Under the pieces are notes generated by a model. It was not told the DNA's origin. It worked only from the letters and a program-made list of their open reading frames with translations, and did not search any database. Shown here piece by piece: positions 1 to 64,000 of a DNA stretch of 64,000 bases. Both the position numbers and the translations under genes were made by a program. The stretch's first letter is position 1. The number at the start of each line of letters is the position of its first letter. Source of the DNA: Xiphydria camelus (Eukaryota > Arthropoda > Insecta > Hymenoptera > Xiphydriidae); the NCBI GenBank assembly GCA_963678675.1, contig OY783192.1, positions 13,872,424-13,936,423 on the forward strand, in the 5' to 3' direction.

Positions 1-1460
1 TAATAATCACTATGTGTCAGAGAATTATTAGGTAATAGTAGCGCTCCTGTGTATAGTATAATATTTTTTCTGATATTTTTCAATACTAACTATATAAAAT
101 ATAGAAACTAAAATATAGAAATTGAAAAATCGAAAAAAAAATAGATCCCATCGTTATCCCATTATCTACTTTGGCTTAAAACTTGTGGAACGAAGGACAG
201 TTTTTACAAAAAATTTTTAAGAAAATCGATCAGCGTGTTTTTTGTAAATCATCAATTTATATTTAAACCTTGAAAATCGGATAGAAATACGGTTAGAAAA
301 ATTTTTTCAATATTTTCTATTAAGTGCGTTTAAAAAGAATTTAAAAAAAACGTACCATTTTGCCCATTCTTCGCAGTTATGGATGTTTAAAAAAAAAGTA
401 GGTAACGTAATTTTTGAAAAATCGATATCTTGAAAACGGTTCGACAAACAAAATTGCAAAAAATTATAGAGGCCCCTTTCAACCAATACTAAAACATTAA
501 AAAATTTTCAAAAAAATCGGTGATGCAATAGCTAAATTGTGTCCGATTTGGCGTGGAACGCCCCATATATAGAAGTGGTGTCTGCCTCCAAAAGAAGGGC
601 TATCGCAAAAACGCAAAAAAAACGTCTCATATTGTTCCACTTAACAATATTCTAAAATCAATAACGTGATTAGAATAAAAATTCGGAAAATACAGCTGAA
701 AAAATGTACTTTTTAAAAAATGAGGGTTAAATGTGGATTTTTCAAATTTGTTTCTTATACAAATTTAAAGAGTATGAAAGAACCAATATTTTGTCTCAAT
801 TTACTATTCTGAGCTATCTCTTTTAGATTTCAAATTATAATCGAGCAACGAAAAAAAGCGGCAATTTTCAGATGAATTATCCCTCATAAATATGTATCTC
901 CATCGACAAAAGAAAATACGCGTCTAACACAGTTTTGCTTCCTCTATAACATATATAAGTTTCATCAAAATCGGCGGGAATCAATAGGGACAGTTTCCTT
1001 GTGAGTGTCCAAAAATTGGTCGCAAAAAATGTATTGGTATCTTTGGGGAAAAATAAAAACAATTTACCCTCGGACAATTTTTATTTAAATTAACCCTATT
1101 CGAAATAAAACGTTGCAAATTTGTAGCAATCAAAGAGCATCTTTGGCTGTTCGTGCGTCTGTAAAACATTATTTTCCGTATTGAAATAAATTCTTTAAAA
1201 AAAAAGAAAAAGATCAAGGTTAGATTAGGTTAGGTTAGATCAAGTTTTACTGGATACTAAATACTCACACCAAATACACAAGCTCCTATTAGTACAAATT
1301 TACAACATTCTATCTCGAATACGGTCTACTTAAGTGAAAATTGCCCAAGAAAAAATTATTCTTATTTTTCCCGAAGAATACCGTCTTCAAATTTTTAGCT
1401 ACCATTTTCTGAACATCCTGTATATCTCTCAAATAAGTATGATTTTTAGAAATCTTCTTA
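1..1460. other. Unassigned AT-rich DNA
   Basis: No recognisable gene. Long A/T runs, and the short ORFs on both strands show no family motif. A short stretch at 1218-1240 contains TTAGGTTAGG, the insect telomere unit, but only two full units are present. Confidence 0.5.
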
Positions 1461-2124
1461 AGGTACCTGTCTCCAGGTTTCCTCGTATCCTTAGGGTGGT
1501 AGCAGTACCGCGAACATACGCCCTAATAAAATATGTAAAACTTATAACACTAAAAGGATATTTCCATTTCCGAACATTTTTATACACAAACTATTTTTCC
1601 TCAATCACAACCATTTACACATCAAAATGCAGTGTTTCTTGGAAATAAACGGCTAGAGAATTTATTATTCAACGGTGAAAATAGCGAGGGAGTGTACAAG
1701 CAAATTGACAGCCACGATACTTTCAGCAATATTAGGTATCTTGAGCACTTACGCTAAAATCGGGCTGCATTGCGTTCCGCGGGCTACCCTCAGCGACACA
1801 TAAAAATTCATTTCGTTATGCTCATATTTTTTTATTACGAGTTATCGTTTGATAAAGATCTCGTAAATATCAGGTGTATCTCCCGAGAAGCATCTGTTTT
1901 CAAAACTGTTTAGTACGAATCTTTTTCATGTGACGTCATTGAGTCACTGTATGTATGATCACCAAAAATGTCATTGAGTGAAAAGAGATCTTTTTGTTTT
2001 CAATGAGTTTTTGTTTTCACATGCAGTGACCCCATGGTATTACGTAAAAAAGTGTTCGCACTAAACATTTTTGAAAGCAGATACAGTTGGTACGATATTT
2101 GATGAGCTAAAATTCACAGAAACG
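1461..2124. repeat. Left inverted terminus of the Tc1/IS630-type element
   Basis: Pairs in inverted orientation with 8171-8588 and then, across the R1 insertion, with 4060-4123. A 187-bp MITE (1894-2080) interrupts it. Beyond 2081 the arm resumes with CAGTTGGTACGATATTTG, matching CAGTCGGTACGATATTTG on the minus strand near 4090. Confidence 0.75.
1894..2080. mobile_element. MITE of 187 bp
   Basis: Inverted ends CTGTTTTCAAAACTGTTTAG and CTGCTTTCAAAAATGTTTAG (minus strand), followed by further imperfect pairing (TGACGTCATTGAGTCACTG against ATGGGGTCACTGCATG). It sits exactly where the left arm of the host transposon is discontinuous relative to its right arm, which independently supports its boundaries. 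Confidence 0.7.
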
Positions 2125-2485
2125 ATAAGGCGGTATTCTCGAAACGCAACGGTCTAACGCTTTGCAAGCAGTGGCGTACCTTCAAATTTTCGATGTTATT
2201 TACCAAACATTTCTTCTTTAACGTTTTGGTGAATACTTCACAAACTAATCAACGGATTTGCAGCATTTTCTTTGTCATGAAAAATTAAGTTACGAGAAAT
2301 AAAATGAATAATTTTTATAAGAACTTGTTATAATATTTTAGGTCATTTGTTTTTATTTCTTTTATAACAATTTGTGACAATTCGTTTAGGTAAATTTTAT
2401 TATACAATACAATAATAAACAGACTAGTGCAAAAAGAAGGAATAAACAAGGAAACATTTATTTGAATAACCTAAAACTACAGCCC

Positions 2486-3860
2486 CTAATCTGATAAATT
2501 CTCGAAGTCATCTTCTGTACCACTAGAAGTTTCACTATCAGAACCTGTAATAGTCAAATCTTCTGTTGTCTCATCAACTCGAATCTCGTTTTGTAAATAA
2601 TTATCTTCAACTTTAAAAACATGTTGACAACACTTCATCCAGTCTTGGACAGTAACTAATACAAATTCTTTCTCTGTCAGTTTTCACATCTAATTTAAAT
2701 AAAACATTCTTCTTTGCTAAATTGTTTTTAACTTGAGCCCATATTAATTCAATTGGATGTAATCCGGATGATAGGGTGGGAGCCGTAGAGGCACGTGCCC
2801 GTTTTCTTGAAGCAGACGATCGAATTTGTAAACAATGTATTGTTTTTTATAATATTTAATAATTTCATATAGCTGTGCTTTACGCAAATTCGGCGAAAAA
2901 GGTATATTTTTATTTGTCAGCCAGTCTATCATATCTGCTTTTCTTGAGTTGCAGGTAGGTGCTTATACTTGTATATTATGATATGGCATGGTATTGGTTG
3001 GTTATGGTATTATGGTATGATGGTGCATTATCACTTATAACAACACAATTTAGGGGAAGATTTGGAATCAGTTTCTCTGTAATCCACTTTTCATGATTTT
3101 GTGAGTTCCTCTCATCGTGATAGTCTTCGGATTTGGTTCCAGATTTAAAAATCAAAAGGCAGTTAGGTATGAAACCTATTTCACCACCGGCGTGAACAAT
3201 AATTCATCGATTGCCCTTAGATATGGTTGATAGTAAACCGTTAGTGGTATTGTCTATCAAACTGCTGGGACTAATATGTCCAGCGTGAATGCAAGTTTCA
3301 TCTAAAAAGATAAATGGCCTACATTGGCTGCTATAATATTTCATTTTGTCCAGATAATTCAGCCTTAAAGCGCGAATATCAATCTTCTCTATTAGCAACT
3401 GCCGATTGTCCTTAGTTTTCCTCCACCTAAATCCAAGTTTTTAAATAATTGTATGCAGGGAGATACGTTTTCCCAAGAAGTCATATTCCGCACTTAGTTT
3501 TTCTTGTCAAACTGTGTCAAACTAACGACATCCTTCGTTTTGTGGAAATTATAAACTATATTTCTAATATCCATTTGTTCCCATTCCGGTATGTTGGTTT
3601 TTGTACATATTCTCTTGCGTTTTTTAGGAGAATTGAATTTTATTTCACTATCACTACTGTTTAGAGCTTGTAAATCAACATTTTCATTTAAGAGTCGCTT
3701 TACCGTAGCCAGAGATACTCCTGTAGCAGCTACAACACGGTTTTTCAATTCTGTTTCATTTTAACTTGGAAACATTGTCTTTAAATAATTATATACCTAC
3801 ATTAAACACAATACCCTTCGACTGGGAATTAAATTCCTTCCTTTTCCTTTTCGCCTCCAT
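2486..3860 (-). pseudogene. Tc1/IS630-superfamily (DDE_3-type) transposase, decayed
   Basis: Minus-strand pieces read in order as one transposase. A basic N-terminus (MEAKRKRKEFNSQSKG, start at 3860) is followed by a helix-turn-helix segment with ATGVSLATVKRLLNE. The catalytic region has PFIFLDETCIH (first Asp) and ISKGNR-stop-IIVHAGG. The third catalytic stretch follows LRLPPYHPDYIQLN, where related proteins read LPPYHCELNPIE. The acidic C-terminus ends ENLSD at 2486. Lesions: a frameshift near 3835, a stop near 3775, a stop after ISKGNR near 3204, and frame changes between 2744 and 3200. This gene belongs to the element with ends at 1461 and 8588. The DDE_3 assignment comes from motif memory. 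Confidence 0.8.
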
Positions 3861-4108
3861 TGATTACTTTTAATAAGAAATTAAACTGAAAATTCACAGG
3901 ACGATACACTCACAAAGAAACGCGCTACGTATAAATCGACTGCAAAGCATGGTATGCAAATATTACTACCTGCAATCTGCTACGGTAAACGCTGCACCGC
4001 CAATGTCTCTAACTTGGGGGTCGAATGAGGATAATTCCAAGAAAGTGATGCAGCAGTCTTCTAGGAATTTTGGCTCAACAAATATCGTACCGACTGTATT
4101 TCTCAGGA

Positions 4109-4123
4109 GTTACACACCTGACA
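4109..4123. repeat. Target-site duplication, copy 1, of the R1-clade insertion
   Basis: GTTACACACCTGACA, identical to 8171-8185. The length agrees with the 14-15 bp duplications typical of R1-type integration. Confidence 0.85.
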
Positions 4124-4872
4124 CTAATGAGGCCCGGTGCATGCCCGGTTTTATCGAAGGAGAGGCTACCTGGTGCGTCAGCATATATGCCCCTCCCCTG
4201 ACTCCACTGTTGGAAACGTGCTTGCAACAGCTTCTCGGCCGGCACGTCGATAGTGATTCTAAGCAGGGCCCGTGCTAGCGCCCCCTCAGCAGCCATTGAC
4301 CTGCCGAGAGGTACCAAAATTTGGGGAGTACCTGTGTGAGTGCCATACTCCCCTACCTTTCAGTAGGGTATTTTAGACGTTCTATTGTCAATCAGCTGAA
4401 GACCTTGTGACCCTCCGGCAAATGAGAGTCACAGATTACAAACAGCATGCCATATGGATGTTTACACTGCCACCTCGAGTCCGTCCTAATTCTGAGTGCT
4501 CCCCACAATCTTGGCGTTCGACCACAGCGACATTTTCCGCTGCACGCTATGGTGCAGGGAGGGGCTTTTACTCAGGCCCGAGGTCCAGTTCCGCACGTTT
4601 AAGTTTTCCCGGCATCCTCATGTCACTCAGACGGTTGATATGCCAGGGCATTTGCGTAACCGACGCTGGTTAGGTCGATCGACAAAGCGTAGCTTCGTCT
4701 CCCGGTTGGGGATCACACTCCCCTGCCCCGGTTCGGCACTCGTTATTTAAGTTACGGCTGCGTTAACAACCGCCTCGAGCTATCGAAATCAGCACGAGTA
4801 CCGGTCATCATTCAACTGGCTCTCCAGTGCACCTAAAATACTACTTTTGCAGCGGGCTGTGGAGTCCATATA

Positions 4873-5986
4873 CGTAGGGAGCGCTAAAAGTTATTGACCT
4901 GACATAGAAAGAAGACAGAGAAATAGTAAATATATTATATTTTTCAATGTAATCATCCCTTAAAGCCACACACTTATTACATCGGTGGACAAGTAACTCT
5001 AAACCTTTTAAAAAATATTCAGCCTTTAGAGTCAAAGTGGACCACCACAGCTGCTTTCAGTTCGTCGTTGGTACTAAAACGAAATTCATGTAAAAGCCTT
5101 TTTTAGATCCCGAAATAGGTAATAGTCTGAGGGTGCCATATCCGGGCTGTACGGGGAGTGACTAAGCTGTTCAAAGCCAAGATCCTTTATTATGACTTAC
5201 ACAACTCCGGCTGTGTGCACCAGCGCATTGTCGTATAACAGACACACGCCTTTACTCAGCATTTCTCGACGGTTTTTCTTAATATTTTCCCTGAGTTGTG
5301 TCAAGAGAGTGACATAGTATTGGGCAGAAATGGTGGTGTTATATTCTTTAAAGTCTAGCAACAAACTCCCTTCGGAGTCCCAGGAAACTGTTGCCATTAA
5401 TTTCTTTTCCAAGGCGAACACTTTTGCCTTTTTAAGGGACCCTTCCTCTGGTTTGCGCCACTCCGTGGACTCCATTTTTGAAAGAGGGTCATAATAAAGA
5501 ATCATAGTTTCATCCCCCATTATTATCGATTCCAAAACTTCTTCAGAATTCTGATTATAGAGCCAAAAAAAATCGCGCACACTCTAGTTGCTTTTGAAAT
5601 GCCGAGAGAAGTTTAGGGATCTATCTCGCACTTACTATATTCATCCCCAAATGTTCGTGGAGAATTCTTCGGACAGTTTTTTCGGAATGTCCAGACATTG
5701 CACTTATTTCTTTGACTTTTAAACGTCAGTTACTGAGGACTATTCGTTCCACAAGAGTAATGTTTTCCGAAATTAGCGTGACGAACGGACGACCAGAACG
5801 CTCTTCATCTTCAAGGGATTCGTACCCATAACGAAACTTTTTTGCTCATTCTTTAACAGTTGAATAAGAAGGCGCAGCATCACCATATACACTATCTAAA
5901 TGGCGTTTTATTTCTTGCGGTATTTGCCCTTCTTTTGTCAAAAACTTTATCACCGCCCGATATTCGATTTTCGATACTGTCGACAT
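4873..5986 (-). pseudogene. Mariner transposase, decayed but full length
   Basis: The start at 5986 gives MSTVSKIEYRAVIKFLTKEG, a mariner N-terminal helix-turn-helix, followed by DEERSGRP near 5810. The catalytic region has IIMGDETMILYYDP (first Asp) and MESTEWRKPEEGS, then CLLYDNALVHTAG (second Asp). SPYSPDMAPSDYYLFRDLKK near 5145 gives the third Asp of the mariner D,D34D triad. The C-terminal piece is KAEYFLKGLELLVHRCNKC near 5000. There are in-frame stops near 5848, 5730, 5617, 5190 and 5090. The reading frame continues into the left inverted terminus. Confidence 0.88.
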
Positions 5987-6145
5987 GTTTATGTTTCTAT
6001 AATAGCACAACTACTACAATTGCATATTAGAACTTGCTACAGCGGCTGTAGACTACTGAGACTTCGTACCTTATGTGAGTGTTATATATGTTACTCTCAA
6101 ACGTGTTTAAACTTGTCGGACCGGAAACTTTTGACACTACCTACG
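4873..6145 (-). mobile_element. Mariner element of 1273 bp
   Basis: Inverted ends CGTAGGGAGCGCTAAAAG (4873) and, on the minus strand from 6145, CGTAGGTAGTGTCAAAAG, flanked by TA on both sides (4871-4872 and 6146-6147). The size is typical of mariner. It is inserted in the 3' region of the R1-clade element. Confidence 0.85.
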
Positions 6146-6147
6146 TA

Positions 6148-6302
6148 TACAACCTGTTCCAGGGAATACACGCCAGCGTAGCGGGTTGCATATCGGTTAT
6201 CCGCCTGGCGCCGGACATAGGACATGGCCCCTGCAGCGGATCGGAGACGTCAACCGATATGCAACCCGCTACGCTGGCGTGTATTCCCTGGAACGGGTTG
6301 TA
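6148..6302. repeat. Near-perfect hairpin with 51-bp arms
   Basis: Arms 6148-6198 and 6252-6302 are reverse complements with about one mismatch (GGGTTGCATATCGGTT against AACCGATATGCAACCC). The loop is 53 nt and GC-rich. It abuts the mariner right-hand TA directly. Confidence 0.9.
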
Positions 6303-6788
6303 TGTTAGACACCGGTTAGGTCGACTGATCTACTTTGCTGTGATCTACCAATTTGGGTTTCACGCCCTCTTGTTTAGTGAACAATCAGGTTTCGTGTCAT
6401 TGAATCTCGACGACCTTGGATGCCGAAACAGAGAATTGAGCGGCGACTGAGGAGGGTGAATTGCCCAGTTCTCTCTTACAGCTTTCGAGTTCCTTCGTTC
6501 AATGGGCCTTATTCTTCCGACCCTCTTGTCACAAATGTCGAGCCCGGGTCTAGTTGCCGTTCCCGGGCCCTCGCACCATCCGCTTTTTCGTCGCGGTCGA
6601 GAGGGTTACCCCATGTTCGGATTCGATACCAGATAATCGATTGGCTTCGGGAATGCAAAAGCGCTGATGACAGAAGCACACCTATCTGGCCTTCCGACTT
6701 TGGTTCAAGACCCATGCTTCGGTTTGTATGTTCCCTTTGTCTTGTTCGCCCGTTAGTGTAAAAGGAAACTCCTTACGGGCTATGCTGG

Positions 6789-8158
6789 TTATTTAACCCT
6801 AACATCCAGCAATATTACGGTTGCGCGCCTATCGCTCTGAACCTTGTTAACCTCAGCAGCAAAGCTGTTGACGCTTTCAATGCTATGTCTCTGGAGCAGC
6901 TGATGCTTGTCAAGCGAGAGTAGCGCACCGTTCAGTTGTGTTTCCTCGATCAGCCAGGACCGCGTCTCATCATGCAGTGGACATTCGTGAAGGACGCGGG
7001 TCGACGTCTCGGGTACTCCACATTTGCACAGACTAGTGGGGGCCAACCCCAGCTGATACAGCCAAGCGTTGAAGTGACCATGGCCGCTCACGAATTGCAT
7101 AGCACGGTGACTCATTTCCAGCCATGTGACTCTGAGTCGGTGCTTTACATCTCTTAGGAACGAGTTCGTTGTTCGGCCCATTCTTGAGGCGTCCCATCTG
7201 GCTCGCGAGATGTTCAGCAACTCATTTCGTAACCCCTTTCAGGCAGTCATTTTGATGAACGGATCTGCCCTCTCCTCGTTCGACAGGTTCGCGTGGGTGA
7301 ACATGAAGTTATCAATGATAAAGTCTTCGCCCTTCCGGATTTTGTATTGGAGCGCTCGTTCGAGTATAGCCAAATTCATTGGCAATGCACCCAAAATTAC
7401 TGTAAGCGTATCTGTGGAAGCCGTCCGGTACGCTTTTGTGACTCCTATAAGGACTCGCCTCTGCGCCGACGCCATCAGTCTCCGAGTCTTACCATTTAGC
7501 AGGTCCCCCCAACCCGCTAACAATTGGGCGTAGCTGACAATTGGGATGAAAAGCCCTCCATATAGGATTTTTAATGCTCTTGGGCCGAGGCCCCACCCGG
7601 CTCTTGCCACCCTTGCTATGCCGTCAATCAAGCTGGAGCATCTGCCAGATATCGCCTCCACGTGCGGAGCAACATTCGCGTCCCAAAGTGTACACCCAGG
7701 TACTTGATGGATCGCTTAAGCTTTATTGACTATCCATCAAGTTTTATCGTTGGCGGTCTTCTTTCATTAAGGATGTCTTTCGCCAACAGCATCTCAGTCT
7801 TTGCCACCGAGATCCGCAGCTTTTTCCTTTCGCACTATTCGGTCACCTCGTCGGCGACCTCTTGGCCTTTGCGTTCAATTTATCCTGTTGAAATACTATG
7901 GACTAAAACGAGGAGATCATCAGCGTATGCTGTCAGCTCGCTGTCACCGTCCGCAAGCAGGCACAGGACCTCGCTAAAGACCAGGTTCCAGTAGCTCGGC
8001 CTGATTATGGATCCTTGTAGGCATCCTCTTGTGACCTTCTTATCAGCATTGGCGCACTTGGAGTGCAGCCAAGCCTCTCTGCGTTCGAAATAGCTTTCCA
8101 TCAGTACGTATAGGTTTCTTGGGCAGTTCCGTCTCTTTAGGGAGGTCAGAACCGCTGG
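6789..8158 (-). pseudogene. R1-clade ORF2 (reverse transcriptase C-terminal part)
   Basis: Starts mid-RT with LKRRNCPRNLYVLMESYFER, then VTRGCLQGSIIRPSYWN (normally RGCPQGSIxGP) and the catalytic AYADDLLVLV (YADD box) near 7900. The thumb region follows with IKYLGVHFG and GWGLGPRALKILYGGLF, then GALPMNLAILERALQYK. The C-terminal zinc-type motif is CKCGVPETSTRVLHECP near 7000. Stops or frame changes occur near 8155, 7880, 7735, 7690 and 7235, so it is dead. The endonuclease domain and most of the RT fingers are absent, as expected from 5' truncation during insertion. Clade placement rests on the RT and C-terminal motifs. Confidence 0.85.
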
Positions 8159-8170
8159 CTACCATACATG

Positions 8171-8185
8171 TTACACACCTGACAG
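8171..8185. repeat. Target-site duplication, copy 2, of the R1-clade insertion
   Basis: Identical to 4109-4123. It lies within the conserved right arm of the older transposon. Confidence 0.85.
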
Positions 8186-8837
8186 TACGGGATCTTTGTC
8201 AAACGATAAATCTCAATAAAAAATATAAACACAGTGAAGTGACTTTTCCTGCATACCCGAGGGTGGCCCGCGGAATGCAATGCAGCCCGATTTAGCGTAA
8301 ATACTCAAGAAACCTAATGTTACTAAAAGTATCACAGCTGTTAATTTGCTTGTCAACTCCCTCGCGATTTTCTCCATTGAACAATAAATTTTCTAGCCGT
8401 TTATTTACAAGAAACACTATATTAAGATGTATAAATGGTTGTGTAGAATTGATGAAAAATAGTTTGAGTGCATAAAAATGTTCGGAAATGAAGATATCGT
8501 TTAAATTATAGTTTTTATTTTATTAAGGCGTATGTTCGAGGCACTGCTGCCATCCAAAAGATACGAGAAAGCCTGGGGATAGGGACCTCAAAAAAAAGTT
8601 TTTCCGTTCAACTTGGCGTACAAAATTTATCTAATAATTGTTTAATATCCATTTCCGGTCTGATGATCCGGCGTGCATATTTCAGTTTTAATTCGTAATT
8701 GTTATTTATTATATTATAAAACGAAAGTAATATTATTACTCGTATTAATACGAGTACAACGAGCCATCGGAAATTTGATTTGTATGTATATCCAGAAGTC
8801 CGAGATTTCCAGGGATTTTCATGCAGAGTCCGATGTA

Positions 8838-9461
8838 CATATCTGTACCTCAGAGCCAGAGTATGTTAAGTCCATTTTTGCCGAAAATGGGTTTTATATG
8901 TTAAATAATAATATTAATATTTAATTAATATTCTAAACTCAATTATCTCAAAACTAAAAATTTTGACTTAACATACTGTTCGCACCAAAGCTGCGCGACA
9001 GACAGCGTACTCTTCGGATAAGATCACGATACCGATGGCCTGTGGCCTACGTGATTCTTCGCACGCCTGTACGACTTAGTTTCCCCCTCCAGCGGAGGAA
9101 AATCAGCGGAAAGACTAGTCCCGCTCTCTTGCGTCAGAACCGTGCTCTGGAACAGTCGTTGCGTAACGCGTGCTCGCATTCTTTTGTACTCGCGATTCCC
9201 GACTAAAACGTCCTCAGGATTAATCGCGTTGCATCGTGCACTTGCGTATCCAGAGTGTGATCTTTTCGCTTCCGTATAGCTAGTAAATCTGTGCGCATCG
9301 AGCCGACTGTATCTCGCGTAGTTTCTAAGAGTTTAGTGTATTAAGGATTTCTGTGACCACGTGCGCTCAAGGAGTATCCGACTCTCTCAGGTTTCCATAC
9401 CGGATCGATCCTATTCTCCTTCCTGATGGAACACATACTCTGGCTCTGAGGTACAGATATG
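8838..9461. mobile_element. Palindromic MITE split by a solo LTR
   Basis: CATATCTGTACCTCAGAGCC (8838) is the inverse of GGCTCTGAGGTACAGATATG ending at 9461. Inner pairing AGTATGTTAAGTC and GACTTAACATAC runs up to 8976. The right arm resumes after the LTR at 9434, so the uninterrupted MITE was about 160 bp. Confidence 0.8.
8977..9433. mobile_element. Solo LTR (457 bp)
   Basis: Starts TGTTCGCACC and ends GATGGAACA, with a 5-bp direct duplication CATAC on either side (8972-8976 and 9434-9438). It is inserted in one arm of a palindromic MITE, so the empty site can be reconstructed from the other arm. It is more GC-rich than its surroundings. The family is unassigned. The orientation is arbitrary because both LTR ends are TG..CA. 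Confidence 0.75.
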
Positions 9462-9576
9462 AGGAGTAGATTACTTTTTTCGATATTCTCGTCTGGAGAA
9501 CGTGTCAAATATTTTAAACCAAAACCCAATTTTATCTATGTACACAATAATCACTACTATCGTGAAGATTATTTTT

Positions 9577-10250
9577 CCGTCCCATAGTTTCCAATATCCA
9601 GGTCTTGCACTCCTTAGTTTTCGATGTCAAGATCTTTCTCTCAATAGTCTTCAGTATCAAGGTCTTCTGCCCTATAATTTTCGGTGTCTAAATCCTCTGC
9701 ACCAAAGTTTTCGATACTCAGATCTTTTGCGCCAGTTTTCGGTATTCAGGTCTTCCCGTTCCGTAGTTTTCGACGTTCAGATCCTCCGCTCCATAGTTGT
9801 CGGTGTCCAGGTCTTCTGCTCCATAATTTTCGGTGTCTGGATCTTCCGCCCCATGATTGTCAGCATCCAAATCTTCTACTTCTTAGTTTTCAGTATCCCT
9901 CACTAGATAGTTTTTGATATCCGGGTCTCCCGCTCCATAATTTCCAGTGACCGGGACTTCCGCCACATAGCTGGAGACCTGGACACTGGAAACTATGGCA
10001 CAGAAAACTTGAACACCAAAAACTATGGAGCAGAATACCTGAATGTCGAAAAGTATGAAACAATAAACCTGGACACCGGAAACTATGAAGCAAAAGTTCT
10101 GGACATAGAAAATTATGATGCGGAGGATTTAGACACTGAAAATTATTGGGCGGAAGATCTAAATATCGAAAACTATGGAGCGAAAGACTTTAACACCGGA
10201 AACTATGGTGCGTGGGTAAAGAATGTTGAAAATTTCGGAGCAGGGGAGGA
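9577..10250. repeat. Inverted array of 30-bp repeats, copy A
   Basis: The left half (9577-9960) repeats units like GTTTTCGGTGTCCAGGTCTT plus ten more bases. The right half (9970-10250) holds the reverse complement. On the plus strand the right half reads as an open frame of ten-residue repeats, consensus DTENYGAEDL, with variants such as DIENYDAEDL and NIENYGAKDF. The minus strand of the left half reads the same peptide with interruptions. Units differ by point changes but keep the 30-bp length. Confidence 0.8.
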
Positions 10251-10499
10251 TGGGATCAATCCTTGCATTCAAATTTAATTTCAAAGTTCAATCACTGAAC
10301 CCGGTCCTACGATTAGGAATATTGGATAAATATGGTTTTCGGGAAAGTAATGATCTTCGTGTTCATACACAGAGAATTGGTTTTTAAATTGAAACATTTA
10401 CTACAGACGAGAATGCTTTCAGAAATAATATTTAGAAAGTGTTATATTATAACACTTGATCGTTTGTACGTCGGGCTATAGAGCGAAGGCTCGTGTAGC

Positions 10500-12320
10500 C
10501 CCCCCCCCCCCCCCCCTCCTTGTGGGAATTTCTGACTCACATATTTTTTTGTTGGTATTGCTATATAGTTTAAGGTTTTAGTTGTTTGCCTCTTGTCAAT
10601 TACAGCATACCCCGAAAAAACATGAAAAACCACGGAAAAATACGGAGAAAATAACTTTTTACAAAAAAATCTTTATACTTTGCTCCTAATATTTCCATTT
10701 AACTTTTATTAATAATTGATTTCTGTTTCAGGTATGTATCGTTCATTTTAATGAAAACAAATCAGATAATATTCTCCGATCATTTTCCGTTTAATCATTT
10801 CAAAAAGTTCGTGAGAGTGTTGAAGTGCGACTGAAGGAATTCACTGAAAGTAATAGACTTGAAACTGTGCGTAGACAAGTGTCAGTGGATCTCAATGTAG
10901 ATCATGATTTTTACCATCCCTGGTGTTACCAAAAGTTTACGAACATATCAAAAATTACAAAACGTATACGGCCATCGGGCAATGAAAGCGACCCATCAAC
11001 ATTAAAGCAAAGCCACAGGTCAGCTCCTACAGGAAATCTATTTCCGAGCGATAGCTGCATTTTTTCCCACAAGAATCGAAAATGGAAATCGCGGGGTTGT
11101 CCATTATAAAAGCTGCAGAAGCGAAAGCAGATGACAAATTGTTATGTGAACTCAAGGATGTAGATTTTATAGCTCGTGAGGTGCACTATCATAATCACTG
11201 TCGTAAGGAATACACAAGACATCCTGATAGGCGACCCCGTGCTGCTCCAGAAAGTGAGTCATTTGCACAGTAAAAGGCGCACAAACAAGCATTTGAACAT
11301 TTAAAGAACTATCAAGAAAGTATCATTGTTGCTGGAAATGTTGAACGCATAGCAATGCTGCGTGAGAGATATTTGTTATTCATGATGGAACATTCACCAC
11401 AATTTTATAATGAAAACTATAAAATTGACTAATTAAAAGAAAAATTAATAAACCATTTTGGTAATCATATATCATTTTGGCAGCCAAACTACGGAAGTGA
11501 TCTTGTGTACTCGTCATGGATACAATGAGGACAAGCCGTAGAAGCTGCATTTGAAGTTGCTTCATCCGATATGCAAAGAATACAAGAGGCTTCAATGATT
11601 TTGAGATGGCATGTCCAGCAGGAATATGAAAATTCACCTGCAATGCCTTGGCCTCCTTCAGCCGAATTCTTGGCATCAGTTGAAACGAAGGCTCCTTATT
11701 TACTACGTGAATTTTTTTCATATGTAACAAGCGGGAAACCACTGCAAGCTGCTAATGGCAAAGTTGAACGCACAGTGAATTCCCTTGCACAGGATTTAGG
11801 TTATAGCATTAGTAATGGTAAATGGAAAATGGCGAAGCGTTTGAGTTTAAGAATGACTATAAGGCCCCTTACAGGAAGTGCAGAACTGGTAACGTTGGTA
11901 AATAGATATGGTCATTGTGTGTCATACTCACACTTGCTTGAGTTAGAGACTGCTATGTGCAACAAAATAAAGTACAATGATGAACTTCTTCCTTCAAATA
12001 TATCTACAACATTGTGTCGCACTTGTGTTGGGATAATTTCGACCTAAATGAAGAAACTCCATCGGGTAGTGGGACAACTCATTCAACGCGTGGGATTATG
12101 ATTCAAGAAAGAAGCACAAAATATTATTTATAAACATACTTTCTTCAACGAAAAATTTTAATGAAATGGGAATGAATTGAAAAAGAGTGATTGTCTTCGT
12201 ATTTCCATGGTTTTTCCGGGATATGCTGTAATTGTCAAGGGACAAACAACTAAAACCTTAAATTAGATGGCAATACCAACAAAAAATAAATGAGTCAGAA
12301 ATTCCCACAGGGGAGGGGGG
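10500..12320 (+). mobile_element. Element with C-run termini and a long decayed ORF
   Basis: Inverted termini of about 125 bp. The left arm (10500-10640) starts with a run of Cs and then CCTTGTGGGAATTTCTGACTC. The right arm (12190-12320) ends GAGTCAGAAATTCCCACAGG and then a run of Gs. AATTACAGCATA in the left arm pairs with TATGCTGTAATT in the right. Inserted into palindromic copy A. It carries one plus-strand pseudogene. The superfamily is not assigned. Confidence 0.75.
10732..12120 (+). pseudogene. Transposon-borne protein of unnamed family (GHCVSY/CWDNFD type)
   Basis: A strong acceptor-like TTTCTGTTTCAG precedes 10732, suggesting a spliced 5' exon. The order is SFQKVRESVEVRLKEF, HPWCYQKFTNIS, RKWKSRGCPL, SIIKAAEAKADDKLL, VHYHNHCRKEYTRH, SDMQRIQEASMILRWHV, NGKVERTVNSLAQDLGYSIS and RYGHCVSYSHLLELET. 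The last piece is CWDNFDLNEETPSGSGTTHS, reached by a frame change near 12010. Lesions: a frame change near 11095, and stops near 10797, 11271, 11430 and 11527. I recognise these motifs from long proteins repeated in insect and cnidarian genomes, but I cannot name the family or its activity. Cys and His pairs suggest zinc binding in the first half. Confidence 0.7.
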
Positions 12321-12601
12321 ATGGTTTCATATTGGTAGCTCATGGTCCAAGTAACAGGTGCAAATGAGTTCCACTCATTTCCATTCCATCCTGTTGAATT
12401 TCCATTAAACCCTGGAAAACTCGAATTTACGGATGCATAAAATAAATTTCCGACGGATTATTGTACTCGTATTAATAATTACATCACTTTTGCATTATAA
12501 TAAATAATCGTTACAGGTTAAAACTGGAAGATGTGCGCCGGTTCTTAAAAGTGGAAGCGAATATTATAAAATTATTAGTTATATTTTATGGGCCAAGTTA
12601 A

Positions 12602-12835
12602 CCCTTTACTGCGTAATGTTGCAAATGTGTAACATATTTTTTACGTGTCATAAAATCGGCCTAATCCTTATCCTACTCTCGCGATCGTTGTTAAAGATTT
12701 GAAACATTTATTGTTTACTACAACTATGGCCTACAGTTGCCTAGTGTAGCACCACATCTCAGTAGTGTTACCCATGCAATGTGCGTACACAGTTTAGGCG
12801 TGCACTTCCGTAAATATTAAATGTGCAGGAAAGGG
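12602..12835. mobile_element. TTAA-flanked MITE (234 bp)
   Basis: Flanked by TTAA (12598-12601 and 12836-12839). Inverted ends CCCTTTACTGCG and, on the minus strand, CCCTTTCCTGCA. The TTAA target and CCC- start are as in piggyBac-type elements. No coding capacity. Confidence 0.75.
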
Positions 12836-13225
12836 TTAAACAATATATCTTTTGTTTAAGAAAATTTTCAAAAATCAAATTCATTTGGGAGATATATGCT
12901 ACTGTTCATGGTGCTTAGGATACTCTATACTTATATGTATTTATACCAAACGTACGTTTCCATCTTTTAAGTTATCAATGTAGGTATATAACCAAATATC
13001 TATATCAATGGTACGTCATGAAAATCGCACGTAAATGAACAGGGTGAGTTGCCTAAGAGGTAGGATTTATGAGCGCGAAGCGGAGAGCGATTGTAACACA
13101 AGCAGTGTTACACGAACACATATGGCGGACGCGAAATAGTGTCCCCCACTGCATCACCGAATTTCTCGGTTTTTTTTTTACTTTCAGCCTGTTGGCTGCA
13201 TAAACGCGGTCGTCGACTGTATATA

Positions 13226-13545
13226 AGGAGCCGACTTTCAAAAAGCAGTTTGTCAATATTAGCATTTTTTCAGGAGATTCCAAAAACTGCCCTTTTTTAG
13301 GAAATAACATTAAGATTTCAAACTTATGCAAGAAATTGCGAAAAAATATAATATATGGACAAACTGTTTTTTGAAAGTCTGCTCCTCATATGTGCCCATA
13401 ATTATCAAAGTGGTCTATAAGTCAAAATTTAAAAAAATGAGTTTATCAGTTATTAATTTAGTTTAAAATAATGTGGTGTGACATAACTGATACTCATTTT
13501 TTTTTAATTTTGACAGACCACTTTCATAATTATGGGCACATATAT
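13226..13545. repeat. Two adjacent palindromes next to a mariner
   Basis: GGAGCCGACTTTCAAAAAGC (13226) is inverted at GAAAGTCTGCTCCT (13372-13387). Next, TATGTGCCCATAATTATCAA (13389) is inverted at 13520-13545 across a short centre, with arms of about 65 bp. The second palindrome ends at the mariner left TA. They may be two MITEs or one composite. Confidence 0.7.
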
Positions 13546-13569
13546 ACTAGGAGGTTGCATTTTGAAAAC

Positions 13570-13912
13570 CGCTATTTTTTCTTGTCCTTAAAACATTATG
13601 TCGTAGTAAAATGTGTGAATACCTCAATCGAAGTATTTGCCTTCGGAAGCTATAACTTTTTCCAACTTTTCTGGCAAAAGTTGAATTCCGCGAAGAAAGA
13701 ATTGTCTACTTTTTGAGATAATCCACTCAGCAACCCAATTTTTGACTTCTTGATAATTATGGAAATGTGTATCTCCCAAGTCGTCTTGCATCGATCTATT
13801 ATAAATAAATGATAATCACTCGGAGCCAAGTCTGGAGAATATGTTGGGTGCGGGAGAACTTCCCATTCAAGCTCTATCAATGTTTCTTTCACGGCCTTAT
13901 AGTCAAGGACAT
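13570..13912 (-). pseudogene. Mariner transposase, C-terminal part
   Basis: Reads DYKAVKETLIELEWEVLPHP and then TYSPDLAPSDYHLF, the mariner third-Asp block. FFAEFNFCQKSWKKL follows toward the end. The sequence before DYKAVKE is cut by the foldback element at 13914. The other part of the same gene is at 15352-15980. Confidence 0.85.
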
Positions 13913-13913
13913 T

Positions 13914-15076
13914 TAGTAATCATTTTCTAAAAATTGAGCTCACCGAAATTTTTTTTTAAACTGCTTATTATGGTGTACCAATATATGCCTGAAAGTTACG
14001 CCACCAACGCACTGGAGCTTCGTGACATATAAGAGGTCAAAGGTCGCAGATTTTGTTATCTCGCTTCCTATCGCTCCAACGTGAAAAATACCTATTACAA
14101 AAGTTCAATATCTCAATTTTTAATACCTAAACAAAAATATTTGACGTAAATATGCCTAACCGTTCTCGAGATATGTAGCTGAATATGTGGAAAAATTCAA
14201 AAATAGCTAAATTCGGGTATGCAACATGTATCGCCGCATTCTTCTCTCTTCCTACTACTCAAACGGCAATTACACCTATATAATTATGTTTTTATGAATA
14301 AACGCCCTTTCTAAAAAGTCCAGTTTGGTTTTCGTACGCCTACCTGTTCTCGAGATATGAGACACGAAAGATAAGTTTTGGTCAAAAAATACTACATCTG
14401 TTTTAACGCTATTATCTCGTTCTCTATGACTCACACAAAAATGAAACAAGTTATTTCTGTTAGACCATGAAATTATCTAACTAAATGGCTCCATACACTT
14501 TTCAGATACACCTTACCGTTTTCGAGATACGATGCTGCGAAGTTTGTGGAAGCATTCATTTCCACATCACCTTTGAGGTAGAATGCGCGGCGCGTTTTTT
14601 TATATGGTTTCCCTAGTAGGTTTTTTCCCTTTTCCCGTCTTACTCGGCCTATAACTCGGTTGAGACTGAATATAGTCAAATAAAAACCCGAAATTATTCT
14701 TGAAACAATTGAGTAACGGTTGGCGAGACCGTTCCGGGAAATAGGGACCTGAAAATTTGGCTATTTTTGCATTTTTCCACATATTCAGCTACATATCTCG
14801 AGAACGGTTAGGCGTATTTACGTCAAATTATTTTTTTTATTTATTAAAAATTGAGATCTTCAACTTTTGTAATAGGTATTTTTCACGTTGAAGCGATAGG
14901 AAGCAAGATAACAAAATCCGCGACCTTTGACCTCTTACATGTCACGAAGCTCCAGTGCGTCGGTGGCGTAACTTTCAGGCATATATTGGTACATCATAAT
15001 AAGCAGTTTAAGAAAAAAAAATTTCGGTGAGCCCGATTTTTAGAAGATTGCATGATTTTCAAGCTAAATGTCCTGG
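13914..15076. mobile_element. Foldback element with 320-bp inverted arms
   Basis: The left arm (13914 to about 14234) and right arm (about 14757-15076) are reverse complements with small differences. Both contain GTCACGAAGCTCCAGTGCGT or its complement. The ends are AAGGACATTTAG and CTAAATGTCCT. The middle (14235-14756) is unique and without a recognisable gene. It lies inside the mariner gene. Confidence 0.8.
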
Positions 15077-15082
15077 ACTATT

Positions 15083-15355
15083 AACAACATGAGGAAAATA
15101 GAGGAAAACCGGCGGCTCTGGAAAAATATAAAGAAAAGAAGGGATCAGCTGATAGGCCATATAGTGAGACATGAGGGACTGCTAAGAGACATCTTAGAAG
15201 CAGAAACGGGAAAAAGAGAGAGGTAGGTAGGCCGCGGTTAGACTACATTTCGCAAATCATTAAGGACGTAGGTTGTTCGAAATACAGGGAAATGAAAAGA
15301 CTAGCGGAGGACAGGAAAAGATGGAGAATGGTATCAAACCAGTCTTAGGACTGAT
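15083..15355 (+). pseudogene. 3' end of a non-LTR retrotransposon ORF
   Basis: Reads RRDQLIGHIVRHEGLLRDIL and, after a one-base frame change near 15220, GRPRLDYISQIIKDVGCS, YREMKRLAEDRKRWR and a stop near NQS. This is the C-terminal signature of endonuclease-reverse transcriptase polyproteins common in insects. It is followed by CTGATAACTTTATGATGAG, resembling the TGA-rich tail of RTE/CR1-like elements. Severely 5'-truncated and inserted within the mariner relic next to the foldback. Confidence 0.7.
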
Positions 15356-15980
15356 AACTTTATGATGAGCTCATAATAAACGACACCTTCCATATCCCAC
15401 CAAATTGAAAGATTTATTTTGAAACCGTGGATATTTCGTTTTGATATCGACGTTGATGGTTGGCCAAGATCAACCCATGATTTTTTGCGTTTCGGGTTAT
15501 CGAAATAGATCCATTTCTCATCACCGGTTACGATACGCCATAAAAAACTTTTCTTTTTATGCTTTACAAGCAAAGAAATCGAGCTGTTCAAACGATTAGC
15601 AATGGCATTTTCGGTCGATTTTTGTGGTAGCTACTTTCCTTCTTTTTTAATCTTTTCCATGGCATGTAAACGTCGTGAAATGGTAGATTCGTATCGACTT
15701 CAAGCTGTTAAGCCAATTCTTTGAGCGTTTTAGTAGGGTTTTCTTCCAACAGAGCTTGCAGTTGTTCATCTTCGAACTTCTCTGTTTGATCTCGCCATTG
15801 TTTGTCGTGAACATCACAGTTTCAACTTTTGAAGCGACGAATCCAGTCTTTACATACTGTTTCAGACGGAGCAGATTCAGCACAAGTTTGCACAAGTAAT
15901 TGATGAGCTGCAGCAGCACTTTTTTAAAAATCAAAGTAGTGTAGAAGTACGTATCGAAAAAACAACTTGTCGCGTTCCAT
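15352..15980 (-). pseudogene. Mariner transposase, N-terminal and central part
   Basis: The start at 15980 reads MERDKLFFRYVLLHYF, then a corrupted helix-turn-helix region with several stops. RRLHAMEKIKKEGK and NAIANRLNSSISLLVKHKKK precede RIVTGDEKWIYFDNPKRKKS with the first catalytic Asp, and then WWDMEGVVYYEL, where the gene is cut. Continues in 13570-13912 after a loss of roughly 130 bp at the insertion site. Confidence 0.85.
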
Positions 15981-16202
15981 TTTCTTTGGTTATAGACATA
16001 GACTTATATTAACCGAAAATGGCAGTTTAATGACTGAATTTTAATGAGAAATGTCCATAATTTAAAGTGATACAAAAGGTATTAGTTGCTGCGCACGACA
16101 TAAGTAGAGCCATCTACAGGAGAACAGCGGCTTTCAATGCAACCTCCTAACACATTTGTATCTTAACGTAATTAGGACAATTATACTAACATTTATACAC
16201 AC

Positions 16203-16443
16203 CCATGAACGAGACAAAAATGGCTAAGAATATGCCAATAGTGATTATTTGTTGCATCACTTTTAACCATTTTAATGTGCGATTTGGTGATTTACGTCCA
16301 TGACCTGCGATGTATCCCTCAGCAAATGCTACCTTAATACGTTGTTCTTCACCAGGAGTCGATTCATTATCATTCAATAAACTTCGAAGTCGCTCAATAT
16401 CCATTTGATCTCCGCTCGTGCCCAGGAGTGTTGATTTGTCATC
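16203..16443 (-). CDS. Single spliced exon resembling YME1-like i-AAA protease (membrane-anchor region)
   Basis: Bounded by a good acceptor on the minus strand (TATACTAG before GATGAC at 16443) and a donor (TTCATGG followed by GTGTGT at 16203). The reading frame is open through all 241 nt, entering in phase 0 and leaving in phase 1. It encodes an acidic helical segment (DIERLRSLLNDNESTPGEEQ), then RIKVAFAEGYIAGHGRK, then a basic stretch and one membrane segment (MQQIITIGIFLAIFVSFMG). In YME1-type proteases an AFAEGY-like segment and one membrane helix precede the AAA domain facing the mitochondrial intermembrane space. The AAA and peptidase exons would lie at lower coordinates and I did not find them. 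The assignment is from memory of the family. Another mitochondrial membrane protein is possible. That this is a real exon is more certain than its name. Confidence 0.5.
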
Positions 16444-16924
16444 CTAGTATATACAAACTTTATTAGTGTTAAAAATTAAGAAGATACGACTCAATTGTTT
16501 TTCCAGTGATTATTATTTCATCTTGGAATCATTCCATATTAAGGGCCTTCTACAGCAATTGTTGGGATTAGGTTATCGAATTTCCATTGAATCTTTCTAA
16601 TTCTGCATACTTTTATGCATGTAAATGAGTTTTAATCTAACGTGTTCATGACTATTTATAAGGCGATACAAAACAATATTGGCCAAAATCGCCTAAAAAT
16701 TTATAATTTACTTACAAAATATACAGGGTATGTCATTGTAATCTTCTCAGGCTAATATCTCGAAAAGTAAAATAAATACAAAAATATTGTAAATACGAAA
16801 GTTTCATAGTTTCGAGGGAAAAAGATTATTGTGAAATCCATCCGATTGCAGATGGCGCCACCTTCGAGAAATTTGTATAGAGATCAATTTCTTAAATAGA
16901 ATTTGACATTATTATTTTTACTAA
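16444..16924. other. Unassigned intron-like DNA
   Basis: AT-rich, no ORF or family motif. A sequence starting ACAGGGTATGTCATTG at 16729 resembles the starts of other short inverted-end repeats in the window, but no partner end was found. Confidence 0.4.
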
Positions 16925-17104
16925 CAAGGGGACCCTTCGAAAGTCGGAGCACCGATTGTAATGAATTTTTTTTATAAATAAAGGGAAGTCCCCTGAGTAA
17001 CGCTCATACTTTACTTTTGTCCAATGCGCCTTTGTTTATTTAAAAAAAAAGAAATTATTTTGACGCGTAAAGTGTGTACTGTAATGTAATACTCGGTATC
17101 TAAG

Positions 17105-17178
17105 ATAACGGCGTGGCGCAGTCGGCTAAGGCATAGACTTACCACGCGGGCGTCCCGCGTTCGATTCCCGTGCATGCA
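17105..17178 (+). ncRNA. tRNA-like sequence (A and B boxes), left arm
   Basis: TGGCGCAGTCGG fits the polymerase III A box and GCGTTCGATTCCC fits the B box (T-arm), 30-odd bases apart as in a tRNA. Acceptor and anticodon stems do not pair well, so I do not assign an isotype. More likely a tRNA-derived promoter of a SINE-like or foldback repeat than a working tRNA. Confidence 0.6.
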
Positions 17179-17615
17179 CTCTTTTTTTTTTGCCAATTTC
17201 GAACTTTCACTTTTTTTATTATTCAAACTATTGCTACTAATCTTTAGAAGTAAAATAAATCTAGGTAACGTGAATAAAAAATTTTTTTGCATTTAAAACT
17301 ATATTTTGAACGATTGTCACTAATCATTCGAAGGCAAATTAGTGAAGTTTTGGTGACAATTTCTATGCTTCACATTAAATGACGTCAATGCCGGGTAAGT
17401 GCAAATTACTCATTTTCCTACGAAACATTCATTAAATTTGGTGGTAATTCACTCGTGACGTCAACACCAGGTAAGTGTCATTCGAAGGCAATTAGTGAAA
17501 TTTTGGTAACAGTTTTTTAGCCTTACCTAGATTTATTTTACTTCTAAAGATTAGTAGCAATAGTTTGAATAATAAAAAAAGTGAAAAAGTTCGAAATTGG
17601 CAAAAAAAAAAGATA

Positions 17616-17691
17616 GTGCATGCACGGGAATCGAACGCGGAACGCCCGCGTGGTAAGTCTATGCCTTAGCCGACTGCGCCACGCCGTTATC
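17616..17691 (-). ncRNA. tRNA-like sequence (A and B boxes), right arm
   Basis: Reverse-complement copy of the left-arm tRNA-like segment, with the same A and B boxes and only small differences (GCGTTCCGCGTTCGATTCCC against GCGTCCCGCGTTCGATTCCC). The two would be transcribed toward each other. Confidence 0.6.
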
Positions 17692-18028
17692 TTGGATACC
17701 GAGTATTACATTACAGTACACACTTTACGCGTCAAAACAATTTCTTTTTTTTTAAATAAACAAAGGCGCATTGGACAAAAGTAAAGTATGAGCGTTACTC
17801 AGGGGACTTCCCTTTATTTATAAAAAAAAATTCATTACAATCGGTGCTCCGACTTTCGAAGGGTCCCCTTGTAAGTTATAGAGCTCTTCGAGATAAATAG
17901 AAAATGTATAAAGTGAAATGTCCATCTGTCGAACCGTCTGTGAGGTATTTCTGCTCGAAGTATAAGTGTTGATTGCGCTGCATATACGACTGTATTCCCC
18001 GAAATTATTGGTAGTGGCGTGTAACATA

Positions 18029-19883
18029 CACTACGCAACAAAATTATCGCAACAACTTATTTTACTCTAAAAATTGTCAAACTTCAGAAGCCCGTAGCAC
18101 AGTGAAAAATCATCGTATCCCTATCTTTTTCTTTTTTAAATTAAAGCTTAAAATCTCAGCTTTACTATCCCAAAGTTTATTTTTCGATTTAAAGCACCGA
18201 GAGATTAAGAGACCCTGAAAATCAAGGTCATCTTTTGTATCTTAAAAATTTGCAAAGTGCGCATTGACACGGAGTTACAAAAATTTTTTTTTCAAATTCT
18301 GATCACAGAAAATGAAAGTTCAACTCTACCTTTAATTAAAAAAAAATTTTTACTTTCCGATTTGTCTACGCCATTCTACAGCGTTTTAAATAAAAAACTC
18401 AAAATCCCGGTTTTTGGGAGTATTACTCAATTGAACATCAATTGCGCAATTTTTTTTGAACTTGTTTTGAGGATAGAAAAGGAATCTGGATATCCGTAGA
18501 AAGAGATCGCTGGCAGGACGTAGGAAGAAACAGAGGCAAGGATATTGGGGAGAATGAGTAATGTGGTATAAAACGAAAATGAATAATATATTCTGACAAA
18601 AGGTATAATAATCGTACGGGGAAACTACTAAGCGCGCACTGGAAAATGTTATTTCGTTCTAAGTTAATTGGATGTTAGTGGCAGCTTATAACTAGAGCTT
18701 TTTGGCAGCGGAGGGGGTAGAGTTCGTTACAAAAAAGAAGAGGAAAAGTACGTTAAGAAAAAACGGGTAACGGTCGGCCGAAAGATGTAATGTAATCAAA
18801 AGCGAGTAACGGTCCGCCGGAAATAGGCGCGCAAAGGCTGGACCGCGCCAGTCTGAACATACGGGTAACCGTTGCTGCGCGCTGATAGTGCAGCGCGCCG
18901 AACAGGAGAGAAGTCGCGGGCGCGAGGCCGGAAACGAAATCGATTATCGGAATCAAAGCTGATTCCGATGATCGGACGACGGTTAGAATAACGGTGAGAA
19001 TGACGGTTGGATCGACGGTTGGACCAAGCTTCCACCCGCTTAGCCACAAGGGCGCTTGCCTAAACAGAACTTATAAATTTTTGCTTCGAATTATTGGAGG
19101 TCGTATATTGCGTCAAAGTATACCTGGACTACTTCTTCAGGGATTTTGGTATCGAGATGGGGACATTTTGGGGCGAAGTTACATAGAAGCCGTTCGTAAG
19201 TTAACACGGGGTATTGGGGCCAAGTTAGAGGTCGCCGAGAAGGTATTGCACGTATGTTATATAACTTACTGTACAAGTGTACCTGGACGAGTTCTATAGG
19301 AAGTTTCGCGTTCGAACGGTATTTTCACTCCTGAACATAGAATAATTTTGTAGGCCATCTGTTCTTTGAGAAAAAATTCATATGAAAGCGATGCATTTCG
19401 ATGCCCCAATAAAGCCCATGCATTTGTTTAAAAAAATATGATTATTTATCGCGTTACCTGGGCCCTGTAACACAAGCTCTACAAGTGTTACAAGTGTAGA
19501 CATTTCAGTTTTTTTTATATAAAACGCTGTAGAATGGCGTAGAAAAATCGGAAAGTAAAAAAATTTTTTTTTTAATTAAAGGTAAAGAGTTGAACTTTCA
19601 TTTTCTGTGATCAGAATTTGAAAAAAAATTTTTGTAACTCCGTGTCAATGCGCAAACATTGCAACTTTTTAAGTTTCAAAAGATGACCTTGATTTTCAGG
19701 GTCTCTTAATCTCTCGGTGCTCTAAATCGAAAAATAAACTTTGGGATAGTAAAGCTGAGATTTTAAGCTTTAATTTAAAAAAAAGATAGGGATACGATGA
19801 TTTTTCGCTGTGCTACGGGCTTCCGAAGTTTGACAATTTTTTTAGAGTAAAAGAAGTTGTTGCGATAATTTTGTTGCGTAGTG
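18029..19883. mobile_element. Foldback DNA element with 370-bp inverted arms and TA duplication
   Basis: Ends CACTACGCAACAAAATTATC and GATAATTTTGTTGCGTAGTG, flanked by TA (18027-18028 and 19884-19885). The left arm runs to about 18400 and the right arm from about 19500. The TA target suggests mobilisation by Tc1/mariner-type enzymes. The centre (18500-19450) is GC-richer, with a perfect small hairpin GCGCGCTGATAGTGCAGCGC near 18877 and imperfect repeats of ACGGTTGGA, but no gene I can recognise. Confidence 0.85.
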
Positions 19884-20419
19884 TAGTTTACTACCAATAT
19901 TTCCTTTGATACAAAACTTTACACGACACTGTTTATCACTATCAGACAGCAATGGATTCGTCCATTAATTGCAAAATATACGTATCAGCTACATATATTA
20001 TATATTTTTAAAATGCACTCCCCCATACAGGGTGTCCCTGAATATCATGTACAAACGGAAGGAGGTAATTCTTTGGCTTATTTCACGACAAAAAGTTCAT
20101 ATAAACATAGGCCCGTAAAAGCTTCGTTACTGATCTACAGGGTGTTGAAATTTCCAAATTTTTTTAGCTTTTTTTTAACTCATGCAGTTTTTAAGATATT
20201 TCGCTCAAATTTGGAATGTAGGTTATGCTGTAGGGCTTATATCATTGGGCATATCAAATGGTTGTGAGAATCTACAGGGGGTTATTTTTTCAGGGGTCGT
20301 GCCCCCTTTTCTCCTCCAGAACTTTTTTGCGGTACGCCTCTGGTAGATTCTAAAACACAAAATAAATTTACTGTTTTGTCTACAAACTTGTTGGTCTCTT
20401 GTAGTTTTTTCGTATCTGC

Positions 20420-21168
20420 CACCGTTATTGAGAAAAAAAATAAAAAACAATGCCGGATCTATAAAAATCAATCGGTTTTTGAGCAAAATATCTGGAGATG
20501 GCAGTTTGGACATCATCCAAATTTTCAAATTTTTTGCCGTTTAAATGTTGTAACGATCGGAATAAATGGAAATCCGATGGCGCAATAACGGGCGAGTATG
20601 GTGGGTGAGGCAATACCTCCCACCCCAATTCATTTATTTTTTCCAGGGTTCGTCTTGCGCAGTGAGGTCTTGCATTATCGTGTTGCAGAATAACGCCTTT
20701 TCTATTGACAATCGCTGGGCACTATTCAATTAAAGATTGATTTACCCAATTATTCACACTAAAGGTCTGCATTCACAGTTTGTCCAGGTTTCAGCACTTC
20801 AAAATGAACGACCCCGCGAATACTCCACCAAACACATAAAAGCGCCTTTTTGGGGTGTAAACCTGGCTTTGCTGTACTTCGTGGCGGTTCATTCGGAGAG
20901 AACTACTACCTTTGGCGTTTTGGATTATCATAAAGGACCCGTTTTTCATCTCCAGTGATCAAGCGACCAAAAAACGCTTCTGTATTATGACGCTGAAGCA
21001 ATAAGTTGCATATGGTGGATCGGTTAGCTTTGTTTTCTTCGGACAGATTATGCGGGACCCAAACACCTGCTCTGCTTACTTTACTAATCTGCTGCAAATG
21101 TTCTTAGATGGTCGACCAAGGTTGGTTAAGAGTGTTTGATAGTTCCTCGATTGTCTGATTATGAATGA
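20420..21168 (-). pseudogene. Mariner transposase fragment
   Basis: Minus strand: TIEELSNTLNQPWSTI near 21160, a stop, then HLQQISKVSRAGVWVPHNLS, RLITGDEKRVLYDNPKRQR (first catalytic Asp), then a degenerate section. GVILQHDNARPHCARRTLEK (second Asp) is near 20680, and LGWEVLPHPPYSPVIAPSDF (third Asp block) near 20620. RSGIVFYFFSQ is the last readable part. The N-terminal HTH half is missing beyond 21170. No matching inverted ends were found. Confidence 0.85.
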
Positions 21169-21220
21169 CAAACGAATACCGACATGCGCAAAAAAGACAT
21201 TACTTTCCGATCCCCCTAAT

Positions 21221-21428
21221 ATATACAGAGACAGTACGAGGATGAGGTACCTAGAAAATGTATGAGTGCGAGTAAGAACACATGGTGACGGCACAAGAGC
21301 CTCTCTGTCTGGAACTTATCCAGAAAATTATGTGCAACAGAGAGGCTCTTATGCCATCACCGTGTATTCTCACTCGCACTCACACGTTAATTAAGCACCC
21401 CATCCCCGTACTCTCTCTCTCTGTATGT
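21221..21428. mobile_element. Palindromic MITE of about 208 bp
   Basis: Arms of about 85-90 bp: ATACAGAGACAGTACGAGG at 21222 pairs with GTACTCTCTCTCTCTGTAT at the right, and CAAGAGCCTCTCTGT pairs with ACAGAGAGGCTCTTATG. Short loop near 21320. No ORF. Confidence 0.75.
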
Positions 21429-21480
21429 GAGCTGCAATTCATTCGATAAATGAAATAAAGTCACTAAATTTAAAACACCT

Positions 21481-21547
21481 AGGTAGCTCCGTGGTTGAGG
21501 CTTTGGTCTCCTATGTTGAGCACCCGGATTCGAATCCCCGCTAGCCA
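21481..21547 (+). ncRNA. tRNA-like sequence
   Basis: TAGCTCCGTGGTTGAGG resembles an A box (usual form TAGCTCAGTGG) and GGATTCGAATCCC a B box. The 3' end CTAGCC does not pair convincingly with the 5' end, so it is a tRNA relic or SINE head. Unrelated in sequence to the tRNA-like pair at 17105/17616. Confidence 0.45.
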
Positions 21548-21759
21548 ACTATGATATGAAAAGTAATGTAACAGCCGTTAACCCACTTTTTTAAAAATAT
21601 CTCGATAATAAATCGTTAACAGATGTTATTGATTACCCTTAAACATTGTTTCAATCAATTTATTATTGGGAGCTTAATTCGGTTAGTGCAATTCTTATGT
21701 ATGTGCTTTATGTCGGATATACGTATTGTATACGTATATTTTATATCAGATATATGTAC

Positions 21760-21960
21760 GAGGGCAGAGTAAAAAGTCCGATACTTTTCTAGTAGATGGT
21801 GGTGCAATCACGAAGATGAGTATACACCATTTGGCGAAAAAAAAAAGTTCTATTCCACAACGACAATGCACCTGCCCATTCGTCTGCCGTCGCAACAGTG
21901 AAATTGGTCGATTCGAAGTTCGAATTGCTGCCGCAGCTACCTTATTCACTCTTCTTGGCT
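21760..21960 (+). pseudogene. Mariner transposase fragment
   Basis: Plus strand: KKVLFHNDNAPAHSSAVATV (second catalytic Asp in HNDNAPAHSS), then KLVDSKFELLPQLPYS, after which similarity stops at 21960. Both ends are truncated. It is in the opposite orientation to the mariner at 20420-21168. Confidence 0.75.
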
Positions 21961-22070
21961 ATCGATAATACTACCGAATTACAGGAAACCGTAGCGGATG
22001 GGGTGCGCTAACCGATGTGTAACCCGTTCCACTAGCGTGTATTAAAACAAATACCGTGTATAGTTGCTAG

Positions 22071-22892
22071 TGTTATGACCCGCTATTGGTTACCCTAATT
22101 TACCGGATGATGGCGCTAGGTTTTCTCGTAAATTGGAACGTTCTATGTTTAGGAATTGCTAAAATTCTAATCTCCCCGGGGAGATTGTTGCTAGCTGATA
22201 TTGGAGAGGGACGACTTATCCGATGGAATGAGAATATACCTTAGGTTCGCCGGATTCCCCTCTTCCTCGACAGGTCTCGATGCATGACGTCCGTGGCCCG
22301 CGCACAGGTCTTCAAGGACGTAAGGATAGGAAGATTGGAGTGCCACTCGATTTAAGCCAGCGCTTTGATGAAGGAAATAGAAGATCGGAGAGCCGTTCGT
22401 AAAGAGCAGCGCTTCAATATAGGAAATAGAAAATCGGAGTGCCGTTCGTGAAAAGCAACGCTCCAAAGTAGGAAATAGGAGATCAGAGTGCCGTTCGTGG
22501 GGATCAGCACTCCGATGTAGGAAATGGAAGATCGGAGTGCCCGTTCATGAAGAGCAGCGCTCCGGTATAGGAAGTAGGAGATTAGAGTACCGTTCGTAGG
22601 GATCAGCGCTCCAATATAGGAAGAAGGAGATTAGAGTACCGTTCATAGGGATGAGCGCTCCGATATAGGAAAATATCAAAACGAAACGAGACTAAGTTCG
22701 TTTTCCAAGAGGAGACGGATTTATTGATGATATATCAAAGACTTTGTCTCTTCTATGTTCTCCCGATGGAGCATCCCCTTATATGGACGCTGTTAAGCAA
22801 AACAGTGTCAACCCTAAGGGGAACCCGTGTGGGTTGACACTTTATTGCTTATCAGTGTCCATATAGAGTCAATGTTATTTAACTAACGAACA
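22071..22892 (+). mobile_element. Probable 5' LTR of an LTR retrotransposon
   Basis: Begins TGTTATGACCCGC and ends CTAACGAACA. It is followed at 22897 by TGGTAGCGGAGGACCGAGG, which has the position and TGG start of a tRNA primer-binding site. Contains a seven-unit tandem array. No gag-pol follows, so the internal region is lost or replaced within about 100 bp. A solo LTR with a coincidental TGG is the alternative. Confidence 0.5.
22322..22672 (+). repeat. 49-bp tandem array, about seven units
   Basis: Units start GGAAATAGAAGATCGGAG and contain GCCGTTCGT, AGCAGCGCTCC and ATATA. Clear unit starts are 22371, 22420 and 22469. Units differ by about 10-20%. The array lies in the first half of the putative LTR, where such arrays often occur in U3. 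Confidence 0.85.
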
Positions 22893-23294
22893 TTTTTGGT
22901 AGCGGAGGACCGAGGTCCCATCCCATTTCCATGTTCGTAAATGGAGAGTACCTAAATTCTAAAATAGATTATCCTAAACGTGTCCGTTGAACGATTTAAT
23001 CTGTAAAATTTAAAACATTATATTTATATCAAAAATTTGAAAAAAACCATCATCCGTAACTTCTGAACGGCTCGTGTGATTTCGAACATTTTTATATCAG
23101 AATTTTCATTGCTTCCTTTACAAGTTCACTAAATTTCGATGAAATCGAAACACGCAATCAAAAAATGTAAAAAAACAGTAAAATTAGAAAACTTCTTTTG
23201 CAACAACTTTTCCGAATCTCAACCGATATTTTTTATCTATAAGTCATTTTAATCGTAGTTTCGAGCTGCGTTCAACAAGTTAATAAACATTTAA

Positions 23295-23598
23295 CCCTTT
23301 CACTCACGAATTTTTATTTTTACAGCCATAAAATTGATAATGTACATTCCAGCTGTTCGATGCTTTAAATTTTAATTTTTTTAATTTAAAAAAAAAATGT
23401 TTTTTTTTCATAAATTCAATTTTTATAGTTTATTTATTCATTTAATTTTTAATTTTTATGGCGATATATGCCTTATACGTTCGTTACAATGTCCACGAAT
23501 GTACTTCTTGTGAATAAACGGTCAAAAAATTCTAATTTATGACCTTATATATACATTAATCCACGTGTCCACATTTGTGGTCACCATGAGCGAAAGGG
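23295..23598. mobile_element. TTAA-type MITE (304 bp)
   Basis: Left flank TTAA (23291-23294), right flank ATAA, probably a mutated TTAA. Inverted ends CCCTTTCACTCACG and, on the minus strand, CCCTTTCGCTCATGG. No ORF. Confidence 0.6.
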
Positions 23599-24111
23599 AT
23601 AAATCGCATAACCTGCTCAAAAGTTATCGCAGGACGCAAAATTTCACTTTTTTGCTGATAACTTCAAAACCGCTGAACTGATAGGGTTCAATCGTAATAT
23701 CGAACAATACTGGACCACCCCGCATATTATTGCAAAATTTGGTAGAGATCGATAAAAGCGTGCGAAAAAAGGAGGGGGTACAAAATTTGCATGAAAATTT
23801 CGACTTTTTTTTAAGCCAATTCTTTAAAACAACTGCATAAAATTTGACCACATTGTTGGTATACTTTCGAATAAGTACCGCTAATTTTGCATCAAAACTT
23901 CATAAAAATTGGATGAACCATTCTTGAGTTATTCACCAAAAACTGCGAATTTGGGAGATTTTTTATTCTGTGATACCTTCAGAACGGATGAACCAACTTC
24001 AATGAAAATTGAAACGCATATTCTCTCTGTGGAGCTCTACGAAACAAAAATTAAATGGTTGAGATCCATTCATTAGTTTAAGAGATACATCCATTTAAAT
24101 TCATTTTGATA

Positions 24112-24153
24112 ACGGACGGATGGACGGATGGATGGACGGACGGATGGACAGAC
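24112..24153 (+). repeat. Tetranucleotide (GGAC/GGAT)n tract
   Basis: About ten units of GGAC or GGAT. Immediately followed by TTAGGTTGGCAATAAGTT (24164), which resembles the end of a mariner element without a visible partner end. Confidence 0.8.
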
Positions 24154-24299
24154 TAGAAATTATTAGGTTGGCAATAAGTTAATGAAACACTTTAACATGT
24201 AGGTATGTATATGGGTTCTTTTTTTAAACGGCATCTGGAAGTTTCTATACTAGAATGTTATAGAATATTCTACGAGGTATAGGCAGAATAATATACAGG

Positions 24300-24855
24300 G
24301 TTACTACGAAAGAATCATTGGATTTTAAAAATATATATTTCAGAAAGTATTACAGATATAATAGTAAATGGCATGTCAATAGAAAGGGAAAATGTTCAAG
24401 TTTTTGAGCATATCATTACAAATGTTCGATGTGGGCTCCTCGCGTCACACGGCATATGTCCAAACCATAGTCCTGTTCGGTGCATACACGCTACAATGTA
24501 TGTCGATCGATACTTTTAACAGCAGTCGTAATGCGTTCTCGGAGTTAATCCAGTGTTGTTGGCAATGGTGGTACGTAAACCTTATCTTTAATGCACCCCC
24601 AAAGAAAAAATCGTACGATATGTAAGGTCGGGAGACCTGGGAGGCCATGCGAGCAATATCAAAATATGTATGAACCGAACTGGACTATCGTTTGGACGTA
24701 TGTCGTGTGATGCGAGGAGCCACATCGAACATTTGTAATGATATGCTCAAAAACTTGAATATTTTCCCTTTCTATTGACATGTCATTTACTGTTATGTCT
24801 GCAATATTTTCGGAAATATATATTTTTAAAACCCGATGATTCTTTTGTAGTAACA
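24300..24855. mobile_element. Palindromic element carrying a transposase scrap
   Basis: Arms of about 190 bp (24300-24490 and 24655-24855), GTTACTACGAAAGAATCATTG against GATGATTCTTTTGTAGTAAC on the other side. The centre is minus-strand coding-like. It abuts the left end of palindromic copy B. Confidence 0.8.
24445..24660 (-). pseudogene. Mariner-superfamily transposase scrap
   Basis: Minus strand reads ARMASQVSRPYISYDFFFGG, ALKIRFTYHHCQQHWINSEN and ALRLL. It aligns by eye with the WPPRSPDLTPLDFFLWG block and the following helix of Tc1/mariner transposases. Only about 60 codons survive between the inverted arms, so the palindrome is probably an internally deleted derivative. Confidence 0.5.
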
Positions 24856-26065
24856 AGCGTTGCTTTTTCCAAAAACATTCCCATTTGGAAAATGTAAAAG
24901 GTTTGAAGTCAAAATTCAATGTTGTGTATCAAGGTACATGCTGATAACTACTTCCATGAAAACCATTTTTCTGCTTCACAGTTTCCGGTGTCCACATCTT
25001 CCACACCTTAGTTTTCCATATCAAAGTCTTTCACTGAATATTTTTCAGTGAGTAGGTCTTCCACCCCCTAGTTTTCGGTGTCCAGGTCTTCCGCTCCATA
25101 GTTTTCGGTATCCAGATCTTTTATTTCATAGTTTTCGCTGTCCAGATCTTCCGTTCCATAGTTTTCGGTGTTCAAGTATTCCACTCCATAGTTTCCGGTG
25201 TCCAGGTCTTCCACTCCACAGTTCCCGGTATTCAGGTGTTCCGCTCCACAGTTTTCGCCGTCTAGGTCTTCTACTACAAGGCGAAAGACCTAGACATCGG
25301 AAATTATAGAGTGGAAGACCTGGCCACCGAAATCTATGTAGCGGAAAATCTGAACGTCGAAAGCTATGGAGTAGGAGACCTGGACATCGATCGAAAGATC
25401 TAGACACCGAAGATTATGGAGCGGAAGACCTGGACATCGAGAAATACGGAGCGGAAAACCCAAACACCAAAAACTATGGAGCGGAAGATCTTGATATTGA
25501 AAACTGTAAAGCAGAAGACCTGGATACCGATTGCTATGGATCGGGAGACCTGGACACCGAAACTATGAAGCAGAAGGTCTGGACATCGAAAACTATGGTC
25601 GCAGATCATGAACGATGGAGATTTCAGGACGGAAGACGATGGGTTTAAAAAATTCGCGCTTAATTTCTAGAGAACTTAATTCCAAAAATGTAAACGTCGA
25701 AACCGGTCATACGATTATAAATATTCAATAAAAGTGGTTCTCGTGAAACTAGTGAATACCGTGTATATACACAGGGTTGGATTTTAATGTGAAATATTTG
25801 ACGCTCCAGACAAGATTTTTTCAGAAAATGAAACAATTCAGTTATACTCACACATTTGTACGTCAGATTGTATGCAACAGGCGTAAAGAGCGGAAATTCA
25901 ACCATGGATATCTCGGACTTCCGGTTATGCAAATCGAATTTTCGGTGGCTTGTATTCGCGTTAATAATTATATTACTTTTGTATTATAATATATAACTGT
26001 TATAGGTTAAAACTGAAAGATGCACGCCGGTTTTTGAAATTGGAAGTGGATATTACAAAATTATT
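24856..26065. mobile_element. Palindromic element with 30-bp (decapeptide) repeats, copy B
   Basis: The right end (25660-26065) carries the same terminal sequence as copy A, including TAGGTTAAAACTGAAAGATG and GCACGCCGGTTTTTG. The left flank (24860-24977) is a diverged inverted counterpart of 25660-25800, but the outer left end is missing. The inverted repeat array lies between them. Confidence 0.65.
24978..25640. repeat. Inverted array of 30-bp repeats, copy B
   Basis: Same 30-bp unit as at 9577-10250, again in opposite orientation on the two sides of a centre near 25275. The plus strand of the right half reads DTEDYGAEDL, DIEKYGAENP, NTKNYGAEDL and DIENCKAEDL in one frame from about 25390 to 25555, so unit length and coding phase persist in two copies 15 kb apart. 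Confidence 0.8.
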
Positions 26066-26274
26066 AGGTACGTTTTCTGCGTCAAGTCAAACGGTACAAC
26101 TTTTGTTGAAGAAGTTTTTCTGAAATGACGCTAGTTTGGGAAACATATGGTACGGTCCACGGGGGTTGGGACACCCCGTATACATAAAATATATATAAAT
26201 GCATATGCATTCATGGACATGATTAAGACAACCCACGTATGTATATGAAATGAATATCCGTTCGTGATTGTATC

Positions 26275-27660
26275 GTGTATACCGTATATCGCACGGGAAA
26301 CCAAGCAGGAGCTGAGACCTGAATTTCCCTGAAAGACTTCGCCAGTGTTTGGACGATGCTCGAGTCATTTACAGTTAGAGTTGGCTTTAGAAGAGTGCGC
26401 TGCGTAAGAGCGAAAAGTGTCAAACGTCTGATTTCCCGGTAGCTGTCAATTTGAGAGATCGAAGCGATTCGTCTAATCTCGAAATCGTGAATTTTTGAAT
26501 AATAGTGAATAATTTTTAGAAGTGATAAGAAATAATAATTCGGGTTTTTTCGATGAAATTCCCCAAGTATTTAAAAATCGTTATTACAAACCGGTATCCG
26601 GTTTGCCAATAAGTTTTGCTTCCCCTTCCACTGATATTAAGTGTTACTGCACAACGAGAAGGTTAGAAGATTTTCATGAGTTCTTTGACGATTTTCTTAC
26701 ATGTTCTCTTGCACAGGTGCAACCGAAGATGATCTAACTCGTACCCTATCTTGAAAAAGATGACTCGGTGGACATCAGACAATGTCATGTAGCACCTATC
26801 TCCCACAGTACATTAATTGTAATACGCGCTTCCAGGTTAAATGACTTGTACTTCTCTTTCAAGCTATTTACCTTCTACGAATTGTTCATCTGTAGGAGCA
26901 GCAAGCGACGATTGCGACTGATCGTAAACAAGTTCGCCTATTAAAGCTGAAAGGCAATTCAATGCGTCGAACTATTGCTGCAATTAATGACTAATTGCAA
27001 TGTATGAACCATTAGCAAGTGTGTTTACAGCATCCGATGTTGTTTTATATCAACTTTACCTCTTTTGGAATAATCATCATCCGAGCAGAGCCATGACTAG
27101 AGTTAGCTTCGCGAGAGTGCGCTGCGAAAGAGCGGAAAGCTAGAAACGTCTGATTTCCCGATAGCTGTCAATTTGATGGACATATTTGTTTAGTGTAATC
27201 TCAAAACTGTGAATTCTTAAATGATTGTAAATAATGTTTGGAAGTGTTAAGGAATAAACGTTCTCCAAATTTTTCAAACCCGGTGTTACGTACTACTGCA
27301 GCCGGTATCCGATTTGCAGAAAACTTTGCTTCTTTTACCACTGATAGTACTGCACGAAGTGTAGGTTAAAAGATTTTCGTGAAGACATTCAGTTTTCTTA
27401 CATGTCAACTTATACAGGTGCAAACGGAGAGGATGTAACTCGTGCCCTGTCCTGAAGAAAATGAGTCGATGGACATCAGACAATGTTGAATTTATCACCG
27501 AGCGCCTCGTTGTGCAGTAACACTTAATATCAGTGGAAGGGAAAGCAATAGTTATTGGCAAATCGGATACCGATTCGTAATAACGATTTTTAAACACTTG
27601 GGGAATTTCATCAAAGAAACTCGAATGATTACTTCTTATCACTCCTAAAAATTATCTCTT
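26275..27660. mobile_element. Interspersed 'ACGGGAAACC' family, left-end copy and palindrome
   Basis: Begins near 26278 with ACCGTATATCGCACGGGAAA and runs through GTGTCAAACGTCTGATTTCC (26411) into a segment whose inverse occurs at 27500-27650 (AAAAATCGTTATTACAAACC at 26570 against GTAATAACGATTTTT at 27570). A second partial copy of the core starts near 27100. No ORF of recognisable family. Confidence 0.6.
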
Positions 27661-27689
27661 CTCTCTATTCTATAAAATAGTTTTTCGGA

Positions 27690-28070
27690 TCGATGACCGA
27701 CCGAACTATCCGAAACCCACCCCACCAATCGCCCACTGACGCATCGGTCCACCTATCGCCTACCGTGGCATCCTCCCACCAAGCACGTCCCCCCCACCAC
27801 ACGTCGGCCGCCAATGGGATGCAGTATGCTATCGGTCGTCGATCGGTGCGGTGCAAACCAGTCGAGCAGAGACCCGCCTACCCGTTTGGCCGGCGTTGCA
27901 AGCCAGTCGAACAGATCATTACATATCGTCGGCTTCACATGATTACCATGACGGAAAAAACTCCACGACAATTTATATCGGCCGCCAACGGGATTTAGTA
28001 TGCTATCGATCGTTGATCGGTGCGTTGCAAGTCAGCCGAACAGCCCAGCATATTATTACATAGCGTCTGC
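27690..28070 (+). repeat. GC-rich interspersed repeat
   Basis: Shares, in direct orientation, TGCTATCGGTCGTCG and nearby sequence with 49290-49430, and contains two internal copies of that segment (27827 and 28000). Much more GC-rich than the surroundings. The ORFs through it have low-complexity translations and are probably not genes. Confidence 0.6.
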
Positions 28071-28074
28071 TTCT

Positions 28075-29470
28075 ATCAAGAGACACGGTAGTGTCTCGCG
28101 GCATATTCATTCAAGTTCGTCAGAACGACGCCGACAGCGCTGTCGCCGCGAGCGCACCCGTGTCTCTTTACACCACAAATGTCTGCCCCCTCCGCCCCTC
28201 AATTTTTACATCGAATTTTTTCAATAAATATACGGTTATAACCAAAACTATGCTTAGTTACGCCATATAAATTGACTATTCTCTATTGATAGAGACCAGA
28301 ATAAATGTTATAAGTTACATATTAACAGAGATTTTTCCTTAGCAACGCGAAGCCACGCCCCTTGCGCCTAAAAGTCGAGAATCCGATTTCTCGGGCGATA
28401 TATATATATATATATATGTCAAAATCTCACAAAAATTCCGCCTATCTTCGGCGATAGTCGGCCATGCTCGGAAATATGTATACAGATACGGCCACACGCA
28501 TACGCCATCAAATGTATGTGAGAGTGTGTGAGAGAATATATTCCTTAAATGTTTGGGTATTTTCAAAGTTAATAAAATATTTCCATTCGCGAAACGATTC
28601 ACCTCGCGTTTATTTCGATCCTCGGACACGCTTGTTAATAAAATGTAAAAATTCAGTGTAATCGGAGTTATGAATCTCAATAGTGGTGAATGTGACAGAC
28701 GCTCCGTATAGTTTAATAATCGTTTGTTCTTTTTTCAATAATTGAGATAGTGAACGGATGCAGTGCTGTGTTTCGCTGGTTGCCTGTGCATAAAGAGCAG
28801 GAAAAGAGACGGCAGTATCTCACAAGAATTACCATCAGATAAGTTTAATTGCCATCTGACAGCTTTAACCTCACTTTCGATGGAAGGACAATTATCTTAG
28901 TGATAATTCTATTTTTTGTTTCAGCGTCATGCGAGCACGAGACGAATTGATGGCTTTTCTTCTCTGTCACAATCAAAGCCGTGGGAGAAAAATAGGAGAT
29001 GCAATGGAATCGGATCACAACAATCAAGTAATTACAAGTTCCAATTTACACACCGACCTGTCAAACCTGAAGTGTACATGTACCTCACTTCTATTTCATC
29101 TGTTCTTCGTCTCCGTTGTAACGACAGTCAATGAGGAATCACTGATACCGATTAGGGTTCGAGGGTTATTCCTTATTCTTTCTAGCATAGCATCGATATT
29201 TTACTGCACCTGTTTTCTTCTGGGACTTCCTAAAATATTTATAAAAACCCCATATATGATTGTTATTTACAATTTGTTACAGATCGTATGCGAACCCGAG
29301 GGGGTTTCTTTCGAACGAAGGATCATCCACTTGTTGTGTTCCAAGAACCAGTTACATTAGTTCATTTGGCGAGCTGGATCTGCTGTCTCGAGTGCATGGA
29401 CGTGTGCCACTTTAAATGGATATTTTGTAATTTCCATCGTTACATCAGAGGCGAAGAAGAGATGAAATAG
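28075..29470 (+). repeat. Left arm of the 14.9-kb inverted structure
   Basis: Contains a microsatellite (TA)n at 28400-28417, a splice-acceptor-like TTTTTTGTTTCAG at about 28923, and an open frame of 143 codons (28929-29360) with a hydrophobic segment (GLFLILSSIASIFYCTCFLL). The same frame largely survives in the right arm at 41597-42142. I do not recognise the peptide. Confidence 0.7.
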
Positions 29471-29860
29471 AAGTGAGGTACATGTACATTTCACGTTTGA
29501 TAGGTTGGTATATAAATTGGAACTTCTGATAGTATAATAAGAAAGAGGAAATATATCGATAAAAGAAGAATAATAATAAAGTAGTTACTACATTATTGTA
29601 ATCTAATTCCATTGTATCCCTTACTTTTCTGCCACGACTTTGATCGTTGATAGTGAAGAAAAATCAAATTTATTGGTTGATCCATCTACTATCAACAATC
29701 AAAATCGTGGCAGACAAATAAAGGATACAATAGAATTGGATTACAATAATGTAGTAACTACTTTATTATTATTTTTTCTTTATCTATATTATTCAATTTA
29801 TATACCAACCTATCAAACGTGAAGTGTACATGTACCTCACTTCCATTTTATCTCTTCTTC
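29450..29860. repeat. Palindromic module, copy 1
   Basis: A hairpin-like unit whose arms carry GAAATAGAAGTGAGGTACAT and AAGTAGTTACTACATTATTG, and whose centre is ATCGTTGATAGTGAAGAAAA followed by its near inverse. The outer sequence is shared with five other modules in 29-42 kb. Confidence 0.75.
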
Positions 29861-30652
29861 GACTTTGATGTAATGATGGAAATTAAAAAATATCCATTTA
29901 AAGTGGCACACGTCTATGCACTCGATACAGCAGATAAAGTTCGCCGAATTAACTAATGCAACTGGTTCTTGAAACAACAAGTGGATGCTCCCTTGTTCGA
30001 AAGAAATCCCCTCGGGTTCGCATACGATCTGTAACAAATTGTAAATAACATAATCATTTGCAGTTTCACTATTTAAAATATACCGAACTTACTCAACGTA
30101 GAAATTAAGAAACTATATTAATCTAAGTTAACCAATTCTAATGACAGAATTATTAAAAATGATATATTTCATCTTTCGTATTATACTATCACAAGTTCCA
30201 ATTTATATACCGACCTGTCAAACGTGAAGTGTACATGTACCTCACTTCTATTTCATCTCTTCTTCGCCTCTAGTGTAACGATCGAAATTACAAAATATCA
30301 TAACTTTTCTGTAATATTTCTGCAATATTTTACAATATTCGTGAACACTATCGTATGTTAGAAATATATATATCTCGATAGAAATTCGCGAATGTTGCGA
30401 AACATCATAGAAACGTTTCAGTCTCATTACGTCGAAAGATCTCCTCGATAAGGTGCAGCTCGATAAGATTGTACTTGTCAGGGCTGAATTATATAGGGTT
30501 TTTATAATTATTTTAGGAAGTCCCAGAAGAATACAGGTGCAGCAAAATATCGATACTATCCTAGAAAGAATGAGGTATAACCCTTGAACCCTAATCGATA
30601 TCAGTGATTCCTCATTGACCGTCGTTACACCAGAGGCGAAGAAGATAGTACA

Positions 30653-32405
30653 AGATCCGAACTAGAGACGTTCTTCACCGATCTGCTTACCGGATGAAAA
30701 GTATTTTTTATCAAACATAATACGTCAATGAACATATCGCGTATGGGTAGGCTAATAAAATATGCTCAAGACTACCCTTAAAACTATATAAACAGGTGAG
30801 CTGATATGAGCAATTTGCACCGATCTGCTTACCAATTAAACTATATATGAAAATAAAGATAATCTTATTGCAAACACGATGGTATAACCCTACCTGCAAA
30901 AAATCGGTCATGAATCAGGGTTGTAAGGCTTTGAAATTTATCGGAGCTAGCCAAGATGCGCGTACTGCAGGGAAATTTGCTACAGGACGCAACATAGGAA
31001 GTGAGCGCGACGCGACGGTTAGATGAGAGAGAGTGCGTACATGCTGCTTCCTCGTACGATTGACAAAGATAACACTACTAAAATACCGAGAAAAAGCGAC
31101 TACGAGCGACTCGCTGTTTACATCCCTCAGTTTGCGGAAAAATACGTGCTCCCCATTATGACATAAATGTAATGTAGTATCTTTTTCAATCGTTATTTTT
31201 TTCAATCAATTACTGTTGGATCCCTGGTAAAATTATTTTCGTTCAAGATTCAACTAACTTTGCATTTTTATTTTTGGCTGTCTGGAGAAGGGACAATTTA
31301 TTACTTTATGGCTCTTTCTCGAAAGTACAGAAAAAGGGGAAAAACGTTCTTACCGGGTGTTTTCGAGTGAAAGTTTTTTCCGAACATGTGATAAACAGAC
31401 AGTCGAGGCGATGGCTCATGGGGTGGGTTTGTAACGCATTAAAAATATCTGAAGGTAAAGATGAAATTCTAGACTTTTCCTCTAAGTGAGATTTCATAAG
31501 TTGAAATGATAAATTGTTAAGAAAAATTCTTCTTGGAGTCTTTGCGTTGTTTAGGTTACTGTTATATAAAATCTGGGCACTCTCTCTTATTCCAGCAACA
31601 TACAAGTTTTAGGAAGGCTATAATATTGTATTTGTTGTAATATTGTTATAATCTTTGTAAAGATTGTTATTGTATTCATTGTTTTATAATAGAGTTTTTT
31701 ACACCGTCAATTTGTTAATGATTTTTTATCGCTCTCTAAAAAATGTAATTTTTCTGTTTGTTTGCTGTGGTATTTTTATAGAATAGATAAAATTTATCGA
31801 ATAATTATCACTAACATATTATTATTCTGTGATAGAAATATTAATATTTCCCCATCCATATATTTAGTTGAAAATATTTGAAAAATCTTTCACATTTTAA
31901 TATTTTATATTTAATTTAAAGTAATTAAAATTTACTGCCAGTACCTACTCCATTGTAGTCGCTTTTTCTCGGCATTTTAGTAGTGTTATCTTTGTCAATC
32001 GTACGAGGAAGCAGCATGTACGCACTCTCTCTCATCTAACCGTCGCGTCGCGCCCACTTCCTATGTTGCGTCCTGTAGCAAATTTCCCTGCAGTACGCGC
32101 ATCTTGGCTAGCTCCGATAAATTTCAAAGCCTTACAACCCTGATTCATGACCGATTTTTTGCAGGTAGGGTTATACCATCGTGTTTGCAATAAGATTATC
32201 TTTATTTTCATATATAGTTTAATTGGTAAGCAGATCGGTGCAAATTGCTCATATCAGCTCACCTGTTTATATAGTTTTAAGGGTAGTCTTGAGCATATTT
32301 TATTAGCCTACCCATACGCGATATGTTCATTGACGTATTATGTTTGATAAAAAATACTTTTCATCCGGTAAGCAGATCGGTGAAGAACGTCTCTAGTTCG
32401 GATCT
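30653..32405. mobile_element. Inverted pair with 451-bp near-identical arms
   Basis: Arms 30653-31103 and 31955-32405 have equal length and about two mismatches by eye. The ends are AGATCCGAACTAGAGACG. Both arms encode the identical 66-residue open frame (minus strand 30711-30911, plus strand 32147-32347). The identity points to a recent insertion or to gene conversion. The 850-bp centre holds a piggyBac-like C-terminal fragment, so this may be a derivative piggyBac element with long inverted ends. Confidence 0.85.
31306..31605 (-). pseudogene. piggyBac-like transposase, C-terminal fragment
   Basis: Minus strand: an ILYN box, then AKTPRRIFLNNLSFQLMKSH and LEEKSRISSLPSDI. This is the segment that precedes the terminal Cys-rich domain in piggyBac transposases. 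The expected Cys-rich finger is absent or out of frame downstream. The catalytic part is missing. Located between the 451-bp arms. Confidence 0.6.
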
Positions 32406-32794
32406 TAGACTAAGAGATGAAATAGAAGTGAGGTACATGTACACTTCATTTTTAACAGGTCGGTATATAAATTTGAACTTGTGGGATAGTATAATACGAA
32501 AGAGGAAATATATCACTTAATAATTCTGTCATTATTATCTATAGAGTTAGTTAACTCAGGTTAATATAGTTTCTTAATTTCTACGTAGAGTAAGTTGGGT
32601 ATATTTTAAATAGTGAAATACTGTATATAATTGTGTCATTTATAATTTGTTACAGAAATAAACGTACTGGTATCCAATTCTATCCAGAAGGACTGCAAAT
32701 CGAATGCGAACCCGAGGGGGTTTCTTTCGAATGAGGGATCGTCCACTTGTTATTCGAAGAACCAGTAGTACATTCGGTTCCACATTAACCGTCG

Positions 32795-33075
32795 TTACAC
32801 CAGAGGCAAAGAAGAGATGAAATAGAAGTGAGGTACCTACATATACACTTCACGTTTGATAGGTTGGTATATAAATTGGAACTTCTGATAGTATAATACG
32901 AAAGAGGAAATATATCGATAAAGGAAAAATAATAATAAAGTAGTTACTACATTATTGTAATCCAATTCTATTGTATTCCTTACTTTTCTGCCACGACTTT
33001 GATCGCTGATAGTGAAGAAAAATCAAATTTATTAGTTGATCCATCTACTATCAACAATAAAAGTCGTGGTTATTT
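32795..33075. repeat. Palindromic module, copy 2 (one arm truncated)
   Basis: Same left arm and centre as the module at 29450. After the centre (TCTACTATCAACAATAAAAG) the second arm breaks off at about 33070 into sequence shared, in inverse, with 36405-36495 and 37475-37565. Confidence 0.7.
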
Positions 33076-34935
33076 TAAGATTTATTTACGAGTAAGGGCG
33101 AAATTTCAGCGGCGCATGCAAAAGGATTTCTTAAAACTATTCCAACGTCTCGAGTTAATATATGTAACAACATACATATATACTGTCATAAGTGGTATCT
33201 TTACATGTGATGAAACAATTCGTCACGGTTATTGGAAAAGTAAACAGTAGGATGTCCGATGGCAAACTCCAACTTTTGAATTTCCCTGACATTTTGCTGG
33301 ATAGAATTGGTTTCGGGAGAGTGCGCTGCGGTCTTACGAACCGAACGAGAAGTGTCAAACGTCTGATCTCCCAGTAGCTGTCAATTCGGGAGATCGAAGC
33401 GTCTAACCTCGAAATCGGTAATTTATAAATAATAATGCGTAGAAGTGATACGAAATAATCATTCGGGTTTCTTCGATGAGATTCCCTAAGTGTTTAAAAA
33501 TCGGTGTCCGTTTGCCAATAACTGTTACTTCAACTTCCAGATATATTATTAACTATTACTACAGAACGAGTAGGTTAGAAGATTTTCATCAAGATTCACG
33601 CTATCCTAACATGGAATCTCATACAAGTGCAACCGAAGAGGATCTAGCTCGTGTCCTGTCAGTAAAAGGATGACTCGATGGACATCGGAGAATGTCAGGC
33701 TTATCACCGAACGCCTATTACCCACGGTACATGAATTGCAATACGCGCTTCTTGTTTCATTACAGCGTTAAATAACTAACTTCTTTCAAGCTAATAATCT
33801 TTTATGAACTGTTCTTGGTAGGAGGCAGTGATCGATAATAGCAGCTCGCCGTAGACAAGTTCGTCTATTAAAACTGAAAGGCAGTTCGGTTTGCCGAACT
33901 ACTACTCCGATAATGTGCCCGAGTTCGCGGTCTATTCTGCGATTAACGTTAACGTAATCGTGATTATGCTCGGGTGATGGGTATTTCAAAAGAGATAAAG
34001 TATATATTAAAAATCGGACGATGTAAGCTGCAACTGGAACATCATCGCAGAAATAATTTGTCTACAATTAATCACAATCATTGACCGCTTGCTCCAACGA
34101 AAAACAATTCATACAAGGTAAATACTTTGAAAGAAGTGAAAGTTATTTAAAGTAGTAATAGTTGAAATGAAAAGCGCATATTGCAATGAAAGTACCGTGA
34201 GTGATAGGCGCTCGGTGATAAGTTCGACATTGTCTGATCTCCATCGACTCATTTTCTTCGTGATACGACAGGAGTTACATTCTCTCTGTTTGCACCTTAT
34301 GAAAGAGGACATACAAGAAGACCGTCAAAGACTTCATGAAAATCTTGTAACCTACTCGTCCTGTAGTAATACTATCCCTCCGACGGGAATACACGTACAA
34401 GTATACGTGCTAAACGGAGCACGCTGTTGGCACATTATTATTTATAAATTAACGATTTCTAGGTTAGATGCTTCGATCTCCCGAATTGACAGCTACTGGG
34501 AGATCAGACGTTTGACACTTTTCGCTCGGCTCGTAAGACTAATTCTAACTATGAATCACTAGAGGACCGACCCAACTACTTCCTGCCAAATGTCAGGGAA
34601 ATTCAAAAGTTGGAGTATGCCATCGGACATACTGTACTTAGAGAGTTAAAGGTAAAATGTCTACATGAATTTCTGTAGACGACGAAAATATAAGAAAAAT
34701 CCGATGGCCTGTAAATTTGAAAGCGGTATGTTTTATTTCTCCATACTAAGGCAAAGTCCAAAATATAAGGGCTCTCTAGTCTATAAATCCCTTTGAAAAT
34801 GTATAACGAGAATAAATCAAAAGTAACGTGATTATAATTAATTGGCTCGTAGTATAATACGAAAGAGGAAATGGAGATGGTGAAAACGAGCCATACCCAA
34901 GTAGCAAAAGATATCTGTCAGACATACCCCACAAA

Positions 34936-35650
34936 AACAGATTCTCTGTAAAAAAAGGCGGCATGTTCATTCAGTGCCAACAAAAATTGATACGTAAAAT
35001 ACTCTCCAAAAAAGATTTGAAATCAATTAAGATCGCCATGTTCCACATTTATATATAAAAAGTAAAAGGCATCATTTTAAAGGAAAATTATTGTAAATCT
35101 CAAGTTACTAAAAAATTCGACTAAAAGAAGTTATAAAAAAATTTTAATAAACAAGAACTTGCCGCGTTTAAGTTTTCCTATTTTGTCCACTATACCGAAT
35201 AATTGGCAGTGCTTGGACGGTGCTAGAGTGATTCATAAATTGCACTGCCGAAGTTCAATTCAGAGAAATTCAGAAGGCCCCCGCCTGATCGGTTTCCCGT
35301 GCGACATTCGGTATACTGGAGGTATCATATAAGTGTATGAATTTATTTAAAATCATAAGTGCATAAACATCGAGTATAATTCTGTCTGAATTTTTTATTT
35401 TGAAAGAACAAACGCGGCAAGTTCTTTTTTATTAAAATTTTTTTATAACTCCTTTTAGTCGAATTTTTTAGTAACTTGATTTACAATAATTTTCCTTTAA
35501 AATGATGACTTTTACTTTTTATATATAAATCTTGAACATGGCGATCTTAATTGATTTCAAATCTTTTTTGGAGAGTATTTTACGTATCAATTTTTGTTGG
35601 CACTGAATGAACATGCCGCCTTTTTTTACAAAGAATCTGTTTTTGTGGGG
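34936..35650. mobile_element. Palindromic element, first copy
   Basis: Arms of about 300 bp from CAGATTCTCTGTAAAAAAAG to the inverse near 35640, both containing AATTGATACGTAAAATA and AGAACTTGCCGCGTTT. The centre (35190-35320) is a short member of the ACGGGAAACC family (ACCGAATAATTGGCAGTGC to GTGCGACATTCGGTAT). A second, inverted copy is at 44025-44728. Confidence 0.8.
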
Positions 35651-35938
35651 GATTTCACTACTTTTTGGAATTTATTCATGAGGAGAATACGTACATGTAG
35701 AAGAATAGCTTTTTATTACCACAAAATGAAAATCTTCCTTATATTTTTCACTTTGCCTTAGTATTTTGGAGAAATAAAACATATACCGCTTTCGAATTTA
35801 CAGACCATCGGATTTTTCTTATATTTTGGTCGTCTACAGAAATCCATGAAGACGTTTTACCTTCAACTCTAAGTATACTCTTCCAATGACCATGACGAAT
35901 TGTTTCATCACATGTAAAGATACCACTTATGACAGTAT

Positions 35939-36395
35939 ACAGGGTGATTCGAAATGGGCCCACTTCCTCTCGTAGAGAGATTCTTCGCAAAAAACTGAAC
36001 TGAAAGTTCCTGTACAAAATTTTTGTGCTCCGCCTGGTTTACAAGATAATCCAATTCGAAAATATCCAATCCAAAGTCAGATTTAAGGGACAACCAGGGC
36101 CGTGATAACTGGGGCCAACTTCATAAGATTAGTGAGTAAGCATTCTATAGTTAGTCCTATCTGTTTCGCATTCGACTTTATCGCGATACATAATTTGTCT
36201 GTCAGTCTTATGAAGTTGGCCCCAGTTATCATGGCCCTGGTTGTCCCTTGAATCTGACTTTGGATTGGATATTTTCGAACTGGATTATCTTGTAAACTAG
36301 GCGGAGCACAAAAATTTTGTACAGGAACTTTTGGTTCAGTTTTTTGCGAAGAATCTCTCTACGAGAGGAAGTGCGCCTATTTCGAATCACCCTGT
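35939..36395. mobile_element. Foldback MITE of 457 bp
   Basis: Ends ACAGGGTGATTCGAAAT and ATTTCGAATCACCCTGT. Arms of about 190 bp, then a short centre near 36150. The flanking TAT/TATA could be a TA duplication. The arms differ from each other at scattered positions. Confidence 0.85.
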
Positions 36396-36839
36396 ATATG
36401 TTGTTACATATATTAACTCGAGCCATTGGTATAGTTTCAAGAAATCCTTTTGCATGCACCGCTGAAATTTCGCCCCCTTACTCGTAAATAAATTTCCAGC
36501 ACAGCATCGATATTTTGCTGCACCTGCATTCTTCTGGGATGTCCTAAAATAATTATAAAAACCCCATATAGTTCAGCCCTAACAAGTACAATCTTATTGA
36601 GCTGTACCTTATCGAGGAGATCTTTCGACGTAATGATTCTGAAATGCTTCTATGATGTTTTGCAACATTCGCGAATTTATCGAGAAATACCTATATATTA
36701 TGAGTAAAGGAATGTTTCTAACATACGGTAGTGTTCACGAATATTGTAAAATATTGCAGGAATGTTACGGAAAAGTTACTTACAAAAACGTACTTTGCAG
36801 GGTGTAAATGGTGATATTTTGTAATTTCCATCGTTAAAC

Positions 36840-37220
36840 CAGAGGCAAAGAAGAGATTAAATAGAAGTGAGGTACATGTATACTTCACGTTTGACAGGTC
36901 GGTATATAAATTGAAACTTGTGTGATAGTATAATAAGAAAGAGAAAAAACTTATATCGATAATGAAAAAATAATAATAAAGTAGTTACTCCATTATTGTA
37001 ATCCAATAACATTGTGTATCACTTATTTTTCTGCCACGACTTTAATTGCTGATAGTGAAGAAAAATCAAATTTATTAGTTGATCCATCCACTATCAACAA
37101 TCAAAGTCGTGGCAGAAAAATAAGGGATACACAATAGAAATGGATTACAATAATAGAGTAACTACTTTATTATTATTTTTCTTTATCGATATAAGCTTTT
37201 CCTCTTTCGTATGACAGTAT
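36840..37220. repeat. Palindromic module, copy 3
   Basis: Complete hairpin-like module with both arms, centre near 37070 (GCTGATAGTGAAGAAAAATC). Follows a single-arm fragment at 36560-36840. Confidence 0.7.
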
Positions 37221-37702
37221 CTATCGTCCCCTTCCTGCAAAGAGTCACTAACATATTTTGTAAAATTCACCTAACTGGACCTAGTAGCTTAATTTTATTA
37301 AATCTTTAAATGGTAAAACTCACAAAGTGCTAAATGCGTTGGAAGTGAGCATGCGCGCATCATAAAAAGTCATTAACCGAAATATAATACCGATATTATA
37401 GAGCAGAAACTATCTACTAAGTCAGTTGATGATAAATGTTAGTTAGTGACTTTTTGCAGGAAGGGGACGATATGTTGTTACATATATTAACTCGAGACGT
37501 TGGAATAGTTTTAAGAAATCCTTTTGCATGCACCGCTGAAATTTCGCCCCCTTACTCGTAAATAAATTTAATTTAATTATTACCACATCATTTACAGCTT
37601 CGATGCTGACCTTACGACTCATTTCAGTCCGAGTAGAACATTAATTGCAAATATCATCATAAACATGCCAATGCGAATAAAAATCATCTATTAACTGTTG
37701 CA

Positions 37703-37814
37703 GATCAAGTATTCCGTTGTGGTGGGGGTCCTGATTGGTCTACTCGCTAAGATGCGTATACGTTTCTTAGCGAGTAGACCAATCAGGACCCCCACCGCAA
37801 TGGAATACTTGATC
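37703..37814. repeat. Near-perfect hairpin with 53-bp arms
   Basis: GATCAAGTATTCCGTTGTGG pairs with CCGCAATGGAATACTTGATC. The arms continue through GGTCTACTCGCTAAGA and its complement, with a loop of a few bases (GTATAC) near 37759. Few mismatches. Confidence 0.9.
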
Positions 37815-37997
37815 CTGATTGGTCTCTTCGCTGAGTTGCGTGCACGCAAAGATACGAGTGACTCGAGAAAGGCCCCCCTGATTTCCCGGTAGCTGTCAAT
37901 TCGGGAGATCGAAGCATCTATTAACCTCGAAATCAAGTGTACAAGTGATAAGATAATAATTATTCGGGTTTCTTCGGTGAGTTTCCCCAAGTGTTTA

Positions 37998-38310
37998 AAG
38001 CAGTTACTCCATTATTGTAATCCAATTCCATTGTATCCCTTATTTTTCTGCCACGACTTTGATTGTTGATAGTGGATGGATTAGCTAATAAATTTAATTT
38101 TTATTCACTATCAACTATCAAAGTCGTGGCAGAAAAATAAGGGATTCAATGGAATTGGATTACAGTAATGTAGTAACTACTTTATTATTATTTTTTCTTT
38201 ATCGATATAGTCCCTCTTTCGTATTATACTATCCCAAGTTCGAATTTATATACCGACCTGTCAAACGTGAAGTGTACATGTACCTCACCTTTATCTCATT
38301 AAGTATTACT
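37998..38310. repeat. Palindromic module, copy 4 (one arm truncated)
   Basis: Centre near 38090 and complete right arm ending in the TGTACATGTACCTCAC motif. The left arm starts only at the AGTTACTCCATTATTG segment. Confidence 0.7.
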
Positions 38311-39104
38311 GCAGACTCTGACATGTCATCTCATACAGGTGCAACCGAAGAGAACCTAGCTCGTGTCCTGTCCGTAAAAAGATGACTCGATGGACATCGG
38401 AGAATGTCAGACTTGTCACCGAGCGCCTATTACCCACGGTACATTTATTGCAATATGCGCTTTTCGTTTCAATTATTCCTGCTTTAAATAACTTTCACTT
38501 CTTTCAAAGTATTTACCTTGTACAAACTGTTCATCGTAGGGTGCAGCGATCAATGATTGTGACTAATCGTAGACAAATTATTCCTGCAATGATGTTCCAG
38601 TTGCAAAGCATACACTAGCAAGTCAGCTTACAGCATCCGATGGTTAGTATCAACTTTACCTCTTTTGGAACACCCATCACCCGAGCATAATCACGATTAC
38701 GTTAATGTTAATCGCAGAATAGACCGTGAGCTCGGGCACATTATCGCAGTAGTAGTTCGGTACACCGAATTGCCTTTTAGATTTAGTAGATGAACTTGTC
38801 TACGACGAGTCGCTAATATCGATCGCTGCCTCCTACAACGAACAGTTCATAAAAGGTTATTACCTTGAAAGAAGTAAAAGTTATTTAACGCTGGAATAGT
38901 TGAAAGGAGAAACGCGTATTGCAATTAATGCACCGTGGGTAATAGGCGCTCCGTGACAAGCCGGACATTCTCCGATGTCCATCGAGTCATCTTTTTACGG
39001 ACCGGACACGAGCTAGATCATTTTCGGTTGCACCTGTACGAGATGACATGTGAGAAAATCGTGAGTCTTCATGAAAATCTTCTAACGTACTCGTTGTCCA
39101 GTAA

Positions 39105-39540
39105 TACTTAATGAAATAAAAGTGAGGTACATGTACACTTCACGTTTGACAGGTCGGTATATAAATTCGAACTTGGGATAGTATAACACGAAAGAGGAAA
39201 TATATATCGATAAAGAAAAAATAATAATAAAGTAGTTACTACATTACTGTAATCCAATTCCATTGTATCCCTTATTTTTCTGCCGCGACTGATTGTTGAT
39301 AGTGAATAAAAATTAAATTTATTGGCTGATCCATCCACTATCAACAATCAAAGTTGTGGCAGAAAAATAAAGGATACAATAGAATTGGATTACAATAATG
39401 TAGTAACTACTTTCTTATTATTTTTTCTTTATCGATATATTTCCTCTTTCGTATTATACTATCAGAAGTTCCAATTTATATACCGACCTGTCAAGCGTGA
39501 AATGTACATGTACCTCACTTTCATTTCATCTCTTCTTCGC
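39105..39540. repeat. Palindromic module, copy 5
   Basis: Both arms present, centre near 39310 (TTGTTGATAGTGAATAAAAA). Arms end in GTGAGGTACATGTACA and its inverse. Confidence 0.75.
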
Positions 39541-41104
39541 CTCTGGTATAATCATTTACATCCCACAAAGCACGTTTTTGCAAATAACTTTTCTGTAACA
39601 TTCCTGCGATATTTTGCAATATTCGTGAATACTACCGCGTATGTTAGAAATATATATTTCTTGATAAATTCGCGAATGTTGCAAAATATCATAGAAACAT
39701 TTCGGAATCATTACATCGAAATATTTCCTCGATGAGATTGTACTTGTCAGAGCTGAATTACATGGGGTTTTTATAATTATTTTAGGAAGTCCCAGAAGAA
39801 TACAGATGCAGCATAATATAGATCTGTGCTAGAAAGAATAAGGAATAACCTTCGACGAGCATTCGGGCTGTGGCAACAGAGGTTAGAATCAGCAGATCAT
39901 GGCAGGGAGGATATTGAAGGATGGACGCACGTCCATGCACTCGAGGCAGCAGATCTAACCCACCGAATAAACTAATGCAGCTGGTTCTTGGAACAACAAG
40001 TGGACGATCCCTCGTTCAAAAGAAACCCCCTCGGGTTCGCACATGATTTGGAGTCCTTCTGGGTGGAATTCAATAGCAGTACGTTTATTTCTGTAACAAA
40101 TTATAAATAACACAATTATATTCAGTTTTTCACTATTTAAAATATACCCAACTTACTCTACATAGAAATTAAGAAACTATATTAATCTGAGTTAACTAAT
40201 TCTATAGATAATAATGACAGAATTATATTAAAAGTGATATATTTCCTCTTTCGTATTATATTATCACAAGTTCAAATTTATATAATGACCTGTTAAAAGT
40301 GAAGTGTACATGTACCCCTCACTTCTATTTCATCTCTTCTTCAACTCTGGTGTAACGAACGTCAATGAGGAATCACTGATATCGATTAGGGTTCAAGGGT
40401 TATTCCTCATTCTTTCTAGGACAGCATCGATATTTTGCTGCACCTGTATTCTTCTGGGACTTCCTAAAATAATTATAAAAACCCTACATAATTCAGCCCT
40501 GACAAGTACAATCTTATCGAGCTGTACCTTATCGAGGAGATCTTTTGACGTAATGATTCCGAAACGTTTCTATGATGTTTTCCAACATTCGCGAATTTAT
40601 CGAGAAATATATATTTCTAACACATACGGTAGTGTTCACGAATATTGTAAAAAATTGCAGAAATGTTACAGAAAAGTTATGATATTTTCTAATTTCTATC
40701 GTTACACTAGAGGCGAAGAAGAGATGAAATAGAAGTGAGGTACATGTACACTTCACGTTTGGCAGGTCGGTATATAAATTGGAACTTGTGTGTGATAGTA
40801 TAATACGAAAGATGAAATATATAATTTTTAATAATTCTGTCATTAGAATTGGTTAACTCAGATTAATATAGTTTCTTAATTTCTACGTTGAGTAAGTTCG
40901 GTATATTTTAAATAGTGAAACTGCAAATGATTATGTTATTTACAATTTGTTACAGATCGTATGCGAACCCGAGGGGATTTCTTTCGAACAAGGGATCATC
41001 CACTTGTTGCTTCAAGAACCAGTTCCATTAGTTCATTCGGCGAGCTGGATCTGCTGTCTCGAGTGCATGGACGTGTGCCACTTTAAATGGATATTTTGTA
41101 ATTT

Positions 41105-41570
41105 CCATTGTTACATCAGAGGCGAAGAAGAGATGAAATAGAAGTGAGGTACATGTACACTTCACGTTTGATAGGTTGGTATATAAATTGGAACTTCTGA
41201 TAGTATAATAAGAAAAAGGAAACATATCGATAAAAGAAGAAGAATAATAAAGTAGTTACTACATTATTGTAATCTAATTCCATTGTATCCCTTACTTTTC
41301 TGCCACGACTTTGATTGTTGATAGTAGATGGATCAATCAATAAATTTGATTTTTTTCACTATCAACGATCAAAGTCGTGGCAGAAAAGTAAGGGATACAA
41401 TGGAATTAGATTACAATAATGTAGTAACTACTTTATTATTATTTTTCCTTTATCGATATATTTCCTCTTTCGTATTATACTATCAGAAGTTCCAATTTCT
41501 ATACCGACCTATCAAACGTGAAATGTACATGTACCTCACTTCTATTTCATCTCTTCTTCGCCTCTGATGT
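41105..41570. repeat. Palindromic module, copy 6
   Basis: Both arms present, centre near 41340. It overlaps the inner end of the right arm of the 14.9-kb structure, as copy 1 overlaps the left arm, so the outermost module pair is arranged symmetrically. Confidence 0.75.
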
Positions 41571-42975
41571 AACGATGGAAATTACAAAATATCCATTTAA
41601 AGTGGCACACGTCCATGTACAAGAGACAGCAGATCCAGTTTGCCAAATGAACTAATGCAACTGGTTCTTGGAACAGCAAGTGGATGATCCTTCGTTCCAA
41701 AGAAACCCCCTCGGTTTCGCATACGATCTGTAACAAATTGTAAATAACAATCATATGGGGTTTTTATAATTATTTTAGGAAGTCCCAGAAGAAAGCAGGT
41801 GCAGTAAAATATCGATGCTGTGCTACAAAGAATAAGGAATAACCCTCGAACCCTAATCGGTATCAGTGATTCCTCATTGACTGTCGTTACAACGGAGATA
41901 AAGAACAGATGAAATAGAAGTGAGGTACATGTACACTTCAGGTTTGACAGGTCGGTGTGTAAATTGGAACTTGTAATAGTACGAAAGAGGAAATATATCG
42001 ATAGAGAAAAAATAATGATAAAGTAATTACTTGATTGTTGTGATCCAATTCCATTGCATCTCCTATTTTTCTCCCACGGCTTTGATTGTGACAGAGAAGA
42101 AAAGCCATAGATTCGTCTCGTGCTCGCATGACGCTGAAACAAAAAATAGAATTATCACAAAGAGATAATTGTCCTTCCATCGAAAGTGAGGTTAAAGCTG
42201 TCAGATGGCAATTAAACTTATCTGATGGTGATTCTTCTGAGATACTGTCGTCTCCTTTCCTGCTCTTTATGCACAGGCATCCAGAGAAACACAGCACTGC
42301 ATCCGTTCACTATCTCGATTATCGAAAAAAAACAAACGATTATTAAACTATACGGAGCGTCTGTCACATTCACCACTATTGAGATTCATAATTCCGATTA
42401 CACTGAATTTTTACATTTTATTAACAAGCGCGTCCGAGGATCGAAATAAACGCGAGGTTAATCGTTTCGCGAATGGAAATATTTTATTAATTTTGAAAAA
42501 CAACTAAACATTCAAGGAATATATTCTCTCACACACTCTCACATACATTTGATGGCGTATGCGTGTGGCCGAATCTGTGTACATATTTCCGATCATGGCC
42601 GACTATCGCCGAAGGTAGGCGGAATTTTTGTGAGATTTTGACATATATATATCGCCCGAGAAATCGGATTCTCGACTTTTAGGCGCAAGGGGCGTGGCTT
42701 CGCGTTGCTAAGGAAAAATCTCTGTTAATATGTAACTTATAACATTTATTCTGGTCTCTATCAATAGAGAATAGTCAATTTATATGGCGTAACTAAGCAT
42801 AGTTTTGGTTATAACCGTATATTTATTGAGAAAATTCGATGTAAAAATTGAGGGGTGCAGGGGGCAGACATTTGTGGTGTAAAGAGACACGGGTGCTCGC
42901 GACATCAGCGCTGTTGTGTCTGAGTGCGAAACTACTTGAACGAACATGCCGCGAGACACTGCCGTGTCTCTTGAT
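41540..42975 (-). repeat. Right arm of the 14.9-kb inverted structure
   Basis: Inverse of 28075-29470. The minus-strand frame at 41597-42142 contains the same peptide core (SLLFHLFFISVVTTVNEESL) as the left arm but an altered start and end. The indels are consistent with non-coding drift or a decayed gene. Confidence 0.7.
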
Positions 42976-43410
42976 ACAAGATGTCTATATGTCTAGAAAA
43001 TGACATCTATATGTGGTATAAACATGGTTGAAATCTCTAGATATAGACAGCGCATAGATGTCTGACAGATATCCTAAGTTGACAAGAATCGATATTCTGT
43101 GGTAAATATAATAATTTCATAAAATATAACATTAATAATATTTTAAAAAATGAATTACAAGGCTCTAGAGGGTTTTCTTGTTCTCTGTTTTTATTAAAGG
43201 TCGAGAAGAGAGAATATAGAGCTTTATAATTAAGTTTATTTAATAGTATTAACTTTTAATTTTAAACAATCATTATATTTACTATAGAATATCTATTCTT
43301 GTCAACTTAGGATATCTGTCAGACATCTACGCGCTGTCTATATCTAGATTTCAACCACATTTATACCAAATATAGATGTCATTAATTAGGCATACATATA
43401 GACATCTTGT
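42976..43410. mobile_element. Palindromic MITE of 435 bp
   Basis: Ends ACAAGATGTCTATATG and CATATAGACATCTTGT. Arms of about 135 bp include CAGATATCCTAAGTTGACAAG and its inverse. The centre is very AT-rich. Adjacent to the right end of the 14.9-kb structure. Confidence 0.85.
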
Positions 43411-43448
43411 GGGTGTCTGATAAATATCTTTTGCTACTTGGGTAAAGC

Positions 43449-43566
43449 TATGTAGGGCAAAAATCGATAATATAAGGATTAATACCATTCGATAGAAGTC
43501 GATAATATAGGGATTAATACATTCGATAGAAGTCGATAATATAGGGATTAATACATTCGATAGATC
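43449..43566 (+). repeat. 34-bp tandem repeat, three units
   Basis: Units of GTCGATAATATAGGGATTAA followed by TACATTCGATAGAA. The last two are nearly identical and the first differs by a few bases. Confidence 0.85.
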
Positions 43567-44024
43567 ATTATTTACAAATTAACGATTTCGAGGTTAGATG
43601 CTTCTATCTCCCGAATTGACAGGTATCTTTACATGTGATGAAACAATTCGTCACAGTCATTGGAAGAGTGTACTTAGAGTTAAAGGTAAAATGTCTACAT
43701 GGATTTCTGTAGACGACCAAAATATAAGAAAAATCCGATGGCCTGTAAATTCGAAAGCGGTATGTTTTAATTCTCCAAAATACTAAGGCAAAGTGAAAAA
43801 TGTAAGAGCTCACTAGGTTATAAATCCCTTTCAAAATATCACGAGAATAATAATTAATTGGCTCGTAGTATAATATGACGAAAGAGGAAATGGAGATGGT
43901 AAAAACGGGCCATACCCAAGTAGTAAAAGAGACTTTAATTTTGTGGTAATAAAAGCTATTCTACATGTACGTATTCTCCTGATGAATAAATTCCAAAAAG
44001 TTGTGAAATCCCCCCACAAAAACA

Positions 44025-44728
44025 GATTCTCTGTAAAAAAAAAGCCGGCATGTTCATTCAGTGCCAACAAAAATTGATACGTAAAATATTCCCCAAAAAA
44101 GATTTGAAATCAATTAAGATCGCCATGTTCAAGATTTATATATAAAAAGTAAAAGGAATCATTTGAAAGGAAAATTATTGTAAATCAAGTTACTAAAAAA
44201 TTCGACTAAAAGGAGTTATAAAAAAATTTTAATAAAAAAGAACTTGCCGCGTTTGTTCTTTCAAAATAAAAAATTCAGACAGAATTATACTCGATGTTTA
44301 TGCACTTATGATTTTAAATAAATTCATACACTTATATGATACCTCCAGTATACCGAATGTCGCACGGGAAACCGATCAGGCGGGGGCCTTCTGAATTTCT
44401 CTGAATTGAACTTCGGCAGTGCAATTTATGAATCACTCTAGCACCGTCCAAGCACTGCCAATTATTCGGTATAGTGGACAAAATATGAAAAGTTAAACGC
44501 GGCAAGTTCTTTTTTATTAAAATTTGTTTATAAGTTTTTTAGTCGAATTTTTTAGTAACTTGATTTACAATAATTTTCCTTTCAAATGATGCCTTTTACT
44601 TTTTATATATAAATCTTGAACATGGCGATCTTAATTGATTTCAAATCTTTTTTGGGGAATATTTTACGTATCAATTTTTGTTGGCACTGAATGAACATGC
44701 CTCCTTTTTTTACAGAGAATCTGTTTTT
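44025..44728. mobile_element. Palindromic element, second copy
   Basis: Inverted copy of the element at 34936-35650, with arms and a centre (44345-44475) of the ACGGGAAACC family. The two copies differ by small indels, so neither is an assembly duplicate of the other. Confidence 0.8.
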
Positions 44729-45053
44729 GTGGGTTACCATGACAGAAAAAACTCTACGACAATCTATATCCTCCTCCTTCTCCACCTTCACCTCTTCCTC
44801 CTACTTCACCAACTCCTACAGGAGTTTATTTCTTTTGACCGGTTTTTGCCATAATGCCATAATATAATTTTATACATACATATAAATATACCTACATAAT
44901 ACACACGAAAGAATGGTCAGTGCTCATTTACGTAGGAAATAGGCGTTCGGAATTAAGTAAAAGCACTTTCTCTGTGTTCTCACTACAAACAATATTCTTT
45001 ATCAGAATGCGCTTGGAAGAAACTCTTTCACACTCTCCACGGAACTAACTAAT

Positions 45054-45292
45054 GCCGGCCATACACGCTACGGTCTACCGTACGGTGGCAGACCTGCGCA
45101 GGCAAACTGGAGCGTGTATGGGGAGCGATGGCAGACCTGCACAGGCGACCGGAGCAAGATCGAAAATCGGTTCTTTCGAGCGCGACCGTACGGTGAAACT
45201 GAAGGACCTCTCCGGTATACCGAACCGTCCCATACACGCTACGGCAGACCTGCGCAGGCAGACCGTACGGTAGACAGTAGCATCTATGGCCT
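45054..45292. mobile_element. GC-rich MITE of about 239 bp
   Basis: Ends GGCCATACACGCTACGGTCT and, from the minus strand, GGCCATAGATGCTACTGTCT, both continuing ACCGTACGG. Inside, GGCAGACCTGCGCAGGC occurs twice in direct orientation and the GTGTATGG segment is repeated in both orientations. The long overlapping ORFs are translations of these repeats. Confidence 0.75.
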
Positions 45293-46063
45293 GCATAAAA
45301 GAGCATACGGGGATCATGATATGGACCATCGATGACTGGTTTCTTTCTTTCGTCCTCAGTAGAAATCCGACACTGCGTCGCCTCATGAGCGGTGGAATGG
45401 GGCACGGTCGAGAGCGTTTAGTGAGGCAGGGTGGAGAGCGCTAAAGTGTGTATTTCGTTACACGTCGCGCGATTTCACTACCCTCGGCAAAGAAGTTTCA
45501 CTTTAAAGTATTATGGTCACTCTCTAAAGTGATCGTTGAGTGTCCGTAAAAAGTCATTAAAAAACTATGATTTATAATTGAAAATTCTCTTTGTGAATTA
45601 TAAAATTTATGACCATAAGAATTAGTCGATTATTTTGATTATTTTTCACTTATTATTCAAATAATGTGCCTCCTTTGACTAGTGCCTTTTTATGTGTGGC
45701 AACGCATATTATCAATGGGCTCGTGGCCCAGTAGAGAAAACCACGACACATTCAAACGTTTGAGTGTATCGTGGGGAAAACGAGATCTGAAATGCACGCT
45801 TGAACTCACTCCACTGACGCGACGTTGCCGCATCTACTCGACACGCTATTTCCGAACACCGAGAAGCAGAAATTAGTTATAACTAAAGTATCAAACGGTC
45901 AATAATTTTCATCAATGGGTGTAAATTTTTGTTTTTTTTTCCCCGTTTTTTGGTATATTTTTTATATTTTAATCTTGGATTTTACATACAAACCCCAAGA
46001 GAAATGTGTCTTGCCCATAAGACTCTGGGTTATTTTCTACTCGGTAATTAATTTTTATCAGAC
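45293..46063. other. Unassigned spacer before the TIR element
   Basis: Mixed-composition DNA without recognisable gene. The short ORFs show no motif. Confidence 0.4.
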
Positions 46064-46100
46064 ATATGTGATGGGCCCTGTGAAATCATACCAGATGTCG
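46064..46100. repeat. Left terminal inverted repeat of the 3072-bp element
   Basis: 37 bp, identical to the reverse complement of 49099-49135. Beyond it the two ends diverge. Confidence 0.95.
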
Positions 46101-46507
46101 AAAATTTTTTTTTCGGGAAAATGGCAGATTACGATAGAGGAGATTCTGATCTTCAAAAAAAAAATCGAAGCTCTAGCGTTATTACAGCCGGAGAGTTACG
46201 AATTTTTAAAGTTCAAGTACAGAAAATTGTAGTTTCGAGAAAAACGCAGTTAGAGATTACGAAGTGAACAATACACAAAAAAATTAATATCTCGGCTTCT
46301 ATTACTTCAATCGGGTTGAAATTTTGGCATGATGTTCAACGTATATGTACCTAGATATCCTGCAAGTTTCAAGTGCGGACAACGCCTCTACGTGGAGTAA
46401 GACAATGGAGAAGATCAATACAAGAACAACAGAAATGAATTGGTGAAGATGATGCAAAATTTATTTAAACAAATAATAACAGGAATGTGTTGGCGTTCGG
46501 CGCGACG

Positions 46508-48705
46508 TTAGCAACCAGAAGAGTCTTCCTGTAGGCGTTTTGGAGGACGACCTCTCCGTTTCTTTGGCTGCATTTGTGCAGGAGCGTCCATGGCAGGTGG
46601 GTCATCGACATCGTCCTCCATTTCAGTCTCGTCAACCAGGCGTTTTGGAGGACGACCTCTTGGTTTCTTCGGCTGCATTTGTGCAGGAGCGGGACACAAG
46701 ACGTTTTTTGTTTCTTCAGAACAAAATGGGCGGATTTTATCATAGAGGTACTGTTGACGTTCGCAAGGTAATCCAGTAGATTTGACCTCTTCGAGGATCA
46801 CGTCATCTGCGCATTCGAGATTACCAATGAAGAACGATTGTGCTTCTCCATCAAGCGTCGTTTTACATGTGACCCAGCCTGGTTTTTCCTTAGTGAACTC
46901 AAAGTGATAGAACGATGATATGAGTGGAATCTTGCCCCAGTGGAGACGATCAAAGTAGTCTTGCCAGGCATGGAATGGTATGTGCAGTGTTTGCCCAGCT
47001 TCGTCACTTACTACTACGCTTTGATTTACGTGAGATTCAGGTGTGCTTTGCCGAACCACTTCTGCTACGTCGTCCACAGTCTCCGCAGGTGTATATCGGA
47101 ACTTGCGTTTGAACAGTCCGAAGGCCCAGTCGCAACTAAACCGCGTATGGCCGACGGGCATGAACGAGAGTACAATACGATCATTCAGCGATTTTAGAAT
47201 ACGCCAATTCAAATACGCCATTATTGTTCGATTTTTGTTTTGCCAACAACAATTATCAGCATGGAGATACAGTATCCTTTCACCGGTCGAGAACGAGTCG
47301 AGAGCATGATGGATCATACTCACAATGAAACTGGAACCTTTGGCAACGCTGGCAGCTTCTGGGATCAGATAATTGTATTGATGCTGGTAGGTGTCGTTCA
47401 TTATCCCGAAAATGTTTATTTTATAACCGCAAAGGAAATATATCGGTCCAGGTTGCAGAGGCTGATGTGGGATTGACACAAGCTGCGCCATATCAAACGA
47501 CCAATGCACGGCACGAGTATCCAAATTCGGCTCCTGCGACCCGCTCGCAACGTCAGTGACGTTTCTCATTTCTCGCGTGTTCTTAATTGTCGTATTGTAG
47601 AAATTGCGCTCTTCATTGACACGCGCCATGTGTCTGTTCATCTTCTCTAACTTTTCTTCTTTCTCTGTATCCGAAAGCATGGAACGAGCTTGGGTATTCG
47701 CAAAATGACGATGGCAAAAATGACACATATCGCTTTGTGGTTGTTGAACGATTATTTCTGGACAGTGCTTTCTCCACAACCTACGGAATGTCTTCAAACT
47801 CACTGGCTCAGTACCATTCGCTGTACAGCTTTCTGTGTAGCACGTGGCATGAATTGTGCTTTTTCGGTCCGACGTCGGCAGCAATCCATTCGTCCAGGGA
47901 GGAAAACGGCATTATTTTCAGCGTAATTCTGAATGAAAGCGACAACAGACTTTCTATTTTCCAGCGTTAACGAATGTTTTGGTTTCCGAGCAACATTACC
48001 GTGCACTGAATCAACAACACCTTCATCCAGGTACAAACATTTGAGTCGTCGATATCGTACATTCGACATAGTATGGGCGAACAAAAACGTCTTTTCGCAA
48101 ACATTGAAGCCTTTCAATTTAAACCCGATACGTACATTACGTCGTTCTTCATTCGGTTTTTTCGACCGGTGTGTGAAATCGCTTGTTGATAATAATGACC
48201 GGATTTGGCCGAGTAGCAACAAGTCCAGTTTATTCGTGTGATTTTCGTAGTAGTCGAGTGCTGCACTATCAGCTCTCATGTCTCTCAACGCGTACACCGT
48301 GAACAGCTCGGAACAAGCCGTCTTATTTGGACCATGCTTACAGCCACACGTAGCAGTACAGAACGCACGAATACGCGCTAACTCCGGATCGGTATCTTCA
48401 GTTGTCGCCGTATCTCCGCTGACCATTTGAACATTTCGATACCCTTGCACGCATCCAAATGATGTTTCCGCATCATCCGCGTCATCTGCTTCCATAGGTA
48501 TTTCCTCATCGGACGCATACTCGTCATCCTAAATTCAGAGAATACTATACTGTCTGTTTCACAGTCAGGTATCACGTTAATAAACACAGTTTCTATTACG
48601 TACCTCTGATGCTCCTTCCGATTGTGAATCGTCCTCAGTGCGATTAAAATGCTCGTTTAATACGTCCGTGATGGCCGGATCGGCGAACGGACATACATTT
48701 GCCAT
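46508..48705 (-). CDS. DUF7869-like candidate DDD transposase, spliced, one frameshift
   Basis: Exon 1 (48705-48604, 34 codons) starts MANVCPFADPAITDVLNEHF. A 75-bp intron has GTACGT and TTTAG borders and is phase 0. Exon 2 (48528-46508) starts DDEYASDEEIP. The N-terminal part has CTATCGCKHGPNKTACSELF and LYLDEGVVDSVHG. Near 47890 the frame shifts by one base (PGRMD to LLPTSDRKS). Next come a possible zinc motif (MCHFCHRHF) and VHWSFDMAQ with the first candidate Asp. LYLHADNCCWQNKNR gives the second, and VGHTRFSCDWAFGLFKRKF the third. Counted in the 458-codon downstream frame these are D131, D210 and D252. The C-terminus has two AT-hooks (PRGRPPKR and RRGRPPKR) in a duplicated segment. Family name and nuclease role are from memory and inference. 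The inverted termini make a transposase role likely. The single frameshift may be a mutation, a sequencing error or programmed. Confidence 0.75.
48529..48603 (-). other. Intron of the DUF7869-like gene
   Basis: 75 bp. Donor GAG followed by GTACGTAATAG, acceptor CTCTGAATTTAG before GATGACGAG. Removal joins two acidic segments in phase 0, giving SEGASE followed by DDEYASDEE. The size is typical of short insect introns. Confidence 0.75.
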
Positions 48706-49098
48706 CACTTCGGTTATCAATGAACACACGTGTAAGAAACTTTTTTATTTCGGTTTTCACCACGCTCAGACCTCGCTCAGTCAGCGATCGCACACCAACC
48801 GAACGATGATAGTTGCTACGCAACGGCACGAAGCAGTGGAAGTATAATACGGTGAAAGAATGTTCCCCTCCACCTATACACAACCTTACTAAGGAACGTG
48901 CGACATCTGGTATGTTTTCTGCAGAGCGACTACCGAACACGTTTTCGTTCCTACACTGCCAATTTCACCTCGTTTGACTACTTTTTTCATCGGCACATGG
49001 TTGCCAAACATGTCTAGCACTCAAATCCATCGAAATCCGAAAATCGAATTTTTCAAGTTCAGATCGCGTTTTGGGCTCTAGCGCAAAATTTACTTTTC

Positions 49099-49135
49099 CG
49101 ACATCTGGTATGATTTCACAGGGCCCATCACATAT
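49099..49135. repeat. Right terminal inverted repeat of the 3072-bp element
   Basis: 37 bp, identical to the reverse complement of 46064-46100. Confidence 0.95.
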
Positions 49136-49279
49136 ACTAAACGGTCAATCTACCCCAAATTGCACCAGGAGGTTTCTATTGATATTAGCTTGCATACATA
49201 ATTATTTCATATTTAAATCTTGGAAATCGATTCGCGACCATACTACTTTAAACAGTTTTCCTTCAAAATATTTCCCGTC

Positions 49280-49580
49280 CTCTCCGCAGCGCGTCGGTCA
49301 CCAATCGGCTGTAGTATACTATCGGTCGTCGTTCGGCGCGCTGCAAGCCAGCCAAGCAGATTACTATACGGTACATCATGGGTCACCCACGGTTGGCAGG
49401 CCCGTCTACCCATTTGGCCGGCGTTTTGTCGAATTCGAGCGACGCGAAGCATCGCGAGTAAGCCCGTTGACCGACCGCCGTCCCCTACAAATTTGAGGGA
49501 GCGCCGCGATAGCGGCGCGGGGGCGATAGCCCCCCGGAGGTTGGCGAGCGAAGCGAGCAGGGGGCGGATGCCCCCTAGTT
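49280..49580 (+). repeat. GC-rich interspersed repeat, second copy
   Basis: Shares TACTATCGGTCGTCGTTCGG and downstream sequence in direct orientation with 27820-28060. It ends in a GC-rich stretch with imperfect palindromes (GCGCCGCGATAGCGGCGCG). Confidence 0.6.
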
Positions 49581-49587
49581 CTCTATT

Positions 49588-49812
49588 ATTCAAAAATTCA
49601 CGATTTCAAGATTAGACGAAACGCTTCGATCTCCCGAATTGACAGCTATCGAGGAATGAGACGTTTGACACTTTTCGCTCTTCCGTAGCGCACTCTTCTA
49701 TAGCAAACCCTAACTATAAATGACTCGAGCACCGTCCAAATACTGGCAAAGTCAAATTTCAGGGAAATTCAGGTCTCAACTCCTGCTCGGTTTCCCGTGC
49801 GACATACGGTAT
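49588..49812 (-). mobile_element. ACGGGAAACC family, inverted end copy
   Basis: Reading on the minus strand from 49812: ACCGTATGTCGCACGGGAAA, then the core with GTGTCAAACGTCTCATTCC and CTGTCAATTCGGGAGATCG. It is the inverse of 26278-26500. The sequence outside it also resembles the inverse of that outside 26278, so the two could be the ends of one very large ancestral element. Confidence 0.6.
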
Positions 49813-50964
49813 AACTCATATATCTATTTTGTATATTCTATATATGGGTGGTTGCCTGTAAAGTGTAAAATATGCAATATCAGTGGTGCACTGTTCTTCG
49901 GTTTAAGGTAGTACATCAACGAGATCGTTGAATTAAGAAATGGTTGAAATTTGACATGTATGTTATTTAATGCATTATCCAAACATCTGTGTAATTTAAA
50001 GAAGTTTGACCATTCCAAACCTGAGATATTTACACTTGAAGTTGGCTTGATTTACACGTAACAAATACGTTATGATGGGCAAAACAGTGCGTCATTAATT
50101 CTACCGTCAAAACTAAAATTAAGAAGTTGATAAAAAACGAGGATAAGGTAGAGTAGGATATCACGAATAATGTGAAAAAAAAATGAGAATGATTCACCAT
50201 CTAGTTTCCAAGATATAACCATGAGAAGTCCTCACAATTTTGGCGTATAGCATATATCTACAAGGCCTGCAAGTGAACGAGTGCGTGGAAGGGGAACGGG
50301 ACAGCGAGTCACGAGCGTCGCTCATACGCCCACAGAAGAGTGCGTCGTCTGTATATGGTATACAAGCTACTTCGTGTATTGGGGCAAAGCCCGGACAGTC
50401 CCGGCAAAAAGTTTACTGGCGATGGTAGATCAAAAACACAATATAGAATATATTTTACGGCAATAAATGATATCCATCGTATTATCTATTAGTGCCGAGT
50501 CAATATTGCGCAGTTTTTAATTTTATTTACTACTAATTAAACCAATTATCAATATTTTAAACATGAACATGGCATGTAACTTTTGGTTGAGGTCGTCGCG
50601 GAGGAACTACCTTTAACTCTAATGTGTTAGATATCTGTTTTAAGTACTCTTTGCTTTTGTTTTATTGAGCCGTTGATTATATTTTTATAGTTTTATAAAA
50701 TTCCGTTTTTATTTAAAATTTCAGGTGTAAATCGTCATTCCCCTGGGTTGTATCTCCTTCGCTTTACAGCCACTAGACATAAAGTGAAAGAGTATTTTTT
50801 ATGCTTAAGCAGCTATAAATTAAGATCTATCTACAAAAAACTCTGTTTAAAAGTCGTAGTAGATAAATAAATAGACAAGTTACTCTGATAAGTCTAAAAA
50901 AATGTTAAACTTGCGTGTCCACAGTATGCATGTCATTCCCCTGCACATGTTAAAATTCCATTAA
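49813..50964. other. Unassigned DNA
   Basis: No recognisable gene. Contains the first copies of the TCATTCCCCTGG motif at 50735 and 50933. Confidence 0.4.
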
Positions 50965-51912
50965 CCCTTTGCGACGCAGTAGGACGTATACGTCCCACCT
51001 ACTTCTCCTCAGTTTTTATTGGATTTCTAGTTCGCGTTGACATTTAAGTACGAATGCTTTTTTTAAATAAACTCTTGGGGATGTAAGGAGTACAACTAGC
51101 ACAAAAAAGTACGTGAATTGGTTACTTACTTATTAGTTATAAACAATTAAAGCTCGAAAATCTCGTTTTTTTTACAATAAATTCGGACGTGTCTAAACTA
51201 CAAGTCCTAGAGATTTAAAATTTTTGTTGCAAATATCTCAAACATTGAACTAAACAATATATTTTTTGCAGAATTTTTCGCAGGTCAGTTTTTTCAAAAA
51301 AAAATTTTCAAAATATGCAAAAATAGAGTTTTATGTTATGTTGGTCTATAAAAGATTCAGAGAGACAGTAGTTACCATATTGGATCCGCCATTTTGAATT
51401 TTGCAGTACTGACGTCAGAATTGTGACGAACACAGTCGGCAAATTGAATAAATAATTTTTAATTTTTTGAAGTTCTAACGTCATCACCCTGCTCAGCGAC
51501 CCCGAAAACCGTTATAAAGCTAAAAATAACAATAATATGAATGAAACAAAAATTCGCGTCGCAAAGGGTTAATGCCTGAGAATGGAGCCAGAGGTTTGTT
51601 TTACCAGGTGCGAGTAAGTAGCAAGTGATGCTCAGTGGGTTTCCAAAAACTAATTGGTTTACCTGCATTTATTTTCAAGTTCACCTATAAGTTACAGAAT
51701 TTTTTTGTGTAGTCACATTGAAACTGTCATTCCCCTGGTAAGTAATAGTGCTAGTGAATATTGAAATTATGTTGTGAACTGGAAGTAAATAACTAAGGTT
51801 AATATTAATATATGTAAGCCTTATAATGACGCTCAGCCCATTCAAATTTAATTGAACATAACCTCATATTTTGCCATTCCCCTGGAAAGGAAAAACAGTT
51901 CCAGGGGAATGA
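50735..51912. repeat. Dispersed 12-bp motif TCATTCCCCTGG, five copies
   Basis: Copies at 50735, 50933 (ending CTGC), 51727 and 51874 (starting CC) on the plus strand and 51901 on the minus strand. The last two form a small hairpin. Spacings are irregular. A TTAA MITE is inserted between copies 2 and 3. Confidence 0.8.
50965..51568. mobile_element. TTAA-flanked MITE (604 bp)
   Basis: Perfect TTAA on both sides (50961-50964 and 51569-51572). Inverted ends CCCTTTGCGACGC and, on the minus strand, CCCTTTGCGACGCG. Related in its CCCTTT start to the MITEs at 12602 and 23295. No transposase ORF. Confidence 0.85.
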
Positions 51913-52093
51913 TGTTTCTACAGGGAAATGAGCATTATGAAAGGTAAGCTCGTAAGTAGGGTATACTTTTGATGTGCGATATATGTTATCCATAGTAATT
52001 TTGCCTCCTGAACACGAATCCGGTGTCAAAATTTGGCCATCACATCACATTTTTGTTTTAATCTCAAAAAACCAGCCAGAGATCATGATTTCC

Positions 52094-52430
52094 AAAAAGT
52101 TAATGGACTTAAACCAAATTCGGTATAGGTTTTTTGGATCGCTGCTCACGATTCTGAAGTCGGACTCCAAAAATTCAAGATGGCGGATTCATTATGGCGG
52201 ACGAGATTTTCGAAAATCGACGGATTTGTGCCAAATTTGGTGTAGGGGGGTTATTTGGGTCGCTGATCACGAATCTGAAATCAGATTTCAGAAATTTAAA
52301 ATGGCGGATCAAACATGGCGGACGAGATTTTCGAAAATTTTGAATTTTTGCAAATATAACTTCATATTCGTGATCAGCGACCCAAAAAACTCCCTATACC
52401 GAATTTGGTTTAAGTCCATTAACTTTTTGA
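52094..52430. mobile_element. Foldback MITE with repeats of 'GGCGGACGAGATTTTCGAAA'
   Basis: CAAAAAGTTAATGGACTTAA at 52094 pairs with TTAAGTCCATTAACTTTTTG ending near 52430, through ACCAAATTCGGTATAGG and its inverse. The inner part has two copies of GGCGGACGAGATTTTCGAAA and GGTCGCTGATCACGAATCTG, a sequence type I have met often in arthropod repeats. The 182-codon frame across it is not a recognisable gene. Confidence 0.75.
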
Positions 52431-52849
52431 GTTATTCCTCTGCTGCTAAATTTAAAGAAAAGCTAAATCAAATAAAAAATAATGACAAAAATGAACTGTC
52501 TCCTGTAAATATTTGTTTTTAATTGGTAAATCAAGCTTTTATTCTAGTTTTCTCTCAAAAATATTGTTTTTTTTTTGACCAAAATGGAAAACTGTTTTCT
52601 TTCATTTGGGGGTATTTACCGATATAACATATTCGTGAAAGGTATGAATGCAAAGATGGGAATGAATACGCATTTACATATATTTCATGTATAGGTATAT
52701 AATACCTTGCATGAATATAGATAGAATATACAAGGTGGATATATGAGATCGTTCATAAAAGCGTTATGCACATACCTGGCATATCCTTTACCTATGGATA
52801 TTATAAGTATATTCGTAAAAGATATGTACATGAAATATATATACAGATA

Positions 52850-53072
52850 TACAGTGGGAATCCAAGTGGGGCGTGACTCATGGATGATGGGTATACTGCA
52901 CGTATGCTTTTAGTGCACGCAGACATCTTCAGAATAGAAGTGTGTATGCTGGAGTGGGCCATCTCAACTATTGTGCCCTTCGCTTGAATACCGACAGAAT
53001 AACCGGAGAGAGGGCACAAAAGTAGAGGATTCCCAAATTTCTGGGTACCCAGATTCTTGAATTCCTACTGTA
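52850..53072. mobile_element. MITE of 223 bp with short inverted ends
   Basis: Ends TACAGTGGGAATCCAAG and, from the minus strand, TACAGTAGGAATTCAAG. TA may be duplicated. No ORF. Confidence 0.7.
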
Positions 53073-53166
53073 AATACGTATAAAGTGTTTCACGGGAAAT
53101 CAACGGCCGTAGAATCCGAAGGTCTCCGATTTCCGAGATTTTTTACATATTATAGACTTGCATTAA

Positions 53167-53385
53167 CACGTTAATCGCCAAAGGTGTTTTGGGCTAGTCT
53201 TTTGCCCGGGCCAAGATAGTTTTTTTGTCTTAATGCGTTCTTTTGAGCTCTGTTGTGATGGTCGTGAACAGTGTTGCCAATATGATAGTTACAATGGCAA
53301 AAAATGCGGCGGTCACCGGTTTCCGCCATGGCCTGGGCGTAGAAAATAGGAGCGGTCACCGGTGGCCGCCATGGCGACTAACGTA
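53167..53385. mobile_element. TTAA-flanked MITE (219 bp)
   Basis: TTAA at 53163-53166 and 53386-53389. Inverted ends CACGTTAATCGCCA and, on the minus strand, TACGTTAGTCGCCA. Contains two copies of GCGGTCACCGGT followed by CCGCCATGG (53309 and 53352). Confidence 0.8.
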
Positions 53386-53556
53386 TTAAAGAAAAATTTG
53401 TAAAAATTTGCGGACCATTATTAGCTTTTGTTCTGAAGTTATCATTTTTTAATTGAGCTTGTAAAACTTTAAACGCAGATAACTTTTTACGAAAACACCA
53501 TATTGGCAAAAACGAGACGCCATTTTGTTCGTCTTGAAATAGAAAAAACGTTTTTT

Positions 53557-53970
53557 TCCTCACTCATGCCCATTTCGAGGCCTTTTCCAGTCTACTTTTA
53601 GACCGTAAGATGGCGTTTTTCCCGCGTGACACCGACTAGGAGTCCGTAGAGTATTAAAATCACTTTACTCGGACTGACGCGAATACTTAGTCGCAGTAAC
53701 GGAACGTGAAATGAGCAGAGTATAGCTATCTCACTTCGTCAGCTGACACTGTTGCACTCTGATTGGCGCGATTGCTTAGTCCGAAGTGGGTCTTTTTCAA
53801 ATTGACGATCGCAACGTGAAATGAACCGTATCGAATCGATTCATTCGAGTCGACTGACGGACGCACGAGAGTATACCGAACCTATAAGTGTAAAATCAAA
53901 ATATGGAGAGAAAAAGCGTCATTATCCCGAACAGCGATGAAGAAGGCGACGAAATGGGCATTCGTGAGGA
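53557..53970. mobile_element. Short element with inverted ends
   Basis: CCTCACTCATGCCCATTTCG (53559-53578) is almost exactly inverted at CGAAATGGGCATTCGTGAGG (53950-53969). A 24-codon ORF (MERKSVIIPNSDEEGDEMGI...) starts at 53903 and ends in the right terminus, resembling the acidic start of some transposases, but nothing follows it. Confidence 0.55.
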
Positions 53971-53990
53971 AAAATAGTATATGTCATTCG

Positions 53991-54148
53991 GCTTTAATCC
54001 TCGGATTTTTCAGATTGTGTTCATGTCGTAGAACGAGGTATGGTGGGAAGATGGGGCTCGCCCTCGGCGAGCCCCGTCCCCCCTTCTTCCCTCGTGCTAT
54101 AACTTGAACATAGTCTGAAAAAGCCTTGGATTACCGCCTTATGACATA
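53991..54148. repeat. GC-rich hairpin with perfect centre
   Basis: GGCTTTAATCCTCGGATTTT pairs with the complementary AAAGCCTTGGATTACCGCC. The centre GGGGCTCGCCCTCGGCGAGCC is a perfect stem, flanked by a purine/pyrimidine inverted pair. Confidence 0.8.
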
Positions 54149-54164
54149 AGATACTATTTATTAA

Positions 54165-55110
54165 AGTTGGACCCTTTCGACTTTTCCCAAAAAATTCTCA
54201 AAAATACTTCAAGCAATTACAAATTTGTTGAGCCCCCCTTGAACATCTGATTCGAATTCCTTCTATTTTTAAAGGAGCGTTGAATTAAATAGAATAAAAA
54301 AGATAGTTCTTATGACACAAAAACTACTCACGCTATATCTTTCATTATATAGTCATTCAAAATCCGCACGAAGAGGCATAGATAGCGCTTTTATCGACTT
54401 CGTACTAAGAATATACAGAGTGATTATCAAGATGCGGGTCATAAGACGGTAGGCTACGTAGCACTTTGTGGACTGTAGGTTATACGTTATTGGCCCAAGA
54501 ACGCTGTACGATTGCCTGCAATGGAGTGCAGCGCCCGGTAAACGCTTGGAAAGAAGATTCCTAGTGCCTGAATCAGGCGATCAGACACTAGGAACATTCT
54601 CCCGAAATGGTTGTGGACGATGCTTGCATGTCGTCACAAACAATCATCGAGGTCCAGCAGTATCTGATCACCTACAGTCCTCAAAGCGCTACATAGCGTA
54701 CCGTTCTACGACCCGCATCCTGAGAATCACTCTGCATAGTCTTGCTCAGTTAATGCTATATGTATCGTCATCATTGTTTGCAGATTGTTGTTATGCTACA
54801 GCAGTGATTAAAAATGTAAAAAATGTTTGATTGAAAGAGTTATGGATATTCATTGTGTGTTGGTACTTGACACAGAGATATAAAAATAAATGTAAAGATG
54901 AGCAAAACAAACTGTTTTAACATGAATAGAATTTTTTTTATTTTTATCAACTTCAAAGCTTCTTTAAAAATAGAAGGTGTTCGAATTAGATGTTCTACGA
55001 GGCCACACAAATTTTGTAATTGCTTAGAATTTTTGAGAATTTTTTGGGAAAAATCAAAAAGGGTCCAACTTCGAAAAAAAAGGTTTTTCTACTTGAGACA
55101 AAAAATATCC
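54165..55110. mobile_element. Foldback element with a nested MITE
   Basis: AAGTTGGACCCTTTCGACTT (54165) is inverted near 55055-55075 (AAAAAGGGTCCAACTTCG). The pairing continues through TTCTCAAAAATACTTCAAGC and CTTCTATTTTTAAAGGAGC. The nested MITE 54416-54734 lies in the middle. Confidence 0.7.
54416..54734. mobile_element. MITE of 319 bp
   Basis: Ends CAGAGTGATTATCAAGATGC and, from the minus strand, CAGAGTGATTCTCAGGATGC, both followed by GGGTC. An inner hairpin (CCTAGTGCCTGAATCAGGCG with CACTAGG) sits near 54580. Confidence 0.8.
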
Positions 55111-55179
55111 AAGAGTTGATCAAATTTTTTGTTCATATATTTAGTATCCGGGAATACGGAATGCCTCGCTATTTATAGC

Positions 55180-55620
55180 GAGGGCCCAAATTGTCAGGGG
55201 CTGTAAAGCGGTTTCGGGGTAGTGCCGGGTTTTCCCCGGCATTCCGATGGAGATCGGTGGTGGAGCCTCGACAGCCTGGCGATTGGGAATTAACGGTGTT
55301 TCCCGGTCCGGGAGCTGACCTGAGGGTTCGGCAGCGAGTTATGCAAGCGGCAGTTCAGAGCAAGACGTTAACCTTTCGGAGGTCGCGAGCGGACTCTCAG
55401 TCCGCAACTTTAATATTTGTGGAACTATTCCCTTATGCGCCATCTATCGCTGCAGTGCTAAGCAGTAGTCTCCTGAAATACCCTAATAACGTTCAGTACG
55501 CTTTCATACTTCCGAGTGTATGTTTGTTCCATTGCTATCACTGTTGCGGACCCATAGTCTGCGTGCGACTTTTCTCGTACTTATTTTTTATAAACTAAAA
55601 TTTCATTTTATTCTGAATTT
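55180..55620. other. Unassigned GC-richer block, possibly LTR-like
   Basis: Starts near TGTCAGGGGCTGTAAAGCGG (55194) and differs in composition from its surroundings. The 135-codon frame (55191-55595) shows no family motif. I found no matching second LTR, duplication or primer-binding site. Confidence 0.3.
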
Positions 55621-57699
55621 AGTAGTCACTATTAAAGTAAGTGTGTAACTTGAATGAAATTTGGACAAAAATTAATACAAATATAATTTTTATTGGATGT
55701 GTTCGTAGGAACTATTGACAACAAAAACACTTAGAAAACCTTATGTCAGAATGCTTGGGTGAAAGTAGTATACAAGAACCTGTTTAGTTTGATGATAACT
55801 CAGACGAGTCAGAAATTGATAACACAGGCCAACGACCAAAAAACTTTTTAGGTGTGTTAACCTTATCCTTATAGTTTTGAGTGTTCTGATTCCAAGAATA
55901 ATATTAAAAACGCCATATCACCCATAATTCGTTCACATTTTAATATTTTGTATACATAATAATACAAATTCAGCCAAATTTCCTCTTTCGGTTCATGTGT
56001 TGTTCCGTCAAACTATGGTCGGAATTTTTCAATATTGATTCTTAGCAATTAGCTTCACGGCGATAAATATACCTCGTTAATTTAGAGTCAACCTCGACAT
56101 AATGCGGGCGGTATATTTCGGCAAACCTAGGCTGTAAATGCGCTTGCATTTCCGCACCTTTCCCGGAAAGGTTAATTATCGGATGGGTCGAAATAAGCCG
56201 TTTCCCGCAACTCTTTATCGTAATCGATACCGCTATCCGTCGATTGAAAGTTGATTATTTTTCATTTTTATTGCATATTCAGAATACTTTGTCATATCTA
56301 ACTAGATTGAATTGTGACTAAACTAAGGGTGATACAAATTAACAGAGTTCAAATTCGGATTTACCACCCCAAAAACTATAAAAATCAGCTATACAGATTG
56401 AAAGTTTTTTTTAAATGTTTCTTTGCAGTCCTGTGTAATCTGGAAGTACCAATTTTCGAAACAGACACGGAACAAGAAATTTCCGACTCTGAGGACAATG
56501 TTGGAATTGGAATGCCTAAGGGGTTAACGTTCATAAGAAAAGACAGTACAACTATATGGTCTAAATACCCAATATCCAGACATGGAAGAACTAGGAAAGA
56601 GAATCTAATAAAGCATTTTCCGGGTGTGAAACCAGTAGTAAAAAATTTGAAAAGAGAATCAGAAAGGGCCTAGCGGAATAAGCATGTGAAATCTGCCCCC
56701 ACCTGTATCAGCACCAAATTTATATAATCGATAGGCATCTATGAGAAACTAAATCTCCTACATTTTTAGACCCTTAATCGCTATAGGGGGGGAGTTATGA
56801 GGGGGGAAGTAAAATCGAAAAACAGCTTTTCCTCCGGAACGGCTCGACCGATTTTCGTAAAAAAAAATATCTGTTACTCTTCCTGAAGAGCCAATTCCAA
56901 GAAAAAATCTTATTTTTTTGTTGAAAATTCGCCCAAAAAAATTGAAGTTTTTAAACAATTTTTTTTTATGTTATAATTAATCTCCGGAACCACTCCAATT
57001 CTTTTCTCATTTTTTCTTTGGAATGTCCTTAATAACATAATTTTTCCAATTTCATCGGAAGTGTACCCCACTGAAAAATATTAACAAATGTACATGGCTC
57101 ATCACCTACCTTCTATATATATATGATATACACTGTACACTCACTACAAAGGAATTTTTCCACTTTTATGATAATTCGGCATATGATAATTGTTAATTTT
57201 TTGGAACAGTCTTTCAATGCTATTATTTATTTATTTATTATTATTTCAATGCTTCCTTTACTATGAACGAGCTCGCATCTCACGATACGGGGTGCTTCAT
57301 TTTTGTAAGTCTTCTGGCCTCTCACTTATAAATACTTACATATAGTTACAAATACTCGATGAAAAAACAATTTTAATCCTCGTCATTGTTTTCATCTACT
57401 ACTGGAACGATTCCATTTTTCATGAACATTTTACTCAGTGGGTGATATGAATAAAGTTGAGTTTGTACTCTGAGCATATACTCATGAGCATGAGCATAAA
57501 GTAGGAGTTTATACTTCAATCCATATGAATAAAATGTATCGCAGCTAGGAGAGTAGTAGATGCTCCTATGTAAAGGGAGCAGATGCTCCTATTTTTGATG
57601 TGTAAACATCTATGCTATGGCTCTGCGGTACGACCTTCCTGGGAAATTGAGCGTCAGACGTAAGTCATGTAGATGTGACTGCGTCAGTGTGTGTGCGGC

Positions 57700-58998
57700 G
57701 CTACTGCGCATACTATTCGCGCAAGCTGGATTATCTCAACGGGAAAACATTTTAGAGAAAAATGTTTAATACAAAACTTTAAGGATTTTCCCTTGGCTAC
57801 CCAGTGGTCGTATTGGATTTGACCTTGACCGTGACCCTTAAGGTAATATCAAATGCCTTCCTAAACCGTTCATCCGATTGCGATGAAACTTTGGGGAATG
57901 GTTGGACGCATGCCCGCGAAGGTTTCTGAGTTAGTAAATCTTATACAGGGTGTTCAAAAAGTACCGGTACGGATGATTATTATGCCTTCCTAAACCGTTC
58001 ATCCTATTGCGATGAAACTTTGGGGAATGGTTGGACGCATGCCCGCGAAGGTTTCTGAGTTAGTAAATCTTATAAAAGGTGTTCAAAAAGTACCGGTACT
58101 GATGATTATTATGCCTTCCTAAACCGTTCATCCGATTGCGATGAAAAGTTGGGGAATGGTTGGACGCATGCCCGCGAAGGTTTCTGAGTTAGTAAATCTT
58201 ATACAGGGTGTTCAAAAAGTACCGGTACGGATGATTATTATGCCTTCCTAAACCGTTCATCCGATTGCGATGACAATTTAGGGAACAGCTGGACGCATAT
58301 CCGCGAAGGTTTGAGTTAGTAAATCTTATACTGGGTGTTCAAAAAGTACCGGTACGGATGATTATTATGCCTTCCTAAACCGTTCATCCGATTGCGATGA
58401 AACTTTGGGGAATGGTTGGATGCATGCCCGCGAAGGTTTCTGAGTTAGTAAATCTTATAAAAGGTGTTCAAAAAGTACCGGTACTGATGATTATTATGCC
58501 TTCCCAAACCGTTCATCCGATTACGATGAAAAGTTGGGAAATGGTTGGACGCATGCCCGCGAAGGTTTCTGAGTTAGTAAATCTTATACAGGGTGTTCAA
58601 AAAGTACCGGTACTGATGATTATTATGCCTTCCTAAACCGTTCATCCGATTGCGATGAAAATTTGGGGAACAGTTGGACGCATGCCCGCGAAGGTTTCTG
58701 AGTTAGTAAATCTTATACAGGGTGTTCAAAAAGTCGAACTATAGTTGACCTAAATTTGACCTCCGCTGACAATAAAGGTAACATGAAAAAAATGGTCAAT
58801 GACACATTTGAACGTGAAAAAAAATTAATTTGACCTTGATATAACCTTGAAGGTCATGGTCAAGGTCAAATCCAATATGACCATTGCGTAGCCCGGGAAA
58901 AATACTAAAAGTTTTGTATTAAAAATGTATTTAAACAATGGTGGACGGACAAAATCAATCCACAATCTACCCGTGCGAAGCCGGGACGGACTGCTAGT
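57700..58998 (+). mobile_element. Probable non-autonomous Helitron (3' end)
   Basis: Ends at 58998 with a hairpin CCCGTGCGAAGCCGGG and then ACGGACTGCTAGT, matching the stem-loop plus CTRRT signature of Helitron 3' ends. The 5' TC end is uncertain. Inner segments 57741-57850 and 58830-58950 are inverted to each other (GTATTGGATTTGACCTTGAC and inverse) around a tandem array. The base after the end is A rather than the usual T. Confidence 0.6.
57855..58740 (+). repeat. 129-bp tandem array, seven units
   Basis: Units start GCCTTCCTAAACCGTTCATC at 57855, 57984, 58113, 58242, 58369, 58498 and 58627 (period 129, once 127), each ending with a GTTCAAAAAGTACCGGTAC segment except the last. Units are about 95% alike. 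Each contains TACAGGGTGTTCAAAAAGT, and an open frame crosses unit borders because 129 is a multiple of three. I do not consider it a gene. Confidence 0.9.
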
Positions 58999-59221
58999 AA
59001 GTTATAAATCTAATATAATAATAATAAATATTTTATTATAGAAAAAATTTAACTTCTTTATGTCGAACTACGACGTCATATTCCCCAATTAAACTCGGAC
59101 CGCAGATAATTGTAAGATGTTTACACATCCTCCGTGAGTACAACGGCACTCACACCTTTTTTTTACTGGCTGCGCGCTGCACGGGGGCGTCTCAGTCATA
59201 TCGCCGCGTCGACAGATTTAA

Positions 59222-59552
59222 GAGGCCGACACACCCCGTCTGGAAAGGTTCGACAATTTTCGAGCATTTTTGTCGCGGCTGTAAAGATATATTTCCAATA
59301 TGGTGCATAAGAACCTTTTGTATTTTCGCCACCACACTTAAAAAACATACCTAAATCTAGGGCCCTATAGAAAAAAAATAAATTTCTTTGTTGTAATCAA
59401 TCGGCAAAATCAGAAATTTATTATTTTCTTTTTTTTTTCTATATAGGGCCCTAGATTTATGTTTTTTAAGCGTGGTGGCGAAAATACAAAAGGTTCTTAT
59501 GCACCATATTGAAAATATATCTTTACATTTCCAGACGAGGTGTGTCGGCCTC
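59222..59552. mobile_element. TTAA-flanked palindromic MITE (331 bp)
   Basis: TTAA at 59218-59221 and 59553-59556. Ends AGAGGCCGACACACC and GGTGTGTCGGCCTCT. The arms pair almost to the centre, through CATAAGAACCTTTTGTATTT and CTAGGGCCCTATAG. Confidence 0.85.
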
Positions 59553-60386
59553 TTAACCCTTTTAGTGCCGGACGACGATAATATATCATCGTTTGCAGCA
59601 CTTGCGAAAAATGCCAGCGACGTTGCGTATGCGATGGCGCCATGTTCTTTGCATTGTGAGAAAGCTCTATCTCAAAATAAATGTATAAAACGTTATAAAC
59701 GGTCTGATTATATTGTAAAGCAATGTAAAAAAAATTGTTTTTGGGTATCCTTATCAAATTACTTGGAGAACGTTTTCACGCAGTTGTGTGTGCAGTCATA
59801 ATTGTCATGTACGTTCGATCATGAGTGATAGCAAAAAGGATCAAATTTAATTAATTTCTAAATAATAATACTACATTATTACAATATTATGAAAATAATT
59901 AATTATTAAATCTATTACATTTAAAATATATAATAAATATATTTTAAAATTTAATTTAAATTATAATTTTTAATTTTTAAGCTGATCCTTACAAATTTTT
60001 ATATAAATAATTTTAAAATTTATTCAATTTTAATTAAAAATTTTATTAATATATAAATTAAATTTATTTCTAAAAAACTAGATAGGAAAAAATCGTTCTA
60101 TATTTCACAACATAAATTATTTTAAAAAATAATTTAGCATTTAAATTTATAATTTATTAACTTTTTTTTCAAGATTATAAATTATTTTTTTTAAATAAAC
60201 CCTAATACAAAAGGTAAAAAAATTTGACAAATTATTTTATTTTTAAACTATTTCAAATTATCCTCTGCAGTAAAAAAATTTACATTAATTACTTTAATGT
60301 TTTTTTAATATTTTTTAATTTAAATGTTTTAAACATTAAAAAATTAACGGTTATTAATTTATTTAATAATTATTAAATAATGATTT
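59553..60386. other. Unassigned, very AT-rich block
   Basis: 59553-59800 starts TTAACCCTTTTAGTGCCGG, like the start of another TTAA-type MITE whose right end I did not find. 59840-60380 is almost pure A/T with no gene. Confidence 0.5.
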
Positions 60387-60636
60387 GTAGAGTGGTGGGG
60401 CTAATTGATCTAAGTGCCAAAAACATTTTTCCCAAGAAAATAAGAAAAACTGCCCATCAGTGAAACCAAACTGACATTTGACCACATTTGACGGCTTATA
60501 CAACGAAAAGAAAAGCGCATTGACACTTAAATCATATAGGTAGCTCTGCATTGGCCTTGGCGCGTACATCATTTTGTAGAAAAAATCCGAAATCATGGAA
60601 TTTTGGCACTTAGATCAATTAGCCCCGCCACTCTAC
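60387..60636. mobile_element. MITE of 250 bp
   Basis: Ends GTAGAGTGGTGGGGCTAATT and AATTAGCCCCGCCACTCTAC. Inverted arms of about 36 bp with one or two mismatches. No ORF of known family. Confidence 0.85.
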
Positions 60637-61940
60637 ATTTGTACTAATGATTAATTAAATTAATGATTTTAAATATAATTAGATATTTATCAATGTAATA
60701 ATTATTAAATAATATATATTTAATAATAAATTATTAAAATTAATTAATTTTATATATAAATATAAATATATGAGGGGGTCAGAAGCCAAGGGGTCCAAGT
60801 AGAAATACAAGTTTTCCGAGATGCTCCACATTAAAGTATTCTTGTTCTTTAAAAATACCTGCAATTTTCCTTTGCCTCAAGTGTATAAGGTGTATGAATA
60901 GTTCATAACTCCCCCTATAGCGATTAAGGGTCTAAAAATTTAGGAGATTTAGTTTCTCATAGATGCCTATCGATCATATAAATTTGGTGCTCATACACGT
61001 GGGGGCAGATTTCACATGCTTATTCCGCTAGGCCCTTTGGAGCTACTTTTTTCCTGATGCAATTTTGAATACAATTGTGGGATGCACGAACCAACACACA
61101 GAAAGAAACCGTGATAATTATTAACGGAAAAGAGATGCTAAAAATACAGATTCGATAGAGATCAAGGCTTCTCTATTTAGCTGGTGTTCTCAAGTCTAGC
61201 CGCGTAAATCTTGATGAACTGTGGAACAAAAATGGGACAGGAGCAGAGGTATTTCGACTAACGATGTCTCAACAAAGATTTCGTTTTCTACTGCCACATA
61301 TCAGGTTTGATGATTTCACTACACGTGATGAACGAAAGAAATAATATGACAAGCTTGCTCCAATAAGAGAGGTTTTTGACAATTTTGTTAATAACTGTAA
61401 GATAGCATATACTCCATTCGAATACCTAACTATCGACGAAAAACTCGAATCATTTCGCGGAAGGTTCAGTTTCCGCCAGTATATTCCCAGCAAGCCTGCA
61501 AGGTATGAAATTAAGATTGCACTAGTTGATTCAAAATCTTATTATACGGTCAATTTGGAAGTATATGTAGGCAAGCAACCAGAGGGACCTTTCGTAGTGA
61601 GTGATTCACCAAAGAACATCGTGTTTAGACTATGCCAACCGATAACAGAAAATGGCAGAAATATAACAGTTGATAACTGGTTTAACAGTATGGAACTCCT
61701 AGAAAATCTTAGGAAAAATGTTAACTTGACTCTTCTTGGCACCATAAGAAAAAACAAAAGAGAGCTACCCCCAGAATTTGTTCGACGTTCAACCCGTCCA
61801 CCTCTATCTAGCATGTTTACCTTCCAAAAAATACAACACTGGCCTCTTATATCTCTAAGAAGGGTAAAAATGTGTTACTGATATTGTCCGTCAACGATGC
61901 ACGACCTTTCTTGTCTGAAAAATTAATGCGACCTCCGAAA

Positions 61941-62628
61941 GGTTAACGACGAACGATGCTTCTGTCTGCACCTATGGCCGACGTTCTTCACTTCGCGATT
62001 CCTCGCGTACCCTACATATGTATTTTTGAAGTGAAACTTCTATTGGGACCGTGCAACTGCTTGGAGGGGATACGGCGAACGATCGTGCGCAACTAGTGGT
62101 GAAGGCTTGAAGTTAGTCGGCACGTCTCTCCATACCTATAACACGTTGACTGCCAGCCACCACCGCTGCCGGGTTAAAGTACATTATATGGCAGTCAATG
62201 TGTCTGAAGGTGAATAAACCGGCCCTAAATGTTATACTTACTATTTATTGCAATTCTATACATATAAATAATTGCTATAAAATACACCTGATGAAAAACA
62301 TTCATATTGTTGTTCACTAATTGGTTTTTCCGAGGATTTCTATATTCTTATCGTGTTTGGTACTGTACAAAAGTGCCGATTTTTCGCTGACTACTGCCAC
62401 CAGGTGTCACTGTACGGGTATTGCACGGTCCCAATAGGCGCCTTGGGCGTGAATCGGTTTTGCCGAAGTCAGGTATGTGACAAAAATCCGACACCATGAA
62501 TCATCACTGTGCCTCATGGGTCGAGCGTTTGGAGAGGGAAGGGAGGAATGTAGGATCGGTAACATCGCGGTTACCATTACCGGCGGACGTTAGCCTAGTA
62601 AGTTAGGTGACCTCACTGGCCCCCCGAA
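61941..62628. other. Unassigned DNA after the piggyBac relic
   Basis: No gene recognised. A short hairpin at about 62143-62202 (ACGTTGACTGCCA against TGGCAGTCAATGT) may be a small MITE. The 3' end of the piggyBac element was not identified. Confidence 0.4.
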
Positions 62629-62868
62629 TACCGTATGTATCATGCCAAATTAAACAAGCAGATATACCGACATTGCCGAAACTTTACCGACGGTCAAGAA
62701 TTTTATAGTTAGAGTTGGCTTGAGAAGAGTGCGCTGTGTGTGCTGCGTGAGAGCGAAAAGTGTCAAACGTCTGATTTCCCGATAGCTGTCAATTCGGAAA
62801 ATCGAAGTATTGAATAATAGACGAAACACTTCGATCTGCTTGTTTAATTTGGCATGATACATACGGTA
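62629..62868. mobile_element. MITE of 240 bp carrying the ACGGGAAACC-family core
   Basis: Ends TACCGTATGTATCATGCCAA and TTGGCATGATACATACGGTA, perfect inverted repeats of about 35 bp. The inside holds GTGTCAAACGTCTGATTTCC and CTGTCAATTCGG, the core shared with 26411, 33355, 34500, 37880, 43610 and 49650. Confidence 0.85.
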
Positions 62869-63002
62869 AATTTGGCGCTTGCGTATACCTACAGCTGACT
62901 GGGGACCAGTATGGCGTCTTCATTCATGTGCGTGCTATAAGTGATATTCATTTGTTTTGTTTTGTTCTATTTTTGAGTGAAATTTAATTAAATTAATTTA
63001 TA

Positions 63003-63900
63003 ATGGCGAAATCAAATGCGCAGAAATGTAAGGAATATCGTGAGAGACAACGTAAGAAGGATGACAGCAGTGTAAAAAAAAGTGAAAAAGTCTGGGGCCC
63101 AACGCATGAGGAGAGTAGGTTACGAAAACAACTGAGAAACACAGTGAATCAAATTTTCGACGATCAGTTATTAACCAGTGAACCTGAAAATCATAATGTG
63201 CAAAACGAAAATGACATTTTAGCTCCTAAATATTCATCTTCGGTTCAACCCGCTTTTGTTGACAATGATATCCGCGACGAGCCAGGACCATCCATTTTAC
63301 GACGCAATGAATCAGGACCACGTGAACATAATTTATGTCAGGACTTGCCATATAGTCATTATAACCGAAATAAAATCGCTCATAGGGAATTCAATAAAAA
63401 GTTTATAAATAATTCTTTCGGTCATACGTGCTCTATTTGTGATAGGTTATGGTTTCAAGACGCTTTAAAAATTTCCGTTCGTGAACAAGAGGATATTTTG
63501 AACGTAATTCTCCCTCGGATTGATGGGGAAATCATTCAAATCTGCTACACCTGTCGTCAAGCACTCAAAAAGAATACTATCCCTGCAATATGGCCACTTA
63601 CAACGGTTTCAAATACCCACCGATACCCGACCATTTACCTCCACTAGATTTGGTATCAGAGCGACTTATATTTCCACGAATCCCCTTTATGCAGATTCGT
63701 CGATTGAGACATGTAACATGGTCAATATGGAATTTACGGACAGGTCATTAACGTACCAGTATCTGTGGACACAATGGTTCATCAACTACCGTGAGGCGTT
63801 TGTGCATCAAAACTACATAAGATGTCGGTAGTTGATACTGGAGGATTACCGTATGAAAAATTACATTGTAAAGAGTACACACAACAAATATAAAACTTCG
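63003..63900 (+). pseudogene. Helitron-type protein, N-terminal region (decayed)
   Basis: The start at 63003 (MAKSNAQKCKEYRERQRKKD) opens a basic leader typical of insect Helitron-encoded proteins. HREFNKKFINNSFGHTCSIC and DRLWFQDALKI follow, then CYTCRQALKKNTIPA (paired CxxC motifs, possible zinc binding). After a frame change near 63590 the next block reads FKYPPIPDHLPPLDLVSERL and IFPRIPFMQIRRLRHV. After another near 63715, GQYGIYGQVINVPVSVDTMV and HQLPREAFVHQN follow. This matches the region ahead of the Rep domain, which I know as DUF6570-like. The Rep and helicase parts would lie beyond the window or are lost. Confidence 0.75.
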
Positions 63901-64000
63901 TTGGTAACCTCAAAAAAAAAACGTGTACAGGGTACACGCAACAGAAGTGAAACTTCATGCGTAAATCCACGAAATACTAATATTGAAAAACAAAATTAGA

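Follow-up and report, generated by a model that had tools for sequence, protein, structure and literature searches.

Sola transposons are described, in the available part of PMC10741241, as having a DDD enzyme, a 4-bp target-site duplication, a size of mostly 2-9 kb and terminal inverted repeats of 11-1124 bp. For the Sola2 group, the accessible text of PMC3627910 gives AT-rich duplications of the form AWWT and lists ATAT, AAAT and ATTT among them, and the Sola subgroups are distinct from one another according to an excerpt of PMC4455052. In this study, we analyzed an element in a 64,000-nt stretch of the genome of Xiphydria camelus (hereafter, the window). We concluded that it belongs to the class II cut-and-paste DNA transposons and, most probably, to the Sola2 group within the Sola superfamily, with whose published descriptions it agrees. 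The window holds a recently mobile but broken copy of this animal transposon, which on our best reading represents a new family of a known kind.

Limits of the element and its copies in the host genome

The element lies between the arms of a 41-nt inverted repeat (46064-46104 and 49095-49135), which are 98% complementary with one mismatch. An earlier interpretation made from the letters alone (the sequence-only reading) had reported perfect termini of 37 bp. The inverted repeat was confirmed, but its outer four bases turned out to be the ATAT target-site duplication, leaving a true perfect repeat of 33 bp and a transposon of 3064 bp (46068-49131) bounded by the duplicated ATAT (Table 1). ATAT is its own reverse complement and therefore resembles, in the window, a part of the terminal repeat; copies flanked by ATTT, AAAT or AACT showed that it is the target duplication. 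The subterminal repeat listed in Table 1 was missing from the 404-bp derivative L014, the one derivative looked at. Judging from its sequence, this repeat is possibly a second, putative binding site for the enzyme.

Table 1. Features of the element in the window (positions are those of the window)
Feature	Position	Strand	Basis
Target-site duplication ATAT, left	46064..46067	.	identical 4-bp flanks in 21/21 copies; single in unoccupied relatives of three sites
Left terminal inverted repeat, 33 bp perfect, start GTGATGGGCCC	46068..46100	+	
AT-hook-like motif 2 (KKRRGRPPKR)	46535..46564	-	sequence
AT-hook-like motif 1 (KKPRGRPPKR)	46640..46669	-	sequence
Transposase exon 2, frame broken by a gap of 25 bp against seven other full-length copies	46508..48528	-	
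Predicted RNase-H-like catalytic core, residues 131-295 of the 467-residue frame; D140, D219, D261	47027..47521	-	
Predicted 75-bp GT-AG intron	48529..48603	-	
Transposase exon 1, 34 codons, predicted ATG at 48705	48604..48705	-	
Subterminal repeat CATACCAGATGTCG, identical to the inner portion of the inverted repeat (third occurrence)	48901..48914	-	
Right terminal inverted repeat, 33 bp	49099..49131	-	
Target-site duplication ATAT, right	49132..49135	.	identical flanks in bounded copies

The host genome (357 Mb, 38 contigs) was searched with the first 101 bases from 46064, which gave at least 40 matches (51 candidates, of which 40 were scored). Among the 40 matches listed, 25 ran across nearly the whole query and 15 covered its first 41 bases alone. 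Once duplicates had been removed, both ends could be set for 21 of the 25 left-end matches. Outside these 21 were two sites where the right end was not recognised, C10:28373882 (L038, L046) and C21:5566942 (L028, L030), two sites whose sequence was never retrieved (C17:7715599 and C24:11363316), and the partial copies L032, with the left end only, and L041, with no end recognised in the stretch.

All 21 bounded copies started with GTGAT, ended with ATCAC and were flanked by identical 4-bp sequences: ATAT in 17, AAAT in two, ATTT in one and AACT in one. Twenty of these 21 target sites fit AWWT, AACT being the exception. Eleven copies were 404 bp long, eight were 3064-3088 bp, one was 2891 bp and one was 9535 bp. 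The eight copies of 3064-3088 bp, each with both ends, were spread over four contigs and had the same ends around the same gene. Because copies of the element occur genome-wide, chance was ruled out, and the observed arrangement of inverted repeat and gene is real. The view of the sequence-only reading that this is a DNA transposon was thus borne out by the same ends and the same gene at unlinked sites, by the 4-bp duplications and by unoccupied relatives of the target sites. The check that it had proposed on the termini gave the same answer: the element ends were found elsewhere in the genome, enclosing the same gene.

The 404-bp form, as seen in L014, joins 66 bp from one end to 338 bp from the other end, and the 338-bp piece was 99.7% identical to the full-length copy L012. 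As judged by this comparison of sequences, the 404-bp form is a deletion derivative of the element. Identities of 79-100% calculated for the 404-bp copies in ungapped comparison are distorted by small shifts and were set aside. The 9535-bp copy, L021, has both ends and ATAT flanks, and its extra length is probably a further insertion.

Unoccupied relatives of the target sites

The target 4 bp was present once in unoccupied relatives of three sites (L008, L025 and L031). For L008, the joined flanks matched window 23603-23400 (91.7%), where ATAT occurs once; for L025, they matched (98.9%) an inverted neighbour of the L025 locus in which ATTT occurs once. The joined flanks of L031 matched 11 stretches of a window repeat at 79-94%, with a single AACT in ten and a single AATT in one, several of the 11 matches overlapping as the repeat matches itself inverted. 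Since AACT lies outside any AT run and is not its own reverse complement, the length of the duplication is fixed at 4 bp. L010 lies inside an AT microsatellite and was not clean, and the weaker spanning matches of L004 and L027 were left out.

Many copies of the repeat that provides the unoccupied relatives of the L031 target, self-matching in inverted orientation, were seen in several stretches of window 29443-42089. The window also contains 30-bp tandem repeats in opposite orientations (9582-10207 and 24980-25598), and two of four 30-bp arrays can be read through as a degenerate repeat of 10 residues (EDLDTENYGA-like). A satellite-like tandem array with a 129-bp unit in about seven copies was found at 57853-58734.

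State of the transposase gene

The transposase gene is predicted from its sequence to be spliced, with one intron. The sequence-only reading had described a near-intact element with one apparent frameshift. A disruption is indeed present, in that exon 2 lacks 25 bp found in seven other full-length copies; for a copy with such a loss of coding sequence, near-intact was too generous. The seven full-length copies outside the window were 99.1-99.8% identical to one another and 98.8-99.2% identical to the window copy, gaps left out. All seven had a stop at one shared codon of the catalytic region (of one kind in six and of another in one), a codon that is not a stop in the window copy, and a 4-bp stretch of the window copy was missing from each of them. 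In L031, a shorter element, an open frame of 551 residues contains all three acid blocks. The whole gene was open in none of the copies examined, and the window copy is dead. Because the copies are dead yet nearly identical, an enzyme from another copy probably mobilised the seven full-length copies and the 404-bp derivatives in trans.

The DUF7869 protein and its predicted fold

The 467-residue frame matched DUF7869 (Pfam PF25273) at 1e-19 over residues 164-297. In the DUF7869 protein, two helical (HTH-like) regions predicted at the N-terminus are accompanied by a Cys/His block, an RNase-H-like core and a tail with AT-hooks. Two AT-hooks had been noted earlier, and two RGRP motifs were found at the C-terminus of the window protein. 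Pfam AT_hook gave no match on the window protein and matched 2 of 50 aligned sequences.

The three acidic blocks pointed out by the sequence-only reading correspond to D140, D219 and D261, its residues 131, 210 and 252 being the same ones shifted by nine. Among the 120 relatives listed of the 208 at E <= 0.001, D140 was D in 116 of 120 (with four gaps), D219 in 119 of 120 and D261 in 117 of 120. Among the listed relatives of the window protein, E185 was conserved as E in 118 of 120 and H255 as H in 120 of 120, and two proteins of a second group (group 2, below) retained all five residues. E185 (window 47357-47359) is a fourth conserved acid directly before helix 1, in a position that recalls the extra glutamate of ribonuclease H1.

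In an AlphaFold2 model, the secondary structure followed an RNase-H-like order and D140, D219 and D261 fell at the positions of the catalytic acids of DDE/D enzymes; the best structural matches of the predicted models were retroviral integrases and Mos1. The structure check suggested for the three Asp residues agreed by secondary-structure order and by fold match in predicted models, which indicate D140, D219 and D261 as the catalytic positions of a predicted RNase-H-like fold. A sequence search against solved structures found none up to E 1, and the best E of a profile search was 0.15. We consider that the DUF7869 protein of the element is most probably its DDD transposase.

DUF7869 relatives and their association with element ends

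At E <= 0.001, 208 relatives were found with the window protein and 199 with the group 2 protein of L067, 120 being listed for each. Most of the relatives listed were nameless; the others were named hypothetical, uncharacterized, unnamed or DUF7869, and a transposase label was absent from the source names shown, the long ones of which were shown in part. One beetle record among them carries an RNA-polymerase-subunit name, which was taken as a misnomer. The named hosts include Homalodisca (leafhopper), Halichondria (sponge), Coilia (fish), Diorhabda, aphids, a mirid bug and beetles.

The host genome itself gave 93 matches to the window protein, some of them pieces of one gene, with identity down to 23%. 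From these, 13 divergent loci that are 29-40% identical to the window protein were chosen (L054-L063 and L069-L071). GTGA ends with identical 4-bp ATAT flanks were found in seven of the 13 (L056, L057, L058, L059, L061, L062 and L071), which represent fewer independent families, as the ends of L056-L058 and L062 are alike and so are those of L061 and L071. Two loci (L054 and L060) had GTGA inverted repeats with non-matching flanks, and element ends were not found at the other four (L055, L063, L069 and L070). In the chance control, in which the flanks of eight loci were shuffled in 3-mer blocks, 0 to 3 of 200 shuffles per locus reached the criterion. The DUF7869 domain, and not just one copy, is thus tied to GTGA-ended elements that duplicate 4 bp. 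Because the seven divergent loci also have these ends and identical flanks, DUF7869 proteins of the window type are transposases. The literature searched made no mention of DUF7869, PF25273 or IPR057191 and, as judged from titles and the starts of abstracts, gave no relevant paper for them or for peptide motifs, and the statement that DUF7869 is a transposase domain appears to be new to that literature.

In a 50-row tree that did not include all 13 loci, the window's group and group 2 were split with 100/100 support. Group 2 is a distant second group of DUF7869 transposons (L067, at about 2451-5119, and L068). A 58-bp inverted repeat (GGGCCGG...) with a 3-bp TTA duplication was rejected as the group 2 terminus, since comparison of L067 with L068 indicates a surrounding repeat; similar termini were also found near L012. 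The start of the group 2 element seems to lie close to GAAGACC..., and its flanks are AATT-like, L067 having CATT on one side, all of which is too weak to claim.

A scan of prokaryote contigs gave three DUF7869 relatives on contigs of 3.3-4.6 kb (L064, L065 and L066), for which the hosts on file are a Nitrospirales MAG, a Thiomargarita strain and a Cycloclasticus symbiont of a sponge. They are probably eukaryotic carry-over, and no evidence for a bacterial origin was drawn from them.

Class assignment and alternative readings

We filed the element as most probably Sola2 because it shows each of the published features named above, bar one AACT duplication. Its 4-bp AT-rich AWWT duplications, at 20 of 21 sites, are those of Sola2 in the available part of PMC3627910, and its size of 3064 bp and its 33-bp inverted repeats fall within the Sola ranges given in the accessible portion of PMC10741241. 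The DDD triad is likewise shared, the third acid being D in 117 of the 120 relatives listed. Apart from AACT, a difference lies in the length of the enzyme, which is 888 aa for the one described from Dictyostelium, against 682 aa in the nearest full-length relative, which has AT-hooks.

In the mechanism that we propose, the DUF7869 transposase would bind the GTGA... inverted ends and would excise the element using metal ions held by D140, D219 and D261. Insertion with a 4-bp stagger at A-W-W-T sites would then produce the target duplication.

The sequence-only reading had instead assigned these proteins to a superfamily of their own. Such a superfamily of DUF7869 enzymes, belonging neither to Sola2 nor to any listed group, would comprise two deep groups, the window's group having GTGA termini and AWWT targets, and its active site may use E185 as a fourth acid, as in ribonuclease H1. 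The two deep groups of the tree with their 100/100 support, a literature that, as searched, leaves DUF7869, PF25273 and IPR057191 unmentioned, and the result that Pfam named no transposase family above cutoff for the window protein are consistent with this proposal. We nevertheless regard it as unlikely, because the DDD triad, the size, the inverted repeats and the 4-bp AWWT duplications, including ATAT, AAAT and ATTT, fit the features of Sola2 as described in the available parts of the published accounts. Moreover, Bao et al. reportedly defined Sola in 2009 as several groups with very low mutual identity, which would accommodate the DUF7869 group.

Membership in another known superfamily, such as a distant relative of Zator/TP36 or mariner, is very improbable. 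A weak Pfam match to DDE_Tnp_ISAZ013 (PF07592), the TP36/Zator relative, was obtained in 6 of 50 sequences, and in the three looked at it spans the second and third acids; its scores of 13.1, 12.1 and 13.4 are, however, below the family cutoff of 26.9 bits, and the third acid of DUF7869 is D. Mos1, among the best fold matches, shares the RNase-H-like core with retroviral integrases and the element's protein in the predicted models, and it also aligns over the N-terminal helical region of a full-length relative (residues 82-505). Identity to Mos1 and the integrases was, on the other hand, 16% or lower in the aligned parts, and the third acid of the element is D. The whole-length alignment with Mos1 had an rmsd near 16 A, so that the domain placement differs, and the element duplicates 4-bp AWWT instead of the TA of mariner. 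Such a membership is already disfavoured by duplications of 4 bp together with the unoccupied relatives of their target sites.

Several known groups were set aside by their duplications. Kolobok and Sola3 duplicate TTAA. They were excluded as there was no TTAA among the 21 duplications, and so was piggyBac, whose duplication is TTAA in the available part of PMC5199201. Tc1/mariner elements, with a 2-bp TA duplication, were excluded by the 4-bp ATTT, AAAT and AACT duplications. Zator, which duplicates 3 bp, was excluded by the length of 4 bp.

That the gene is a domesticated transposase of the host merely lying between inverted repeats is practically without probability. The predicted splicing of the gene and the AT-hooks of its protein, which host chromatin proteins often have, would fit such a reading, but the same ends accompany the gene at several unlinked sites, the full-length copies seen carry a broken gene, and deletion derivatives occur; these copies refute the reading at this locus.

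The analysis assigns a function to DUF7869, a Pfam domain of unknown function that is found in insects, a sponge and a fish. The host genome provides a useful set of material: defective copies that are nearly identical, derivatives with deletions, and relatives of the target sites that are unoccupied. Predicted genes with DUF7869 are best regarded as transposon genes until the contrary is shown.
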